Positions 1-64,000 of a stretch of DNA of 64,000 bases are shown in pieces. The notes under the pieces were generated by a model, which saw only the letters and a list, made by a program, of their open reading frames with translations, was not told the origin of the DNA and did not search any database. Source of the stretch: Gammaproteobacteria bacterium. GTDB lineage: Bacteria > Pseudomonadota > Gammaproteobacteria > JADZEE01. Each line of letters opens with the position of its first letter. The first letter of the stretch is position 1. Both the position numbers and the translations under genes were made by a program. Location of the stretch: the NCBI GenBank assembly GCA_020850735.1, contig JADZEE010000096.1, positions 1-64,000 on the forward strand. The letters run 5' to 3'.

Positions 1-419
1 ACCGCGTCGGCGCCCACTTCGAGCGTTCGGCGGTACTGTTCCACGAGTTGACGGGCCGTTATCGCGAACTTTACGAGCATCTCGCCGAGGGCGCCGACAG
101 CCTCGCCGGCGCGGGACGCGGCGAGCAACGCCTGGGTTTCGACGAGCTGACGCGGATCGCGCTGCGCGCCCCGCCAGCGCCGGCCGGCGACGATTTCGAC
201 GACGCGACCTGCACACTCGGTCCCGAACCATCCGCGACCCGCGGCGCCGGCGCAGCGGTGGCGGCGGACGTGCGGGATGCGGCGGCGGGTGCTGACGGCG
301 ATGTCGAGCTAGCGGTCACGGCGGCCGGCGGCACGGGTCCGTCGGCGGCTTCGCCGCCGGCAGCGCCGCAGCCGGAGCACGAAACCGAATCGCTGCGCGG
401 CGATCGCGCGACCGGCTGA
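1..419 (+). CDS. yhcB: YhcB/ZapG family (DUF1043) protein, C-terminal part
   Basis: The reading frame is open from base 3 to a TGA at 417-419, so the 5' end lies outside the window. The first visible residues (HFERSAVLFHELTGRYRELYEHLAEGADSL, read in two pieces) match the hallmark segment of Escherichia coli YhcB/ZapG, where HFARSAELLDTMAHDYRQLYQHMA sits just after the N-terminal membrane helix and coiled coil. Members are inner-membrane proteins linked to cell-envelope growth and division. The tail after about residue 50 is low-complexity Ala/Gly/Pro-rich and not informative, as is usual for the family. The N-terminal membrane helix is not visible. The family call rests on this one conserved block. 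Confidence 0.8.
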   Translation, partial: RVGAHFERSAVLFHELTGRYRELYEHLAEGADSLAGAGRGEQRLGFDELTRIALRAPPAPAGDDFDDATCTLGPEPSATRGAGAAVAADVRDAAAGADGDVELAVTAAGGTGPSAASPPAAPQPEHETESLRGDRATG

Positions 420-582
420 GCCGCAGGGGACAGCGACCGTGCCCGGGCCGGCGCCGCTCAGCCCCGGAACCGCCGAACCGCGGCGCGCCGGAAAAGTCAC
501 GTCGGCGGCGGTGGCCGGCCCGGGGGTTGGACGCCCGGTGTGCCGGCTACCGCGCGCCGACGCGAGGAGGAGACTCGTGCGA

Positions 583-1101
583 TCAGAACACCGGGAAACC
601 GGCGGCAAATTTCGTGATCCACTCGCGTGCGGCACGCTCGCGCTGTCCGGGTCTCGCGTCGCCGTCGCTGCCGTGACGGCTGCGCAGGTAGCACTCGATG
701 TGGCAGATCTGCTCGACGATGCGGGCGCGCGCGGCATCCGCGTCGCTGTCCAGCCAGACACCGATTTCGTAGTCGTCGTCGCGGGCCCGGATGAGCACCA
801 CTTCGCCGCGGAAGCGCTGGGTTTCGCCGCGCAGCGGGATCGAGATCTCCAGGCGCGTGCCGGGGCGGACGAAGCGCGTCGAGTGAAACGCCAGACCGAG
901 GGAGCCGCGTGGCGGATGGCCTTCGCCGCGCAGCGTCTCCAGCCACATGCGCCGGAACTGCAGCGGGAAGCCGGGCGGATGGTGAATGAATCCGTCGGGG
1001 CCTTCCCGAGCCGGTTTCCTGAGCGCGTAGCTGACCGCCCGGTACGCGCTCGGCGTGACGGCTTGGCTGTGCGAGTTCAGCTGCTGGATGGCCTGTCCCA
1101 T
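583..1101 (-). CDS. PilZ-like domain protein, 172 aa
   Basis: A soluble protein with a compact beta-rich centre (F-x-GEVV and YEIGVWL around residues 95-115) like a PilZ barrel. It is followed by a helix with RIVEQICHIECY and ends in a segment containing EWITKFAAGFP. The canonical c-di-GMP motifs RxxxR and D/NxSxxG are not convincingly present, so it may be a non-binding PilZ variant. The start is the ATG at 1101: GGAGG lies 8 bases upstream, whereas the in-frame TTG 15 bases earlier would sit on that Shine-Dalgarno sequence. It is monocistronic and divergent from the Rieske gene across an AT-rich spacer. The specific target is unknown. Confidence 0.6.
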   Translation of the reverse strand: MGQAIQQLNSHSQAVTPSAYRAVSYALRKPAREGPDGFIHHPPGFPLQFRRMWLETLRGEGHPPRGSLGLAFHSTRFVRPGTRLEISIPLRGETQRFRGEVVLIRARDDDYEIGVWLDSDADAARARIVEQICHIECYLRSRHGSDGDARPGQRERAAREWITKFAAGFPVF

Positions 1102-1149
1102 GATCCGCACCTCCAACCTGCGCGCACGGCGCGCGCGGATTTCACCCGG

Positions 1150-1310
1150 TACGGTTAATTACTAGCCGATCATGGCAAGAATATCAAGTCAAATTTGTTT
1201 TATAACAGTCAGATATAAGTTTTTTATAAAGTAATTATTCAAAATAATATTATAGATATACTTATTAAGTATTTATTTTTATTAGATAATAGATAAATAT
1301 TCATTGCGAA
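1150..1310. other. Extremely AT-rich intergenic island
   Basis: Between the PilZ-like gene and the Rieske ferredoxin gene the composition collapses. By count, only about 12 of the 100 bases at 1201-1300 are G or C, in a window that is otherwise about two thirds G+C or more. It contains many TATAAT-like and poly-T/poly-A runs but no open reading frame, no clear inverted repeat and no RNA gene that I recognise. It may act as an easily melted promoter or curved region for the divergent genes, or be a foreign remnant. Nothing in the sequence decides between these. Confidence 0.85.
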
Positions 1311-1325
1311 ATCTCAGAGTGCTCC

Positions 1326-1640
1326 ATGCAAGTGACCATTGCTCTAGCGGCGGATTTTCCACCCGATACGATGCGTCGCCATGAGGTCCCGGGGCGTGCG
1401 CCGCTGGCCGTCTATCATCTCGAGGACGGTTTTTTCGCCACTGAGGACCATTGCTCGCACATGGGCGCGTCACTGTCCGCCGGGCACATCGAGGCCGGAG
1501 CCTACGTCGTCTGTCCGTGGCACGCGGGCGCGTTCGAGATCCGTACCGGCGTGGCCGCCGCGCCGCCGTGCCGGCGTGCCATACCGGTGTTTGCGACGCG
1601 TCTGGAAGCCGGCATGGTCGTGGTCGATCTGCCGGACTGA
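1326..1640 (+). CDS. Rieske-type [2Fe-2S] ferredoxin, 104 aa
   Basis: Single-domain Rieske protein. The cluster motif is Cys43-Ser-His45 followed by Cys63-Pro-Trp-His66, with the conserved GAxxxxG-x-I between them (HMGASLSAGHIEAG). The length of 104 residues is typical of stand-alone ferredoxins such as the BphA3/NirD-like group, which pass electrons to oxygenases or serve in reductases. There is no signal peptide, so it is cytoplasmic. The ATG at 1326 is preceded only by a weak AGAGTG, so expression probably depends on the AT-rich region just upstream. The partner is not evident locally; the Rieske oxygenase in this window is 45 kb away. The family call is secure, the role is not. Confidence 0.85.
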   Translation: MQVTIALAADFPPDTMRRHEVPGRAPLAVYHLEDGFFATEDHCSHMGASLSAGHIEAGAYVVCPWHAGAFEIRTGVAAAPPCRRAIPVFATRLEAGMVVVDLPD

Positions 1641-1808
1641 CGCGCTCGCGCCACGGGAACGCGAGCCGGGTGATCGGCCGCGGCGCGTCCGGCACGACCG
1701 TTTGACTCAGATCAACGGCGCCGCCGCGTGTGTGCGCTTTACATGCGCGCGGCAGTGGCCGCTCGTCGCCTGCGGCAAGACGTTGCTGGTGTATAGTGAG
1801 GGTTCGTC

Positions 1809-2270
1809 ATGCCGGTCAAGAAACTGCTCGATTACCTGGACAGCAAGCACGTGAAATACGTGCTCATCCGACATTCCCGTGCGTATACCGCGCAGGAGAT
1901 CGCCCAGGCGGCGCACATCCCGGGTGCGACGCTCGCCAAGACCGTGATGGTGAAGATAGACGGCGCCATGGCGATGGCGGTGCTGCGCGGTCCGGACAAG
2001 ATCGATCGCGATCTGCTGCGCGGCTGCGCGGGTGCCGCGAGCTGCGAGCTCGCGAGCGAAGAGGAATTCCGGAACCTGTTCGCGCAGATCGAAGTCGGAG
2101 CGATGCCGCCGTTTGGCAATCTCTACGACCTGCCGGTGTACGTCGACGAGGCGCTTGCCCGTGACGAACGCATCGCGTTCAATGCGGGCAGCCACACCGA
2201 GCTCGTGCAGCTGGCCTACGCTGATTTCGTCCGCCTCGTGCAGCCGAAATCCGGCAACTTTACGCGTTGA
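1809..2270 (+). CDS. YbaK/EbsC-type aminoacyl-tRNA deacylase-like protein
   Basis: 153-residue single-domain protein of the YbaK/ProX/EbsC editing family, which hydrolyses mischarged aminoacyl-tRNA in trans. Supporting features are the N-terminal helix, the segment with AYTAQEIAQAAHIPG-x-x-x-AKTVMVK where the conserved lysine sits, and the C-terminal HTELVQLAYADFVRLVQP. The family length is about 150-160 residues, so it looks complete. Which tRNA it edits cannot be told from sequence; YbaK proper is specific for Cys-tRNA(Pro). The downstream tandem Usp gene starts about 40 bp after the stop and is probably co-transcribed. Confidence 0.85.
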   Translation: MPVKKLLDYLDSKHVKYVLIRHSRAYTAQEIAQAAHIPGATLAKTVMVKIDGAMAMAVLRGPDKIDRDLLRGCAGAASCELASEEEFRNLFAQIEVGAMPPFGNLYDLPVYVDEALARDERIAFNAGSHTELVQLAYADFVRLVQPKSGNFTR

Positions 2271-2311
2271 GGCACGCCCGTGGCGGTGTGCCGACGATGG
2301 GAGACCGAGGG

Positions 2312-3154
2312 ATGATTCAGCTGCGCAAGATTTTCTGCGTAATCGATCCGACGACCAGCAATCAGCGTGCGCTTGCCCGCGCGACATACATCGGCGGTGC
2401 GACCGGCGCGGCCGTGCATGCGTACGTGAGCACCTTCGCCGGCGCGGACCGCCCTGCCGAGGATCGCGACGAGCTGCGCGAAGTGGAAGTCGCGCGCTAT
2501 CGCGCCTGGCTGGAGTCGCTGATCGCGCCGCTGCGCGAACGTGGTATCGACGTTACGACCGAGGTCGACTGGCAGGACGACTGGCGCGCGGCCCTCGGAC
2601 CGGCGGCGAGCCGGGCCGGCGCCGATCTCATCATCAAGTCGAGCTATCGACGTGCCGCCCCGCAGCGGCGGCTGCTCAAGACCGCTGACTGGACTCTGCT
2701 ACGCACCGCCGATTGCCCGGTGATGCTCGCCAAGGCGGAAAAAGTCGTGCGCGACGGGATCGTCATGGCGGCGGTCAATCTGAACGCCCGGGATCCCGAC
2801 CACGAGGCGCTCAACGACGCGGTCCTGGCCTACGCCAACGGGATTGCCAGCGCGGCGGGTGCCGATCTGCACGTCGTCAACGCCTTTGCGGGGTCCGAGA
2901 ATTTCATTCACACCCCGGATCTGGCCAGGCGCGCGGGCGTCCCGCGTGCCAACGCGCATACCGGCGACGCTGCACCGGACGAGCTGATCACGCAGGTGGC
3001 GCGTGACGTCGGTGCCCAGCTGGTCGTGATCGGATCGGTGGCGCGTCGCGGGCTCGCGGCGGCGGTCGTCGGCAATACCGCCGAGCGGATCCTCGATCGG
3101 CTCGATTGCGACGTGGTCACCATTTTCCGCACGCAGGGCGAAGCACAAGGCTGA
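2312..3154 (+). CDS. Tandem universal stress protein (UspE-like), 280 aa
   Basis: Two Usp folds in tandem (about residues 5-140 and 150-275). Each ends with the typical CPVMLAK or CDVVTIF beta strand; the second carries GSVARRGLAAAVVGNTAERIL, the family's nucleotide-loop region (G-x-x-x-R/G-x-x-G-x-x-x-G-S/N). This architecture matches UspE. I chose the ATG at 2312 because GGGAG precedes it at good spacing; an upstream TTG overlapping the YbaK stop would add 15 unlikely residues. It is cytoplasmic and probably co-transcribed with the YbaK-like gene. It is distinct from the larger Usp/PCP_red protein at 23.7 kb. Confidence 0.85.
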   Translation: MIQLRKIFCVIDPTTSNQRALARATYIGGATGAAVHAYVSTFAGADRPAEDRDELREVEVARYRAWLESLIAPLRERGIDVTTEVDWQDDWRAALGPAASRAGADLIIKSSYRRAAPQRRLLKTADWTLLRTADCPVMLAKAEKVVRDGIVMAAVNLNARDPDHEALNDAVLAYANGIASAAGADLHVVNAFAGSENFIHTPDLARRAGVPRANAHTGDAAPDELITQVARDVGAQLVVIGSVARRGLAAAVVGNTAERILDRLDCDVVTIFRTQGEAQG

Positions 3155-3199
3155 GCGGCGCGCCGCAGCGCTGTCTCGCGCGGGCGCTTGTGCAAGCTC

Positions 3200-3589
3200 T
3201 CAATCCTCGTTGCACGAGTGACCGAATTCGGCCAGCGCCTCCTCGAGGTAATCGGCCACCAGCGGCGTGCCGATGAGATAGCCCGCGGTGTTCGTGCCGC
3301 GGGCACCCGCGGCCTCGCGGACCGCATCGTCCCACTCGGCGGCGCTGAAATCACCACGTCCGATCCACATGAGCACCACGAGTTGCAGCTGGTCTGCGGG
3401 AGAAAGCGCCTCGATTTCGTACTTGAGTTCCTGGTAGGTCGGATCGCTGCCGTGGTCGGCCAGCACCTGCATGGCCCAGTCCTCGCCGCCGGCGTCGTCG
3501 TCCTCGGGGAACACGACGCTTTCCTTGGCATGGAACTGGTGCGCGAGCTGGATGATTGAGCAGACGTCGTCGATGTTGATGGTGAGCAT
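3200..3589 (-). CDS. DUF3775 family protein, 129 aa
   Basis: Small acidic cytoplasmic protein. Residues 55-125 carry the DUF3775 pattern: a helix with LSPADQLQLVVLMWIGRGDF, then EWDDAVREA and TAGYLIGTPLVADYLEEAL. No function is known for this domain. The gene converges with the tandem Usp gene and is separated by about 200 bp from the divergent cytochrome gene. The length is normal for the family, and nothing suggests truncation. Confidence 0.75.
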   Translation of the reverse strand: MLTINIDDVCSIIQLAHQFHAKESVVFPEDDDAGGEDWAMQVLADHGSDPTYQELKYEIEALSPADQLQLVVLMWIGRGDFSAAEWDDAVREAAGARGTNTAGYLIGTPLVADYLEEALAEFGHSCNED

Positions 3590-3794
3590 GTCGCTTCTCC
3601 GCGGTTTACTCCGTATCCACGCGTGTGGGACCCAGTGTAGGCGCAGCAGCGACGTACGCCAATCACTGCGGGATGATCCGCATCAGCACGCCTGCCCGCG
3701 GGGATCGCGCCAAATGGCCGTGCGGCGTGCGCCATTCGCGGTCGCCGCGCGATTACTCGCGTGACCGAACCGTACCGCTGAAGGAGCACTGACG

Positions 3795-4292
3795 ATGCCG
3801 TACCGAACATCGACACGACGCTCGTTCCTCACCGCGTGTGCGCCGGCCATCGTTGCCGGTGCCCTGCTGGTCGCGTCGTCACCTGACTGTCGGGCCGCTG
3901 ATGGCGCGCGCGCACACGCAGTCCCCGATGCGCAGCTGCGCCGGCTCATGCAGCGCATGGATGCGCTCATGTACGAACGCATGTACACGGAGCTCGAGCT
4001 CGACACCGAGCGCGCCCGGCAGGCCGGCGCCATCGCCGACGCCGCGGCCGCGCTCGCGGGTACGGCCGATGCGATCGCCGAAGCGCCGCCGGACCTCGCA
4101 CTGGACGAATCCCGGCGCGCAAGTTTCCAGACGATCGCCAACAGTCTGTACACGCGCGCGGTCGAGCTCCAGGGCCTGGCATCGCGCGGGGCCTATGCCG
4201 AGCTGCGCGAGTCGTTCGCACGCCTGGACGCGACCTGCAGGTCCTGTCATGAGCTGTTTCGCGATCCGCGGCCGTTCAGCACGCGACCGTGA
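3795..4292 (+). CDS. Tat-exported c556-like cytochrome, 165 aa
   Basis: Periplasmic monoheme cytochrome. The N-terminus has a twin-arginine motif (TRRSFL, residues 7-12) and a hydrophobic stretch ending near residue 35. The rest is alpha-helical, and the heme motif C148-R-S-C151-H152 lies close to the C-terminus, as in cytochrome c'/c556 four-helix proteins. A twin-arginine signal is unusual for a c-type cytochrome, because heme is attached after Sec export, so the RR may be coincidental within a Sec signal. GGAG lies just upstream of the ATG. No partner gene is adjacent. Confidence 0.7.
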   Translation: MPYRTSTRRSFLTACAPAIVAGALLVASSPDCRAADGARAHAVPDAQLRRLMQRMDALMYERMYTELELDTERARQAGAIADAAAALAGTADAIAEAPPDLALDESRRASFQTIANSLYTRAVELQGLASRGAYAELRESFARLDATCRSCHELFRDPRPFSTRP

Positions 4293-4710
4293 CACCAGGC
4301 GCGGGCGTGGTCTGCCGCGTACGCTCGTGGCCGCGGTTTTTCCGGGTATTTTTGCAGGTACGCCGGTAGCCAGCCGTCGTTCGGCGCATTCCCCGACAGC
4401 CGCATCGACACCACAGCGCGCATCACGACGCGGTGATGGGTAAAGCCGAATGGGCCGCCGCATCGCACTCGAACCTGCTCCGCAGTCCCTTGCCGGAAGC
4501 GACGTTCGGTCTCGACTGGGTGCACGCCTGGTGCGGTCCGGACGACAGCGGGGAGGGTGAGCGCGATCGCGTGCAATTCAGCGCGTCGTACGAGTTCTGC
4601 AGCGCGTCCCGGCGGCCGCACGCGCTTGACCGCGATCATCGTGGCCGCCTTCGCGGCCGGTTATCATGAACCGATGCCGCCATTTCGGCCGGTCCACGAA
4701 AGGAGCCCGC
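4293..4710. other. Intergenic stretch, no gene recognised
   Basis: About 420 bp between the cytochrome gene and the macro-domain gene. Open frames exist on both strands but none has a recognisable domain or a convincing start, and no terminator, repeat or RNA gene was evident. An AAAGGAG ribosome-binding site at its right end belongs to the macro-domain gene. Confidence 0.5.
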
Positions 4711-5199
4711 GTGTTTCACGAAGTCGCCGGAGATATCTTGCTCACGCGTGCGCAGGCCATTGCGCACGGAGTTGCGCCCAATGACAACTTCGGGCAGGGA
4801 CTGGCGCTGAGCCTGCGCGAACGCTGGCCGGCGATGTACAAGGATTTCCGGCACTTCTGCCAGACGGCGCATCCCAAGCCGGGCGGTCTATGGGCCTGGG
4901 CCGGCCCGGGCGGTGTGCGGATCGTGAACCTGTTCACCCAGGAAGGAGCTTACCAGCACGGCGAAAAACCCGGTCGCGCGACCGAGGCCCATGTCAATCA
5001 CGCGCTGCGCGAATTGCACAAGCTGTGCGAGACCGAGCAGCTATCGAGTATCGCCCTGCCGCGGCTGGCGACCGGTGTCGGCGGACTGCGCTGGGAAGAT
5101 GTCGAACCGCTGATCCGCAACCAGCTCGGCGAGCTCGCGATACCGGTGATCCTGTACACGACTTTTCACGCGGGGATGCGGGCGCAGGAGCCGCTGTGA
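4711..5199 (+). CDS. Macro domain (ADP-ribose-binding) protein, 162 aa
   Basis: Single macro domain, close to the Appr-1''-p processing/TARG1-like group. Visible signatures are the GDILLT start of the fold, the helix with NDNFGQGLALSLRERWP, and the loop LPRLATGVGGL-x-W that contacts ADP-ribose phosphates. Such proteins hydrolyse ADP-ribose-1''-phosphate or remove ADP-ribose from proteins or DNA. I chose the GTG at 4711 because AAAGGAG lies 6 bases upstream; an ATG 45 bases earlier has no such site and would add a non-conserved arginine-rich extension. No DarT-like toxin gene is adjacent, so there is no evidence for a toxin-antitoxin role. Confidence 0.85.
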   Translation: MFHEVAGDILLTRAQAIAHGVAPNDNFGQGLALSLRERWPAMYKDFRHFCQTAHPKPGGLWAWAGPGGVRIVNLFTQEGAYQHGEKPGRATEAHVNHALRELHKLCETEQLSSIALPRLATGVGGLRWEDVEPLIRNQLGELAIPVILYTTFHAGMRAQEPL

Positions 5200-5271
5200 G
5201 CGCATCCCGGCGGGGTCGGTAGCGCGCCGCGCGGCGCTGCCCCCGCCCGGCGGTTCGGACCGGATCGCAGC

Positions 5272-5721
5272 TCAGGCGCCGATGACGTACAGCGTGGCGA
5301 CGAACAGTGAGGTGACGACGCCGGCCGTGAGTCCGCCGCGCAGGCGCAGGTACCACGGTGTCACCGGGAAGCGGCGTACGAGCCGGATGTCGGCGCCGAG
5401 CTGAACCACGAACATGACCGCCATCAGCGTCAGTGCGGACGCCGGCGGTAACTCGAGCGCCACCCAACCGGCCAGTGCCGGCACGACGCTCCAGCTCATC
5501 ATCAGCGAACGCTCGCGGTCGCCCACCTCCGGGTGCACCAGCGCGATGCCCCAGTGCAGAGCCCCGACGAAGCTGAGGATCACCGCGCTGTAGCCGAGCA
5601 ACCACTTCAATGCGAGCGGTGCGTAACCGGCCGGCAGGGCCCACAGCAGCGCGGCGAGCACGGCAAACGGAACGATACCGCCGGTGCCGAGCACGAGCGG
5701 TGCCCTCGGGATCGGCCTCAT
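5272..5721 (-). CDS. DUF3429 integral membrane protein, 149 aa
   Basis: Small inner-membrane protein with four to five predicted helices (about residues 12-30, 38-60, 72-90, 95-112 and 130-148). The conserved motif FVGALHWGIAL at the second helix and the terminal RLRGGLTAGVVTSL are typical of DUF3429 (TMEM69-related) proteins. The function of the family is unknown. It is monocistronic, with about 170 bp to the DUF2797 gene in the same orientation. Confidence 0.8.
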   Translation of the reverse strand: MRPIPRAPLVLGTGGIVPFAVLAALLWALPAGYAPLALKWLLGYSAVILSFVGALHWGIALVHPEVGDRERSLMMSWSVVPALAGWVALELPPASALTLMAVMFVVQLGADIRLVRRFPVTPWYLRLRGGLTAGVVTSLFVATLYVIGA

Positions 5722-5895
5722 CGACGGGCCGCAGCCGGGCGCGCGCGCAGCACGCGATTCATATACGACTCCTGGCGGGCAATGAGCACCGCGGTCTTGC
5801 AGCCGGCCGTTAGCACGCGGGTACGCCGGTGCCGCGGCTGCGTCAGATACCCTGGCCCGAAACAGCGTAGCGAGCGCCCGGTGCGCCGGTCCTGA

Positions 5896-6690
5896 TCAGG
5901 CACAGATCGAGACGTGATAGCCGGTGTGCCGGCGCAGATTGAGCGCCAGCCCGCCGGCGAACAGCAGGTACTGGCCGCGGATACCCGTCAGGCGCGCCTC
6001 GACCACCGGCGTACGATCGAGACGCACGCCGCGCACGTGGCGCGGATATTCGAGCACGGGATAGTCCAGCACCGTGATCCCGTTGCCCGCCGTCCACCAG
6101 CGCTGCAGGGGCTGCGGCACCAACCCCGCCACGCGTAATTCTTGCGCGTGCAGATCGATGTCGTCGGCGCCGGTCAGCATCCGCTGCCACGCCGTGCGAT
6201 CCGACAGCTGCGACTTCAGCGCGACTTCGATGTCACCGGCCAGACGACGATAGGGTGTCTGCGCAATGGCGACGGCCCGCGATGCCCCCTGGTCTATCCA
6301 GCGCGCCGGAATGTTGTCGCGACGGGTCACGCCGACCTTCAGTGCGCCGGAAACCGCCAGGTAGACGACGTGCGGCTGGTCGTGGTTCGCCGATTCCCAT
6401 GCGGGGTCGCGCCCGCCGCCGAGATGCGCCGTGCACAGCTCGGGGCGCACGATGCACGGTGCGTTGGCGGGGTCCGAGACGAAGTGCGGATAACAGTAGC
6501 CCTCGCCGTAGAGCTTGCGCACGGGCCGGCTGCAGACGCGGCAGTGCAGGGCGCCGGTGAACGCCACGCGGACCGTGCGGCCGAGCAGGGCGTTCATGTC
6601 GACTTCACCGCCGCCGAGCGCCAGCGAATACGCCACCGGCGAGCCCGGCTGCGCGCACATGCGCGCGAGGTTGCCGCTGAGCTCCATCAT
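5896..6690 (-). CDS. DUF2797 protein, 264 aa
   Basis: Cytoplasmic protein with the DUF2797 hallmarks. There is a putative zinc-binding region with C-R-V-C, then Y-C-Y-P and C-T-A-H-L-G-G-G, followed by HVVYLAVSGALKVGVTR and the segment around QTPYRRLAGDIEVALK. The function is unknown; the KVGVTR block resembles GIY-YIG-type folds, but I would not assign nuclease activity. Two adjacent ATG codons (6690 and 6687) are candidate starts; no strong ribosome-binding site separates them. Confidence 0.75.
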   Translation of the reverse strand: MMELSGNLARMCAQPGSPVAYSLALGGGEVDMNALLGRTVRVAFTGALHCRVCSRPVRKLYGEGYCYPHFVSDPANAPCIVRPELCTAHLGGGRDPAWESANHDQPHVVYLAVSGALKVGVTRRDNIPARWIDQGASRAVAIAQTPYRRLAGDIEVALKSQLSDRTAWQRMLTGADDIDLHAQELRVAGLVPQPLQRWWTAGNGITVLDYPVLEYPRHVRGVRLDRTPVVEARLTGIRGQYLLFAGGLALNLRRHTGYHVSICA

Positions 6691-6825
6691 CGCCGCCCAC
6701 GGTCGCACAGCCGCCGGTTCCGGTCCACGCCCCGCGCCGACCGGCCCCGCGCCGGGCGGTCGAGCCTGCGTCCGGCTCCGGGCGCGGCCCCGCAGGCGTT
6801 GATTTCAGGGCTGTTCCGGACCGCG

Positions 6826-6855
6826 CTTGACACCCCCTGGGGGCGGGCGTAGCGT
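6826..6855 (+). promoter_or_regulatory. Candidate sigma70 promoter for lipoprotein gene
   Basis: A perfect -35 hexamer TTGACA at 6826-6831 is followed after 18 bp by TAGCGT at 6850-6855, a weak -10 (three of six matches). A start near 6862 would give a leader of about 65 bases to the lipoprotein ATG. The weak -10 keeps confidence low. Confidence 0.35.
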
Positions 6856-6926
6856 GAATCCCGAAGCCCGGTGCCACGCAATTAACCCTAAAAATGCGGG
6901 CACAATTCGAGGAGGAGAGCAATCTT

Positions 6927-7355
6927 ATGGAGGCAACGCGTCCCGCCACGGGCCGCGCGGTCGCGCTTCCCCTGGCGTCGGCCGTTGTCACCGCGATTAC
7001 GTTGGGCGGCTGCGCCTCGGTAGGCGCGGCGCTGACGTCGGATTTCGCCACCGGCGCCGGTGTCCTGTCCTACATCGCCACCGGCAAAAGCCTCTCGGAC
7101 CATGCTCTCAGCACGGTCGCGCACCGCGACTGCAGCCTCGTCAATGGCATCATCGATCGGGACCGGGATATCTGCGAGCAGCCGGGATCACCCGCCGTGG
7201 ACACGGAGTTCCGCGGCTTGCTCGCCCTCCTGGGACACGACCGCGGGCGACCGGCGGCTGCGCCGGGCGTGTACGAGCAGGCGCCCGTCTTTGCCGACGT
7301 CGGTCCGCCCCCCGATTCGATCCTGCCCGGCGAGGTATCGGTCAGCGCGCGGTAG
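6927..7355 (+). CDS. Small lipoprotein, unknown function, 142 aa
   Basis: The N-terminus has a hydrophobic signal ending in a lipobox-like LGGC (the Cys at about residue 29), so the mature protein should be a lipid-anchored periplasmic protein. After the Cys comes a Gly/Ala-rich segment with GAGVLSYIATGKSLSDHALS and two further cysteines (in HRDC and DIC). The remainder is Pro-rich and poorly ordered. Similar short lipoproteins occur in proteobacteria without a known role. I chose the ATG at 6927 because GGAGGAG lies about 8 bases upstream; an earlier ATG at 6894 lacks one. Confidence 0.65.
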   Translation: MEATRPATGRAVALPLASAVVTAITLGGCASVGAALTSDFATGAGVLSYIATGKSLSDHALSTVAHRDCSLVNGIIDRDRDICEQPGSPAVDTEFRGLLALLGHDRGRPAAAPGVYEQAPVFADVGPPPDSILPGEVSVSAR

Positions 7356-7551
7356 TCGGCACGGCTGGCGGTCACGACCCCCGACCGCCGGCCGTGCCGG
7401 TGCGCACCGGCGCCCGCGGTGCCCTCACCCCGGTCACCCCGCTGTGGCGGCCAGTTCCCCGTGTGCGTCGGCGCGAATTCACGGCCGACGATCCCATGAT
7501 GCCAGCCGCGTCGTTGCGGTGCTCACCATCCTGACGACGAGGAAGGCGTGA

Positions 7552-10500
7552 ATGCGCCCGTGGCTGTTCCTGCTGGCTTTACTGGGTCTGGTTGCGGCGA
7601 CCGCTGGCGCGGCGCCGCTCGAACGCGCACAGGTACCGGCGCCGCTGCGGCCGTGGGTGGATTGGGTGCTGCGCGATGCGCCCGGGCACGGTTGTCCGTT
7701 CGCCTACCAGGACTACGCCAGTCGCACGTGCGTGTGGCCCGGCACCGTGACCCTGGATCTGGGCGAGCGCGGCGGAAGGTTCGGCGTCGTCGCGCGCGTG
7801 TACGAGCGCGGCTGGCTGTCGTTGCCCGGCGATGCGGCACACTGGCCGCAGGAGGTCACCGCCAATGGTCAGCCGCTCGCGGTGCTGCCGCGCGACGGCC
7901 GGCCGGCGGCCGATCTCGAACCGGGTCAATACCGCATCGAGGGCAAATTCGCGTGGCAACGCATGCCGGAATCATTGTCACTGGCGTCCGGCACCGGTCT
8001 GGTCCACCTGAGCATCCGCGGTGAGAGCGTTGCGTTTCCCGACGTCAACGAGCGCGGGCAGCTGTGGCTGAAACGCCGCGAGCCGGACGCGGCCGCTGCG
8101 GGCGAGGCCGACGCGCTGGGCGTGCAGGTCTACCGGCGTATCGTCGACGGTGTTCCGGTCCGGATCGTCACCGACATCGAGCTCAAGGTGTCCGGCCGTG
8201 CCCGCGAAATCATCCTCGGGCCGGTGCTGCTGGACGACACCATGGCGATCAGCCTGTCCGCGCCGCTGCCGGCGCAGCTCGGCGAGGACGGCCGCCTGCG
8301 TGTGCAGGTCCGCCCGGGCCAGTGGCACGTGATCGTCACCGCCCGCACGCTGGCTGATCGTACCGGCTTCACGCTGCCCGCCGTTCCGGCGCCCTGGCCG
8401 GACGAGGAGCTGTGGGCGTTCGAGGCCAGCACACAGGTGCGCCTGGCGCAGGTGCACGGCGTCACCCCGATCGATCCGCGCCAGACGACCGTGCCGCAGG
8501 AATGGGTCAATCTGCCCGCTTACCAGATCCACGCCGGCGACACGCTCACGCTCGAGGTGATCCGGCGCGGCGACCCCGAGCCCGAGCCCGACAAGCTGTC
8601 ACTGAGCCGGCGCCTGTGGCTGGACTTCGACGGCGGCGGTTACACCGTCAATGACCGGATCCTGGGATCCATGAGCCGCAGTTGGCGGCTGGAGGCCGGT
8701 GATGCCCTGGCGCTCGGACGCGTGCTGCTGAACGGTGAACCGCAGCTCGTGACGACGCGTACGGGCAGTGACCGGCGCGGTGTCGAGGTGCGGCGCGGAG
8801 CGCTCGATGTGAGCGCGGACAGCCGCTGGGAAGGCGGTGTACGCGAGCTGCCCGCCGTCGGCTGGGATCACGATGTGCAGCACCTCGAGACCGTGCTGAA
8901 CCTGCCGCCGGGCTGGACCCTGTTCTCGGCCGGCGGTGTCGACAAGGTCTCCGACGCGTGGCTCGAACGTTGGACGCTGCTCGATCTGTTCCTGGTGCTG
9001 ATCGCCACGCTCGCGGTCGCCAGGCTGTGGGACTGGCGCTGGGGCCTGGTCGCGGCCGCGACGCTGGCGCTGGTATGGCACGAAGCCGGTGCGCCGCGGC
9101 AGATCTGGCTGCACCTGCTCGCCGCGGTAGCGCTGCTGCGTGTGCTGCCGCCGGGCAGGATCCGCGTCGCCGTGGGCCTGTACCGCAACGCCGGCCTGGT
9201 CGTACTGGCCGCGGTTGCGATTCCCTTCATCGTCGCGACCGTACGCACGGGTCTGTACCCGCAGCTCGAGCAACCCTGGCAGGCGGTCGCCCGCGGCGAG
9301 CCTGCCATGGAGGTCGCCGGTATGGCTGCCCCGGCTCGCACGCCCGCGGCGAAGATGCGGGCCGGAGAGCCGGTTATGGCGGACGCGCAGCTCGCGCCGC
9401 AAGCGAACGAAGCGGTAGCCGTCAGCCCGGGCGCGGCGGGGGTTCCGGCGTCGGCGGTCCGGACTGCACGCGTGCTTGCCGCCGTCGACCCGGAAGCCCG
9501 GCTCCAGACCGGACCCGGCCTGCCGCGCTGGAGTTGGCACGAGGTCACGCTGCGCTGGAACGGTCCGGTCGAACGCGACCAGCTCGTGCGCTTACGGCTG
9601 TTGTCGCCGGGTCTGAACCTCGTCCTGGACGGCGTGCGCGTGCTGCTCGTGTTCACGTTCGCGGGCTTGCTCATGGCCAGCGCCCGCCCGCGATCGTCGA
9701 CGCCTGGCGGTGCGGTGCCTGCCGCGACCGTGCTGCTCGCGCTGCTCGTCGGCGTGACGATGTTCGCACCGCGCGACACGCGCGCTGCGGCGTTTCCGGA
9801 TCCGCCGCTGCTCGAGGAGCTGCGGACGCGACTGACGGAGCCGCCCGACTGTGTACCCGCCTGCGCCGCCATCGCGCGTATGCAGCTCGATGCGCAGGCC
9901 GATCTGCTCATGCTGCGCCTCGACGTGGTCGCCGCCGCAGCGATCGCCTTACCCCTGCCCGGCGGCGCGCAACGGTGGCTGCCGACCGACGTCAGTGTCG
10001 ATGCCGCGCCGGCGCAGGATCGGCTGCGGCGCGACGGCGAGCGCCTGTGGCTGCAGATCGACGCGGGCCAGCACCAGGTGATCCTGCTCGGTCGCCTGCC
10101 GGCACACGGCAGTGTCGATCTGCCGCTGCCGCTGCGGCCCTACCACGTCGAAGTGATGGCCAAGCAATGGACCGTGGAGGGTGTGCGTGAGAACGGTGTG
10201 CCGGAGGCGCAGCTTCGCCTCACGCGTGACAGCGGCCCGGCACCGGCGGTGGACCATGACATCCCGGTGCTCGAGGCGACGCCACTGCCGGCGTTCGTGC
10301 GCGTGGAACGCGTCCTGCACCTGGGCCTGGACTGGACCGTCACCACGACCGTGCAGCGCCTGTCGCCGGCGGGCAGCGCGGTCATCGTCGCCGTGCCGCT
10401 GCTCGACGGCGAGTCGGTGACGACGCCGGACACGCAGATCAGCGACGGCAAGGTGCAGGTGAACGTCCCGCCCGGCGCGCGTGGCGCCACCTGGGAGTCG

Positions 10501-11667
10501 GTGCTGGCCCGGCGCGACACGATTGAGCTCGAGGCACCGGACACGACCGCCTGGTCGGAGATCTGGCGTGTCGACGTCGCGCCGATCTGGCACATCGACA
10601 CGCAGGGTCTGGCGGTCGTCCACCATCAGAGTCCCGCTGGCGAGCGGCAGCCGGAATGGCGGCCCTGGCCGGGTGAGGCCGTGACGCTGACCGTGACCCG
10701 GCCTGCGGGCGCGCCCGGGCCGACGCTCACCATCGACGAATCCCATCTGGCGGTGCAACCGGGCAAGCGGGCCACGGACGTGACGCTCGAGCTGCGCCTG
10801 CGCAGCAGCCAGGGCGGCCAGCACACGATCACCCTGCCGGCGGACGCCCGCCTGCAGGCGGTGACGATCGACGCGCTGGCGCAGCCCATTCGCCAGGAAG
10901 GCAGCACCGTCACCGTGCCGCTGAAACCGGCCGCGCAGCAGGTACAGATCCAGTGGCGCTCGCCGGCCGGTATCCGCACGCGCTTCGTCACGCCCGCCGT
11001 GTCGCTGGGCAGTCCGAGCGTGAACGCGGGTATCGATCTGACATTGGGTGAGGACCGCTGGGTGCTGATGACCCACGGTCCGCGCCTCGGGCCGGCGGTG
11101 CTGTTCTGGGGGGTGCTGATTGCCATCGCGGGTGTCGCCCTCGGCCTGGGCCGGGTGCGGCTCACGCCGCTCGATGCGACCGCCTGGTTCCTGCTCGCGG
11201 TCGGGCTGTCGCAGGTGGACATCTGGAGTGCGATCGTGGTCGTGGTCTGGCTGTTCGCGCTCGGGGCCCGTGCACGCCTGGGCGAAACGACCCGCAATGA
11301 CGTATTCAATCTCACCCAGTTGCTGCTGCCGGTCCTCACGCTGGCCGCACTGGTGATCCTGTTTCAGGCCATCCGGCAGGGGCTGCTCGGGCAGCCGGAC
11401 ATGCAGATTGCGGGCAACGGTTCGAGTGCGTGGAGCCTGCACTGGTACCAGGATCGCAGTGATGCCGCCTTGCCGCAGGCGTCGGTGCTGTCGGTACCGC
11501 TGGTCGTCTACCGCCTGCTCATGCTGGCGTGGGCGCTGTGGCTCGCTGCCGCGCTGCTGCGTTGGTTGCGCTGGGGCTGGAGCTGCTATTCGAGCGGGGG
11601 CTTGTGGCGTCCCGTGCGGCGCCGTCGCGATGGCGCGCCAGCACCGGATACGCCGGCCGCTGGTTAG
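7552..11667 (+). CDS. Very large exported, membrane-anchored protein, unknown function, 1371 aa
   Basis: The N-terminus is a classic Sec signal (about residues 1-20, ending TAGAA). Residues 21-470 are beta-rich with no motif I recognise. A hydrophobic cluster (about 475-560, three to four helices) is followed by an Ala-rich linker, two more helices near 690-740, a second beta-rich exported segment (about 745-1175) and at least four C-terminal helices (about 1178-1350). The layout suggests two large periplasmic beta domains separated and terminated by membrane bundles. GAGGAAGG sits 5 bases before the ATG. It stands alone and converges with the radical SAM gene. I do not recognise the family and infer only an envelope location. 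Confidence 0.7.
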   Translation: MRPWLFLLALLGLVAATAGAAPLERAQVPAPLRPWVDWVLRDAPGHGCPFAYQDYASRTCVWPGTVTLDLGERGGRFGVVARVYERGWLSLPGDAAHWPQEVTANGQPLAVLPRDGRPAADLEPGQYRIEGKFAWQRMPESLSLASGTGLVHLSIRGESVAFPDVNERGQLWLKRREPDAAAAGEADALGVQVYRRIVDGVPVRIVTDIELKVSGRAREIILGPVLLDDTMAISLSAPLPAQLGEDGRLRVQVRPGQWHVIVTARTLADRTGFTLPAVPAPWPDEELWAFEASTQVRLAQVHGVTPIDPRQTTVPQEWVNLPAYQIHAGDTLTLEVIRRGDPEPEPDKLSLSRRLWLDFDGGGYTVNDRILGSMSRSWRLEAGDALALGRVLLNGEPQLVTTRTGSDRRGVEVRRGALDVSADSRWEGGVRELPAVGWDHDVQHLETVLNLPPGWTLFSAGGVDKVSDAWLERWTLLDLFLVLIATLAVARLWDWRWGLVAAATLALVWHEAGAPRQIWLHLLAAVALLRVLPPGRIRVAVGLYRNAGLVVLAAVAIPFIVATVRTGLYPQLEQPWQAVARGEPAMEVAGMAAPARTPAAKMRAGEPVMADAQLAPQANEAVAVSPGAAGVPASAVRTARVLAAVDPEARLQTGPGLPRWSWHEVTLRWNGPVERDQLVRLRLLSPGLNLVLDGVRVLLVFTFAGLLMASARPRSSTPGGAVPAATVLLALLVGVTMFAPRDTRAAAFPDPPLLEELRTRLTEPPDCVPACAAIARMQLDAQADLLMLRLDVVAAAAIALPLPGGAQRWLPTDVSVDAAPAQDRLRRDGERLWLQIDAGQHQVILLGRLPAHGSVDLPLPLRPYHVEVMAKQWTVEGVRENGVPEAQLRLTRDSGPAPAVDHDIPVLEATPLPAFVRVERVLHLGLDWTVTTTVQRLSPAGSAVIVAVPLLDGESVTTPDTQISDGKVQVNVPPGARGATWESVLARRDTIELEAPDTTAWSEIWRVDVAPIWHIDTQGLAVVHHQSPAGERQPEWRPWPGEAVTLTVTRPAGAPGPTLTIDESHLAVQPGKRATDVTLELRLRSSQGGQHTITLPADARLQAVTIDALAQPIRQEGSTVTVPLKPAAQQVQIQWRSPAGIRTRFVTPAVSLGSPSVNAGIDLTLGEDRWVLMTHGPRLGPAVLFWGVLIAIAGVALGLGRVRLTPLDATAWFLLAVGLSQVDIWSAIVVVVWLFALGARARLGETTRNDVFNLTQLLLPVLTLAALVILFQAIRQGLLGQPDMQIAGNGSSAWSLHWYQDRSDAALPQASVLSVPLVVYRLLMLAWALWLAAALLRWLRWGWSCYSSGGLWRPVRRRRDGAPAPDTPAAG

Positions 11668-11684
11668 TACCGCCCGGACGATGC

Positions 11685-11706
11685 CCGCCGCGGTTCAGCG
11701 CGGCGG
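11685..11706. terminator. GC hairpin between convergent genes
   Basis: An 8-bp perfect inverted repeat, CCGCCGCG and CGCGGCGG around a 6-base loop, spans the stop codon of the radical SAM gene and lies 17 bp after the stop of the large membrane protein. There is no T-run on either side, so at best it is a weak bidirectional stop or pause. Confidence 0.3.
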
Positions 11707-13002
11707 TGCGGCCGGCGGGATCGGATCGATGGCGGTGGTGGCGGGGCGGTGCGGTCGCGCGAGTCCGCCCAGGCGCGGGCGGCGCGCGTGCATGAATGCG
11801 GCCGTGATCCGATCGACGCCGTCGTTGCGGGCGATCTGCTCCAGGCGGCGGCGCACGTGGCCACGCACGAAAGCGGGGATCCGCGCCAGCCTCGCCTCGG
11901 CCTCCGGCGTCCATTCGGGCCCGGTGGCCTGGGTCGGCCGGAGCTCCGGCAGACTGCCGGGCGCTGGCTCGTAGCGACACTTGGGGTCTTGCGCCAGCGC
12001 GTCGCCACCGGCCGCGTAGGCGCGTGCGCGGCAGCCGCCGCAGCTGTAGCGGAAGTCACAGACGCCGCACTTGCCCCCGGGCAACTCGAATCGCAGCCGC
12101 CGCAGCAGCGGGTCGGTCTGCCAGACCTCACTGAACGACTGGGTACGCAGATCGGCGACGGGTTCCGGCAGGTAAGGGCAGGGCGTGAGCCGGCCCGCGG
12201 GTGTGATGCGTCCGTAGCTGCGGCCGGCGAGGCAGGCGCTGGACCACGCCGCATAAGGCCCCGTGTCGCAGCCGGCGTGCAGGCCGAGCAGGCGGCGGGC
12301 GTAGGGCGCGCAGCGAGCGCGGATCCGGATCCCGGGCCGTTCCTCCTGCAGCCGGATGACGCGCGTGAGCGCGGCTTCGTAGGCCGGTGCGGACAGATCG
12401 GTCTGCTGCACGCCACGTCCCGTGCAGACCAGGAAAAAAACGTTGAAAGCCATGGCTCCGAGGGCCTCGGCCAGCCCCGCGAGCGGCTCGAGATCGGTGA
12501 GGTTGTCCGTGAACAGGGTGGTCTGCACGAGGATCGGCAGCCCGGCCTCCTGCGCGGCGCCGAGCCCAGCACGGGCGTCCGCCCAGGCGCCCGACCGGCC
12601 GCGCAGCCGGTCATGGAAGGCGGGAGTCGCCGAGTCCAGGCTGATGCCGACACCGGCGGCGCCGGCGGCCCGCAGCTCGCGAGCGCGCCGCGGATCGAGC
12701 AGGGTGCCGTTGCTACCGATCACCGGCATCAGGCCGTGCCCGGCCGCCGCGCGGACGATCTCCGCGAGATCACGACGCAGCAGCGGTTCGCCGCCGGTGA
12801 GCACGAGCATGGCGCCCGCCGCGCCCGCCGAGAGATCGTCGAGCAGCGCCAGCGCCGCCCCGGTGTCGAGCTCGTCTGCGGCCGGCCGCCCGCGCCGGGT
12901 CGCATCCAGGTAACAGTGGCCGCACTCCAGATTGCAGCGCCGGGTGAGATTCCAGGAGATGAGGGCGGGCGCCGGCCAGGGCTCGTGTGCTGCGGCGGTC
13001 AT
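11695..13002 (-). CDS. Radical SAM/SPASM protein with C-terminal PCP_red domain, 435 aa
   Basis: The N-terminal radical SAM domain carries C23-N-L-E-C27-G-H-C30 (CX3CX2C for the SAM-binding [4Fe-4S]) and TGGEPLLR. The C-terminal cysteine-rich SPASM-type region runs from about 290 to 350 (CPYLPEP, then CGVC, CGGC and a final C), as in NirJ/AhbC/PqqE-like enzymes. Residues 364-408 form a PCP_red domain (WTPEAEARLARIPAFVRG), otherwise known from the C-terminus of protochlorophyllide reductase BchB. It is the last gene of the NXR-like operon, 34 bp after the gamma gene, so a maturation or cofactor role is likely. The substrate is unknown. The start ATG is placed just upstream of the conserved SWNLTRRCN; in-frame sequence above it looks non-coding. 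Confidence 0.85.
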   Translation of the reverse strand: MTAAAHEPWPAPALISWNLTRRCNLECGHCYLDATRRGRPAADELDTGAALALLDDLSAGAAGAMLVLTGGEPLLRRDLAEIVRAAAGHGLMPVIGSNGTLLDPRRARELRAAGAAGVGISLDSATPAFHDRLRGRSGAWADARAGLGAAQEAGLPILVQTTLFTDNLTDLEPLAGLAEALGAMAFNVFFLVCTGRGVQQTDLSAPAYEAALTRVIRLQEERPGIRIRARCAPYARRLLGLHAGCDTGPYAAWSSACLAGRSYGRITPAGRLTPCPYLPEPVADLRTQSFSEVWQTDPLLRRLRFELPGGKCGVCDFRYSCGGCRARAYAAGGDALAQDPKCRYEPAPGSLPELRPTQATGPEWTPEAEARLARIPAFVRGHVRRRLEQIARNDGVDRITAAFMHARRPRLGGLARPHRPATTAIDPIPPAAPPR

Positions 13003-13036
13003 GGCGCGAGCGCCTGGACGCGGCGCGGGCCGGACT

Positions 13037-14050
13037 TCAGCCGGGAGTCGCTGCGCCGGGTGTCCTGCGCCAGCGCCGCAGGCCCGCGAACTGCAGCAGC
13101 CCCACGCCCGCGAATACCGCCAGCGGTGCGCCATAGGCCCGCAGCGGGTCGACCGGCTGCTCCAGGCTCAGGAAATACCAGGTCGAGACCCCCTTCTCGC
13201 CACCGCGCTCGCGATGGGCGCCGTCCCAGGCAGCGAAAGCGACCGGGACCGTCATGCCACGTTCGAACAGGAACTCTTCCTGCTCGCGCGGTACGCTGAT
13301 GACCACCGTCCAGACCCCGTCCTGCCAGATCGCGCGCGCGGCGCCGTCCTGGTCCTGTGGCGGAACCGAGGTCACGCTGCCGAAGCCCTTCGCCGCGAGC
13401 TTCTCGACGGCGGTACGCTGCTGCAATTCCTGGTCGGCGAGCGCATTGCCCGCCGCCCACGCGGTGATGAATGTCCGGTCGCCCGCGGGAGAGCCGTAGT
13501 CCGCCGCCTCGGCGATCTCACCGGGACCGCGTCCCGAGAACGGATACCAGTCCGCGATCATCAACGGATAGCGTTCGTCCACATCCGCGGCCGGCGCGCT
13601 CTGGAAGTCGGCTTTCCACTGGTAGAGCGTCACCGGACGATCCGGTTCGCCCATGGCGAAATACGGGATCCCCGCCGCCGGAAGCGCCGGGAATTCCACC
13701 GCGACCGCATCGCGGAACGCTGCCACCTGGCCGGCCATCCCGTCGCGCTGCGGGTCCTGCCACTGCAAGCGGAACGCCAGCCGTTCGCTGGCGTACAGCG
13801 CACGTACCTCGAGCGCCGTGACACCGACCTCGTAGGCGCGCGGTTTGACGACGGCCTGCGGTGCGAGTGGCACGGCCAGCACGTCCGCGTCCTCCCAGGC
13901 CGGATCGTTCGGATCCTCCGGCAGCTGCGCCACCACTTTGGCGATCAGCGTGGCTTTCTGTGCGGCGAGTGCCGGTAGCGCGAAGGTCCCCAGGACGAGC
14001 AGCGCGGAAACGATCGAAATCAGTCGGCGAATCAGATCGGGCTTGCGCAT
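13037..14050 (-). CDS. Heme-b gamma subunit of type II DMSO reductase family enzyme (NxrC-like)
   Basis: 337 residues: a Sec signal (residues 8-30, ending ALA), an ethylbenzene dehydrogenase-type heme-b domain (about 35-300) and one C-terminal helix (about 306-324) with an Arg-rich end. In relatives (EbdC, DdhC) the heme is held by a Met and a Lys about 80 residues apart. Here Met133 in FAMG-x-x-x-x-PV is the clear Met candidate, and Lys217 or Lys221 (before GFGSVTS) fit the Lys. It should take electrons from the beta subunit at the periplasmic face and pass them to a cytochrome c. The start overlaps the chaperone gene by 19 bp. The C-terminal anchor is unlike soluble EbdC/DdhC but plausible for an NxrC-like subunit. 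Confidence 0.8.
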   Translation of the reverse strand: MRKPDLIRRLISIVSALLVLGTFALPALAAQKATLIAKVVAQLPEDPNDPAWEDADVLAVPLAPQAVVKPRAYEVGVTALEVRALYASERLAFRLQWQDPQRDGMAGQVAAFRDAVAVEFPALPAAGIPYFAMGEPDRPVTLYQWKADFQSAPAADVDERYPLMIADWYPFSGRGPGEIAEAADYGSPAGDRTFITAWAAGNALADQELQQRTAVEKLAAKGFGSVTSVPPQDQDGAARAIWQDGVWTVVISVPREQEEFLFERGMTVPVAFAAWDGAHRERGGEKGVSTWYFLSLEQPVDPLRAYGAPLAVFAGVGLLQFAGLRRWRRTPGAATPG

Positions 14051-14784
14051 GAGTCGTTCTCCCGCGGCGGCGTGGCGGCCGCGGTGCAGCCGCCGCAGCC
14101 TGGTGCTTCGGTCCCTTCGGAGAGCACGTCCGGACCCGCGACCTCGTCCGGAGACAGGCCCGCGGCAACGATCTCGGCCGTGACGAACGCCACCAGCAGG
14201 CGCGCCAGCTCACCGTAAACGGTCCCGGCTGCCCGGGATTCGAGGCGGCGGGCGAAACCGCACACCCAGCGGCCGAGATGCTCGCGAAGAAATTCGATGC
14301 GTGCCTCGTGGCACAGGGCCAGCCGGTCGGCGTCGTGCCCGTGTGCCGCACCGTAGGCCTCTTTCATATGCAGGAACTGCATGAACTCGAGCTCCACGGT
14401 GAGCGCGTCGGCTCGATCGTGCAGGTCGGCCGCGAGTTCCAGACCGAAGGCGCGGTAGAAGCCGGCGATGTCCGCGAGCTGATGGGTTTTCTGAAATATG
14501 TGCGCCTGCCCGTACTCGGTTTCGTACGGCGGGCAGTCCTTGGAGATGGTGTGGCCGAAGCAATGCACGTGAGCGGCCCGCAGATCCGCGTTCGCCAGCC
14601 CGGTCAGCCGGATGCCGGCAGCCCCGCTCGTATCGTCGAGCAGCGCCGGCAGCGAGCCCGCCAGCGCCGTCCACTGCGCATCGAGCTCGCTCGGCGTGTC
14701 CTCGTCGGGTGTGGCGAATGCCCGCGCCAGGAAGGCATACATCCGGCTGCGTGCGAGGCGGTCGTCGTCAAGGCATACGGGCAT
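14032..14784 (-). CDS. TorD/NarJ-family molybdoenzyme chaperone, 250 aa
   Basis: All-helical cytoplasmic chaperone of the TorD/DmsD/NarJ superfamily. It contains the characteristic segment CPPYETEYG (residues 84-92) followed by QKTHQLADIAGFYRAFGLEL and D-R-A-D-x-L-x-V-E-L-E-F-M. Such proteins bind the alpha-subunit Tat signal and assist Mo-cofactor insertion before export. The start ATG at 14784 lies 14 bp after the beta-subunit stop; in-frame sequence further upstream is antisense-like and overlaps the beta gene. The C-terminus carries a CGGC pair, which could bind a metal, but this is not established. The position between beta and gamma matches type II enzyme operons. Confidence 0.88.
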   Translation of the reverse strand: MPVCLDDDRLARSRMYAFLARAFATPDEDTPSELDAQWTALAGSLPALLDDTSGAAGIRLTGLANADLRAAHVHCFGHTISKDCPPYETEYGQAHIFQKTHQLADIAGFYRAFGLELAADLHDRADALTVELEFMQFLHMKEAYGAAHGHDADRLALCHEARIEFLREHLGRWVCGFARRLESRAAGTVYGELARLLVAFVTAEIVAAGLSPDEVAGPDVLSEGTEAPGCGGCTAAATPPRENDSCASPI

Positions 14785-14798
14785 GGTCGCTGGCCTGG

Positions 14799-16073
14799 TC
14801 AGATCGAGTTGTAATGCTTTGCCGGGCGCTCGAACTTGGGCTCCTCGACGCTGACCCGCACGATCTCCTTGCCGGAGCGGTCGTAGCCGACGACCGTGTC
14901 GTTGTACATGCTCCAGGGCTGGCCGCCGATGTTGCGCTCGAAGACCTTGGCGCCCTCGATGATTTCGTAGCGGAAGACGATGGTCTGGCTCGCCCGGAAC
15001 AGTTGCAGCACCGCCAGCAACTCGCGCGACGGCCGCGTGTAGGTCTCGATTGCCGCATCCACGCCGGGACCGAACATCTGCCGCAGGTAGGGTCGTGGCG
15101 CCCAGCGCGGGGGGATGTAGTAACCGTTCGGCTGAGTGCCGAATTGTGGATATAGCGGCAGCGCGACCTTTGCCACGTGCACCAGGTAGTAGAGCGGATT
15201 GTGCCGATCCTCGACCCAGCCGCCGTTGCCGTCGACTTGCACGAGCCCCTGCATCCGGATCTTGCCGACGCAGGCCGCCATGCAGCGCGTCTCCATCGGC
15301 TCGCCGGCCGTGAGGGCGTCCTTGCCCTCGATGCGTGGATAGCAGGCGATGCATTTCTCGCTGACTCGCGTCGTCGCGCGGTACATGGGTTTCTTGTAGG
15401 GGCATTGCGCGACACATTTTCGATAGCCGCGGCAGCGGCTCTGATCGATGAGCACGATGCCGTCTTCGGGCCGCTTGTAGATGGCGCGCCGCGGGCACGC
15501 CGCCAGGCACGCCGGATAGCTGCAGTGGTTGCACAGGCGCTGCAGGTAGAAAAACCACGTACTGTGCTCCGGCAGCGTGGCCGGATTGAGGTTGGGCCGG
15601 GCGCGATCGGCCTTGGCGCCGCGGGCGGTATCCTCGTAGAAGTTCGGAAAGCGCCATTGTTCGTCGGTCGGCTCGTAACCGAGTGCGACCTCTTCGCGTT
15701 GCGCCTGTGTGTGCGCCGCCTCGAAGATGGTCATGCCGTCGAAGCGGCCGTAGGGTGTGCTGTGCTCCTGTTGGTTGCCCGGGCCCCAGGCCGCCTCCTG
15801 GCCCGCGTCCCGATGCGCCTTGTCCAGCAGTTCGAGAATCCGCACGTCCCAGGACTGCGGATAGCCGCCGAAGGGCTTGGTCTCGACGTTGTTCCACCAC
15901 ATGTACTCCTGGCCCTTGGAGAACGTCCATGTGGACTTGCACGCCATGGTGCAGGTCTGGCAGGCGATGCAGCGATTGATGTTGAACACGAAAGCGAACT
16001 GCTGGCGCGGCGAGGCCTGCGGATACGGATAGTACATGGGGCGGCCGAGCTGCCAGTTGTAGACCTCACTCAT
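14799..16073 (-). CDS. nxrB: Fe-S beta subunit, periplasmic nitrite oxidoreductase type (NxrB-like), 424 aa
   Basis: Four-cluster ferredoxin-type electron-transfer subunit. Cysteines are arranged as C35-x2-C38-x2-C41-x3-C45; C181-x2-C184-x4-C189-x3-C193; C214-x5-C220-x3-C224 with Tyr217 where a fourth Cys would be, predicting a [3Fe-4S] cluster as in NarH; and C241-x2-C244...C264-x3-C268. It lacks its own signal and should be exported with the alpha subunit. Blocks such as VYNWQLGRPMYYPYP, FSKGQEYMWWNNVETKP, RVSEKCIACYPRIEGKD and GPGVDAAIETY agree closely with my memory of Nitrospira NxrB, more so than with NarH, DdhB or ClrB. GGGAGAG precedes the ATG, which overlaps the 96-aa gene by 8 bp. 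Confidence 0.85.
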   Translation of the reverse strand: MSEVYNWQLGRPMYYPYPQASPRQQFAFVFNINRCIACQTCTMACKSTWTFSKGQEYMWWNNVETKPFGGYPQSWDVRILELLDKAHRDAGQEAAWGPGNQQEHSTPYGRFDGMTIFEAAHTQAQREEVALGYEPTDEQWRFPNFYEDTARGAKADRARPNLNPATLPEHSTWFFYLQRLCNHCSYPACLAACPRRAIYKRPEDGIVLIDQSRCRGYRKCVAQCPYKKPMYRATTRVSEKCIACYPRIEGKDALTAGEPMETRCMAACVGKIRMQGLVQVDGNGGWVEDRHNPLYYLVHVAKVALPLYPQFGTQPNGYYIPPRWAPRPYLRQMFGPGVDAAIETYTRPSRELLAVLQLFRASQTIVFRYEIIEGAKVFERNIGGQPWSMYNDTVVGYDRSGKEIVRVSVEEPKFERPAKHYNSI

Positions 16074-16356
16074 GCGTGTCTCTCCCGTCGTCGATTGCAG
16101 CCATCGCGTAGCGCCCGCACACGCGATCGATCAAGGCCCTGATCCGCGCTTCCCCCTGTCCGAGGTAGATGCTGTGGGTGGCGCCAAAACGGGGTTGCTG
16201 GAACAGCCCCAGCAGCTGTGTCTTGTCGTAGCCGAGCATGAGAAACTCCTCGACCAGGCACTCGGCCATCAGCTCCGGATCGCCGGCCGGCATGGCGACG
16301 CCGACCAGCAGCATCGGGTCGTCCGCTGCCGGCGGCTTCGCTGTCGCGCCGCTCAT
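16066..16356 (-). CDS. Conserved-looking small protein between alpha and beta, 96 aa
   Basis: A short soluble helical protein whose ATG overlaps the alpha-subunit stop (ATGA) and whose end overlaps the beta start by 8 bp, so all three are translationally coupled. The core (residues 25-85) has ELMAECLVEEFLMLGYDKTQLLGLF, then QGEARIRALIDRV. It has no signal peptide, no cysteine motif beyond single Cys residues, and no domain I can name. Placement suggests an assembly factor or a minor subunit for the NXR-like enzyme. The coupled overlaps and sensible amino-acid usage make a real gene likely. Confidence 0.75.
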   Translation of the reverse strand: MSGATAKPPAADDPMLLVGVAMPAGDPELMAECLVEEFLMLGYDKTQLLGLFQQPRFGATHSIYLGQGEARIRALIDRVCGRYAMAAIDDGRDTHE

Positions 16357-19300
16357 GAGGATCCCTTCACGCGGGTGGCGTCGCCGGCGAGATAGCGGCT
16401 CATGAAGTCGCTCTCGTGTCCGGGCGTGAAGCCACTACGCACCGGCTCCCAAACGCCCTCACCGTCGAGGCCGCCCGGCTCGGCGCGCTGGATGCGCACG
16501 AGGGTTTCCTTGGGCACCGTGTTCACCGCGTGATTGTCGACGTCGAAGCCGAATACGAATCCCATCGTGCCGACCCGCTTGTGGAACAGGCTGTCGGTCT
16601 GGTGCATCGGCGGCGCCCAGCCGCGGGTGATGCTCTGATGGGATCCGTAGCGGAAGTTGGACTGGTAGCCGGTATCGCTGGCGAGCGCCCGGCCGTCCGC
16701 GCGCGACTCGTGCGCGGCGACGGTACGCTCGCTGGCGATCCACGCGCTGTGCTTGGTCATCACGACGTGGTAGGGATAGGCCGGGTTGTATTTCACCCGG
16801 GTCATGAGCCGGAAAGCCTTGTAGCGCGCGTCGGAATCCTTCCAGCCGGCGTAGGGGCGGTCCACCGGGTTGGCGTCGACGTAGATGTAGTCGCCGTCCT
16901 CGATACCCAGATCCCGGCCGGCCTCCGGACTCATGTGCACCTGCCAGTCGCCGACGCCCGGCTGGCGCTTGTCCATCCGGTATGGATCGCCGAAGTTGTT
17001 GCTCCAGATCCAGTTCCAGTCGACCGTGGCCCATGAGGAATGCGTGGTGTGGCGGCTCTTGGGCGTCATGCAGTAGAAGGTGTAGCCCGCCTCCCAGAGC
17101 GGATTTTTCGTCTGTTTGACTTCGGTCCACGGCAGCTTGTTGTTGGCCACGGCCCGCAGGTCCGCATCCAGGATCTGCGCCTGCAGCAATTCCGGCGTGA
17201 CCCCGTAGTTGCGCGGCCGGATGTACGGGCTGCTCGCGACGATGACGTTCGGCAGGTAGGGCGTCGCCTCCGGGGCCTCGCGGTGGGCGATCAGGTTCTC
17301 GCCGTACTCGATCGCCTCGGGAATGTCGGCGTAGGCGTTCATGCGCCCCGTGTCGGTGTAGAAGGGGATGGCGTCGTGCACCTGCTCGTAGAACGGTACC
17401 CGCGGATAGGTGCGGAACAGCATCAGTGCGGCCCCCGGCTCGCCGTACTTGCCCGCCATGATGTCGGCGACCGTATAGCCCTGGGTGGTACAGGAATTGT
17501 CCAGGATGCGCTGGATGTAGACCTCGGGCCTGCCTTCGAGGACGAACTTCCAGTGGTCGCGGAAGCGCTTGTCACCGGTGATTGCGCCGATTTTTTCGGA
17601 CACGAGTGCGAAGATGACGGCGTCGTCGCGCGAGTCGTACAGCGGTTTGATGCCGTCCCCGCCCCAGATCTGGAGAAAGGGGTTGGAGCACGAACCGCCA
17701 CACTCCAGCGCCTGGAACTCCGGCCAGGAGTTTGCGGGCAGGACGACGTCCGAGTATTCGGCCGATCCGGTCCACTCCACCTGCTGATCGATGATGCAGT
17801 CGATCCTGGGATTGACGTTGACCAGCAGGTGATAGACCCACTTGGACTGATTGATGAGGTTGGCGTTGTTGTACCACATGAGCTTGGTTGGCGTGGGCAG
17901 GTGCGTGTGGCCCGTGAAGCTCTTCCTGCCTTCCGGTGTATCGACGATGAACGGCCGGTCGCCGAACCCCCAGTAGCTCAGCTCCTCACCGTGCTGCAGC
18001 TCGCGCACGTTTTCGGGTTTGATCTTGCCGTGCTCGTCGAGCACCTGGTTGAACGGATCCTCGTTGACCCAGGCGCCGCCGACCCCGGGGCCCGACCACA
18101 GCGAACCCTGGAACAGGGCGCCCTTGTAGTTGCCGGCCCAGGTGTGCGCGCCCGAGCCGGGAATGCCGACACTGCCGACGAGCATCAGCGGCAGATACAC
18201 GGCGCGGTTGTGTTCGGTCGCATGAAAGTAATGGTTGATGCCTTCGCCGTAGTGGATGGCGATGGGATAGGCCTCGCGCGGTTTGCCTTTGAAGTCCTCG
18301 TCCCAGAAACGCCGGCCAAAATCCTTGACCAGCTCCTCGATGAGCTCCTTCGGCGCGCTGCTGATGTCCGCCGCCGTATCGAGGTCGTAGTCGGCGAGAT
18401 GCTCCCGGTACATCGCCCACACGGTCATGACCTCGACCCTGGTGCCGTCCGCGAGCGCGACGGTCCCGCGCCAGTCGAGTTCGGGATCCACGCCCGTGGC
18501 CGTGAGCTGCGAGCCGACGTCATCACGGCTGAGCGCCACCGGTGCGCCGCGGCCGCGGTCATGGACCAGGAAGTCACCGATGCGCTCGCGCTGTTCTGCG
18601 GTCATGCCCTGGATGGTAAAGCTCGGGCCCGCACCGATGTCCTTGTTTCGATAGCCGGCAAATACCTCCTCGGGACGCAGACGCCGCAGCGTGTCGGTGC
18701 GCACCAGCAGCGGAAAGTCGGTGAACTGCTTGACGAAGTCGACGTCGTACCAGCCGCGCTCCATCAGCTCGCGGGTCACGGCGAGGAAGATCGCCGTGTC
18801 GGACAGACCCGGACGCACCGAGATCCAGTAGTCGGCCTTGCTGGCCGTGGGGTTGTACTCCGGCGCAATGACCGCGATGCGCCCGCCACGCTCCATGATC
18901 TCGGTGAGCCAGTTGGCCTCGGGCATCTTGTTCTCGATGAGATTCTTGCCGACCTGCACGGTGAACTTGGTGAAGCGCAGATCGTTCAGATCGATGTCCG
19001 AGGTCTGCAGGCCGTGCACGTAGGGCTGGCCGGGCGCCTGGTCGCCGCGCCAGGTGTACTCCGACCACTCGCGCGCGCCGCGCGCTTCGTCCGGGCCCAC
19101 GCCGCGGACGTTCGCGTCGAGCAGGCCGAGCAGGTTGGCCATGCGGAACGTACCGAACTTGCCGATGATTCCGTGCGGAGGCAGCGAGCTGCCGAGCTTC
19201 ATCGTGCGGGCGCCGGCGCCGTCCCAGTGCGCGAGCATTTCCGTGGGGTAGCCGTCTTTTTCGATCAGCCGCCGCCGGCCGTCCTCACCGCTGTAGGTCT

Positions 19301-19892
19301 TGGCAATGGCGATCAGTGCCCGGGCGACGTAGTCGCAGGCCTCGTCCCAGCTCACGCGCACGAATTCGTCGGTGCCGCGCGTGTCGAAGCGGTAGGTGGT
19401 GCGCAACTGCGGATCGTCTGACAGCGACGGGAAGCCGGCGTCGGCCCACGCCTTCCAGCCCTTGCGCAGCATCGGTCCCTTCGCGCGGTAAGGTCCGTAG
19501 ACGCGCCGATGCATGGTGAATCCTTTCAGGCACATGCGCGGATTCCACGCCTGGGTGGCATGATTGCCGTACAGATCTCCGTAGCGCTGGTGGTCGTAGT
19601 TCTGCTCGGTGCGTATGATCACGCCGTTGCGCACGAACGCGCGCACGCGGCACATGTGGGTGTCGTTCGGCGCGCAGATGTAGGTGAAGCTGCGGTCGTA
19701 GGCGTACTGGTTGCGATACACCTCCTCCCAGTCGCGGTCGGGGTAGTACTCGAGCGGATTGGCGATCTCGGGTACCGGCGCGAGCGCCCGCGCCGCGAAG
19801 GCCCACTCGCCAGCCGTCGCAGTGACGGTGCCGGCCGCGAGCGCGCCACCGCGCATGAGCAGTTCTCTGCGGGTAATCTTTCCATCTTTCAT
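16353..19892 (-). CDS. nxrA: Molybdopterin alpha subunit, periplasmic nitrite oxidoreductase type (NxrA-like), 1179 aa
   Basis: Catalytic subunit of a type II DMSO reductase family enzyme. A Tat signal is present (ITRRELLM, residues 6-13, then a Gly/Ala hydrophobic stretch). The N-terminal Fe-S site reads C73-x3-D77-x3-C81-x39-C121, i.e. Asp where NarG has its second ligand Cys. Asp284 in WRGDQAPGQP aligns with the Mo-ligand Asp of NarG (WYCDLPP), which marks the type II family. The length (about 1150 in Nitrospira and Kuenenia NxrA) and the block RMCLKGFTMHRRVYGPYR support periplasmic NXR rather than NarG, which is larger and lacks Tat cleavage. It would oxidise nitrite or reduce nitrate in the periplasm; direction cannot be read from sequence. 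GGAG lies about 10 bases upstream of the ATG. Confidence 0.82.
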   Translation of the reverse strand: MKDGKITRRELLMRGGALAAGTVTATAGEWAFAARALAPVPEIANPLEYYPDRDWEEVYRNQYAYDRSFTYICAPNDTHMCRVRAFVRNGVIIRTEQNYDHQRYGDLYGNHATQAWNPRMCLKGFTMHRRVYGPYRAKGPMLRKGWKAWADAGFPSLSDDPQLRTTYRFDTRGTDEFVRVSWDEACDYVARALIAIAKTYSGEDGRRRLIEKDGYPTEMLAHWDGAGARTMKLGSSLPPHGIIGKFGTFRMANLLGLLDANVRGVGPDEARGAREWSEYTWRGDQAPGQPYVHGLQTSDIDLNDLRFTKFTVQVGKNLIENKMPEANWLTEIMERGGRIAVIAPEYNPTASKADYWISVRPGLSDTAIFLAVTRELMERGWYDVDFVKQFTDFPLLVRTDTLRRLRPEEVFAGYRNKDIGAGPSFTIQGMTAEQRERIGDFLVHDRGRGAPVALSRDDVGSQLTATGVDPELDWRGTVALADGTRVEVMTVWAMYREHLADYDLDTAADISSAPKELIEELVKDFGRRFWDEDFKGKPREAYPIAIHYGEGINHYFHATEHNRAVYLPLMLVGSVGIPGSGAHTWAGNYKGALFQGSLWSGPGVGGAWVNEDPFNQVLDEHGKIKPENVRELQHGEELSYWGFGDRPFIVDTPEGRKSFTGHTHLPTPTKLMWYNNANLINQSKWVYHLLVNVNPRIDCIIDQQVEWTGSAEYSDVVLPANSWPEFQALECGGSCSNPFLQIWGGDGIKPLYDSRDDAVIFALVSEKIGAITGDKRFRDHWKFVLEGRPEVYIQRILDNSCTTQGYTVADIMAGKYGEPGAALMLFRTYPRVPFYEQVHDAIPFYTDTGRMNAYADIPEAIEYGENLIAHREAPEATPYLPNVIVASSPYIRPRNYGVTPELLQAQILDADLRAVANNKLPWTEVKQTKNPLWEAGYTFYCMTPKSRHTTHSSWATVDWNWIWSNNFGDPYRMDKRQPGVGDWQVHMSPEAGRDLGIEDGDYIYVDANPVDRPYAGWKDSDARYKAFRLMTRVKYNPAYPYHVVMTKHSAWIASERTVAAHESRADGRALASDTGYQSNFRYGSHQSITRGWAPPMHQTDSLFHKRVGTMGFVFGFDVDNHAVNTVPKETLVRIQRAEPGGLDGEGVWEPVRSGFTPGHESDFMSRYLAGDATRVKGSS

Positions 19893-19920
19893 GGTGAGCG
19901 ATCTCCGCGAGCGGGCGAGT

Positions 19921-20706
19921 TCATTTGCGCGGTTCGTGGCCGGTAGCCGCGTACAGGTAGACGATCACCTTCCAGGCCTCGTCGGTGCTGAGGTCGTAGG
20001 TGTGCAGCGTGGATATGTCCGGGTTGTCCGGCGGCGCGACCCAGCGCGGCATGGCGCTGTTGAACTGGTTCTGGATGCCGCCGATGGTGAGCCGCCAGTA
20101 GACGTACGGCAGCGTGAGCTGGGCGATCGTGCCGGGATCCTGGAAGTTCGCCGGTCGGATCGGATAGCGGAAGCCTTCGGCCGCGGGGCCGGCGCCGTCG
20201 AGCTTCTCGCCGTGGCACACCGCGCAGTTGGCATCGTAGAGCACCTTCCCGGCGGCGACGATCTCCTCGCTCCAGGCCGTCGGATCGGCGACCCAGTCGG
20301 GAACCTGGATCTGGCGCAGGGCGGCCTCGCCGGCGGTGGGATGGCGCTGGAAGATCTCGACCGGCGGCGCGTAACGCGGCCGCGCGGCGTCGAAGACCCA
20401 GTAGGCGAGCAGCAGCGGGGCAACGAGCAGCAGGCCCCAGCGCTGCGCCTTGAGGCTCGCCGGCTCATCGGCGCGCGCCTGGACGAAAAAGTCCCGGAAG
20501 CTGTCGATGCGCTGATCGCGCAGCGTGACGTGGATCACCAGACCGAGGACGACGAAACCCATGTACAGCAGGATCACGCTGTGCGGAATCACCGGCCGGA
20601 TCAGCTTGAGCAGGACGTACACCGTGACGGCGACGAGGAAGACCCCGCTCGGCAGCGGTATCGCCGCGCGCAGGGCCGCAAATCGGGTCATGAATACGGA
20701 TGTCAC
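19921..20706 (-). CDS. Membrane-anchored monoheme cytochrome c, 261 aa
   Basis: Three N-terminal membrane helices (about residues 20-38, 42-60 and 88-105) precede a cytochrome c domain with C161-A-V-C164-H165 and a distal Met candidate, Met219 (NSAMPRW). The start is a GTG at 20706 that overlaps the stop of the diheme gene (GTGA); AGGAGG lies 8 bases upstream. The next in-frame ATG at 20691 has no ribosome-binding site. It ends 28 bp before the alpha-subunit gene. It probably relays electrons between the NXR-like enzyme and the bd-like oxidase at the periplasmic membrane face. Confidence 0.85.
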   Translation of the reverse strand: MTSVFMTRFAALRAAIPLPSGVFLVAVTVYVLLKLIRPVIPHSVILLYMGFVVLGLVIHVTLRDQRIDSFRDFFVQARADEPASLKAQRWGLLLVAPLLLAYWVFDAARPRYAPPVEIFQRHPTAGEAALRQIQVPDWVADPTAWSEEIVAAGKVLYDANCAVCHGEKLDGAGPAAEGFRYPIRPANFQDPGTIAQLTLPYVYWRLTIGGIQNQFNSAMPRWVAPPDNPDISTLHTYDLSTDEAWKVIVYLYAATGHEPRK

Positions 20707-21533
20707 GAGTCGTCCCTCCTGGCGAGGTAGTCGACCACCGCCTTGAGCTGCGCCGCGCTGAGCGTCGTGCCGTAGTCGGCCGGCATCACCCCGGCGGGAT
20801 AATCGGGTCGCTGGAACGCGCCGGGATCGACGATCGCTTCCAGCAGATAGGCCTCCAGGGTCAGGCCGCGCTGCGCGGCAATCTGCCGCAAGTCCTCGCC
20901 GTCCAGCGCCGGTCCGAGCACGGTCTCGCCCGGCTTCTCGCTGTGACAGGCGAAGCAACCGAGGGCGGTCAGCAATTCGGCACCGCCGGCCGCGGTTACG
21001 GGCGCCGGTGTCGCCTGAACCGCCGCCGTCCCCGCCTGCGCGGGTTGCGGCAGATCGCCGATGCTGACCGAAGGCGTGCCACCGAGCGATTGCAGATAGT
21101 CGACCACGGCCACGATTTCGTTGTAGCCGAGCTTTGCCGGTGCGGCCGTCGCCGCGGGCATGATGTTCATGTAGCCCTCGACCAGGTGGGCGCCGGGCTC
21201 GTACAGGGATTGGGCGAGGTAATCGACGAGCGTGCCCGGTCCGCCGGGCACACCCTGCGCGCGGCGCTCGGCGACGCCGTCGAGATTCGGCCCGCGACCG
21301 CCACCTTGCACGCCTCGTCCCGGCTCGAGCGTGTGACAGGCCATGCAGCCCCGCTCGCGGACGATCGTCGCGCCGGCCTGTGCCAGGTCCGCCGGTGTCA
21401 TCTGCGTGCCGAGATCGAGTTTTTTCGGCGGGTCCCAGTGGGTCTGCGGGATCCAGTTCGCGAACCAGACGAAGAAGCCCACCACCACCATCGCCGGGAT
21501 CGCCGGCGTGAGCAGAGCAAGTCCGCGATTCAT
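20703..21533 (-). CDS. Membrane-anchored diheme cytochrome c, 276 aa
   Basis: One N-terminal helix (about residues 8-27) anchors two class I-like cytochrome domains. The first has C63-M-A-C66-H67 with Met124 (NIMPAA) as distal ligand; the second has C192-F-A-C195-H196 with Met249 (GVMPADY). A Pro/Ala-rich linker (about 152-182) separates them. The ATG overlaps the stop of the bd-like oxidase gene (ATGA) and the end overlaps the next cytochrome gene (GTGA), so all three are coupled. The two-domain form resembles CcoP-like or Nitrospira oxidase-associated cytochromes and is a natural electron donor to the oxidase. Confidence 0.85.
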   Translation of the reverse strand: MNRGLALLTPAIPAMVVVGFFVWFANWIPQTHWDPPKKLDLGTQMTPADLAQAGATIVRERGCMACHTLEPGRGVQGGGRGPNLDGVAERRAQGVPGGPGTLVDYLAQSLYEPGAHLVEGYMNIMPAATAAPAKLGYNEIVAVVDYLQSLGGTPSVSIGDLPQPAQAGTAAVQATPAPVTAAGGAELLTALGCFACHSEKPGETVLGPALDGEDLRQIAAQRGLTLEAYLLEAIVDPGAFQRPDYPAGVMPADYGTTLSAAQLKAVVDYLARRDDS

Positions 21534-23272
21534 GCCGGCTGTACCTCGGACACGGATCCGGCCGCGCCGTGCGCCACCGGCTCGTGGCCGGTACGCGCCA
21601 GTGCGGACAGGTAGAAACCGATAGCGAGCAGCGTGAAAAATATGGCGGTGATGATCGTGATGACGATCGCCGCTTCACCGAGCGAAGGCAGTCCGGCGCC
21701 CGCGGACGTGTCCTCCATGATGCCGAACACGTGCCAGTTCAACCGCGCGCCGCTGCGGGCGTAGCCCATCAAGCCCATGAGCCACACGATGATCACGGCG
21801 AGTGCCACCAGCACGTACTGCCCGCGCCGCGGCATCGCGCCCCAGCGCACCTGCGCCACCGTTCGCGCGCCGCGCAGGAGGAACAGGTCGAGGACGAAGG
21901 TGACGATGATGCCGCCCATGAGAACGACGATCTGCCAGATCGATGTCTTGATGCGCACGTCGGCCGGCGCGAAGTAGCCGTAGACGCCGAGCACCGTGAT
22001 GATGAGCGCGGTGAGGCCGACGGTGGCCCATTGCACGCGGACTCCGGTATCGCCCCAGGGGACGGTGATCACCTTGCCGGCGTGCCGGTAGACCAGGTAG
22101 CTCGCGTACAGCACTACCAGGATCAGCGTGACGGCGATCATCTTCGGCGCCATCACGCCGAGCGCGCCGAGCACGGGATGAAAGCCGCCGGTCGACTCCT
22201 CGATCGAAGCGGCCATCGTGTGCGGCGTCGCCCAGACGATGAAGCCGGTGATCAGCGCGACGTTGAATACCGACGACCAGGCCTGCTCGCGTTCCGAGCC
22301 CGGGATGCGCAACAGCCCCAGCCAGGAGTAGTAGGCGGCACCGATGAACAGCATGGCGATGACGATGGCCTGGATGATGAACAGCCACGACAGCACGCCG
22401 CCCATCAATGTCACGCCGTAGGTGGCCGAGTAGGCGAACAGCTCGAAGCCGAAATAGTAGCCGGCGAAGGGCAGGAACAGCATCGTGAACAGCGCGATCA
22501 GGGTGCCGGTGTAGCCCATCCAGTCGTAGAGCTCGCGCTCGGCACTGTTGCGCGCCAGCAGGAAGCGGTAGGCCGCGTAGCCCGAGCACAGCAGCGCGCC
22601 GAATGTGATGTTGGCGATCAGGCGATGAACGTTGAGCGGCATCCAGCCCGCATTCCACACGGCGTCATACAGGCTGATCAGCGTACCCTGCTCGTCGACC
22701 CCGCCCGGGGTCATCATGAAGGTCGCCCAGGAATCGGCGATGAACATCACGATGGTACCGAAGACGTTGAGCAGCAGGCCGAGCGCGAGGTGCAGCCACT
22801 TGCGCTCGCCCTGCATGCGGTCCCAGCCGTAGTACCACAGGTACAGGCACAGCGTCTCGGCGACGAAGAATAGCGGATAGACGACGAAGGTCGGGCCGAA
22901 CACGCCGGTCAGATATGCCATGAACTTCGGGTAGGCGGTGAACAGCGTGAAGCCGAGCGCCGCGCCGGTGATCGCGGTGAGCGAATAGGCGACCGGCAGC
23001 AGGCTCGCCATCTCGTGCGCGAGCCAGTCGTGGCGACGGGCGGCTTCCGGATCCTTGTGACGCGCCCGCCAGCCGACGAATTCGATGAACAGTGCGAACA
23101 TCGGCACGGCGAGCACGAAGGCCGCGAACATCAGGTGCAGCTGGGCGGCGATCCAGACGGTGATGCGGCTGCTGAAGCCGGTGACGGCCGGATACTCCGC
23201 CGTTGCCCAGGCGGCCGGAGCGGCGATGACGAGCACGATCAGCGCCAGCGAAAGTTGCCCGATCCGCTTCAT
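21530..23272 (-). CDS. Cytochrome bd-like oxidase subunit I (CydA-like), 580 aa
   Basis: Polytopic protein (signal-like N-terminus, then about 13-14 helices). The CydA pattern is visible: His46 in QLHLMFAAF (high-spin heme ligand position), Glu139 followed by LYLWYYGWDR (matches the E. coli E107...GWDR region) and His216 in NVHRLIAN (low-spin heme His). The quinol-site motif GRQPW of true CydA is replaced by ARLNWHVFGIMEDTS around 509-523, and no CydB gene follows. Long bd-like oxidases of this kind are known from Nitrospira, where cytochrome c rather than quinol is a suspected donor. The ATG at 23272 has GGGGGAGG just upstream; it is the first gene of the operon. Confidence 0.78.
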   Translation of the reverse strand: MKRIGQLSLALIVLVIAAPAAWATAEYPAVTGFSSRITVWIAAQLHLMFAAFVLAVPMFALFIEFVGWRARHKDPEAARRHDWLAHEMASLLPVAYSLTAITGAALGFTLFTAYPKFMAYLTGVFGPTFVVYPLFFVAETLCLYLWYYGWDRMQGERKWLHLALGLLLNVFGTIVMFIADSWATFMMTPGGVDEQGTLISLYDAVWNAGWMPLNVHRLIANITFGALLCSGYAAYRFLLARNSAERELYDWMGYTGTLIALFTMLFLPFAGYYFGFELFAYSATYGVTLMGGVLSWLFIIQAIVIAMLFIGAAYYSWLGLLRIPGSEREQAWSSVFNVALITGFIVWATPHTMAASIEESTGGFHPVLGALGVMAPKMIAVTLILVVLYASYLVYRHAGKVITVPWGDTGVRVQWATVGLTALIITVLGVYGYFAPADVRIKTSIWQIVVLMGGIIVTFVLDLFLLRGARTVAQVRWGAMPRRGQYVLVALAVIIVWLMGLMGYARSGARLNWHVFGIMEDTSAGAGLPSLGEAAIVITIITAIFFTLLAIGFYLSALARTGHEPVAHGAAGSVSEVQPA

Positions 23273-23363
23273 GGTCCTCCCCCTTCCAGCAGCTTTCCGA
23301 TCCGATGGTGCAATCGCCGCGGGATCCCCCCGGCACCTCGGCGATCCGCGCTGCTGGCAGCCG

Positions 23364-23380
23364 TGCAACATCTGCACCAG
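23364..23380 (-). promoter_or_regulatory. Candidate sigma54 promoter for the NXR-like operon
   Basis: Read on the minus strand, CTGGTGCAGATGTTGCA has GG and GC exactly 10 bases apart and a perfect TTGCA at -12; the -24 half CTGGTGC differs from CTGGCAC at two positions. A start near 23354 would leave a leader of about 80 bases to the oxidase ATG at 23272. The two upstream dyads would sit near -135 and -177, normal for an NtrC-type enhancer. Confidence 0.4.
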
Positions 23381-23482
23381 CGCCGCCGTCGCGTGGCCGC
23401 GACGCCCCGATCGCCCCGAAAATCCTTGTGCCGCGCCGCTGGCGCGTGCATGTGGTGATGAAAAACCTCGGGGGCCACTGTG

Positions 23483-23538
23483 GAACGGATCGTTCGATTC
23501 ACGACTCGCAGGCGCCGGATGATTGAACGAAGCGTTTC
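23483..23538. promoter_or_regulatory. Paired dyads, candidate activator-binding (UAS) sites
   Basis: Two inverted repeats of the form GAACG-N3-CGTT: GAACG-GAT-CGTTC at 23483-23495 and GAACG-AAG-CGTTT at 23525-23537. Their centres are 42 bp apart, four helical turns, so both face the same side of the helix. They lie midway between the two divergent sigma54-like promoters. This is the arrangement expected for a dimer-of-dimers activator such as the NtrC-like protein encoded at 28.8 kb. Binding is inferred, not shown. Confidence 0.45.
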
Positions 23539-23626
23539 ATCCTGACTGGCCGGTATGGCGCTGCCGCGCTGCGTGAAGTGCCCGCGAGCCGGTCCTGGCG
23601 GGAATCGGCGCCCGCTGCCTGCGGCA

Positions 23627-23642
23627 TTGGCACGATCCCTGC
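23627..23642 (+). promoter_or_regulatory. Candidate sigma54 promoter for the usp-hemY-sensor-regulator genes
   Basis: TTGGCACGATCCCTGC matches the -24/-12 consensus TGGCAC-N5-TTGC in all but one position, with GG (23629-23630) and GC (23641-23642) separated by 10 bases. A start near 23653 gives a leader of about 40 bases to the ATG at 23695, which has a strong GGGAGGAAA ribosome-binding site. Confidence 0.6.
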
Positions 23643-23694
23643 GCGGACCGGCGTATGAGCGCAGCCGGGCACCCGGCGCGCAGGGAGGAAACCT

Positions 23695-25194
23695 ATGGCA
23701 CAGGCGCAGGCACATACGGGCGCGGCAGACGGTGCGCCCAATCGAGGTCAACGGGCACCGGCGACGGCGGGAGCCGCGGACAAGGCGACCCCCGACACCC
23801 TGCCGCATCACGCCATACTGGTCGCTCTAGATGCGTCCGATCACGCCAACGGCGGCATCCGCGAGGCGGTACGGCTCGGTGCGCCGGGTCGCGCCAGCGT
23901 TACCGGGATCCACGTCTATGCAGCGGGCCTGCACGACCGGCGTTTCCGGCAGATGGAAGGCGGGCTGCCCGAGCCGTATCGAGAGGAACAGGTGCTCGAG
24001 CACCAGCGGGAGGTGCACAACGAGCTGATCGGCCGGGGACTCGCGGTCATCTCCGATTCGTACCTCGCCCAGGCCGAGGCCGCGTGCGCGGACCACGACG
24101 TAGCCTTCGTGCCGTGCACACGGGAGGGCAAGAACTATCTCGAGCTCGTGCGTGAAGCAAACGCCGGTCGCTACGATCTGCTGATCCTCGGCGCCCGCGG
24201 CCTGGGCGGGCTCGACGGCGCGGGGCTCGGCAGCGTGTGCGAGCGTGTCGTGCGGCGCAGCCGGATCGACACGCTGGTCATCAAGACGCCGGAACGCATG
24301 CTCGCCGAGGGACCGATCGTCGCCGCGCTCGACGGTTCGGAATACGCCTTCGGTGCGTTGCGCACCGCGCTCGCGTTCGCGCGCCACTGGCAGGTGCCGC
24401 TGCACGTGGTCGCCGCCTACGACCCGCACTTCCACTATGTGGCGTTCGACCGCCTGCGTGGGGTGCTGTCGGACGAGGCCGGCCGGATCTTCCGCTTCGA
24501 CGAACAGCAGCGCCTGCACGAGGACATCATCGACAGCGGTCTGGCGCGCATCTACGAAGGTCACCTGCAGGTCGCACGCGCGATTGCCGCTGCCGAAGGC
24601 GTCGAGATCCGCACGGAGCTGCTCGCCGGCAAGCCCTGCGTGGCCATCGCCCGCTACCTCGAGACCGTGCGACCGTCGCTGCTGCTGCTCGGCAAGACCG
24701 GCATCCACGCCGACCCGGAGCTGGACATCGGCGCCACGACGGAGAATCTGCTGCGTCAGGCCGAGTGCGCCGTGCTGCTCAGTTGCAGCCGGTACGCGCC
24801 GCCGCTCGACACCGTGACGCAGGTGACCACGAGCTGGACGCACGAGGCTGAAGCGAGCATGTCCGGCGTGCCCGAATTCGCGCGGCCGATGGCGCGCATG
24901 GCCATCCTGAGCTACGCCCACGACCGCGGACACACCGTGATCACGGCGCAGATCGTGCGCGAGGCGACCGCGCGCCTGTGTCCGCAGCGGCGCGAGCCGG
25001 TGGTGCGTGAGGCAGCGCCGCTCGAATGGTCGGAGCCCGCGCGCAGGCAGCTCGACGCGGAGACCGATCGCGCGCGGCGCGAATGCCTGCGGGTGCGGGC
25101 CGAGAGCAAGGCACGCGCCGAGGGTGCCGCGGCGGTGGCCGTGGAGCATCTCCGGGCCGTGCAGCAGCCTGCGGCGGCGTCACCCGGCGGCTGA
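23695..25194 (+). CDS. Two-domain universal stress protein with C-terminal PCP_red domain, 499 aa
   Basis: After a flexible N-terminal 35 residues come two Usp folds (about 38-195 and 200-370). The first has LILGARGLGGLDGAGLGSVCERVVR, the ATP-loop region; the second has LLLGKTGIHADPELDIGATTENLLR. Residues 381-430 form a PCP_red domain (WTHEAEASMSGVPEFARPM), followed by a charged helical tail. The same extra domain ends the radical SAM protein of the divergent operon. GGGAGGAAA precedes the ATG and a sigma54-type promoter lies about 40 bases further up. It is cytoplasmic, probably a nucleotide-binding stress or regulatory partner; its real role is unknown. Confidence 0.82.
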   Translation: MAQAQAHTGAADGAPNRGQRAPATAGAADKATPDTLPHHAILVALDASDHANGGIREAVRLGAPGRASVTGIHVYAAGLHDRRFRQMEGGLPEPYREEQVLEHQREVHNELIGRGLAVISDSYLAQAEAACADHDVAFVPCTREGKNYLELVREANAGRYDLLILGARGLGGLDGAGLGSVCERVVRRSRIDTLVIKTPERMLAEGPIVAALDGSEYAFGALRTALAFARHWQVPLHVVAAYDPHFHYVAFDRLRGVLSDEAGRIFRFDEQQRLHEDIIDSGLARIYEGHLQVARAIAAAEGVEIRTELLAGKPCVAIARYLETVRPSLLLLGKTGIHADPELDIGATTENLLRQAECAVLLSCSRYAPPLDTVTQVTTSWTHEAEASMSGVPEFARPMARMAILSYAHDRGHTVITAQIVREATARLCPQRREPVVREAAPLEWSEPARRQLDAETDRARRECLRVRAESKARAEGAAAVAVEHLRAVQQPAAASPGG

Positions 25195-25209
25195 GCGTTG
25201 ACCGGGGCC

Positions 25210-26637
25210 ATGCACGACGTCGACGTGCTCGTCATCGGTGGCGGCCTGTCGGGCCTGGCTACCGGCTGGTGGCTGGGGCGCGCCGGGATCTCGCACGAGA
25301 TCTGGGAGCGGGACGATCGCGCCGGCGGCAAGATCGCCTCGTGCCGGCGCAACGGCTACCTGACCGAGGGCGGTGCCTCCATCATGTTCAATTACCGGCC
25401 CGAGGTCAGCCGGCTGCTGGATCACGCGGGGTTGACGGGCGCCAAGCGCGTGCCGACCGGCAGCGCGGCGCGGCGTCGCTACGTCGCCCATCGCGGCGCG
25501 CTCGTGGAACTGCGCCGCAGCCTCGGGGCGGTGCTGGGTTCGTCGCTGTGGTCCTGGCGCGGGCGCCTGCGGATGCTCGCCGAACCGTTCATCCCCCGCG
25601 GCAGCGCCGACGACGAGAGCATCGCCGAGTTCGTGCGGCGCAGGCTCGGCACCGAGTTCCTCGAACGGGTCGTCGAACCGTTCGTGGCGGCCGTGTACGC
25701 GGCCGATCCCGAGCGCACCCAGGCGCGTGCGGCATTGCCGCGACTGACCGAGATCGAGCGCCGCTACGGCAGCCTGGCCGTCGGCATCCTCGTGCGCAAG
25801 CTGTTTGCCGGCGCGGTTTCCCCGCTCGCCGAAACGTTCTCGTTTCGCCACGGCATGGCCGAGCTGACCGATACCCTGGCGGCCGCGGCCGGTGCGCGCG
25901 TGCGCCTCGGACACCGGGCAATCGGCATCGAACCGGTGCGTGGAGGCTGGCGGGCAGTTGCCAGCACCGCCCAGGGCACCCGCTCGGTGCAGGCCGCGCA
26001 ACTGGTGCTGAGCGCGCCGGCCCATGCGAGTGCCGCGCTGCTGCGGGCGGTCGAGGCCGATCTGGCCGACCGGCTCGCCCGCATCGAGTACGTGCCCCTG
26101 ACCGTCGTTCACCTCGGGGTCGATCGGCAAGGTCTGGGGCACCCGCTCGATGGCGGTGGTTTTCTCGTTCCGCGGGCCGCGGGAATGGCGTTGACAGCGG
26201 TACAGTGGCCCAGTAGCCTCTTTCCGGAACGGGCACCGCCAGGCAAGGTGCTCCTTGCCGCCTTTCTCGGGGGGGCTCGGTGTCCGCAAACCCTGGAGTG
26301 GAGCAGCAGCCGCTGCCTCCACGCCGTGCAGGCCGATCTGGCGCGGTGGTTGGGTATGCGGAGCGATCCCGAACAGGTCTGGTTCGACCGGCACGCACGT
26401 GCGCTGCCGCTATTCGACGGCGCCCAGCGGGCGCTCCGCCATGCGCTGGACAGCGGCGCGGGTCGCCCGCCCGGATTGCATCTTGTCGGTAACTATCTCG
26501 GCGGGATATCCACCCGCGATTGCATCGTGAGCGCGGCCGACGTCGCCGCGCGCATCGCCGATTCGTTCACCACCCGACCCATCCGAGGGCCGTGCATGGC
26601 GCTCACGGCAGCACCCGCGGTCTCCGGTCCGGTCTGA
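25210..26637 (+). CDS. hemY: HemY-like protoporphyrinogen/coproporphyrinogen oxidase, 475 aa
   Basis: FAD-dependent amine-oxidase-fold protein. The dinucleotide motif VLVIGGGLSGLATG begins at residue 5, with RAGGK and GGASIMF shortly after, and the C-terminal FAD clamp reads LVGNYLGGISTRDCIVSA. These fit the oxygen-dependent HemY/HemG2 family that makes protoporphyrin (or coproporphyrin) IX for heme. I prefer the ATG at 25210, directly before the conserved strand, over a TTG 12 bases earlier. It starts 15 bp after the Usp stop, so it shares that transcript; the neighbouring operon needs many b and c hemes. Related FAD oxidases such as phytoene desaturases are a less likely alternative. Confidence 0.75.
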   Translation: MHDVDVLVIGGGLSGLATGWWLGRAGISHEIWERDDRAGGKIASCRRNGYLTEGGASIMFNYRPEVSRLLDHAGLTGAKRVPTGSAARRRYVAHRGALVELRRSLGAVLGSSLWSWRGRLRMLAEPFIPRGSADDESIAEFVRRRLGTEFLERVVEPFVAAVYAADPERTQARAALPRLTEIERRYGSLAVGILVRKLFAGAVSPLAETFSFRHGMAELTDTLAAAAGARVRLGHRAIGIEPVRGGWRAVASTAQGTRSVQAAQLVLSAPAHASAALLRAVEADLADRLARIEYVPLTVVHLGVDRQGLGHPLDGGGFLVPRAAGMALTAVQWPSSLFPERAPPGKVLLAAFLGGARCPQTLEWSSSRCLHAVQADLARWLGMRSDPEQVWFDRHARALPLFDGAQRALRHALDSGAGRPPGLHLVGNYLGGISTRDCIVSAADVAARIADSFTTRPIRGPCMALTAAPAVSGPV

Positions 26638-26679
26638 AATACCCGGGCGCGACACGAGCCGCGAACAGGTGCACCCCAG

Positions 26680-28779
26680 ATGCCGGTCGCTGGCGCTATC
26701 CCTGTCCCTGATCCCGAACGCTCCGGCGCCGCGCCGTCCTGCACGCCCGCTGCGCGCACGCCACCGGCCGATTACACACGCTGGTTTCCCCTGCTCATCG
26801 GCCTGAGCGTCGCGGCGACGACCCTGGGCTGGTGGACCGCATTGCTTACCGAGGAGCAGACGCGGCGCGCGCAGACCACGGCGCTGCAGCTCGAGAGCGT
26901 CACCAATGAGATCTCGGTGCGGATGGAGTCGCGCCTGCTGGCCCTGCAGCGCATGGCGCGGCGCTGGGCGGCGCGCGGCGAAGCGTTGCCGCAGCACTGG
27001 GCAGCGGACGCCGCTCTGTACGTCGAGCACTATCCCGGGTACGCGGCGATTGCACTGCTCGACGAGCGCAGCCGCGCACGCATGCTCGTGCCCGACGACG
27101 CCCGTGTGCTCGCAGGCGCCATCGAGGCGCGCGCCCGAGGCTGTCTTTCGGAACCGGCCGCGAGCGTGGCCGCCGCGCGTCCGGTGCTGACGCCGACGTT
27201 CGAGATTGCCGCCGGCGAGCGCGTGTTCCAGGTCAACGTTCCCGTGCGCGCCGAGCAGGGCGTTTTGGGTTGCATTGCCGGCGTCTTGCGCGCCGGCGAA
27301 ATGCTCGATGCGATGATCGGCCCGCACATCGCGCCCGGCTACGGGATCGAGATCCGCGAGCGGGACCAGGTCATCTACCGGCGCGCGACGCCGCGCGATG
27401 CGGCCGCGACCGAAGCGATCCGCAGCACCAGGATCGACCTGCAGGGACCACAATGGCGCGTTGCGGTATGGCCGTCGCTGGCGCTGATCGACGCCACGCG
27501 CTCGCCGCTGCCGCTGGCGGTGCTCGCCGGTGGTCTGCTGCAGGCGCTGCTCGTCGGCGTCGCGGTATACCTCGCGCAGCTTTCGCGTTCCCGGGCGCGC
27601 GAGCTCGAAGTGGCGAACGAGGATCTGCGGCTCGAGTTCAACGGCCGGATGCGTGCGCAGGAGATGCTGCGCAAGCTCTCACTGGCGGTTGAGCAGAGCC
27701 CGAGCATGGTCATGATCACCGACCTCACCGGTGCGATCGAGTACGTCAATCCGAAATTCACCCAGGTCACCGGGCATACGCTCGATGAAGTGCGCAACTG
27801 CAATCCGCGCATCCTCAAATCCGGCTGTACGGCGCCCGCGACCTATCGCGACATGTGGGCGACGATTCTGGATGGCCGGGAGTGGCGCAGTGAATTCCAG
27901 GATCGCAAGAAAAACGGCGAGCTGTTCACGGTGCAGACGGCGATTTCGGCCATTCGCGACGACGACGGATCGATTACGCACTTCCTCGCGGAGATGGAGG
28001 ACATCACCAAGCGCAAGCGTCTCGAGCAGGAGATCGAAGAGCACAATCGTCTGATGGTGAAAAACGAGGCCCTGGCCGCCATGGGCCAGGCCGCCAGCAT
28101 GATTGCGCACGACCTGCGCAACCCCCTGTCGTCCATCAAGATGTCGCTGCAGATCCTCGGCAAACAGCCGGCACCGGAATGGCACGACGATACCCGTGAG
28201 CTGCAGCACATCGCGCTCGAGCAGGTTCGCTACATGGAGGAGGTGCTCACCGATCTGTTGAGCTACTCGCGTCCAGACGCCCTCGCTCCGGCGTGGATCG
28301 ACGTGCACAGTCTCGTCGAGCGGGCCGTGAACCTGGTGCAGCGCGAGATCCAGGCGCATGGTGCGCAAGTACAGATGCGCTGCGATCCGGGCCTGCCGCG
28401 CGTGCACGGCGACGCCAGCAAGCTGCAGCAGGCACTGTCCAACCTGCTGTCGAACGCGATCCAGGCGTGTGAGGACTCGGCCGATCATCGGGTGCCCCGG
28501 GTTGCCGTCACGGCCCGGGTGCAGTCTGCGGCAAACAAGTCCTGGGTGCGCATCGAGATCCGTGACAACGGCAACGGCCTGGCGCCGGAGATCGCCGGCA
28601 GCGTATTCGAGCCCTTTTTCACCACCCGGGCGCGGGGCACCGGCCTGGGACTGTCCATCGCCCGCAGGATCATCGATCAGCACCGCGGCGAGCTGCAGCT
28701 GGAGCCCCAGCCGTGCGGCGGCACGTGCGCGTGGTTGCTGTTGTCGACCGCGCCGATCGGGAGCCCGGTCGGCGCATGA
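26680..28779 (+). CDS. NtrB-like PAS sensor histidine kinase, 699 aa
   Basis: Membrane sensor: helix 1 (about 35-54), a roughly 220-residue periplasmic sensing region, helix 2 (about 277-302), a short coiled coil, one PAS domain (about 330-450, with MITDLTGAIEYVNPKF and PAC-like ITKRKRLEQE), a HisKA domain with phospho-acceptor His477 (MIAHDLRNPLSSIKM), and an HATPase domain (N-box NLLSNAIQA, G1 DNGNGL, G2 GTGLGLS). Its stop overlaps the ATG of the response regulator (ATGA). The gap to the hemY stop is 42 bp, suggesting one transcript usp-hemY-kinase-regulator. The ligand cannot be read; nitrite, nitrate or redox are reasonable guesses from context only. Confidence 0.88.
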   Translation: MPVAGAIPVPDPERSGAAPSCTPAARTPPADYTRWFPLLIGLSVAATTLGWWTALLTEEQTRRAQTTALQLESVTNEISVRMESRLLALQRMARRWAARGEALPQHWAADAALYVEHYPGYAAIALLDERSRARMLVPDDARVLAGAIEARARGCLSEPAASVAAARPVLTPTFEIAAGERVFQVNVPVRAEQGVLGCIAGVLRAGEMLDAMIGPHIAPGYGIEIRERDQVIYRRATPRDAAATEAIRSTRIDLQGPQWRVAVWPSLALIDATRSPLPLAVLAGGLLQALLVGVAVYLAQLSRSRARELEVANEDLRLEFNGRMRAQEMLRKLSLAVEQSPSMVMITDLTGAIEYVNPKFTQVTGHTLDEVRNCNPRILKSGCTAPATYRDMWATILDGREWRSEFQDRKKNGELFTVQTAISAIRDDDGSITHFLAEMEDITKRKRLEQEIEEHNRLMVKNEALAAMGQAASMIAHDLRNPLSSIKMSLQILGKQPAPEWHDDTRELQHIALEQVRYMEEVLTDLLSYSRPDALAPAWIDVHSLVERAVNLVQREIQAHGAQVQMRCDPGLPRVHGDASKLQQALSNLLSNAIQACEDSADHRVPRVAVTARVQSAANKSWVRIEIRDNGNGLAPEIAGSVFEPFFTTRARGTGLGLSIARRIIDQHRGELQLEPQPCGGTCAWLLLSTAPIGSPVGA

Positions 28780-30170
28780 GCACGATCCTGATCGTAGACG
28801 ACGACCTTGCCAGCCGGCGCACGCTGGAGCTGCACTACCGGGCCCAGGGTTACGAGGCCTTGACGGCGCACAACGCCGACGACGGTCTCGACGTCGCGGC
28901 GGATGCGCGTCCCGACGTGATCGTCCTGGACATCCGCATGCCGGGTTGCAGTGGCCTGGACGCGCTGCCGGAGTTTCGGCGCGTTGCGCCGGGTACCCAC
29001 GTCATCATGGTCACGGCCTATCACGACATGGACAACACGATCGCCGCGATGCAGCGTGGGGCCGACGACTACATTCAGAAGCCGATCGACATCGATGAGC
29101 TCGACGCGGCCGTGGCCAAGGCGCTGCGCCGTTCCGATGCGGATCCGGGCGAGGAGCTGATCATTCCGGACGATTCGGGTACCGCGAACGAGCACCTGAT
29201 GGTCGGGCGCAGCCGGGTGATGAAAGAGGTCTTCAAGACCATCGGGCTCGCGGCGGCGAGCCGCATTACGGTGCTCATTACCGGTGAAAGCGGTACCGGC
29301 AAGGAACTCGTGGCGCGCGCCATACATCGCGCGTCACCGACGGCTGCCGGCCCGTTCGTCGCGGTGAACTGCGCCGCATTGGTGGAGACCCTGCTCGAGT
29401 CGGATATGTTCGGCCACGAGAAGGGCGCGTTCACCGGCGCGGTGGAGCGGCAGGCGGGAAAATTCGCCATCGCCGATGGCGGTACGATTTTCCTGGATGA
29501 GGTGAGTGAGCTCTCGCCCGTGATCCAGGCCAAGCTGCTGAGGGTATTGCAGGAACGGGAATTCACGCCGGTTGGCGCCCGGCAGCCGCGCACGACCAGC
29601 GCACGGGTGATTGCCGCGACCAACGTCGACCTGCGGGATCTCGTACAACAGGGGCGTTTCCGCGAGGATCTGTACTACCGGTTGCAGGTTGCGAACGTAC
29701 ATCTGCCGCCCCTGCGCGAGCGCAAGGAGGACATCCCCGATCTCGTGCGGGTCCTGCTCGGCCGGCACAATCGTCAGACCCACCGGCGTATCGGCCGCAT
29801 CGGCGGCGAGGTGCTCAACGCGTTCGCGGCCTACGCCTGGCCCGGTAACGTGCGCGAGCTCGAAAACGTGCTCATGAAAGCGGCTGCGTTGTGTCCGGAC
29901 GACACGATCACCTGTGATCAGATGCCCGGATATATCTGCGCTTGTCTGTCGTTGCCACCGGCGGCGGACAAAGCACCGCAGGACATGACCCTGGATGAGC
30001 TCGAGCGCCGGCACGTGTTGCGGGTGCTCGAGGCAACCGGGTGGCATCGGGGGCGTACGTGCGAGATCCTGGGTGTTTCCCGTCCCCGGCTGCGGCGTAT
30101 GATGCGCCACTTTGCGCTGGCCCCTTCAGGCGGTGTGCCGGATCCGGACGACGATACTCACGATCACTGA
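28776..30170 (+). CDS. NtrC-family sigma54-dependent response regulator, 464 aa
   Basis: Receiver domain (phospho-acceptor Asp52 in VLDIRMPG; Lys in YIQKPID), a AAA+ central domain with Walker A GESGTGKE (near 170), the sigma54-contact loop GAFTGA (217-222) and Walker B TIFLDEV, and a Fis-type helix-turn-helix at the C-terminus (TCEILGVSRPRLRRMM). Everything needed for sigma54 activation is present. The ATG overlaps the kinase stop. It is the best candidate to bind the paired dyads at 23.5 kb and drive both divergent sigma54-like promoters, including its own transcript. Confidence 0.9.
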   Translation: MSTILIVDDDLASRRTLELHYRAQGYEALTAHNADDGLDVAADARPDVIVLDIRMPGCSGLDALPEFRRVAPGTHVIMVTAYHDMDNTIAAMQRGADDYIQKPIDIDELDAAVAKALRRSDADPGEELIIPDDSGTANEHLMVGRSRVMKEVFKTIGLAAASRITVLITGESGTGKELVARAIHRASPTAAGPFVAVNCAALVETLLESDMFGHEKGAFTGAVERQAGKFAIADGGTIFLDEVSELSPVIQAKLLRVLQEREFTPVGARQPRTTSARVIAATNVDLRDLVQQGRFREDLYYRLQVANVHLPPLRERKEDIPDLVRVLLGRHNRQTHRRIGRIGGEVLNAFAAYAWPGNVRELENVLMKAAALCPDDTITCDQMPGYICACLSLPPAADKAPQDMTLDELERRHVLRVLEATGWHRGRTCEILGVSRPRLRRMMRHFALAPSGGVPDPDDDTHDH

Positions 30171-30241
30171 GCAAGGGCGATCCGGCTCTGAGTCGCGTGC
30201 CGGTCGGGCATGCGGGCAACGGGCGGGAAGGAGGTTGAAAC

Positions 30242-30703
30242 GTGTCTGCCACGCTGTCGAGCTGGTTGCATCATGATCACCGCCGTTACGAGGGTATGCT
30301 GGAGGAATGCGACTTGCGCGCCGGCGTGGAGGACTGGAAAGCGGTCAAACGCTTGTTCGGCGAGTTGAAGAGCGATCTCGAGACGCATATCCGGGCGGAA
30401 AACGAAGTGCTGTTCCCCGCCTACGAGGATCTCCCGGGCGCTCCGGTTGCACCCACGGATGCGCTGCGCGCGGAGCATGCCGAGATCGGACGGTTGCTGC
30501 GCGACGTCGAGCGGCTGCTCGCCGCGCAGGATTCCGATCTGTTCACCGACGCGCTGCGTCATCTCGACGCCGCGATGACGCGGCATCACGAGCACGAGGA
30601 GCGGATCTTTCTGCCGATGGCGGGTCAGGCGCTGCTCGCCAGCCGCGACGAGCTCCTGCGCCGCCTGGAGGCGTATGACAGGCGTCGGAACCCGGGTGCC
30701 TAG
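30242..30703 (+). CDS. Hemerythrin HHE-domain protein, 153 aa
   Basis: Four-helix hemerythrin-like protein with the expected His/Glu ligands: HHDHRRYE near residue 10, HIRAENEVLFP near 50, a central AEHAEIGRLL and HHEHEERIFLPM near 118. Such proteins bind a diiron centre and sense or carry O2 or NO. The start is a GTG at 30242 with AAGGAGG 7 bases upstream. It follows the response regulator by 71 bp in the same direction and may share its transcript; an NO- or O2-related role would fit a nitrogen-oxide-linked neighbourhood. Confidence 0.85.
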   Translation: MSATLSSWLHHDHRRYEGMLEECDLRAGVEDWKAVKRLFGELKSDLETHIRAENEVLFPAYEDLPGAPVAPTDALRAEHAEIGRLLRDVERLLAAQDSDLFTDALRHLDAAMTRHHEHEERIFLPMAGQALLASRDELLRRLEAYDRRRNPGA

Positions 30704-30790
30704 CAAGACGGGCCCGCGGGCACGTGACGCTGCGGTGTCGAAGGCGCGTGCTCGTCCCGTCACGCGCGCCTGATTCGAGGTGATCGTTCG

Positions 30791-30814
30791 AAATTCGAGT
30801 CTGACCCCGGTTTT
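30791..30814. repeat. Copy of dispersed TCTGACCCC repeat
   Basis: CGAGTCTGACCCCGGTTTT at 30796-30814 is nearly the same as CGACTCTGACCCCGATTT at 36601-36618, and also matches in inverted form the copy at 36489-36505. Only one arm was found here. Similar GGGGTCAGAGTCG words often border REP- or RAYT-associated elements in gammaproteobacteria. Confidence 0.5.
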
Positions 30815-30915
30815 CGGCGCTGGCGGCCGGGTTTGTCAAAGAATTTAACAATCCGAACCGCGGGACAGCAGTTCCTTGTCGACAACTATTTGATTTATCG
30901 ATATTTACACAATGC

Positions 30916-30929
30916 GGAATGGTTCTTGC
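30916..30929 (+). promoter_or_regulatory. Weak sigma54-like site before the PEP-CTERM gene
   Basis: GGAATGGTTCTTGC has GG and GC 10 bases apart and TTGC at -12, but the -24 half (CGGAAT) matches poorly. PEP-CTERM genes are frequently sigma54-dependent, which is the only reason to list it. It lies in a locally AT-rich leader 53 bp before the ATG. Confidence 0.25.
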
Positions 30930-30981
30930 CCGATTTTTTCCCACGGTGCGTACGATGCGCCATCGGGATCCCGGGTAGGCC

Positions 30982-31176
30982 ATGCACAGATCGCTTCGAA
31001 CACTCCTGCTCGCGCTGCTCGTGAGCGCGGCGGGCGCTGCGTTTGCGCAGCTGGCCGGTACCGATCCCGCCGCACCGGCCGCCGCCGGCGTGCCCGAGCC
31101 ACGGGCGCTCGCGCTCGTCGGTGTCGGCCTGCTCATCATCGCCGGCCTGCACATCCGCCGCCGCCGGCGGCGCTGA
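30982..31176 (+). CDS. Minimal PEP-CTERM protein, 64 aa
   Basis: The whole protein is a Sec signal (residues 1-22, ending AFA), about 15 residues of Ala/Pro-rich linker, the sorting motif VPEP (37-40), a hydrophobic helix (42-57) and a run of six arginines at the end. This is a complete PEP-CTERM signal, recognised by an exosortase that cleaves near PEP and transfers the protein to the surface. After both cleavages only about 15-18 residues would remain, so the product would be a peptide. No exosortase gene lies in the window. The leader is AT-rich. Confidence 0.75.
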   Translation: MHRSLRTLLLALLVSAAGAAFAQLAGTDPAAPAAAGVPEPRALALVGVGLLIIAGLHIRRRRRR

Positions 31177-31389
31177 GACCGGGAATTCGATCGTTCTCCC
31201 GCCGCCTTCGCGCCCCGGCATGACCCGGTCCCGGACGCGTGGACCCGACCGCCGGGCCGGGCGGCGGTACGGTTTGCCGGACGCCCGCCCGCGAGCGCTG
31301 CGCCGCCGGCCCCGGACCGCCACAGGGGCTGTGCTTGCCCGCGGTCGCGTCGTGACCGGTGGCGCCGCGCCGCCGGTGCGGATCGCGCC

Positions 31390-33210
<1,821 letters not shown>

Positions 33211-33243
33211 GCGGCGCCGGCGGTGTGGTTCTTGCGGGGTGGG

Positions 33244-34059
33244 TCACGCAACGCCGCCGCAATCCCGGGCGGCGCGCCGGCGCCGGGATCCGATCAGTGA
33301 GACAGCGACCAGCCCGCCCAGGAAGCCGGGCAGCGCCAGCGGCAGCGGCACGGCGGCGGGCGTGAAGGTCAGCGCGACCTGCACCACGCCCGACTCGCAG
33401 CCGGTATCGAACGGCGCGCAGGCATCCGGCGCGAGGCTGAACAGCAGATCCTTGTGCACCGTCATCGTCGCGCCGGCGCCCAGCAGACCGGCTGGTCTGA
33501 ACACCGCACCGGCGAGCGTGTCACCGGGCACCGCGATGGTGCCGAGCACCGGATCCTCGTACACGGGCGTTGCCGGCAGCAGGAAGGTCTGGCCGATGCC
33601 GGCGATGTCCGCCACGACGTTGGCCCAGGCGAGACTGAACGCCGGGGCGAGCACCGGGCCGATGGTGAGCAGCGGGAACCACGCCGGATCCCAGTGAAAT
33701 GGTGCCGCCGTCTGCGCCCATTCCTCCCAGGCGAGCGTGCCCGAGTTGGTGACGTGCTCGACGAAATGGATGGGATCGGTACGGCCCGCGAGATCGAAAT
33801 CGAGTCGCAGCGTCGGCGCGTCGAAATCCGGCTGGTCCGGCGCCGTGATGAGGGTGGCGACCGACAGCGTGATCGTGTCACCGAGCACGGAGTCCACCGA
33901 CACCGTGGTCAGCCCGGATGTGCAGGGATTCGCGCAAACCGTGCCGGTGCTGTCGTAGAGCCGGATATTGCCGGCGACCAGCGCGGACGTTGCCGGACCC
34001 GCGTGCGTGAGGACTACCGTGGCCAGCACCAGCACTTGCAGTTCGATCGTCGCTCGCAT
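33244..34059 (-). CDS. Exported protein with VPLP-type C-terminal sorting signal, 271 aa
   Basis: Sec signal (about residues 8-26), a beta-rich domain of about 210 residues with a Cys pair (CANPC) and another pair (C-A-P-F-D-T-G-C), then a C-terminal tripartite signal: VPLPLALPGF, a hydrophobic helix and an RRRR run. This is the VPLP/VPxxx variant of PEP-CTERM, handled by exosortases. It is probably an exopolymer-associated or surface protein. GGAGG lies about 7 bases before the ATG. I see no enzymatic motif. It is the second exosortase-type substrate within 3 kb. Confidence 0.7.
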   Translation of the reverse strand: MRATIELQVLVLATVVLTHAGPATSALVAGNIRLYDSTGTVCANPCTSGLTTVSVDSVLGDTITLSVATLITAPDQPDFDAPTLRLDFDLAGRTDPIHFVEHVTNSGTLAWEEWAQTAAPFHWDPAWFPLLTIGPVLAPAFSLAWANVVADIAGIGQTFLLPATPVYEDPVLGTIAVPGDTLAGAVFRPAGLLGAGATMTVHKDLLFSLAPDACAPFDTGCESGVVQVALTFTPAAVPLPLALPGFLGGLVAVSLIGSRRRRAARDCGGVA

Positions 34060-34359
34060 GGTGCTCGCCTCCGTGGTGTAAGAATCGATGCGTGGCCGGA
34101 AACTCTAGTGCATGAGGGCTGTAACACAGTGAAACAGTTGACAGATGAATCCTGCGGCCGTGTTCTGTCCCGGGTTTTGTGCGAGAAATATGAACCCGTT
34201 GGCAGTTACCGGCCTGCCGGACGGGCCGGTCGGGATCGCAGTTGCATGCTGGCGCGGCGACGGGTTCCTCCCCGCGCGCGGCTCGGTGGCCGGGATGGTG
34301 CTACGCTGGCGGCACTGCGCAGCGGATGGACGAGACCCGGGACGCCCGCGACCAGGACC
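34060..34359. other. Intergenic stretch, divergent promoter region
   Basis: About 300 bp between the divergently read VPLP-type gene and the cupin gene. It holds a ribosome-binding site for the former and no recognisable gene, repeat or terminator. I found no clear sigma70 or sigma54 element for either side. Confidence 0.5.
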
Positions 34360-34728
34360 ATGCCCAAGTCCACCGTGACCTACTGGAATCCGCTTGCCGG
34401 TGCCAGCCGCGACCGCTGGACCCCGGTCAGGGGTCTCGAAGGCATGGCCGAGGAGCTCACCCTCAGCATCGATGCCCAAAGCGGTGAATACACGCGCCTC
34501 ACGCGGTTTCTGCCCGGCGCCGACACGACGGCCTTCGGTGGCAAGAGCCACGCCTATCCCGAAGAAGTGTTCATTGTCAGCGGGCGACTCTACGACGCGG
34601 CCTTCGAACAATGGCTCGAAGCCGGTCATTACGCCAGCCGCCCGCCCGGCGAGGTGCACGGTCCGTTCCGTACCGACGAGGGCTGTGTCGTCCTGGAGTT
34701 GTCTTTTCCCGCTCGCGTGCCGGGCTGA
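34360..34728 (+). CDS. Cupin-domain (ChrR-like) protein, 122 aa
   Basis: Single small cupin barrel: GGKSHAYPEEVFIVSGRLYD gives the first half (HxxxxE/G region) and HYASRPPGEVHGPFR the second, with His/Glu positions suited to metal binding, as in anti-ECFsigma ChrR cupin domains. It has no zinc-finger N-terminus, so it is not a full ChrR. It is cytoplasmic; no sigma-factor gene is adjacent. The substrate is unknown. The upstream frame is open but looks non-coding, hence the ATG at 34360. Confidence 0.75.
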   Translation: MPKSTVTYWNPLAGASRDRWTPVRGLEGMAEELTLSIDAQSGEYTRLTRFLPGADTTAFGGKSHAYPEEVFIVSGRLYDAAFEQWLEAGHYASRPPGEVHGPFRTDEGCVVLELSFPARVPG

Positions 34729-35093
34729 CCCCGTTCGAGCCTGCCCGGCGAATCGGTTCGGACCCCTGGGTCGCCAGCCGTCGCTGGCGTCAGAGCCTGC
34801 GGCAGCCGCGACGGGTCGGGGCGATGAGCCCCGGTCGGTGCGGGCTCTGCGGTCGTCAGGCGTACCGCGGTCTCGTCCGGGATCGACACGGCAGCGGTCG
34901 GCACTCGGGCGCGGATCGCATGCGCCGTGCCGGGGCGGGACGGTTGGCGACACTCGCCCGCGGGTCCGCGCGGGCGGGTAGCCTGAATCCTCCGGCTCTG
35001 GCACGCTGACGCTGATTCCTCGGGCGCCATTACCGCTACCGCTACCGGCGATCCTGCCATGCTCAGTCGTGCCACGTTCGATGCGCACTTGCG
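34729..35093. other. Intergenic stretch before kynureninase remnant
   Basis: About 365 bp with no intact gene. The last 60 bases may be degraded kynureninase coding sequence in another frame (TGDPAMLSRATFDAH-like residues around 35050-35085). The rest shows no similarity that I can recognise to the missing N-terminal half. Confidence 0.4.
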
Positions 35094-35750
35094 ATCTGGG
35101 ATCTGAGCCACAGTGCCGGTGCGCTGCCTGTGGCGCTCGGCGCGGCGCAGGTCGACATGGCGGTCGGCTATACCTACAAGTACCTGAATGGTGGTCCCGG
35201 TGCGCCGGCTTTCATCTACCTCGCGCGGCGTCACCACGGCCGGGCCGTGCAACCGCTCACCGGCTGGTGGAGTCACCGCCGGCCGTTCGCGTTCGATCGT
35301 GATTACGAACCCGCCGCGGATATCGCGCAGATGGCGACCGGCACGCAGCCGATAGTGTCCATGTTGCTCGCCGAGGTCGGCATCGATCTGATGGCGCGTG
35401 CCGACATGGCGCTCGTGCGCGCCAAGTCCGTGCGTATGGGCGAGCTGTTCATCGAACTGGTCGAGCAGATCTGCACCGGTTGCGATCTGCGTCTGGTGAG
35501 CCCCCGCGACAGCGCGCGGCGGGGCAGCCACGTCGCGCTCGAACATGCCGGGGCCTGGCCCGTCATGCAGGCCCTCATCGAACGCCGGGTGATCGGCGAC
35601 TACCGCGAACCCGCCGTTCTGCGGTTCGGCTTCGCGCCACGGTACAACCGTTACGTCGACGTCTGGGACGCCGTGACGGCCTTGCGGGCGGTCGTGCAGG
35701 CACGCCCGTGGGACGATGCGCGCTACCGCCACCGGCGCGCAGTGACCTGA
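35094..35750 (+). pseudogene. kynU: Kynureninase C-terminal remnant
   Basis: The frame begins abruptly with IWDLSHSAGALPV and continues through AVGYTYKYLNGGPGAPAF, whose Lys is the pyridoxal-phosphate lysine of kynureninase, to VIGDYREPAVLRFGFAPRYNRYVDVWDAV, the normal family C-terminus. About 215 residues are present of roughly 415, so the first half, including part of the cofactor site, is absent. No start codon with a ribosome-binding site precedes the conserved part. A frameshift just upstream is likely. It is best read as a decayed gene; no other kynurenine-pathway gene is nearby. Confidence 0.75.
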
Positions 35751-35755
35751 GGTCC

Positions 35756-36598
35756 GTGACAGCGTCCCGGCGTCCCCGCCCCGATCGCCGGCCTGGTCCC
35801 GCCGGCGCGCCGCCGATTGCGATCGACGTCGGCGGCCTGCGCGTCGAGATCGTGCGCAAGGCGATCCGCCACCTGCATCTGCGCGTGCTGGCGCCGGCCG
35901 GATTGGTCCGGGTCTCGACGCCGCTGTGGGTCGACGACGACGCGGTGCGGCGTATGGTCGGCGCGAAGCGCGACTGGATCCGGCGCCAGCAGGCGCGGCT
36001 GGCGGACCGGCCGCCGGTCGTGCCGGCGCAGATGCTTTCCGGTGAGCACCATGACTTTCGCGGCAGGCGCTATCGTTTGCAGGTCATCGAGACCGGTGGC
36101 GCCCCGCGCGTGCAGCTCGGCGCCGGTCTCGAGTTGTACGTGCGAACCGGCACCGGCATCGAGCAGCGCGCGGCCATCCTGCATGAATGGTACCGGCGTC
36201 AGCTGCAGGCGGTATTGCCGGATCTCATCGCCCGCTGGGAGGCCGCCATCGGCGTCCGGGTGGCCGCCTGGGGCGTGAAACGGATGCGCACCCGCTGGGG
36301 CAGCTGCAACGTCGTCGCGCGGCGGATCTGGCTGAATCTGGAGCTCGCCCGCCATCCGCCCGAGCATCTGGAATACGTCGTGGTCCACGAGCTGTTGCAT
36401 CTGCTCGAGGCGGGTCATGGCGCGCGCTTCAAGGCACTGATGGACGTACACCTGCCGTCCTGGCGCACGCTGCGCCGCGACTTGCGACGATTCGGGTCAG
36501 AGTCGCATCCTCAATCGATGTTCGAACGCCGCGGCGAGGTGCAGGCCGGCGATCCCGAGCCAGGTTCGACCCGCCGGCGCCGGCGTATGCCGGAATAA
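35756..36598 (+). CDS. YgjP-like (DUF45/M48-type) zinc metallopeptidase, 280 aa
   Basis: The central and C-terminal domain is of the YgjP/WLM type: GVKRMRTRWGSCN, then VVVHELLHLLEAGHG with the zinc motif HELLH and a third His downstream, and F-K-A-L-M-D. The family usually ends just after PSWRTLRRDL. Here about 35 further residues (from FGSESHPQ on) are encoded by a short inverted-repeat element at 36489-36617, so the native C-terminus seems to have been replaced. The start is a GTG at 35756 with GAGG a few bases upstream, 5 bp after the kynureninase remnant. The substrate is unknown. Confidence 0.8.
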   Translation: MTASRRPRPDRRPGPAGAPPIAIDVGGLRVEIVRKAIRHLHLRVLAPAGLVRVSTPLWVDDDAVRRMVGAKRDWIRRQQARLADRPPVVPAQMLSGEHHDFRGRRYRLQVIETGGAPRVQLGAGLELYVRTGTGIEQRAAILHEWYRRQLQAVLPDLIARWEAAIGVRVAAWGVKRMRTRWGSCNVVARRIWLNLELARHPPEHLEYVVVHELLHLLEAGHGARFKALMDVHLPSWRTLRRDLRRFGSESHPQSMFERRGEVQAGDPEPGSTRRRRRMPE

Positions 36599-36617
36599 TC
36601 CGACTCTGACCCCGATT
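36489..36617. repeat. Short inverted-repeat (MITE-like) element
   Basis: GATTCGGGTCAGAGTCG at 36489-36505 and CGACTCTGACCCCGATT at 36601-36617 form imperfect terminal inverted repeats with a 12-bp perfect core (GGGTCAGAGTCG). They enclose about 95 bp with an internal CCGGCG-rich palindromic stretch and no gene. The left arm lies inside the YgjP-like reading frame and the right arm just before the SDR gene. A third, single arm is at 30796-30814. Confidence 0.55.
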
Positions 36618-36633
36618 TATGGAGGGACAGACG

Positions 36634-37323
36634 ATGCACGAACGGGTATTGCTGATCACGGGGGCGTCCAGTGGCATCGGCGCGGCGACGGCGCGTGCGG
36701 CGGCCGCGGCAGGTTTTCGGCTGGTGCTGGCGGCGCGCCGTGAAGCGCAGCTCACCCCGCTGTGTGCCGAGATCGGAGCCGAGCGTGCGATTGCGGTGCG
36801 CTGCGACGTCACGAGCTGGGACGCGCAGCAGCAACTCGTCGCACGCGCCCTGGATCGCTACGGGCAACTCGACGCGGTGTTCGCCAATGCCGGGATCGGT
36901 GGTCGGCCGGGCGGGTTCCGCGGCGCCGATCCCGAATACTGGAAGACCTTGCTGCTCACCAATGTCTACGGCGTCGCGCTCACCTTGCGGGCCAGTCTCG
37001 CCGCCCTGCAGGCGGCCCGTGGTCACATCCTGATCACCGGCTCGATCGCCGGCCGGCGCAGCATCGCCGGATCCATGTACGGCGTGAGCAAGTGGGCGTT
37101 GACCGGTCTGGGCGCCAACCTGCGCGAAGAGCTGCGGGGCACCGGGATCCGCGTCACGCTGATCGAGCCGGGGATGACCGATACGCCGTTTTTCGATACG
37201 CCCAAGCCCGAGGGGCTGCGCCCGCAGGACGTCGCGCGCTGCGTCGTGTTCGCGTTGCAGCAGCCCCCGGGCGTCGACGTGCACGAGTTGACGGTGCTGC
37301 CGACGCCACCCGTCGATACCTGA
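36634..37323 (+). CDS. Short-chain dehydrogenase/reductase, 229 aa
   Basis: Classical SDR: cofactor motif TGASSGIGAA at the N-terminus, NAG at about 85, catalytic Ser in ITGSIAG and Y-G-V-S-K, and an IEPGMTDT loop. NADP preference is likely because RR follows the second strand (LAARRE). The start is the ATG at 36634, with GGAGGG 7 bases upstream; an ATG 15 bases earlier overlaps that site. The ribosome-binding site lies just outside the inverted-repeat element, so the element may influence expression. The substrate is unknown. Confidence 0.88.
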   Translation: MHERVLLITGASSGIGAATARAAAAAGFRLVLAARREAQLTPLCAEIGAERAIAVRCDVTSWDAQQQLVARALDRYGQLDAVFANAGIGGRPGGFRGADPEYWKTLLLTNVYGVALTLRASLAALQAARGHILITGSIAGRRSIAGSMYGVSKWALTGLGANLREELRGTGIRVTLIEPGMTDTPFFDTPKPEGLRPQDVARCVVFALQQPPGVDVHELTVLPTPPVDT

Positions 37324-37429
37324 GCCGCCGCCGTTCGCCGCAGCGCAGCAGGGATCGCCATCGCCGGCGCGCGCGTCGCCGCACAGCGGTGCGCTCGCTG
37401 TGCCCGTGGCAACGTGCACCGGCCGCGGA

Positions 37430-39226
37430 TCAGCCCGGGCGCTGGCGCGCCTCGAGCGCTTCCCAGCGCTCGAGCTTTTCCATCAAGGCCTCTTCGATCC
37501 GCGCCGCGCGCGCCTGGTCGGCACGGATGCTCGCGGGATCCAGGCGATAGTAATCGGGCGCGGCCATGCGCCCGCTGAGCTCGTGCTGCTCGCGTTCCAG
37601 CGCTTCGATTTCGCCCGGCAGGGCCTGCAACTCACGTGTTTCCCCGAATGAGAGCCGAGTGCGCGCGGCGGCCCGTGGCCGGGCGGGTAGCGGCGCCGGC
37701 CGGATTGGCGGCGGCGCGCCCGGGGGCGAGCGCTGCGCCAGCCAGTCGCTGTAGCCGCCGGGGTACTCGCGCCACCGGCCGTCACCTTCGGCGACCAGCG
37801 TCTGGGTGACGACGTTGTCGAGGAAGGCGCGGTCGTGGCTGACCAGGAGCAGCGTGCCGGGGTAGTCCTGCAGGGTCTGCTCGAGCAACTCGAGCGACTC
37901 GATGTCGAGGTCGTTGGTCGGCTCGTCGAGGACGACGAGATTGGCCGGGCGCGCGAACAGCCGTGCCAGCAGCAGGCGGTTGCGCTCCCCGCCCGACAAT
38001 GCCTTGACCGGCGCGTCGGCCCGTTGGGGCGAAAACAGGAAATCGCCAAGGTAGCTCATCACGTGGCGGCGCCCGCCGTTCACCTCGATCCAGTCGGCGC
38101 CGGGATTGATGGTGTCGCGCACGCTGCGCTCGGGATCGAGCTGGGCGCGCAGCTGGTCGAAGTAGGCGATGGCGAGGCCGGTGCCGAGGCGCGCGCTGCC
38201 GCCGTCCGGGGCGAGAGTGCCGAGCAGCAGCCGGATGAGGGTGGACTTGCCGGCGCCGTTCGGCCCGATCAGGCCGAGCCGGTCGCCGCGCATCAGCCGC
38301 AGTGACAGATCGGCGACGATGGTCCGGGCGCCGAAACGCTTGTTCACCCCGGTCAGCTCGGCGACCAGTCGCCCGGAGCGTTCGCCGGCGTCGATTGCGA
38401 GACGGACGTCGCCGAGCCGCTCGCGCCGTGCGGCGCGGTCGCGGCGCAGCTGCTCCAGCCGGCGCACGCGGCCCTCGTTGCGGGTGCGGCGGGCCTCGAT
38501 GCCCGTGCGGATCCAGCTTTCCTCCTGCGCCCAGAACTTGTCGAAGCGACGGTTGGCGACGATTTCGGTCTGCAGCTGCCCGGCCTTCAGGCGGGTGTAG
38601 TCGCTGAAATTACCAGGCCAGGAGCGCAGCACGCCCCGATCCAACTCGACGATGCGGGTGACGACCCGGTCGAGGAAATACCGGTCGTGGGTGATCACGA
38701 TCGCCGCCGGGGCCTTGCGCAGGGCGTTCTCGAGCATTCCGATGCCGTCGATGTCGAGGTGGTTGGTCGGTTCGTCGAGGAGCAGCAGGTCCGGCGCGAG
38801 TGCGAAAGCGAGAGCGAGCGCAGCACGCTTGCGCTCGCCGCCTGAGGCGAGCTCGGGCGCGATCCCGGCGCGCAGCTCGAAACGGTGCAACCACTCCTCG
38901 AGCCGGGCGTCGGTGCGCCAGCGTTCACGCTCGTCACCGATGGCGTCGATACCGCCGCGCGCGATCAGGCTGGCGCGCAGGGACGGCGCAGGCACCAGCA
39001 CCGGTTCCTGCTCCACCGTGGCGATCCGCAACCCCGCTTGCCGCCGCAGCTCGCCGTCGTCGAGCCCGGTGTGGCCGCGTATCACGTTGAGCAGAGTCGA
39101 CTTGCCGGTGCCGTTGCGGCCGATGAGACCGATCCGTTCGCCGGTCTCGAGAGCGAGTTCGGCACCGTCCAGCAGCGGCAGCAGACCGAAGGCCAGGTGG
39201 GCGTCGAGCAGGGTGATCAGCGCCAT
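37430..39226 (-). CDS. uup: ABC-F family ATPase Uup, 598 aa
   Basis: Two nucleotide-binding domains in one chain without membrane helices. The first has Walker A GRNGTGKST and signature SGGERKR; the second has GPNGAGKST and LSGGERNR. A connecting linker (about 230-310) and a C-terminal coiled-coil (about 535-598, the ABC_tran_CTD of Uup) distinguish it from EttA and YheS. ABC-F proteins act on ribosomes; Uup also affects branched DNA intermediates and transposon excision. The length is slightly short of E. coli Uup (635). Confidence 0.88.
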   Translation of the reverse strand: MALITLLDAHLAFGLLPLLDGAELALETGERIGLIGRNGTGKSTLLNVIRGHTGLDDGELRRQAGLRIATVEQEPVLVPAPSLRASLIARGGIDAIGDERERWRTDARLEEWLHRFELRAGIAPELASGGERKRAALALAFALAPDLLLLDEPTNHLDIDGIGMLENALRKAPAAIVITHDRYFLDRVVTRIVELDRGVLRSWPGNFSDYTRLKAGQLQTEIVANRRFDKFWAQEESWIRTGIEARRTRNEGRVRRLEQLRRDRAARRERLGDVRLAIDAGERSGRLVAELTGVNKRFGARTIVADLSLRLMRGDRLGLIGPNGAGKSTLIRLLLGTLAPDGGSARLGTGLAIAYFDQLRAQLDPERSVRDTINPGADWIEVNGGRRHVMSYLGDFLFSPQRADAPVKALSGGERNRLLLARLFARPANLVVLDEPTNDLDIESLELLEQTLQDYPGTLLLVSHDRAFLDNVVTQTLVAEGDGRWREYPGGYSDWLAQRSPPGAPPPIRPAPLPARPRAAARTRLSFGETRELQALPGEIEALEREQHELSGRMAAPDYYRLDPASIRADQARAARIEEALMEKLERWEALEARQRPG

Positions 39227-39390
39227 GGGGCGTGCACGATACGCGATGGTCGCCGCCAGGCAAGCCGTGGCGTGCTGTCGACCCGGCCCGGGGCCAAGGC
39301 GACGTGGAGCGCGCCACGGCGCGCCCGCGGTCTTGCATCGACGCGCCGCGGGCGGTTCTCATACGGGCCTGACACGCTCACCGACCCGTG

Positions 39391-40173
39391 ATGGACATCC
39401 TCTACCAGGACGAGCATCTGGCGGCGTTCTACAAGCCGGCCGGTCTGCTCGTGCACCGCAGCGCCGTGGACCGCGGTGCGCGGCGCTATGCGCTGCAGAC
39501 AGCGCGAGACGCGCTCGGGCGGCGGGTCTACCCGCTGCACCGTCTCGACAAGCCGACCGCCGGCCTGCTGCTGTTCGCGCTCGACGCGGAGACGGCGCGG
39601 CGCATGACCGTGGCCTTCACGCTCGGCGCGGTGCGCAAGCGCTATCTCGCCGTGGTTCGCGGCCATACCGAACGGGGCGGCGTGATCGAGCATCGGCTCG
39701 CGGAGGAACGCGATCCCACCACCGACGCGCGGGCACGGTCCGGCGCGCGCGTGCAGTCGGCGTTGACCGGCTACACGCGTCTTGCGACCTGTGAGCTGCC
39801 GATCGCCGTCGGTCGCTACCCGACGGCGCGCTACTCGCTCCTCGCGGTGACGCCGTGCAGCGGCCGCAGGCACCAGATCCGCCGGCACCTGAAGCACGTG
39901 TTCCACCCCGTCATCGGCGACACCTCGCATGGCGACGGACGCCACAACCGTATGTTCCGCGAGCGCTTCGACTGCCGGAGGCTGTTGCTGGTGGCGATCG
40001 GGCTCGGATTCGCGCACCCGTACAGCGGCGCGCCGGTCGCCATCGCGACGCCGCCCGACGCCGGTTTCCAGGCCACGCTGCGGGCGCTCGGCTGGCACCT
40101 CGCGGTGCCGGACACGGCGATCGGGGCGGGTGGTCGCGCGCATCTCAGACGGATTCCTCCAACCGCGCCTTGA
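39391..40173 (+). CDS. truC: tRNA pseudouridine-65 synthase TruC, 260 aa
   Basis: RluA-family pseudouridine synthase without an S4 domain. The catalytic loop is HRLDKPTAGLLL with the catalytic Asp. The N-terminus (DILYQDEHLAAFYKPAGLLVHRS) and the motif GRRHQIRRHLKHVFHPVIGDTSHGDG agree with E. coli TruC. I use the ATG at 39391, which directly follows an in-frame GTG. The 3' end overlaps the convergent SRPBCC gene by 29 bp. Confidence 0.9.
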   Translation: MDILYQDEHLAAFYKPAGLLVHRSAVDRGARRYALQTARDALGRRVYPLHRLDKPTAGLLLFALDAETARRMTVAFTLGAVRKRYLAVVRGHTERGGVIEHRLAEERDPTTDARARSGARVQSALTGYTRLATCELPIAVGRYPTARYSLLAVTPCSGRRHQIRRHLKHVFHPVIGDTSHGDGRHNRMFRERFDCRRLLLVAIGLGFAHPYSGAPVAIATPPDAGFQATLRALGWHLAVPDTAIGAGGRAHLRRIPPTAP

Positions 40174-40582
40174 TGATGAACATGGCGGTTTCGTGCGCGA
40201 CGGCGGTGCGCTGCCAGTCGACGTCGGTCATGCCGTCGGGACGCCAGGTCAGCAGCGTGATCACGCAGGCGTTGTGGGGCCTGCCCAGCAGCGGGCCGGC
40301 GAGCACACGCACGAGCGTGAGCCGGCGCAGTGTCTTGGGATGGCGGCCGCTGTCGTACCAGATGATCCCCTGCTCGCGGTCCGGCGTGATGCGGATATAC
40401 TCGACGCCGGTGCCGAACATCGACCGCCCGCTGTAAAGCCCCGCTTCGATTTGCTTGCGATCGACGCTGCCGAGCGCCCATTCGCCCTGGCGGATCCCGT
40501 CCGCCAGATAGTCGATGGCGTTTTCCGGGCGGCAGTGAACCTCGATACTGGCGCTGTGGCAGCAGCGATCAGGCATGGGCAT
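40145..40582 (-). CDS. SRPBCC-like protein, 145 aa
   Basis: Small helix-grip-type protein. The N-terminal strand IEVHCRPENAIDYLAD, the central GTGVEYIRITPDREQGIIWYDSG and the long C-terminal helix (WQRTAVAHETAMFIIKARLEES) fit a polyketide-cyclase/START-like fold for hydrophobic ligands. The family call is by pattern, not by a strict motif. GGAGG lies 8 bases before the ATG at 40582. It converges with and overlaps truC. Confidence 0.6.
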   Translation of the reverse strand: MPMPDRCCHSASIEVHCRPENAIDYLADGIRQGEWALGSVDRKQIEAGLYSGRSMFGTGVEYIRITPDREQGIIWYDSGRHPKTLRRLTLVRVLAGPLLGRPHNACVITLLTWRPDGMTDVDWQRTAVAHETAMFIIKARLEESV

Positions 40583-40680
40583 CGGGCGATCCTCCAGGTA
40601 GCGTCGACGAGCATTCTAGCGGCACCGTTTACCTCGACGTCCTGCCGTCGTACGCTTGGCGGCGCCGCCAGGAGAAGCCC

Positions 40681-41289
40681 ATGGCCACCGCAATCGACCG
40701 TGCCGCCGTCGTGCTCGAGCGCTTCCTCGCCGCCCCGGAGCGCCCCGAAGGCTGCCTGAATTTCGGCGAATTGCTCGGCTACCTGTACGCCATCGTGTGT
40801 TCCCCCGAACCGGTCGCGCGTTCGGAGTGGCTGCGCGTGCTGTTCAACGACCGCGATCCGGGCTACGGCGGTCCGGTGGAAGGCGAACGCGTCAGCGCCG
40901 CGCTCGCGGCACTGCACGACGCGCTGCGCGCGGACGTGCTGGCCGGCGCCGCGATGCTGCGCGGCTGGTTCCAGCCGGCCACGCCCGTACTCGCCAACCT
41001 GGAGGCGGATGCCCGCCTGCACCAGTGGGCCAACGGCTTCGTCGCCGGCCACAGCTTTCTCGCGGACTTGTGGAACGAGCTGACCCCCGAGGAGCTCGAT
41101 GACGAGCTCGGCCACGCCCTGATGGTGCTCAGTTTCTTCGCCGGCCGCGAGCTGGCGGAGGACTTCCTCGCCGACGAGGGTCAGGGTGGCCAGTCGCTGG
41201 AGAGCATGGCCGAGAGCATGCTCGAGGAGTTCCCGGGTGCGCTGGCCAGCTATGCTGATATCGGTCGCGCCGTGGCGGATGCCATCTGA
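40681..41289 (+). CDS. YecA/YgfB (UPF0149) family protein, 202 aa
   Basis: All-helical protein with the UPF0149 pattern: [19 protein letters not shown] at the start, WLRVLF, a middle with [10 protein letters not shown], and [17 protein letters not shown] followed by an acidic C-terminal half. It lacks the SEC-C zinc motif found at the end of some YecA proteins. The function is unclear; YgfB-like relatives affect regulation in pseudomonads. It is monocistronic, followed by the cold-shock gene after about 180 bp. Confidence 0.8.
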
Positions 41290-41468
41290 GCACTGGCCGG
41301 GGACGGCAAAAACAGTGGTTTTCCGCGTGGGTACGGGTTAAGCTTGGCTTGTCAACTCCGTCCTCCAGTCAATTCGGTTTCGCCCTTCCAAGCTGTCCGG
41401 TCGTTCCCGAAAGATGCTGGAGGCCCAGGATCCGACCAATACCGTTTAATCAAGTCAGAGGTCATATC

Positions 41469-41672
41469 GTGAGTACAGGTACCGTTAAGTGGTTCAATGA
41501 GACTAAGGGTTTCGGCTTCATTTCTCCGGATGACGGCGGCAAGGACGTCTTCGTCCACTTTTCTGCCATCAAAGGTTCCGGCTTTAAGAAGCTCGAAGAA
41601 GGACAGAAGGTGTCGTTCGACGTGGAGAAGACCCCGAAGGGTCTGTCTGCAACCAACGTCGTCGCCGCCTGA
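41469..41672 (+). CDS. Cold-shock domain protein (CspA family), 67 aa
   Basis: Single OB-fold RNA-binding protein with RNP1 (KGFGFI) and RNP2 (DVFVHFSAI) and the usual [21 protein letters not shown] start. The start is the GTG at 41469, preceded by AGAGG. The leader before it (from about 41290) is long, as is normal for csp genes whose 5' UTR folds with temperature, but I cannot predict its structure. A strong terminator follows 27 bp after the stop. Base composition is lower in G+C than that of its neighbours, typical of highly expressed csp genes. Confidence 0.95.
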
Positions 41673-41698
41673 CGAACCACTTGACAGAGTGGTCTTGC

Positions 41699-41727
41699 GA
41701 GCCCCGCTTCAGCGGGGTTCTTTTTTT
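41699..41727 (+). terminator. Rho-independent terminator of the cold-shock gene
   Basis: GAGCCCCGC, loop TTCA, GCGGGGTTC, then seven T residues: a stem of nine base pairs (one G-U) directly followed by a T-run. It is the clearest intrinsic terminator in the window. Confidence 0.92.
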
Positions 41728-41777
41728 CCGCGCCGGCACGCAACCGCGCGCGCGGGACGTCGCTTGATACCGATCGC

Positions 41778-43529
41778 GTGAGCGCAATCCCATCGAGGCT
41801 CGCCCCGCTGCGGGCGCTGTGGCCGTTTCTGCGGCCATACACCGGTACTCTGGCCGCGGCGCTCGTCGCACTGGCGGTCGCGGGGGTCGCGATGCTCGTA
41901 CTGCCGGTATCGGTGCGTTACGTCATCGACCACGGCTTTCTCGCCGCCGGTTCCATCGATCGCTACTTCCTGTGGCTGATTGCGATCGCCGGGGTGTTCG
42001 CGGTGTCGGCGGCGCTGCGTTATTACCTGGTGTCGTGGCTGGGCGAGCGCGTGGTCGCGGATCTGCGCGCGGCCGTGTACGCGCACGTGATACGGATGAG
42101 TCCGAGCTTCTTCGAAATCACCCGCAGCGGCGAGGTCCTGTCACGCCTCGGCACCGACACGACGCTGGTGCAGTCCATCGCCGGTGTCGGCATCTCCATC
42201 ACGCTGCGCAGTGTGCTGACACTGGCCGGCAGCCTGGTGATGCTGACGGTCACCAGCCCACATCTGGCTGGCCTGATACTGGTGCTGGTGCCGGTGGTGG
42301 TCGTGCCGCTGCTGCTCGTGGGCCGGCGTGTGCGCCGGCTGTCGCGCGACTCCCAGGACCGGATCGCCGACACCAGTAATGTCGCCAACGAAACCCTGAA
42401 CGCGATCGAGACGGTGCAGGCCTTCACGCTCGAGGGTCTGCAGAGCGACCGCTATGCGCACTCGGTCATGGGCGCGTTCACGACGTCGGTACGGCGCGTG
42501 CGCGTGCGTGCCTGGCTGACCGCCATTGGCATCGTGCTCGTGTTCGGGGCGGTGGTGTTCGTGCTGTGGATGGGCGCGCACGCGGTGGTCGCCGGTCGCA
42601 TGAGCGCTGGCGAGCTCGGCCAGTTCCTGCTCTATGCCATGTTCATCGCCGGTGCGGCAGCGTCGTTGTCGGAGATGTGGGGCGAGGTACAGCGTGCCGC
42701 CGGGGCCATGGAACGACTGGTCGAGCTGCTGCACGCGACGTCTGCCATCGTCGCCCCGCCCCGGCCCCGCACTCTGCCCGAACCCGGCGAGGGGCGGCTG
42801 CGATTCGAGGCGGTGGGATTCAGTTATCCCTCTCGTCCCGGCGAGCTGGCGCTCGATGATTTCACCCTCGAGGTCAATCCGGGCACGACCGTGGCGCTCG
42901 TGGGCCCGTCGGGCGCCGGCAAGAGCACGGTAATCAGGCTTCTGCTGCGTTTCTATGATCCGACCGCCGGCCGTATCCTGCTCGACGACATCGACATCGC
43001 CGCGGCGGATCCGGCGGCGGTGCGGGCGCGCATCGGGCTCGTGCCGCAGGAGACTGTGGTGTTCGCCGAGAGCGCGCTCGAGAACATCCGTTACGGCCGC
43101 CCCGGCGCCAGCGACGAGGAAGTCCGCGCCGCCGCACGGGCGGCTGCCGCGGACGAATTCATCGAGCGACTGCCGCAGGGTTACGACACCTTTCTCGGCG
43201 AACGCGGCGCGCGACTCTCGGGTGGGCAGCGCCAGCGGATCGCGATTGCGCGCGCGATCCTGAAGGATCCGGAGATCCTGCTTCTCGACGAAGCGACCTC
43301 GAGCCTGGACGCCGAGAGCGAGCAACTCGTGCAGGCCGCCCTGGCCAAGCTCATGCACGGCCGCACGACGCTCGTGGTCGCGCACCGTCTCGCAACGGTC
43401 GTGAAGGCAGGCCGGATCGTCGTCGTCGAGCGCGGCCGTATCATCGCCCAGGGCACGCACGGCGAGCTGCTGCGCAGCTCCGCGCTGTACGCCCGCCTCG
43501 CCGCACTGCAGTTCGGCGAAGCCGCCTGA
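41778..43529 (+). CDS. MsbA-like ABC exporter (fused permease and ATPase), 583 aa
   Basis: Six membrane helices in the first 300 residues (type IV exporter fold), then a nucleotide-binding domain with Walker A GPSGAGKST, Q-loop PQETVVF, signature LSGGQRQR, Walker B ILLLDEATSSLD and H-loop VVAHRL. Homodimeric half-transporters of this kind export lipids, drugs or peptides; nothing here fixes the substrate. The start is a GTG at 41778, with no strong ribosome-binding site. The gene stands alone after the csp terminator. Confidence 0.88.
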   Translation: MSAIPSRLAPLRALWPFLRPYTGTLAAALVALAVAGVAMLVLPVSVRYVIDHGFLAAGSIDRYFLWLIAIAGVFAVSAALRYYLVSWLGERVVADLRAAVYAHVIRMSPSFFEITRSGEVLSRLGTDTTLVQSIAGVGISITLRSVLTLAGSLVMLTVTSPHLAGLILVLVPVVVVPLLLVGRRVRRLSRDSQDRIADTSNVANETLNAIETVQAFTLEGLQSDRYAHSVMGAFTTSVRRVRVRAWLTAIGIVLVFGAVVFVLWMGAHAVVAGRMSAGELGQFLLYAMFIAGAAASLSEMWGEVQRAAGAMERLVELLHATSAIVAPPRPRTLPEPGEGRLRFEAVGFSYPSRPGELALDDFTLEVNPGTTVALVGPSGAGKSTVIRLLLRFYDPTAGRILLDDIDIAAADPAAVRARIGLVPQETVVFAESALENIRYGRPGASDEEVRAAARAAAADEFIERLPQGYDTFLGERGARLSGGQRQRIAIARAILKDPEILLLDEATSSLDAESEQLVQAALAKLMHGRTTLVVAHRLATVVKAGRIVVVERGRIIAQGTHGELLRSSALYARLAALQFGEAA

Positions 43530-43725
43530 ACCGCCCGGGTGGCGGTGCCCGCGTCCCGTCGCCCGGCGCAGGCGAGGCACGGCGCCGGGTCGGAGTGGTG
43601 CGAACCCGGTCGCGGCGGGCGGCGCGCGGCGACTCCGGTGACGTGCGGGCCGCCCGCGTGCCCCGTATCATGCGCCTGCGCGCGGGCCGACCCCGGGGCT
43701 CGCCGTGCACGTGAGGAGGATGGCA

Positions 43726-44907
43726 GTGAACGAACCGGTCACGGACGTGTCGACGGATTGTGTGGCGCTCGGTTTCGACGGGGCGCGGCTGGAGCGCGTG
43801 CTCGCTGTCATCACCGCCGACGTCGAGGCGCGGCGCTGCGACGGGGCGGAGATCATCGTCGCCCGCGGCGGTCAGGTCGCGCTGCACGGGCGGCGCGGCT
43901 ATGCCGATCGGGCAGCCGCCCGGTTCCTCGGCGCCGACGCCGTGTTCGCGAGCATGTCGGTCGGCAAACAGTTTACCAACGTTCTCGCGCTGCATTACGT
44001 CGAGCGCGGCGATCTGCGTCTGCACACGCCGATTGCGGACGTCCTGCCCGCGTTCGCTGCGCGCGGCAAACGGCGCGCGACGCTGATGCACCTGCTCACG
44101 CACACCAGCGGCGTACCGTCGGCGATCCCGGTCATCCCGGTAGAGGATTTGATCGACGTCGAGCGCCTCGCCGCCTGGGCCGCCGCGCAGGCGCCCGAAT
44201 CGCAGCCGGGCGAGCGCGTGACCTATTCGGTGCTCGCGGCGCATTCGGTCATCGCCGCGATGCTGCTGCGCGTCGCTGGCCGCGGTCGCAGCTTCGCCGC
44301 CATGCTCGAGGAGGAGCTGTTCGGGCCGCTCGGCATGCGCGACACCAGTCTCGGCCCGCGCGCCGATCTCCTCGCACGCTTGTGCCCGCTGACGGTCTGC
44401 TACGAGGAACCCGGGCTGTTCGATCCCGTCCAGGTTCTCGGGTTCGGGCAGCTGCTGCGGATCCCCGGCGCACAAGTGCCGGCGGGCGGTTATCTGACCA
44501 CGGCGTGCGACGTGCACCGCTTCGCCGAGATGCTGCGCCGGGGCGGCGAGCTCGACGGCGCGCGTATTCTGTCGCCGGCGATGATCGATTTCGCGACCCG
44601 CAACCGTACCGGCGAAAAGCCCAACTCGCTGTGGGACTACACCTTCGATCTGCGTGGCTGGGAGCCGTGGCCCGCCTGCCTCGGCGCGGGTTTCTTTCTG
44701 CGCGGTGACGCCGTGACGCCCGGTCCGTTCGGGGCCCTCAACAGCCCGCGCACCTTCGGTGGCATGGGTGCCGGATCGACCTGCTTCTGGATAGATCCGC
44801 AGCGCGATCTGAGCTTCACGTTTCTGTCCACGGGACTCATGGAGGACAGCCGGCACATCGAACGGCTCGCGTTGCTGTCCGATCTCGTCGTGGCGGCGCT
44901 GACTTGA
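43726..44907 (+). CDS. Class C beta-lactamase-like serine hydrolase, 393 aa
   Basis: Penicillin-binding-protein fold of the beta-lactamase/esterase type. The catalytic S-x-x-K is in ASMSVGKQF, and the second motif is Y-S-V in VTYSVLAAHS, where enzymes usually have Y-x-N. The third region is FGGMGAGST. It has no signal peptide, so it is probably a cytoplasmic esterase or peptidase and not a resistance enzyme. I prefer the GTG at 43726 because AGGAGG lies 6 bases before it; the ATG at 43720 directly abuts that site. Confidence 0.75.
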   Translation: MNEPVTDVSTDCVALGFDGARLERVLAVITADVEARRCDGAEIIVARGGQVALHGRRGYADRAAARFLGADAVFASMSVGKQFTNVLALHYVERGDLRLHTPIADVLPAFAARGKRRATLMHLLTHTSGVPSAIPVIPVEDLIDVERLAAWAAAQAPESQPGERVTYSVLAAHSVIAAMLLRVAGRGRSFAAMLEEELFGPLGMRDTSLGPRADLLARLCPLTVCYEEPGLFDPVQVLGFGQLLRIPGAQVPAGGYLTTACDVHRFAEMLRRGGELDGARILSPAMIDFATRNRTGEKPNSLWDYTFDLRGWEPWPACLGAGFFLRGDAVTPGPFGALNSPRTFGGMGAGSTCFWIDPQRDLSFTFLSTGLMEDSRHIERLALLSDLVVAALT

Positions 44908-44932
44908 CCGCAGCGCGCTCAACACGGCTCCC

Positions 44933-45994
44933 ATGAGCGCAAACCAATCCCGACCGCCGCCACTGCCGCGGCCGCGCGTGGCCGCGATGCGCGGCTACGC
45001 TCCCGGCGAACAGCCGGCGCCAGGCGTTCGCGTCGTCAAGCTCAACACCAACGAATGCCCGTATGCGCCGAGCCCGCGCGTGGCGCAGGCGCTGCGCGAG
45101 TTCGACGTGGACAGCCTGCGCCGCTATCCCCAGCCGATGGCCGATCGCTTCCGCGCGAGCGCGGCGGCGCTGTACGGCCTGCGGACCGAGCAGGTGCTCG
45201 CCGGCAATGGCAGCGACGACATTCTCAATATCATCCTGCGCGCCTGGCTGGACCCGGGCGACGCGCTGGCCTGCCCGGCGCCGACGTACTCGCTCTACCC
45301 GGTGCTGGCGCAGATCCACGGCGCGCGGATGGTTCCGGTACCGTGGGCGGATGACTGGCGCCTGCCGGTTGATGCCCTGTGCGCCACCGGCGCACGGCTG
45401 ACGATCGTTGCCAACCCCAATGCACCGAGCGGCACGCTGGTGCCGATCGCCGAGCTGCGCGCGCTCGCGGTGCGCCACGACGGGCTGCTCGTGATCGACG
45501 AGGCCTACGTCGAGTTCGCCGACGAAAGCGCACTGGCGTTGCTGGCGGAGCTGCCGAACGTGTTGCTGTCGCGTACGCTCAGCAAATCCTACGGACTGGC
45601 CGGTCTGCGCTTCGGATATGCCCTGGGCGACGCGCGTGTCATCGCCGAGCTCGCCAAGGTCAAGGACAGCTATAACTGCGACGCACTGTCCGTCGCCGCC
45701 GCGGTGGCGGCAATCGAGGACCAGGACTACGCCCGGCAGATGTGGGCCCGCGTGCGCGCCGAGCGTGCGCGGCTCGCCACGACGCTCACGCAACGCGGCT
45801 GCGAGGTGATCCCGAGCCAGGCCAACTTCCTGTTCGTGCGCCCGCCCGGTGGCGACGGCGCCGGCCTGTACGCGGCGCTCAAGGCCCGCGGCGTGCTGGT
45901 ACGCCACTTTGCCGAGCCCGCGCTCGCCGACCGGGTCCGTATCACCGTCGGTACGCCCGAAGAGAACGACGTGCTGCTGCGGGCCCTGCCCTGA
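44933..45994 (+). CDS. hisC: Histidinol-phosphate aminotransferase HisC, 353 aa
   Basis: Class I/II aminotransferase of the HisC type: LNTNECPYAPSP near the N-terminus, GNGSDDIL, P-x-Y-S-L-Y, ANPNAPSGT, DEAYVEF, and the PLP lysine in SRTLSKSYGLAGLRFGYA. The C-terminal RITVGTPEEND is typical. It converts imidazole-acetol phosphate and glutamate to histidinol phosphate in histidine synthesis. No other his genes are adjacent. It begins 25 bp after the serine hydrolase stop. A second, more divergent HisC-like gene lies at 56.8 kb. Confidence 0.88.
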   Translation: MSANQSRPPPLPRPRVAAMRGYAPGEQPAPGVRVVKLNTNECPYAPSPRVAQALREFDVDSLRRYPQPMADRFRASAAALYGLRTEQVLAGNGSDDILNIILRAWLDPGDALACPAPTYSLYPVLAQIHGARMVPVPWADDWRLPVDALCATGARLTIVANPNAPSGTLVPIAELRALAVRHDGLLVIDEAYVEFADESALALLAELPNVLLSRTLSKSYGLAGLRFGYALGDARVIAELAKVKDSYNCDALSVAAAVAAIEDQDYARQMWARVRAERARLATTLTQRGCEVIPSQANFLFVRPPGGDGAGLYAALKARGVLVRHFAEPALADRVRITVGTPEENDVLLRALP

Positions 45995-46075
45995 GCGGCT
46001 GTATCCGCCCCGCACCGGTCGCGGGCCAGGATGCTATGCTCTGCGGGATTTCCAGTCCTCGCCCGAGATCCCCCG

Positions 46076-47173
46076 ATGTCCACCACCGATCCCCTGCCGA
46101 TCAGCGAAGCGTTCGAACGCGCGATTGCGCCCGATATCCGCAAGACCGGATTGAGCCCGGATTTCTGGTATCCGCTCGCGCGCGCGAGGAATCTGAAGCC
46201 GGGCCGGGTTCTGGGCGTGTCGTTCGCCGGCGAGCCCATCGCCCTCTATCGCACTCGCGACGGCCAGGTCCACGCCCTCGAAGACCGCTGTGCGCACCGC
46301 CAGGTACCGCTCAGCACGGGGGTCGTCAAGGACGACTGCCTGCAGTGCGGCTACCACGGCTGGGTCTACGACCACGGTGGCGCCTGCGTGAACGTCCCCT
46401 ATCTCGACAAGGGCCGCACCCTGCCGAACGGCGTGCGCGGCTATCCGTGCCGGGAGGCCTACGGTCTGGTGTTCGTGTTCACCGGCGACGCCGCGCAGCC
46501 CGGCTTCGGGGAATTTCCGCAGGTGCATACCTTCGGCAATCCCGCCTACCGTACCCGCGTTCTCGACCGCCGGGTCGCTTGTCACTACTCGTTCATGCAC
46601 GAAAACCTGATGGACATGAACCATCAGTTTCTGCACCGGCGCCTGATGGGGCGGATCCGCACCGTGTTTCTCGAGCTGCGATGCGCGCCGGGCTCGGTCG
46701 AAATCGATTACACCTTCGAGCGGGTCGGTGGACGCCAGCCGCTCGGCGAGAAGCTCATGATCGGCCGGCGCCGGCACGCGCCCGAGCCCGGCGTGAGCGG
46801 GCGCCGCGACCTGATGCGGATCCGCACCGGGTATCCCTACCAGACGCTGCAATTCTGGACGGCCGGCAGCGACGCGCCTGCGCTGGACTTGTGGAACGTC
46901 TACGTTCCCGAGGATCGTGCCCAGCGGGTGAACCACACGTTCGGCATGATGAACGTCCGCAAACCGGGTATCCCGGGTCTCATCCACCTGCTGTGGCCGT
47001 TCATCATCTGGTTCACCGAGGGCATATTCGCCGAGGATCGATGGATCGTCGAGCTCGAACAGAAGGCTTTCGACGACCAGGGTGGAGACCGGAACAACGA
47101 GATATTTCCGGTCATCCGCGCCTTGCGTGAAGTGCTCGTCAGTCAGGGCGTGGCCATCGATTCCGCGTCCTGA
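46076..47173 (+). CDS. Rieske-type aromatic-ring/ether oxygenase alpha subunit, 365 aa
   Basis: N-terminal Rieske domain with Cys72-Ala-His74 and Cys91-Gly-Tyr-His94; the C-terminal catalytic domain carries the mononuclear iron motif ENLMDMNHQFLH (His182, His186, with Asp179 as bridge candidate). The architecture resembles vanillate demethylase- or phthalate-type oxygenases. A hydrophobic segment (about residues 310-325, LIHLLWPFIIWF) is unusual and could attach it to the membrane. No reductase gene is adjacent. The ATG at 46076 matches the conserved N-terminus; an earlier ATG would add 15 unconserved residues. Confidence 0.82.
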   Translation: MSTTDPLPISEAFERAIAPDIRKTGLSPDFWYPLARARNLKPGRVLGVSFAGEPIALYRTRDGQVHALEDRCAHRQVPLSTGVVKDDCLQCGYHGWVYDHGGACVNVPYLDKGRTLPNGVRGYPCREAYGLVFVFTGDAAQPGFGEFPQVHTFGNPAYRTRVLDRRVACHYSFMHENLMDMNHQFLHRRLMGRIRTVFLELRCAPGSVEIDYTFERVGGRQPLGEKLMIGRRRHAPEPGVSGRRDLMRIRTGYPYQTLQFWTAGSDAPALDLWNVYVPEDRAQRVNHTFGMMNVRKPGIPGLIHLLWPFIIWFTEGIFAEDRWIVELEQKAFDDQGGDRNNEIFPVIRALREVLVSQGVAIDSAS

Positions 47174-47507
47174 TCCGGTCATCGCGGGGGAATTGCGACG
47201 TCCATCACAGGCGCCACGCACGCCTGGCGGCGTCGAGAGCCCTGCCGTCACCCGCCTGGCGGCGTCGGAATATTGAACTGCTTGGCATTCGCCCGGGCAT
47301 GACCGCCCTGCAAACGGGAACTCCGTCGCACGACGGACAGCCTTCCGCGCAAGTCAGCAGAAGTCACCTAAAGTAAACAACGGTTACGCCGCTCAAGATC
47401 GCGCACGGAGTGATCCAGGCCGGCAGCGGCGGGTGAGCGGTCGGCGGGGGGTCGGGATGCGCGCAATCGTTACAGACGGCAGGGCCGTCCGGGAGCAGAA
47501 GCCTGTC
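47174..47507. other. Intergenic stretch with a 15-bp direct repeat
   Basis: About 330 bp before the DUF1631 gene. CGCCTGGCGGCGTCG occurs twice, at 47221-47235 and 47253-47267, 32 bp apart (start to start). Otherwise no gene or promoter element is evident, apart from alternative in-frame starts (GTG 47433, ATG 47457) of the DUF1631 gene near its end. Confidence 0.5.
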
Positions 47508-50294
47508 ATGAGCGTAGTGCAGTTGCGAGATCGGGAAGCCGGGACCGAGAGTGGCAAGCGGATACGGCTGCTGGTGAGGTGTCGCGATCTGGCCGCGGAA
47601 CGCCTCGGGGCCGCGCTGAAGCCGATGCTCGACAAGGTCGACGACGCGCTGTTCGAGCTAGCCGAGAAGTCCGAGAACAACGCGCTGCAGAGGACTTACT
47701 TCGACGCCATGCGCGAGGTCAGGCTGAAGCGCGCCGGCATCGAAGCCGGTTACCGTGACGAGTTCGTCGCCGTGTTCGACTACGCGGTGAGCGGTGAACG
47801 CCCGCAAGTCGCCGCGGCGATCGATTTCGAGCATATGAGCCTCGTCGACGAGGACGCGGTCGAGGAGGAGATCGCGGTCGCGAACATGGCCGCCAAGATC
47901 GCGTCCCAGGCGCGCGACGACCTGTACGCACTGGACAAACGCATCGGCAGCCTGATGGGGCGACCGGATCTCGACGGCAACGACAACCCGTTGTCGCCCA
48001 AGGCCGTGTGCAACGCCATGCGCCAGGCCTGTTCGCGGGTCGACGCCGGCATCGAAGTCCGACTGATCATGCTCAAGCTGTTCGACCGCTACGTGGTCGA
48101 TCTCGTCCCGGCCGTGTACCGCGAGATCAACCAGTATTTCGTCGAGCACCGCGTGCTGCCGGAGATCCGCGCCGGTGTGCGCAGGTTCCCGGCGTCGCAG
48201 GCCGCCAGTGTTCTGTCCCAGCGCGGGACATTCTCGGCCGGCGCGGGCGAGGCGGGCGAGGACGGCCTGCTCGGCATGCTGCGCGCATTGGTCGGCGCCG
48301 GCGGCGCGGATGGTTTCGCCCGCATGCCCGCCGCCGGCATCGGCGTGCCCGGCGTCAGCGGCGCGGTCACGGCCCTCACGGGACTGCAGCACGGTAACGT
48401 CGACGCTCTGGCGGCGGCGGGAGGTTTCGAGGTCGAGGCGGTGCGCGCCGGCCGGGTCAACGTGCTGCGAGCCCTGCGTGGCAGCGGTCTGCTGGCCGAG
48501 CTGCAGGCGCCGCAGCACATGACCGTCGACATCGTCGCCATGCTGTTCGACTACGTGCTCGCCGACGGCGCCCTGCCGGACGCGATGAAGGCGCTCATCG
48601 GACGGCTGCAGATCCCGATGGTCAAGGTCGCGTTGCTCGATGGCACGTTTTTCTCGAAAAAGAGCCACCCGGCGCGACGCCTGCTCAATACCATCGCCGA
48701 GGCGGCGGCGCGCGTGCGTGAGGAGCCGGCCGGCCAGGCGGCCCTGCACGCGCAAGTGGAAACGCTCGTCGCGCGCGTCGTCGCCGAGTTCGAGGACGAC
48801 GTCGGCGTGTTTGCCGCCATCACGGCGGATTTCGAGCGCTTCGTCGCCGAGGGGCTGCACGAGGCGGTCGTGCGCCGTGAGCGCAGCGCGCGCGTGGTCC
48901 AGGGCAGGGAACGGCTCGAGCAGGCGAAGATCTTCGCGCGCAATGCCGTCGAGCGCTGCGTCGCCAAACACGGTCACGTGGAGCTCGTTTACAACTTCCT
49001 TCTCAACCACTGGAAAACCCTCATCATCACCAGCCACGTGGAGTGCGGCGAGGACAGCGCACCGGTCGCCGAGGCGCTGCGCGTCATGGACGATCTCGCC
49101 TGGAGCGTCACGCCGAAGACGACTGTGGCCGATCGGGACCGGCTGCACGCGCTGCTGCCCGGACTGATCAAACGTCTGCAGCGCGGAATGGAATCCGTGT
49201 CCGCGCCACCGGCCGCGCGTGCGCGCTTTCTCGACAAGCTCGCGCAGTGCCACGCCGAGGCCGTACGCCGCGTCGTCGCGCAAACCGCCGCGAGCACGCC
49301 ACCCGCGGACGAGGAATGCGAACGCACACTGCCCGAGGGCACCACCGCCGGGGACCTGGCGGACGAAGCCGCGGTGACCGTCGATCCGTTCGCCGATACG
49401 CTGCCCGAGGGGACGACGAACGCCATGCTGGAAGGCGAGGGCGGGCAGGCCGATCCGGGCGCCGCGACCGGCGACGATGGCGCGCCGTGCACGCAGCCGA
49501 TCGCCAGCCCGGTCGCCGGCGACACTCTCGACACCCAACCGGCGGCGCACGCTGTCGCGACCGGCGTACGGGAACCGGCCGCGCATACGCGGTCGCATCC
49601 GCCCCACGCGCAGGACCCGGATGCGGCGCCCGCGCACGCGCCAGCGGTGCCGGTCATCACCGGACGCCCGCCGGACAGGGCCGCCGCGAGCGAGGCGGCC
49701 GACGCCGTCGATTTCGCCGGCCTGTTCCGTGACCGCCTGGCCCGCGACGGCGCCGTGTGCCTGGCCGATGTGCTCGCCGTCGCCACCGGCGCGGAAAACC
49801 CGGCCCGTCCGCCGCAGGCGTCGTTCGATCTGCACGTGCCGGCCGCCACCGATGCGGCCGACGGGTTGCCGGCGATGGACGTCTCGGCGCTGTTCAGGCT
49901 CGGTACGGTCGGCAGCTCGGAGCTCGAACGCCTGCTCGCCGAGGGCGCGATCGACGTCGAGGACGTGACCCTGGGCGAGATCGACGATGGCGACGGCGCC
50001 GATGGCGGCGACGACTACACGCGTCTGGTTGCGACGCTGGCCCCGGGCACCTGGCTGGAATTCGACGACGAACACGGAAATCCCGTGCGCGCACAGCTCG
50101 CCTGGATCAACGGTGTCACCGACCTGTTCGTCTTTACCGACAAGCAGGGTCGCAAGCTCAACGACCGCACGCGCAACGGCCTGACCGCCGATCTGCGCCG
50201 CGGTACGGCCCGCGTAGTGGAACCCGACTCACCGCCGCTGTTCGAGCGCGCGTTCGGCCGGCTCCTGGACGGCCTTGGTGGCAGTGATGCCTGA
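47508..50294 (+). CDS. DUF1631 family protein, 928 aa
   Basis: Large cytoplasmic, mostly helical protein. The DUF1631 hallmarks are the N-terminal FELAEKSENNALQRTYFDAMREVRLKR-type block, the middle with VDIVAMLFDYVLADGALPDAMKALIGRLQIPMVKVAL, and KSHPARRLLNTIAEA. An acidic, low-complexity linker (about 600-800, with two TLPEGTT repeats) leads to a C-terminal barrel-like segment (GTWLEFDDEHGNPVRAQLAW). The function is unknown; the C-terminal barrel is PilZ-like in some relatives. The exact start is unsure: ATG 47508 is used, with in-frame ATG 47457 and GTG 47433 possible. Confidence 0.8.
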   Translation: MSVVQLRDREAGTESGKRIRLLVRCRDLAAERLGAALKPMLDKVDDALFELAEKSENNALQRTYFDAMREVRLKRAGIEAGYRDEFVAVFDYAVSGERPQVAAAIDFEHMSLVDEDAVEEEIAVANMAAKIASQARDDLYALDKRIGSLMGRPDLDGNDNPLSPKAVCNAMRQACSRVDAGIEVRLIMLKLFDRYVVDLVPAVYREINQYFVEHRVLPEIRAGVRRFPASQAASVLSQRGTFSAGAGEAGEDGLLGMLRALVGAGGADGFARMPAAGIGVPGVSGAVTALTGLQHGNVDALAAAGGFEVEAVRAGRVNVLRALRGSGLLAELQAPQHMTVDIVAMLFDYVLADGALPDAMKALIGRLQIPMVKVALLDGTFFSKKSHPARRLLNTIAEAAARVREEPAGQAALHAQVETLVARVVAEFEDDVGVFAAITADFERFVAEGLHEAVVRRERSARVVQGRERLEQAKIFARNAVERCVAKHGHVELVYNFLLNHWKTLIITSHVECGEDSAPVAEALRVMDDLAWSVTPKTTVADRDRLHALLPGLIKRLQRGMESVSAPPAARARFLDKLAQCHAEAVRRVVAQTAASTPPADEECERTLPEGTTAGDLADEAAVTVDPFADTLPEGTTNAMLEGEGGQADPGAATGDDGAPCTQPIASPVAGDTLDTQPAAHAVATGVREPAAHTRSHPPHAQDPDAAPAHAPAVPVITGRPPDRAAASEAADAVDFAGLFRDRLARDGAVCLADVLAVATGAENPARPPQASFDLHVPAATDAADGLPAMDVSALFRLGTVGSSELERLLAEGAIDVEDVTLGEIDDGDGADGGDDYTRLVATLAPGTWLEFDDEHGNPVRAQLAWINGVTDLFVFTDKQGRKLNDRTRNGLTADLRRGTARVVEPDSPPLFERAFGRLLDGLGGSDA

Positions 50295-50337
50295 TGCGGC
50301 GCCGGCCGGGTGTGTGTCAACTCAGAGGATCAGCAGC

Positions 50338-51228
50338 ATGAACGCAGCAACCCAGTCCGAATGCGGTCTGCCGCCACTGGCAGTCAACCTCGTGGCCGAC
50401 GCGCGCGGGCTGGTATCGCCGCCCGAGATCTGTCTGAAAGTGGCCGAGCTGGCGCAGGCGAGCGACACCTCCGTGACTGAGCTCGGCGAGGTCATCATCC
50501 GTGATCCCAACCTGACCGCGCGTTTGCTCAGGCTGGTGAACAGCCCCTACTACGGACTGCGTGGCGAGATCGATACGGTCTCCCGGGCGGTGATGGTGAT
50601 CGGTACCCAGGAGTTGTACAGCCTGGTCATCGCCATCACCGCGGTGCGTTCGTTCTCGATGATTCCCAACGGTCTGGTCAACATCGACACGTTCTGGCGG
50701 CACGGCATATACGCCGGTCTGATCGCCCGTGTGCTCGCCAGGCGTTGCCACGTCCTGCACCCCGAGCGCCTGTTCATCGGCGGCCTGCTGCACGACCTCG
50801 GTTCGCTGATCCTCTACCACCGCCTGCCGGAGATCTCGCGCAATCTGATACTCGCCGCCAACGGTGACGAAGAGGTGCTGCACGAAGCGGAGCGCCAGGA
50901 GCTCGGCTTCAGTCACGCCGATCTCGGCGCCCTGTTGCTCGCGAGCTGGCACATACCGATTACCTTGCAGGACGCCATCCGCTGGCACCACTGTCCGGGC
51001 GAGGCGACCATCGCCCGCCTCGAAGCGGCCATACTGCACGTCAGCAACGTTCTCGCGAATCGATCGGGCATCGGCGGCTTCTGCGAGAACACCCGCGACG
51101 ACGGGTTCGTGGACGAGCGGGCGCTGCGCATCATCGGCCTGAGCTCGAACGAGATCGACGCGAGCGGCGTCATCGCCGAAGCCGGCGAGCATTTCACCCA
51201 GACCGCGGCGATCCTGGCCGCCGCTTGA
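50338..51228 (+). CDS. HDOD-domain signalling protein, 296 aa
   Basis: One HDOD (HD-related output) domain covers nearly the whole protein: SPPEICLKVAELAQ, IIRDPNLTARLLRLVNSPYYGLRGEIDTVSRAVMVIG (read as blocks), FWRHGIYAGLIARVLA, and a degenerate HD-like GLLHDLGSL. HDOD proteins link signalling to motility, biofilm or the cell cycle and usually lack phosphodiesterase activity. The ATG at 50338 has AGAGG upstream. It follows DUF1631 by about 45 bp and is probably co-transcribed with it. Confidence 0.85.
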   Translation: MNAATQSECGLPPLAVNLVADARGLVSPPEICLKVAELAQASDTSVTELGEVIIRDPNLTARLLRLVNSPYYGLRGEIDTVSRAVMVIGTQELYSLVIAITAVRSFSMIPNGLVNIDTFWRHGIYAGLIARVLARRCHVLHPERLFIGGLLHDLGSLILYHRLPEISRNLILAANGDEEVLHEAERQELGFSHADLGALLLASWHIPITLQDAIRWHHCPGEATIARLEAAILHVSNVLANRSGIGGFCENTRDDGFVDERALRIIGLSSNEIDASGVIAEAGEHFTQTAAILAAA

Positions 51229-51303
51229 GCGGGGGCGCACCGGCACCCGATCGTCGACGCCGGCCCGGGCGCAGGACCCTGCCGGCGTCCGGCCAGGCGC
51301 GGC

Positions 51304-51681
51304 TCAGCGCGCTTTGAACGCGCGTACCGCCGTGTTGAAGCTTTCCCCGAGCGCCTGCATCACGTCGACGTGCGCGTTGTACGCCCCGAGCACGATGGCG
51401 CGCTGCTCGGGCGTGATCGTGTCGCCGAGCGAGGCCTCGGCAGACTGCAGGCAGCTGAGGTATTCGTCGCCGTCGGCCAGGTAGGCTTTGAGCCGTTTCT
51501 GCGCGCCGACCAGATCGTCTTCGGTCGCCTTCGCGCCGTCCGGGATCTCGGGCGCCGCGCCCGGCGTGCGGCAATCCGGGGCGAGGGTGCTCAGGGACTG
51601 TGCGCCGGCGGCGCTGACGACGAGAAGTGCGGCGCAGGCTGCGAACGCGCGCAGCGCGGGTGTGCAAAGCGAACTGGTCAT
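51304..51681 (-). CDS. Small secreted protein, unknown function, 125 aa
   Basis: Sec signal (about residues 8-28, ending AGA-QS) followed by a small mature domain with two cysteines (DCRTP and SCLQS) that probably form a disulfide, the segment PEIPDGAKATEDDLVGAQKRLKAYLADGDEYLSCL, and a helical C-terminus. Such small periplasmic proteins are widespread in proteobacteria; no function is known. GGAGG lies about 6 bases before the ATG at 51681. It is divergent from the pqiA-like gene. Confidence 0.7.
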   Translation of the reverse strand: MTSSLCTPALRAFAACAALLVVSAAGAQSLSTLAPDCRTPGAAPEIPDGAKATEDDLVGAQKRLKAYLADGDEYLSCLQSAEASLGDTITPEQRAIVLGAYNAHVDVMQALGESFNTAVRAFKAR

Positions 51682-51811
51682 CTGTGCCTCCGTGGGCGGC
51701 TGCTGTCGGCAGGCTGCGATCTTAGGGGCCCGGTCACGCGACGACAAGCACGGCCCGCCCGCGGTCCTCTATACTCGGCTGCAATCGGGTTGGCCGCCAC
51801 GGAGGCCTGCG

Positions 51812-52414
51812 GTGCAGATTCGTTGCCAGGTGTGCGGCCAGCTCAATCGCGTCGGCACGCTGGCCCCCGGGTACGCCGCCCGCTGCGGCCGTTGTGCCAG
51901 CGTCATTCATCAGCACCGGCGCGGGGCCGTCATGCGGACCCTGTTGTACAGCGCGGCTGCGCTGGTGCTGTACGTGCCCGCCAACATCCTGCCGATCCTG
52001 AGCATGGATAAGTTCGGTATGCATTCGCAAAATACGATACTCAGCGGTTGCGCGGAACTATTTCGCAGCGGCTACTGGGGAGTCGGTGCCGTCGTGTTCT
52101 TCGCCAGCGTGTTCGTGCCGTTGTTCAAGCTCACGGCGCTGTTCTACCTCGCCTGCACCCATCGCAGCCCGAGCCATCGGTCGTACAAGACGCGGTTGTA
52201 CCGCTTCGTGCACGCGATCGGACCGTGGTCGATGCTGGATGTCTTCCTCGTGGCCGTGCTGGTGTCGCTGGTGAAGCTGGGCGATCTGGCCTCGGTGTCA
52301 CCGCAGCCCGGCCTGGTGGCTTTCACGGCGGTCGTGGTGCTGACCATGCTCGCGTCCGCCAGTTTCGATCCGCGGCTGATCTGGGACACGCAGGTGCGGG
52401 CGCGTGACGGCTGA
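51812..52414 (+). CDS. PqiA-like single-domain membrane protein, 200 aa
   Basis: An N-terminal zinc-ribbon (C-Q-V-C at residues 5-8 and C-G-R-C near 26) precedes four membrane helices with LYVPANILPILSM and the conserved GPWSMLDVFLVAVLVSLVKLG. E. coli PqiA has two such domains, so this is the half-size form. It anchors MCE proteins that move lipids between membranes. The start is a GTG at 51812 with GGAGG 6 bases upstream. The last 11 bp overlap the downstream MCE gene. Confidence 0.88.
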   Translation: MQIRCQVCGQLNRVGTLAPGYAARCGRCASVIHQHRRGAVMRTLLYSAAALVLYVPANILPILSMDKFGMHSQNTILSGCAELFRSGYWGVGAVVFFASVFVPLFKLTALFYLACTHRSPSHRSYKTRLYRFVHAIGPWSMLDVFLVAVLVSLVKLGDLASVSPQPGLVAFTAVVVLTMLASASFDPRLIWDTQVRARDG

Positions 52415-53333
52415 CGAGGACGGCATCGTCGAGGCGACGCAACGCCGCAGCACGCTGTTGTCGTTCGCCGTGGTGATGCCGCTGCTCGCCGTGGCGATCG
52501 CGGGCTGGCTGGTCTACCGCGCGCTACCCGAGCGCGGGCCGGTCGTGGAGGTCGGGACCGCGGATGCCGAGGGGCTCGAGGCGGGCCGCTCGCTGGTCCG
52601 TCATCGCGGCGTCGTCATCGGCACGGTCGATGCAATCCGGCTCGCCCCGGATCTCACGGGCGTGTTGCTCACGCTCGCGCTCGAACCGGGCATGGATGCG
52701 TTCGCGCGCCGGGGTGCGCGCTACTGGGTGGTGCGCCCGACCGTCGGTATGCGCGAGGTCAGCGGTCTGGGTACGCTCGTCGCCGGCCGCTACGTGCAGG
52801 CGGAAGCCGGGCGCGGCGCGGCGCAAACCCGGTTCACCGCGCTCGCCGAGGCGCCGCTGACGGATACGGACAGCGGGGATCTGGTGGTGGTGCTGCGCGC
52901 GGATTCGGCGGACGGTCTCGGGCGCGGCACGGACATGCTGTACCGCGGCGTGCGCGTCGGCGTGATCCGGTCGGTGACGCTCGATCCGGATGGCACCGGC
53001 GTGCGGCTGGAGGGTGCCGTCGGCCTGCGCCATGCCCGGATCGTGCGTGCCAACAGCGTGTTCTGGGTGCGCGGCGGTCTGAACGTCAGCCTCGGTCTGT
53101 TCAAGGGCATCGAACTGGACGCGAACTCGTTGCAGTCGCTGGTCAGCGGCGCCATCCAGATCGCGACGCCGGAGCCGCCCGGCGCGCCGGTCGCGAGCGG
53201 CGCAATCTTTTCCCTGGCGGATAGCGCGCCGTCGGGCTGGGCGCGCTGGCGGCCGCGCCTGCACGGCGGTCAGTCCGGCTCCGCCCAGTCGCCGCCGCTG
53301 CCCCCGCCGGGGCCTGCGCCGGCGCGACCGTGA
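52404..53333 (+). CDS. PqiB-like MCE-domain protein, 309 aa
   Basis: One N-terminal membrane helix (about residues 18-40) followed by two MCE (MlaD) domains (about 45-140 and 155-245), each with the VRHRGVVIGTV- or LYRGVRVGVIRSV-type turn, and a Pro-rich tail. E. coli PqiB has three MCE domains and a long C-terminal needle (546 residues), so this protein is much shorter. It probably forms the periplasmic lipid conduit with the PqiA-like protein. GTG start overlapping pqiA by 11 bp; no PqiC gene follows. Confidence 0.82.
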   Translation: MTADEDGIVEATQRRSTLLSFAVVMPLLAVAIAGWLVYRALPERGPVVEVGTADAEGLEAGRSLVRHRGVVIGTVDAIRLAPDLTGVLLTLALEPGMDAFARRGARYWVVRPTVGMREVSGLGTLVAGRYVQAEAGRGAAQTRFTALAEAPLTDTDSGDLVVVLRADSADGLGRGTDMLYRGVRVGVIRSVTLDPDGTGVRLEGAVGLRHARIVRANSVFWVRGGLNVSLGLFKGIELDANSLQSLVSGAIQIATPEPPGAPVASGAIFSLADSAPSGWARWRPRLHGGQSGSAQSPPLPPPGPAPARP

Positions 53334-53546
53334 AACCGCGCAGCCGTCATGGCGCTGGCACGCCAGCCCGGATCGGCGCCTGCGTCGCAGTCGGGGTAAT
53401 CTCAGTATCCAATTGATTACGTGAGGATTTACAGTATTTCAAGGCTGCGGTGCCGGAGTTCGGGGCGGCCACCCGCGGCGGCCCGCCCGGCGACCGGGCT
53501 CGGTCGCTGAGCCCGCGGCTGCGATAGCATCGCGGGCACCGAGGCC

Positions 53547-56500
53547 ATGCTGCACATCCACCAGAGCAATCGTCTCGAGGTTCTGGCCGATCGGCTCGCC
53601 GCCTGGCTGAGCGACGCGCCGGCCGCCCCGCTCGTGGCCGAGCAGGTAATCGTGCCGAGCGCCGGTCTCGGGCGCTGGCTCGCGCTCGCGCTCGCCACCC
53701 GGCTCGGCGTGTGCGCGAACGTGCGTTTTCCGCTGCCGGCGCAGTTCGTGTGGGAAGTGTTCCGCGCCGTGCTCCCGCAGGTTCCCGAGACTTCGCGATT
53801 CGAGCCTGCGGTGCTCGCCTGGCGGATCCTGGCGCAGCTGCCCGAGCTGGCGGCCGATCGCCGCGGCGCGGCGGTGGCGCGTTACCTCGCGCAGGGCGAC
53901 GAGCGCATGTGCTACGAACTCGCCGTCAGGCTCGCCGGGACCTTCGATCAGTACCTCGTCTACCGGCCCGACTGGATCGGGGCCTGGGAACGCGGTGGCT
54001 CGCCCGACGACTGGCAGGCCATGCTGTGGCGGGCGCTCGTACGCGATGGCGACGACGCGCACTGGGCGCGGCTGCAGGCGCGTTTCCAGGCCGCGATCGC
54101 CGGCGCGACCGCGGCGCTGCCGGCCCGCGTGGCGCTGTTCGGCGTATCGACCTTGTCGCCGGCCTACGTGGACGTGCTGGCCCGCATCGGCGCCCACCGT
54201 GACGTGCATCTGTACCTGCTCAACCCCTGCCGCGAGTTCTGGGCCGACATCCTGGCACCCGCCGATCTGGCGCGCCGGGACGTCGTCGACGAGCAGGCCG
54301 GGCATTATGCCGTCGGCAACCCGCTGCTCGCCTCGCTCGGCCGGCAGGGACGCGAGCTGTTCGATCTGCTCGCCGAGCTCGAGGCGGTGGTCGACGACGC
54401 GTTCGTCGATCCGGACCCGACCCGCCTGCTCGGTTGCATCCAGGCCGACATTCTGGACTTGCGCGACCGTGGCCCTCTCGAACGAACGGAGCTGGCCGCC
54501 GGCGACCGTTCGTTGCAGGTGCACGCCTGCCACGGGCCGATGCGCGAGATCGAGGTGTTGCACGATCAGCTGCTCGCCCTGTTCGCGGAGCTGCCCGGGC
54601 TCGAGCCGGGCGACATCCTCGTCATGGCGCCCGATATCGACGCCTACGCTCCCTACATCGATGCCGTGTTCGGCGCGGCGAACGGCGCCCGCTACATTGC
54701 CCACGCCGTCGCCGATCGCAGTCGGCGCGGTCAGAGCGCGGTCATCGACGTGTTCTTCCGGCTGCTGGAGACGGCGTCCGGGCGCTGGTACGCCGACCGT
54801 GTGCTGGCATTGCTCGAGTGTGCGCCGGTGGCGCGCCGGTTCGCGCTCGACGAGGTGGCGATCGATCAGATCCGCGACTGGATCCGCGACACCGGCATCC
54901 GCTGGGGGCGCGATGCCGGGCACCGCGCCGGGCTGGGCCTGCCGCCGTCCGACGCGCACAGCTGGCGCGCCGGCCTGGACCGCCTGCTGCTCGGCTATGC
55001 CCTGCCGGGCGACGGCGCGACCCTGTTCGCGGACATCCTGCCGCACGCGCAGGTCGAAGGCAGCGGCGCCCGCGTGCTGGCCGGTCTCAGCGCGTTTTGC
55101 GCCGCCCTCGCCGAGCTCGGTGAACGCCTCGCGAGCCGCCATCCGGTGACCGGCTGGTGCACGATTCTCGGTGCCGCGGTCGAGGCGTTTCTCGCGCCCG
55201 TGCTCGCCGAGGAGCCGGCCGTGGCGGCGCTGCGCGAGGCGCTGGCCGACCTGCGTCGCGACGTGACCGTGGCCACTCATGACGCCTGCGTCGGTCTGGA
55301 TGTGGTCGTGGCGGCGCTCGAAACGGCACTGGCGCGGCCGCGGCGCGCCACCGGGTTCCCCTCCGGCGCGGTGACCTTCAGCGCCATGGTGCCGATGCGC
55401 AGCATTCCGTTCCGCGTGGTCTGCTTCGTGGGCATGAACGATGGTGCCGTACCGCGCCACCAGCCGCGGCTCGGTTTCGATCGGCTGCAGCAGGATCACC
55501 GCCGCGGGGATCGCTCGCGCCGCGAGGACGATCGCTACCTGTTCCTCGAAGCCCTGCTGTCGGCGCGCGACACCTTCTACCTGAGTTTCGTCGGCCAGGA
55601 TCTGCGCGACAATTCATCGCGGCCACCGTCGGTGCTGGTGGCGGAACTGCTCGATTACGTCGGCCGCGGTTTTGCCATGGCGGGGGCGAGCGCCGCCGGC
55701 GCGGTGCTCGTGCGCCACCCGCTGCAGCCGTTCAGTCGTCGTTATTTCGACGGCGGCGACGACCGGCTGTTCAGCTATGCGGGAGAGCTCGCCAGCGCCG
55801 TGCAGGTGCGCGCAACGCAGGACCTGAGCGCGCCGGCGCCGCTGCTGGCCGATCCGCTGGCGCCGGATGCACAAGCGCACACGCTCGACGTTGCCGATCT
55901 GGTGGGATTCTGGATCAACCCGAGCCGGGCATTTCTGGAGCACCGACTGGCACTGCGGCTCGCGCCCGGCGAGGATGTGCTCGAGCACGACGAGCCTTTC
56001 ACACTCGCGGGGCTCGCGCGCTGGCGTTGCGAGGACGCGCTGATCAATCTGCTCGACGCGGGTCGCAGCATCGAAGAGGCCGAGCGCGTGCTCGCGGCAC
56101 GGGGCCTGCTGCCGCACGGTGCCATCGGCCACGCGCAGTACGACGCCGCGGTCATCGACATGCAGGGTCTGGCCGCACGTATCGACGCGGCACGCACGGG
56201 CGAGCGCCTGGCGCCGCAGGCAGTGGCGCTCGATCTCGGCACGCTGCGTGTGGAGGGAGAACTCGGGGGTCTGAGCCGTGGCGGACTGACGGCATGGCGC
56301 CCGGCGGGGCTCGGCGGCCGGCATTATCTCGATCTCTGGCTGCGCCACCTGCTGCTGAATGCGGTCGAGCTGCCGGGGATCGAGGGTCGCAGCCGCTTCG
56401 TGGCCCGTGACCGCGTGCTGGTGCTCGAACCGCTGGCGGCACCGGTGGCGCGCGCCGAGCTCGAGCGGCTCGCCGCGCTGTATCGCGACGGTCTCACGCG

Positions 56501-56741
56501 CCCGCTGCCGTTGTTTGCCGCGAGCTCGCTCGCCTACGCGCGCTGCGTGCGGGCGGGTAAGGCCGATCCGCTGCGCGCCGCGCGACGCGAATGGACGAGC
56601 GATTTCGGGCGCGGCGAGGACCAGGACCCCTGGCATCGTTACGTGTATCGCGGCATCGATCCCCTGGGCGCGGAGTTCGAGCATCTGGCGTGCGCCGTGT
56701 TCGGGCCGTTGCTCGACTGTGTCCGTCCCGACCGGGCGTGA
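53547..56741 (+). CDS. recC: Exodeoxyribonuclease V subunit RecC, 1064 aa
   Basis: Full-length RecC: the N-terminus reads HIHQSNRLEVLADRLA, with VPSAGLGRWLALALA and NVRFPLPAQFVWEVFR shortly after, and a middle with VTFSAMVPMRSIPFRVVCFVGMNDGAVPR and FLEALLSARDTFYLSFVGQD. RecC recognises Chi in the RecBCD enzyme. The length is close to the E. coli protein (1122). The ATG at 53547 fits the conserved N-terminus. Its stop is 12 bp before a HisC-like gene, not recB, which is unusual for this operon. Confidence 0.93.
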   Translation: MLHIHQSNRLEVLADRLAAWLSDAPAAPLVAEQVIVPSAGLGRWLALALATRLGVCANVRFPLPAQFVWEVFRAVLPQVPETSRFEPAVLAWRILAQLPELAADRRGAAVARYLAQGDERMCYELAVRLAGTFDQYLVYRPDWIGAWERGGSPDDWQAMLWRALVRDGDDAHWARLQARFQAAIAGATAALPARVALFGVSTLSPAYVDVLARIGAHRDVHLYLLNPCREFWADILAPADLARRDVVDEQAGHYAVGNPLLASLGRQGRELFDLLAELEAVVDDAFVDPDPTRLLGCIQADILDLRDRGPLERTELAAGDRSLQVHACHGPMREIEVLHDQLLALFAELPGLEPGDILVMAPDIDAYAPYIDAVFGAANGARYIAHAVADRSRRGQSAVIDVFFRLLETASGRWYADRVLALLECAPVARRFALDEVAIDQIRDWIRDTGIRWGRDAGHRAGLGLPPSDAHSWRAGLDRLLLGYALPGDGATLFADILPHAQVEGSGARVLAGLSAFCAALAELGERLASRHPVTGWCTILGAAVEAFLAPVLAEEPAVAALREALADLRRDVTVATHDACVGLDVVVAALETALARPRRATGFPSGAVTFSAMVPMRSIPFRVVCFVGMNDGAVPRHQPRLGFDRLQQDHRRGDRSRREDDRYLFLEALLSARDTFYLSFVGQDLRDNSSRPPSVLVAELLDYVGRGFAMAGASAAGAVLVRHPLQPFSRRYFDGGDDRLFSYAGELASAVQVRATQDLSAPAPLLADPLAPDAQAHTLDVADLVGFWINPSRAFLEHRLALRLAPGEDVLEHDEPFTLAGLARWRCEDALINLLDAGRSIEEAERVLAARGLLPHGAIGHAQYDAAVIDMQGLAARIDAARTGERLAPQAVALDLGTLRVEGELGGLSRGGLTAWRPAGLGGRHYLDLWLRHLLLNAVELPGIEGRSRFVARDRVLVLEPLAAPVARAELERLAALYRDGLTRPLPLFAASSLAYARCVRAGKADPLRAARREWTSDFGRGEDQDPWHRYVYRGIDPLGAEFEHLACAVFGPLLDCVRPDRA

Positions 56742-56753
56742 GGTAAGACGACC

Positions 56754-57863
56754 ATGCAAGCGCAACTGCCGCTCACCGATCTCGTGGCCGCACTGCCCGC
56801 CACCGTGCCGTTCAAGGGACCCGAGGCGATCGAACGCGAACGCGGGCGGGCCTTTCGCGTACGCCTGGGTGCCAACGAGAGCGCGTTCGGGATCGCGCCC
56901 GCGGCGCGCGCGGCCATGATCGAGGCCGTCGGGCGGGTGTCCTGGTACGGCGATCCGGACGGTCAGGAGCTGCGTGCGGCGCTCGCCGCCCGGCACGGCG
57001 TGACGAGCGCCGAGATCTGCCTGGGCGCGGGTATCGACGAGCTGCTCGGTCTGCTGGTGCGCGCGACCGTGGCCGCGGGTACGCCGGTGGTCACCTCGCA
57101 CGGCGGCTACCCGACGTTCAACTTCCACGTGCACGGCTTCGGCGGCCGCCTGGAGGCGGTGCCATACCGTGACGACCACAACGATCTGGAGGCGCTCGCC
57201 GCGGCGGTGCGGCGCGTACGCGCGCCGCTCGTCTATCTGGCCAATCCGGACAATCCGACCGGCACCTGGCACGAGCGTGCGGCGCTGGAGGCGTTCATGA
57301 CGGCACTGCCGCCGCGCTGCCTGCTGATCCTCGACGAGGCTTACATCGACTTCGCTCCTGCCGCCGCGTACGTGCCGGTCAGCACCGCCGATCCGCGCGT
57401 GGTGCGGATGCGGACGTTTTCCAAGGCGCACGGGATGGCCGGGGCGCGCATCGGCTATGCGATCGCCGCGCGCGAGGTCGTGTGCGCCCTCGACCGGATC
57501 CGCAACCACTTCGGTGTCAACCGCATCGCGCAGGCCGGCGCGCTCGCTTCCCTGCGTGAACAGGACTTCGTCGCCGGCGTGGTGCAGGCCGTGGCCGCGG
57601 GCCGTGCGCACTACGCCGCACTCGCCGATCGGCTCGGGCTCGCGACCTTGCCCTCGGCCACCAATTTCGTCGCCATGGACGCCGGCAGCGGCGCGCGTGC
57701 GCTATGCCTGCTGGAGCGGCTCGAGACGCACGGCGTGTTCGTGCGCAGGCCGGCGGTGGCGCCGCTCGATCGCTGCATTCGGGTGACGGTGGGTACGCCG
57801 GCCGAACGGGCGTGCTTCGCCGAGCGGCTCGCCGTGGCGCTGGCGCAGATCGACGCCCGGTGA
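56754..57863 (+). CDS. HisC-like class I/II aminotransferase, 369 aa
   Basis: PLP aminotransferase with LGANESAFGIAP, GAGIDELLGLL, ANPDNPTGTWHE, LDEAYIDFAP and the PLP lysine in RTFSKAHGMAGARIGY, so it is HisC-like but clearly different from the HisC at 44.9 kb. Alternatives are an aromatic- or threonine-phosphate-type enzyme. It lies between recC (12 bp gap) and recB, whose GTG overlaps its TGA, so it is inside the recombination operon. Why is not evident. Confidence 0.82.
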   Translation: MQAQLPLTDLVAALPATVPFKGPEAIERERGRAFRVRLGANESAFGIAPAARAAMIEAVGRVSWYGDPDGQELRAALAARHGVTSAEICLGAGIDELLGLLVRATVAAGTPVVTSHGGYPTFNFHVHGFGGRLEAVPYRDDHNDLEALAAAVRRVRAPLVYLANPDNPTGTWHERAALEAFMTALPPRCLLILDEAYIDFAPAAAYVPVSTADPRVVRMRTFSKAHGMAGARIGYAIAAREVVCALDRIRNHFGVNRIAQAGALASLREQDFVAGVVQAVAAGRAHYAALADRLGLATLPSATNFVAMDAGSGARALCLLERLETHGVFVRRPAVAPLDRCIRVTVGTPAERACFAERLAVALAQIDAR

Positions 57864-60800
57864 GCACGGCCCGCACCGAGCCCGTGCTCGCCGCGCCGCT
57901 GAGCGGCGTGCAGCTCATCGAAGCCAGTGCGGGCACGGGCAAGACGTGGACCATCGCCGGCCTGTACCTGCGCCTGGTGCTCGAGCAGCACCGCCACTGC
58001 GAGGACATTCTGGTGGTCACCTTCACGGACGCGGCGACCGCGGAGCTGCGCGAGCGCATCCGGGCGCGGCTGGTCGCGGCCCGCGCCGCGCTGGTTGCCG
58101 GCACGAGCGCCGATCCGCTGCTGGCGGTCCTGGCCGCGCGCGCGGGCGGTGATCCGGCCGTACTCGCGCACGTCGGCAACGCCATCCGCGCGTTCGACGA
58201 GGCCGCCATACACACCATTCACGGTTTCTGTGCCCGCGTGCTGGGTGACGGCGCATTCGAGGCGGCGCTGCCGTTCGCGACCGAGCTGGTCGCGGACGAG
58301 ACGGCGTTGATGAACGAGATCGCCGCCGACTTCTGGCGCCGGGAGATGGATACGGTCCATCCGGTATTCGCCACGTACGCGACCGCGCGCGGCTACTCGC
58401 CGCAGCGCCTGTGCAGCGCCGTGCGCGGCTATACGGCGAAGCCGCTGCTCGAGCTGCGCGGTGCGGCCGCCGCCGACCGCGATGCCGCCGCCGCGGCGGT
58501 GCAGCGCATCCACACCGAGCTGCGCGCGCTGTGGGCCGCGGACGGCCCGGCCGTCACCAGCCTGCTCGCCACCGATCCCGGCCTCAATCACAGGAGCTAC
58601 GCGCCACGGCACGTGACAATGTGGTGCGCGCAGTTGCAGCAACTGCTCGATGCCGCGGATCCGATCGGGCTCGCCGGTTTCGAGCACCTCGATCGCTACA
58701 CCCCCGCGGGCCTGGCCGACAAGGCCAGCGGCCGGGCGCCGCTGCCCGAACACCGCTTCTTTTCGTTGTGTGAACAATTCGTACGGCACGTCCGCGGGCT
58801 CGCCGCGGGACTGAAATCGCTCGAACGCGAGTTCCTGCACTGGTGCAACGCCGAGCTGGCCGCGCGCAAGCGGCGCGCCCGCCAGCAATCCTACGACGAT
58901 CAGCTGCTCGGTCTGTACACCGCGCTGCACGGCGCCGGCGGCGGCGCGCTCGCCGCGCGCATCCGCGCGCGCCATCCGGTCGCGCTCATCGACGAATTCC
59001 AGGACACCGATCCGCTGCAGTACGCCATCTTCAGCGCGATTTACGGCGCGCCGGCCGCTGATGGGGCGCTGTTCATGGTCGGCGATCCGAAACAGGCGAT
59101 TTACAGCTTCCGTGGCGCCGACGTGTTCACTTACCTGGCAGGACGACAGGCGGCCACGCGCACGCACGCCCTGCAGCAGAACTGGCGTTCGAGCGCACCG
59201 CTGGTGGGCGCGTTCAACACCCTGTTCTCGCGTCCCGCCGAGCCGTTCCTGATCGGGCAGGTGCGTTACGTCGAGCTCGAGGCGGCACGTGCGGGCGGCC
59301 AGGCGCTCGTGGTCGACGGCGATCCGCCGGCACCCCTGGTGTTGTGGCAGCTGCCCCGCCGGGACGACGCCAGGAGCTGGGGCAAGGGTGAGGCGGCGGA
59401 TTTCGCCGCCGCGGCCACCGCGACCGAGATCGTGCGCCTGCTCGCCGCGGGACGCGCCGGGCGGGCGCGGCTCGGCGACCGGGTGCTCGGCGGCGGCGAC
59501 ATCGCCGTGCTCGTGCGCTCGCATCGCGAAGGCGCGCTGGTCCGGCGTGCGCTGCGCGCACGCGGCGTCGCGACCGTGGAGCTCGGCCGTGAGAACGTGT
59601 TCGATTCGGTCGAGGCGCTGGAGCTCGAGATCGTGCTGCTCGCGGTCGCCGCGCCGGCGCGCGACGCGCTCGTGCGCGCCGCGCTCGGGACGCAAATCGC
59701 CGGTATCGACGGCGCCGGTATTGCGGCACTGCTCGCGGACGAGACGGGCTGGCAGCGCTGGAGCGACCGTTTCCATCGCCTGCACGGTCTGTGGCGCGTA
59801 CACGGTTTCATGCGCATGTTCGTCGCGCTCGACCAGGAGCTGGCGATGACGGCGCGCGCGTTGCGCCAGCTCGACGGCGAGCGGCGCATCACCAATCTGC
59901 GCCACCTGGCCGAGTTGCTGCAGCGTGAGGAGAGCGTCGCCCACGCCGGCATGGAATCGCTGCTCGAGTGGTACAGCGGCCGGCTGGCTGCCGAGCGACC
60001 TCAGGACGAAGAGGAACAGCTGCGCCTCGAAAGCGACGAGAACCTGGTGCGTATCGTCACCGTGCACCGATCCAAGGGGCTCGAATACCCGGTGGTGTTC
60101 TGCCCGTTCCTGTGGGGCGCGCTGAAAACGGCGCCGCCCGAAGCCAATTTCGTCTGGCACGATCCGGATGCCGGCCTGCGCGCGGTCCTGGACATGGGCA
60201 GCGACGAACGCCCGCGGGCACTGGAATGCAAGCGTCGTGAGGATTTCGCCGAGTCGCTGCGCCTGTTCTACGTGGCGCTGACGCGCAGCGTCGAGCGCTG
60301 CTATCTGCTGTGGGGTCACGTCGACGCGGCATCGACGTCGGCGGCGGCCTGGTTCCTGTTGCCGCCACCGGATCCGGGCGAGGATCCGATTGCGGCGCTG
60401 GCGATCCACGTCGACGGGCTCGGCGACGCCGGTCAGCGCGCGGCACTGGCCGGGCTCGCGGCCACGCGCGCCGACGCGATCAGGCTCGCCGAGCCGGCGG
60501 TCGACAACGTCGGGTTCGACACCGGTCCGGCGCCGGCCGGGCGCTACCGCAGCCGGCGCAGCGACGCCCGCGTGCCGGCACCCTGGCGGGTCACGAGTTT
60601 CAGCGCGCTCGCGACCGGCGCCGAGACCCTGGTCGACCTGCCCGATCACGACGCCGTGGCCGGCGTCGCCGGCGACGGGCCCGGCGAAGGCGTGCGTGGC
60701 ATCTACGCCTTCCCGCGTGGCGCCCGTGCGGGCAGTTGCCTGCACGCCATCCTCGAACGGCTGGACTTCACGGCCACGACGCCGCAGGCGCACGCCGCGC

Positions 60801-61444
60801 AGGTGGAGCACGTGCTCGATAGCTACGGCTTCGAGCGTGACTGGACCGCACTGCTGTGCCGGCATCTGCACGGCGTATTCGCGACCGCGCTCGATGCGAC
60901 CGGCCTGCGGCTGGCGGACGTCGGGCGTGACCAGCGGCTCGACGAGCTCGAGTTTCACTACCCGATTGCGCGCCTGAGCGATCGGGCGCTCAGACGTGTG
61001 CTCGACGCGGCGGACGTGCCGCTGCCGCAACTCTTCGCGCAGGCGAGCGCACGGTTGCAAATCGCGCCGCTGCACGGGTACATGAAGGGCTACATCGATC
61101 TCGTGTTCGCGGCCGGCGGGCGCTACTACCTGGTCGACTACAAGTCCAACTGGCTCGGCGCCGATGTCGCGGATTACGGCGCCGAGCGTCTGCCCGCTGC
61201 CATGGCGCGCGAGCATTACTACCTGCAGTACCTCGTCTACACCGTGGCGCTGCATCGCTATCTGCGCCGGCGTCTGGCGCACTACGACTACGACACGCAC
61301 ATGGGCGGCGCCTATTACCTGTTCCTGCGCGGCATGCAAGCCGAGCGCGGACCGGCGAGCGGGGTGTTTCATGCGCGCCCGTCGCGCGCGCTGGTCGAGT
61401 CGCTGGATGCGCTGCTGGCCGGCAACGGGGAGCGCGCCGGATGA
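57860..61444 (+). CDS. recB: Exodeoxyribonuclease V subunit RecB, 1194 aa
   Basis: UvrD-type helicase with a C-terminal nuclease: Walker A IEASAGTGKTWTIAGLY, DEFQDTDPLQYAIF, GDPKQAIYSFRGADVFTY, TVHRSKGLEYPVVFCP, and at the C-terminus HGYMKGYIDLVF plus the nuclease motif LVDYKSNWLG (D-x-K intact). It has 1194 residues against 1180 in E. coli. The GTG start at 57860 overlaps the stop of the aminotransferase gene (GTGA); upstream in-frame codons lie in that gene. Its stop overlaps the recD ATG (ATGA). Confidence 0.95.
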   Translation: MSTARTEPVLAAPLSGVQLIEASAGTGKTWTIAGLYLRLVLEQHRHCEDILVVTFTDAATAELRERIRARLVAARAALVAGTSADPLLAVLAARAGGDPAVLAHVGNAIRAFDEAAIHTIHGFCARVLGDGAFEAALPFATELVADETALMNEIAADFWRREMDTVHPVFATYATARGYSPQRLCSAVRGYTAKPLLELRGAAAADRDAAAAAVQRIHTELRALWAADGPAVTSLLATDPGLNHRSYAPRHVTMWCAQLQQLLDAADPIGLAGFEHLDRYTPAGLADKASGRAPLPEHRFFSLCEQFVRHVRGLAAGLKSLEREFLHWCNAELAARKRRARQQSYDDQLLGLYTALHGAGGGALAARIRARHPVALIDEFQDTDPLQYAIFSAIYGAPAADGALFMVGDPKQAIYSFRGADVFTYLAGRQAATRTHALQQNWRSSAPLVGAFNTLFSRPAEPFLIGQVRYVELEAARAGGQALVVDGDPPAPLVLWQLPRRDDARSWGKGEAADFAAAATATEIVRLLAAGRAGRARLGDRVLGGGDIAVLVRSHREGALVRRALRARGVATVELGRENVFDSVEALELEIVLLAVAAPARDALVRAALGTQIAGIDGAGIAALLADETGWQRWSDRFHRLHGLWRVHGFMRMFVALDQELAMTARALRQLDGERRITNLRHLAELLQREESVAHAGMESLLEWYSGRLAAERPQDEEEQLRLESDENLVRIVTVHRSKGLEYPVVFCPFLWGALKTAPPEANFVWHDPDAGLRAVLDMGSDERPRALECKRREDFAESLRLFYVALTRSVERCYLLWGHVDAASTSAAAWFLLPPPDPGEDPIAALAIHVDGLGDAGQRAALAGLAATRADAIRLAEPAVDNVGFDTGPAPAGRYRSRRSDARVPAPWRVTSFSALATGAETLVDLPDHDAVAGVAGDGPGEGVRGIYAFPRGARAGSCLHAILERLDFTATTPQAHAAQVEHVLDSYGFERDWTALLCRHLHGVFATALDATGLRLADVGRDQRLDELEFHYPIARLSDRALRRVLDAADVPLPQLFAQASARLQIAPLHGYMKGYIDLVFAAGGRYYLVDYKSNWLGADVADYGAERLPAAMAREHYYLQYLVYTVALHRYLRRRLAHYDYDTHMGGAYYLFLRGMQAERGPASGVFHARPSRALVESLDALLAGNGERAG

Positions 61445-63354
61445 GCGCGGCGGACACCGGCGGCATGCTGGCGGCGCTCGTGACACGGGGCGGCGGCGCG
61501 GGTTTCTCGGCACTGGACGTGGAATTCGCGCGACTCATGCACCGGCTCGGCGGTGACGAGGACGGGGCGGTCGCGCTCGCCGCCGCGTGCGTCAGTCGCG
61601 CCACGGCGGCCGGCCACGTGTGCGTCGGTTTGGGTGCGCTGGCGGGCCGGCTGGTGGTCGCGGGCGAAGACCCGGGCGTGCGCGCACCGGCGTTGGGGGC
61701 GTGGCGCGAGCGGCTGCTGGCGAGCCGGGTGTGTGGCGGCCCGGGGGCCTGTACACCCCTGGTGCTGGACGCGAGCGACCGTTTGTACCTGCAGCGCTAC
61801 TGGCGCTACGAGGACGAGGTCGCCGAGGCCCTGCTGGGCCGTGCCGCCGGCGACCCGGAAGCGGTCGACCTCGATCGGCTCGGCGCCGATCTGGCACGCC
61901 TGTTTCCGGCCGGCGGCGACACGGGTGGCGGCGCGCAGAAAATCGCCGCCGCGGTGGCGGTTCTCAAGCGCCTGGCGATCGTCTCCGGTGGGCCCGGCAC
62001 CGGCAAGACGAGCACCGTCATCCGCGTCCTCGCGGCCCTGCTCGCACAACCGGGGGCGCAGACCTTGCGCATCGCACTCGCCGCGCCCACCGGCAAGGCG
62101 GCCAACCGGCTGCAGGAGGCGGTGCGGGCGGGACGTGAGCTGCTCGACGTGCCCGCGCACGTGCGCGCCGCCATCCCCGTCGATGCGGCGACGCTGCACC
62201 GCCTGCTCGGTGCGCGCCCGCGTTCGGTGTATTTCCGCCACGATCGCGATCACCTGCTGCCGGTCGACGTACTGATCGTCGACGAGGCGTCGATGATCGA
62301 TCTCGCGCTGACGGCGAAATTGCTGCGGGCGCTGCCCGCGCATGCGCGGCTGGTGTTGCTCGGCGACCGCGATCAGCTCGCTTCGGTCGAAGCCGGTGCC
62401 GTCCTCGGCGAGATCTGCGCCGGGCGGAGCGCGTGGAGCGAGTCCCTGCGAGCGCGCCTCGAGCGCGTCGTCGGCGCGCCGCTGCCGCCGTCGGCGGTGT
62501 CGGCGACGTCGCTCTCCGAATCGGTGGTGCTGCTCGAGCGCAGCTACCGCTTCGGCGACGACTCCGGCATCGGCCGCCTCGCGCGCTGCGTGAATGCGGC
62601 CGACGCCGAGGGTGCGCTCGCGCTGCTGGGCGCCGGTGCCAGCGCCGATCTCGCCTGGGTGGCGCGAGATGACGGTTCGCTGGCGACGCGGATCGTGGCC
62701 GGCTTCAGGGAGTACCTGGAATGCGTGCAGGCCGGTGCCGAGCCGCGGACGGTGTTCGCGGCCTTCGACCGTTTCCGGGTCCTGTGCGCCCACCGCCACG
62801 GTCCCGCCGGCGCCGAAGCGATCAATGCGGCCAGCCTCGCGGCGCTGCAGGGGGCAGGGCTGGTCGATGCGCATGAGCCCTGGTACGCGGGCCGGCCGGT
62901 GATGATCGGCGAGAACGATTACGAGCTCGGACTGTTCAACGGCGACGTCGGCGTCGTGCTCGCGGATCCGGCCGCGGGCGGGGAGCTGCGGGTGACCTTC
63001 GAATCGGCGCACGGACAGCTGCGCCGCCTCGCGCCGGCGCGCCTGCCCGCCCACGAGCCCGCGTTCGCGCTGACGGTGCACAAGGCGCAGGGCTCCGAGT
63101 TCGACGAGATCGTGCTGCTGCTGCCCCGCGCGCCGTCCCCGGTGCTCACCCGCGAGCTGCTCTACACCGCGATCACGCGCGCGCGCCGGCGGGTGGAGAT
63201 CCGGGCCGAGGAAGCGGTACTGCGCGCGGCGATCGCGCGGCGGGTGGAGCGTGTATCCGGGCTGCGGGATCGGCTCTGGCCAGCGGCGCCGCCCGGCGCC
63301 GTGGCCGGCGCGCCCAGGGCCGGCGACAGCGGACCGGCTCCCGGGCGCGCGTGA
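61441..63354 (+). CDS. recD: Exodeoxyribonuclease V subunit RecD, 637 aa
   Basis: Superfamily 1 5'-3' helicase: Walker A SGGPGTGKTSTVIRVLAAL, DEASMIDLALTAKLL, GDRDQLASVEAGAVLGEIC, and TVHKAQGSEFDEIVLLLP with YTAITRARRRVEI at the C-terminus. The family is about 600 residues. The ATG overlaps the recB stop. The last 50 residues are Arg/Ala/Pro-rich and less conserved. It is the third subunit of RecBCD in this operon. Confidence 0.94.
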   Translation: MSAADTGGMLAALVTRGGGAGFSALDVEFARLMHRLGGDEDGAVALAAACVSRATAAGHVCVGLGALAGRLVVAGEDPGVRAPALGAWRERLLASRVCGGPGACTPLVLDASDRLYLQRYWRYEDEVAEALLGRAAGDPEAVDLDRLGADLARLFPAGGDTGGGAQKIAAAVAVLKRLAIVSGGPGTGKTSTVIRVLAALLAQPGAQTLRIALAAPTGKAANRLQEAVRAGRELLDVPAHVRAAIPVDAATLHRLLGARPRSVYFRHDRDHLLPVDVLIVDEASMIDLALTAKLLRALPAHARLVLLGDRDQLASVEAGAVLGEICAGRSAWSESLRARLERVVGAPLPPSAVSATSLSESVVLLERSYRFGDDSGIGRLARCVNAADAEGALALLGAGASADLAWVARDDGSLATRIVAGFREYLECVQAGAEPRTVFAAFDRFRVLCAHRHGPAGAEAINAASLAALQGAGLVDAHEPWYAGRPVMIGENDYELGLFNGDVGVVLADPAAGGELRVTFESAHGQLRRLAPARLPAHEPAFALTVHKAQGSEFDEIVLLLPRAPSPVLTRELLYTAITRARRRVEIRAEEAVLRAAIARRVERVSGLRDRLWPAAPPGAVAGAPRAGDSGPAPGRA

Positions 63355-63627
63355 TACGCTGCGTATGCGCGAGGGGAGCAACGTATCGTTCACGACCGCG
63401 CGGGGGACTTCGACCGGACAGGCAGTGAACAGGGCAATACCCAGAGGCAGGACCGAAGCGGCTTCGCCGAACCGGACGTTACCTCCCGGCAAGGCCTGCG
63501 CTCGTCGCGTACCGACCCGCCGGTTCACCGAGCGGCACACTGCGGGCGCGAGTCGTGCGCGTGACCTCCCACCGAACGCCCGCCCATCCCACACGCTCAC
63601 GGGTCGCCTCCCCGAGGGATCCCGGCC

Positions 63628-64000
63628 ATGGTGACCGGTAAGGCCCTGGAGCTGATCCGAGCCAGGGATCCGGAATTCCTGCGCGCGATCTTCAACCATC
63701 ACTTCCAACTGACCGGTCTGCTGGATGCGGACGGGCGCCTGCTGATGGTCAACGAGACGGCGCTCAAGCTCGTCGGTGCTACGGAAGCCGACGTGCTCAA
63801 CCGGTATTTCTGGGAGACACCCTGGTGGGCCCACTCCAAACCGCTGCAGGCGCGATTGCGAGCAGCGATGAAGAGGGCGGCGGCTGGTGAGTTCGTCCGC
63901 TTCGAGGCCGATCACCCCGACGCCGGGGGCGGCAGCAGGATCGTCGATTTTTCCCTCAGTCCGCTGCGGGATGACCACGGCCGAGTCAGGTACCTGATCC
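63628..64000 (+). CDS. PAS-domain protein, N-terminal part
   Basis: The reading frame from ATG 63628 runs open to the window end. It begins with a short helix and a PAS domain (FQLTGLLDADGRLLMVNETALKLVG, then FWETPWWAHSKPLQARLRAAM and a PAC-like VDFSLSPLRDDHGRVRYLI). This form is common at the start of sensor histidine kinases or PAS/GGDEF proteins. The output domain lies outside the window. About 270 bp of non-coding DNA separates it from recD. Confidence 0.75.
   Translation, partial: MVTGKALELIRARDPEFLRAIFNHHFQLTGLLDADGRLLMVNETALKLVGATEADVLNRYFWETPWWAHSKPLQARLRAAMKRAAAGEFVRFEADHPDAGGGSRIVDFSLSPLRDDHGRVRYLI

Follow-up and report, generated by a model that had tools for sequence, protein, structure and literature searches.

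Periplasmic nitrite oxidoreductase (NXR) has been described together with a conserved gene set in Kuenenia, Nitrospira, and Nitrospina. TorD, mono- and diheme cytochromes c, and a bd-like protein are among its members, and the last of these was termed enigmatic in 2013 (PMC3578206). According to the same paper, the bd-like proteins of NXR clusters lack the quinol residues, and an alternative-complex-III-like role was suggested for them if quinone is bound (PMC3578206). The Kuenenia enzyme (KsNXR) is reported to work in both directions (PMC8387239), and the broad clade joining NXR and Nitrotoga-type enzymes is described as including the nitrate reducers Thermogutta and Methanoperedens (PMC10732223).

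Here, a 64,000-nucleotide stretch of a gammaproteobacterial genome (the window) was analyzed. The explanation we favor, with moderate confidence, is that its locus encodes a complete periplasmic NXR (NxrA, NxrB, NxrC, a TorD-like chaperone, and a small helper) lying inside a second, independent module (bd-like protein, diheme and monoheme c cytochromes, tetrapyrrole-modifying genes), and that it oxidizes nitrite. No earlier description of a proteobacterial nxr operon or of the bd module was found in titles and abstract openings, a search that left subscription literature mostly outside.

Gene layout and NXR subunits

A sequence-only reading had described nine minus-strand genes with six of eight junctions overlapping or at most 15 bp apart, and the frame and junction checks agree. 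All nine frames in 11695-23272 are intact with a single stop apiece. The longest stop-free run in this region is 1203 codons, compared with a median of 287 and a maximum of 556 in 100 mononucleotide shuffles. Five junctions overlap, by 4, 4, 4, 8, and 19 bp, and three have gaps (14, 28, and 34 bp); counting the 14-bp gap, six are overlapping or at most 15 bp apart. The locus extends past the span first given (11695-23272), with a divergent plus-strand set at 23695-30170 that starts 422 bp past the bd-like gene and encodes Usp-PCP_red, HemY-like, PAS kinase, and sigma-54 response regulator proteins (Table 1).

Table 1. Features of the locus, with positions in the window
Feature	Position	Strand	Evidence
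SPASM radical SAM protein, NirJ2/AhbD-like, C-terminal PCP_red domain, 435 aa	11695..13002	-	PF04055, PF13186, PF08369
NxrC-type heme b subunit (gamma), 337 aa	13037..14050	-	PF09459 98 bits; Kuenenia NXR-C 65.5 bits
TorD/NarJ-like chaperone, 250 aa	14032..14784	-	PF02613 59 bits; TIGR03482 104 bits, below cut-off 152
NxrB-type Fe-S subunit (beta), 424 aa	14799..16073	-	Kuenenia NXR-B homology
Small conserved helical protein between nxrA and nxrB, 96 aa	16066..16356	-	Conservation in relatives, predicted fold
NxrA-type catalytic subunit (alpha), Tat-like signal, 1179 aa	16353..19892	-	Kuenenia NXR-A (7B04) homology, ligand residues, trees
Membrane-anchored monoheme cytochrome c, 261 aa, GTG start	19921..20706	-	One CxxCH after hydrophobic stretches, PF00034/PF13442
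Diheme cytochrome c, N-terminal hydrophobic stretch, 276 aa	20703..21533	-	Two CxxCH, PF00034
bd-like heme protein, cytochrome bd subunit I relative, 580 aa	21530..23272	-	PF01654 63 bits
Sigma-54-like candidate promoter site before divergent set	23628..23642	+	Pattern match
Universal-stress-protein domains and PCP_red domain (usp_pcp), 499 aa	23695..25194	+	PF00582 109 bits, PF08369 49 bits
HemY-like protoporphyrinogen oxidase family protein, 479 aa	25198..26637	+	TIGR00562 226.8 bits, cut-off 97.85
PAS sensor histidine kinase	26680..28779	+	PF02518, PF00512, PAS
NtrC-type sigma-54-dependent response regulator, start codon provisional	28713..30170	+	PF00158 231 bits, PF00072, PF02954

The window groups with 19 relatives, Burkholderiales and Rhodobacteraceae among them, in a clade made up of Pseudomonadota only, with taxonomy taken from record titles. 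All nine genes are present in 15 of the 19 relatives, and the other four loci end at contig boundaries, so the operon is not unique. The bd-like, diheme, and monoheme genes precede alpha in 16 of the relatives; L033, L034, and L039 begin inside alpha.

Alpha scored 1624.7 bits against Kuenenia NXR-A across residues 5-1175. Beta scored 627 bits against Kuenenia NXR-B across residues 2-424 and 214 bits against perchlorate reductase PcrB. In a tree with references other than Nitrospira, Nitrotoga, SerA, ClrA, and DdhA sequences, alpha fell within the NXR clade, which had 100/100 support to the exclusion of PcrA and the NarG of the host genome. N76, D77, D284, and three Cys of alpha align with ligand residues of Kuenenia NXR-A. 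The alignment contains what marks a periplasmic NXR: a Mo ligand Asp, a substrate Asn, and an FS0 cluster bound by three Cys and one Asp, with the residue roles taken from PMC8387239 and the three Cys putatively assigned from conservation. C73, N76, D77, and C81 are found in 17 of the 20 clade alphas, C121 in 18, and D284 in all 20, the remainder being gaps. A twin-arginine motif is present on alpha in 17 clade members and the other three are truncated N-terminally. The scores, together with the ligand residues and the tree position of alpha, identify alpha and beta as NXR proteins of the periplasmic type. The earlier claim of a periplasmic-type NXR in a gammaproteobacterium is thus upheld by the Kuenenia NXR-A/B scores, the ligand residues, and the trees.

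M133 and K286 of gamma align with the NXR-C heme ligands Met155 and Lys305. Both residues are kept in all 18 clade gammas of an alignment made without L030 (length filter) and L035 (no gamma in view). The N-terminal stretch of gamma is signal-like, and close to its C terminus there is a short hydrophobic segment, read by eye and under the threshold of the hydrophobicity scan. Gamma clusters with the gammas of NXR operons, apart from those of bd modules, and NxrC appears to substitute for the bd module's own gamma. At E 0.01, the 96-aa protein matched nothing in NCBIfam or Pfam. It is present in 18 of the 19 clade relatives (the L035 contig ends before that gene), and homologues were also found in Nitrospina (L046) and Methylomirabilis (L041). 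Its predicted structure is all-helical (pLDDT 82), and no PDB entry matched the predicted fold with E <= 0.001. Within the favored explanation, and with the same moderate confidence, this protein would be a small conserved helper of NXR.

A bd module that also occurs apart from NXR

The bd-like protein is 40-42% identical to counterparts in uncultured Nitrospina (L121), Sulfuricaulis (L117), and L119, and 22-25% identical to canonical CydA. When it was aligned with three canonical CydA proteins, the three heme-ligand positions (H46, H216, and M374) and one Glu (E139) aligned with CydA positions, and the Q-loop and two conserved Glu were missing. No second PF01654 protein was found in the host genome (G000). 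An AlphaFold model made with 16 close sequences had a mean pLDDT of 53, too poor for use.

The operon had been read as self-contained, with its own oxidase. The lack of the Q-loop, the two Glu, and a second PF01654 protein does not bear this out. Kuenenia, an anammox bacterium, is an anaerobe. Its nxr cluster reportedly carries a bd-like gene of this kind (PMC3578206), which also speaks against an own oxidase. Of the electron path proposed earlier, the stretch up to cytochrome c is supported in part, as the Mo, Fe-S, and heme b ligand residues are kept and two c-type cytochrome genes (diheme and monoheme) precede alpha; the oxygen-reducing bd end is not.

Usp-PCP_red and HemY-like genes are each linked in 17 of the 19 clade relatives and in none of 46 control loci, and a PAS kinase relative is found in 8 clade loci compared with 1 control. 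The radical SAM protein scored 290 bits with TIGR04055 and 263 bits with TIGR04545, both under the cut-off of 500. The Usp-PCP_red/radical SAM/HemY trio looked NXR-specific at first, with linkage in 17-18 of the 19 clade loci and in none of the 46 controls. This was rejected: usp_pcp occurs in 13 of 369 genomes of the class, and 10 of these 13 have no NXR-clade alpha (the three that do are G000, G014, and G341), which led to the separate-module reading. Seven of the ten were examined, and every one has the bd-like, diheme, mono(-gamma), usp_pcp, radical SAM, and HemY-like genes. The bd-like protein and two c cytochromes are a separate module, new here, and the NXR genes lie inside it in the window clade. 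The module's tetrapyrrole genes (Usp-PCP_red, NirJ/AhbD-like radical SAM, and HemY-like) also flank the window operon. Since the module occurs without NXR and with tetrapyrrole genes in 7/7 examined genomes, the function of the bd-like protein can be tested independently of nitrite oxidation.

The sigma-54-like site is the sole exact match to the pattern in the window, with 0.18 expected. At least one match occurred in 17 of 100 shuffles, so the site is weak taken alone. With a looser pattern, the 19 clade loci had nine sites (0.23 per 10 kb), seven of them before usp_pcp; in these seven relatives, 91-206 bp separate the site from the matched usp_pcp start. Eleven module loci had five sites (0.25 per 10 kb), and the rate in the control loci, NXR loci from other phyla among them, was 0.08 per 10 kb. 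With a stricter variant, only 5 of 186 loci had a match.

A wider proposal, which we offer as tentative and rather doubtful in its entirety, is that the bd-like protein, two c cytochromes, EB_dh-type heme b protein, and tetrapyrrole trio make up a respiratory module without a description in the literature searched. It would be a terminal reductase fed by cytochrome c, with a special tetrapyrrole from its own genes and sigma-54 control in some carriers. In the window clade, NXR would have been inserted with NxrC replacing the module's heme b subunit, and nitrite would feed the terminal reductase directly.

Reaction direction and alternative explanations

Under the favored explanation, cytoplasmic folding of NxrA-NxrB with the chaperone would be followed by joint export through Tat and assembly with NxrC outside the cytoplasm. 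Nitrite would be oxidized at Mo, and the Fe-S clusters and the heme b of NxrC would relay electrons to the membrane-anchored c cytochromes, which may deliver them to the bd-like protein or to a heme-copper oxidase of the genome.

Since KsNXR catalyzes both directions, the direction is beyond the reach of sequence. We consider nitrite oxidation likelier than nitrate reduction, as 13 of the 20 clade hosts, including G000, have a canonical NarG above cut-off, and heme-copper oxidase-family proteins (NO reductases possibly among them) are present in all 20. It is probable that the enzyme is reversible and that its host oxidizes nitrite facultatively rather than obligately. The genome search detected no RuBisCO family protein in G000; together with its canonical NarG, this leaves a nitrifier lifestyle unsupported. 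Among the clade hosts, 10 of 20 have RuBisCO-family matches, one of them partial. The hosts are mostly metagenome assemblies, so gene absences are soft.

In the main alternative, the enzyme would be a periplasmic nitrate reductase of a denitrifier, with electrons running from quinol through the bd-like protein, diheme c, monoheme c, and NxrC to Mo and nitrate reduced outside the cytoplasm. In its favor, 16 of the 20 hosts have strong cytochrome d1 (NirS-type) matches at 487-520 bits, which make most clade hosts likely denitrifiers, but G000 has no strong NirS-type match and no NirK above cut-off. The ten hosts that have no RuBisCO-family match also suit it. In 6 of the 20 hosts, no full NarG and no large partial one was found, so the NXR-type enzyme could be the nitrate reductase there, whereas the 13 hosts with NarG argue the other way. 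The bd-like protein keeps the His/His/Met heme positions, and an alternative-complex-III-like role has been suggested for such proteins if they bind quinone; however, the Q-loop is absent from this one, and quinol residues are described as lacking in its kind (PMC3578206). The closest solved enzyme to alpha is an NXR. Taken together, we find this alternative unlikely.

A binning artefact, with the contig coming from another organism, is very improbable. G000 is 94.96% complete with 5.89% contamination in 170 contigs, and neither 16S rRNA nor rpoB was found in it, so the host could not be placed by either. Against this, 15 other Pseudomonadota records have the complete nine-gene set and four more have part of it, and the window lies within one contig of at least 135197 bases that carries recBCD. 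Activity on chlorate, perchlorate, selenate, or a hydrocarbon is highly improbable: such enzymes share the type II DMSO reductase superfamily (TIGR03479, 281 bits, far under the cut-off of 984.75), but alpha scored 160 bits with perchlorate reductase PcrA and 104 bits with EbdA compared with 1625 for NXR-A. The sequence-only reading had named grouping of alpha with dimethylsulfide, chlorate, selenate, or ethylbenzene enzymes as evidence against it; alpha is far from PcrA, EbdA, and NarG by score and from PcrA and the host NarG in the tree, a comparison that has SerA, ClrA, and DdhA outside it.

Comparison with known systems

With nitrite oxidation as the direction, the gene block would probably give ordinary proteobacteria energy from nitrite. 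Periplasmic-type nitrite oxidation would then reach a clade of Alpha-, Beta-, and Gammaproteobacteria, mostly denitrifier-like. The way nitrite is accounted for in the habitats of these hosts would change, and the hosts may be more readily cultivated than Nitrospina or Nitrospira.

The Kuenenia stuttgartiensis NXR (7B04) resembles the window enzyme in full-length alpha and beta homology, a heme b gamma, and agreement at the Mo, Asn, Fe-S0 Asp, and NxrC Met/Lys positions. The Kuenenia nxr cluster is also reported to have a bd-like gene and c cytochromes (PMC3578206). In contrast to Kuenenia, the window's nine genes include no cupredoxin-type gene by NCBIfam or Pfam, the host is a gammaproteobacterium, and the nxr genes lie between the monoheme c and radical SAM genes.

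Nitrospina NxrA falls in the same NXR clade as the window alpha. An uncultured Nitrospina genome has a bd-like gene (about 40% identical), a diheme gene, a monoheme gene, and then a diheme gene with weak gamma similarity. However, its bd-like/diheme/monoheme module and nxrA are on different contigs, the fourth module gene has no EB_dh match in Pfam at 0.001, and no tetrapyrrole trio was found within 15 kb of the module.

Four loci of the same class with NXR/Nar proteins (L018-L021), perhaps Nitrotoga-type, have alpha, beta, and gamma in 4/4 and the chaperone in 3/4 (L020 is a short contig). They differ in that alpha is 37-41% identical, no bd-like match is nearby, and they form a sister clade in the tree.

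In contrast to the OR-N type CydAA' of Nitrospirales and Nitrospinota, a single PF01654 protein was found in G000; its bd-like protein is only about 40% identical to a Nitrospina one. The two systems are alike in having a bd-like subunit without the canonical quinol loop, and cytochrome c has been proposed as the electron donor of the OR-N type bd-like oxygen reductases (PMC12342949, PMC10839748).

Gene layout and identity of the enzyme

The operon consists of nine intact, closely spaced genes, and recounting its gene junctions gave the counts of the sequence-only reading, which had proposed a self-contained periplasmic NXR-like operon with its own oxidase. Many related loci, those of Nitrospina and Methylomirabilis included, also have the 96-residue protein, possibly a maturation factor, encoded between nxrA and nxrB.

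Features of the window, with operon genes in order of transcription
Feature	Position	Strand	Basis or remark
bd-like membrane heme protein, diheme c, membrane-anchored monoheme c, NxrA, 96-residue protein, NxrB, TorD-like chaperone, NxrC, radical SAM/SPASM protein with PCP_red (last gene)	11695-23272	-	family searches and CxxCH/hydrophobic scan
96-residue protein	16066-16356	-	
sigma-54-like site	23628-23642		predicted, pattern match
1371-residue open frame	7552-11667	+	converges on operon end
recQ	31390-33210		
recC, recB, recD	53547-63354		consecutive

Among solved enzymes, NxrA scored 1624.7 bits against Kuenenia NXR-A (residues 5-1175 aligned), whereas the next were perchlorate reductase (160 bits), ethylbenzene dehydrogenase (104) and NarG (85-91). 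NxrB reached 627 bits with Kuenenia NXR-B versus 214 with PcrB, and NxrC 65.5 bits with Kuenenia NXR-C. An IQ-TREE phylogeny was built from 25 alphas, 23 chosen from the 87 rows of a wider tree plus PcrA and NarG as references. The window alpha fell in an NXR clade with Kuenenia and Nitrospina (support 100/100), outside of which lay PcrA, the host genome's own NarG and a group 37-41% identical. In the Kuenenia structure (PMC8387239) particular residues hold Mo, the substrate and an unusual cluster with an Asp ligand, and Met and Lys are the ligands of the NxrC heme b. All of these are the same across the window clade (the window alpha and 19 relatives) wherever the aligned row covers the column. 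By these sequence tests, with PcrA, PcrB, ethylbenzene dehydrogenase and NarG as the references from outside NXR, the window enzyme is classed as NXR; within that set the result supports the periplasmic type proposed by the sequence-only reading.

Carriers of the NXR clade

The 20 alphas of the window clade (SH-like support 100) come only from Pseudomonadota as labelled in the records: Gamma-, Beta- (Burkholderiales) and Alphaproteobacteria (Rhodobacteraceae, Hyphomicrobiaceae). Locus L016 was left out of this count since it shares a genome with L022. The genome scan confirmed 120 relatives, of which the 80 best were kept, so further carriers may exist. In the window's class, Gammaproteobacteria, 7 of 369 sampled genomes have an alpha at E <=1e-80, three of them of the NXR clade (the host, G000, and G341 and G014). 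The 55 comparison relatives of G000 are kin at class level only. The molybdopterin oxidoreductase family gave 28 matches on many contigs of G000, two being pieces of the window's NxrA, with several open frames of 930-1040 aa.

Three further Pseudomonadota, by label or kinship (G014, L045, L058), carry a different, Nitrospina-like NXR. These proteobacterial loci (L017, L058 and L045, in G014, G388 and G389) stand at 63-64% to the window. Their set also has the bd-like genes, near nxr in two and on a separate contig in the third; L045's genome has a RuBisCO gene and these genes on one contig. NXR-type genes in many non-nitrifier genomes, chiefly Planctomycetota, are already described in PMC10732223 and PMC9562985.

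Reaction direction and the bd-like protein

Nitrite oxidation is probably the direction of the reaction, counting NXR identity and the NXR gene set in its favor. A separate canonical NarG above cut-off in 13 of the 20 clade hosts, G000 included, and heme-copper oxidase-family proteins in all 20 also argue for oxidation. Nitrate reduction is the less likely direction, but it is a serious candidate: NXR is reversible, NirS-type matches occur in 16 of 20 hosts, and a RuBisCO-family match is missing in 10 of 20. G000, in whose genome the sequence-only reading had suggested looking for carbon-fixation genes, is among these 10. Such absences are soft because the clade hosts are mostly metagenome assemblies. 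G000 has a qNor-like protein and no strong NirS-type match. No NirK scored above cut-off in 23 genomes (top score 190 bits, G372).

OR-N bd-like proteins are considered likely, though unproven, cytochrome c oxidases in PMC12342949 and PMC10839748. An alignment to three canonical CydA shows that the bd-like protein has retained His, His, Met and a single Glu (heme-ligand types from PMC8951039) but lacks the Q-loop and two conserved Glu. Its family has additional conserved His (H365 and H514, window numbering). The gene set occurs in anammox Kuenenia, an anaerobe, which speaks against O2 reduction as the bd-like protein's only role.

The bd-like genes as a module

The Usp-PCP_red gene, followed by a HemY-like gene, starts 422 bp past the bd-like gene on the opposite (plus) strand; next comes a PAS kinase, then a sigma-54 response regulator. 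Linkage of Usp-PCP_red, HemY-like, radical SAM and kinase genes was found in 17, 17, 18 and 8 of the 19 clade relatives and in 0, 0, 0 and 1 of 46 control loci, which total 255 kb versus 390 kb for the clade loci. The corresponding counts were 1, 2, 2 and 8 for 58 NXR loci of other lineages and 2, 2, 2 and 1 for four Nitrospina-like loci. The sigma-54-like site is weak by itself; similar sites lie upstream of Usp-PCP_red in 7 relatives.

The bd-like, diheme and monoheme genes precede nxrA in 16 of 19 clade relatives; L033, L034 and L039 start within alpha, giving no view upstream, and L035 is cut at the other side. The complete nine-gene set is visible in 15. Tracing through Usp-PCP_red found 13 carriers among the 369 class genomes; 10 of these lack an NXR-clade alpha. 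In each of the seven examined (G213, G318 and G326 were left out), Usp-PCP_red, a HemY-like gene and a NirJ/AhbD-like radical SAM accompany the bd-like, diheme and mono(-gamma) genes, and a sensor kinase relative is present in six. This tetrapyrrole trio is opposite the bd genes in 5 of 7, only the HemY-like gene is opposite in L184, and all lie on one strand in L180. L180, with no NXR alpha seen, reads bd-diheme-mono/gamma-Usp-PCP_red-radical SAM-HemY. L022, of the window clade, reads bd-diheme-mono-[nxrA-96aa-nxrB-torD]-gamma-Usp-PCP_red-radical SAM-HemY, also on a single strand. Window-clade gammas cluster with NXR-operon gammas, apart from module gammas, in a quick, midpoint-rooted tree with some long branches. 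A Burkholderiales host (L146, G383:C1:534000-553000) has two more tandem bd-like/diheme/mono/gamma sets besides the NXR-operon one.

What is new is that the bd-like and c cytochrome genes are a module in their own right. On the simplest reading, the NXR genes would have come to sit within this module, and NxrC would have displaced its own heme b subunit.

According to the 2013 paper on the genome of Nitrospina gracilis (PMC3578206), Kuenenia, Nitrospira and Nitrospina have an NXR gene set in common, including TorD, mono- and diheme cytochromes c and a bd-like protein whose role is called enigmatic, so such genes before nxrA are less odd than they seem. An uncultured Nitrospina genome likewise has consecutive bd-like, diheme and monoheme genes, then a diheme gene weakly similar to gamma.
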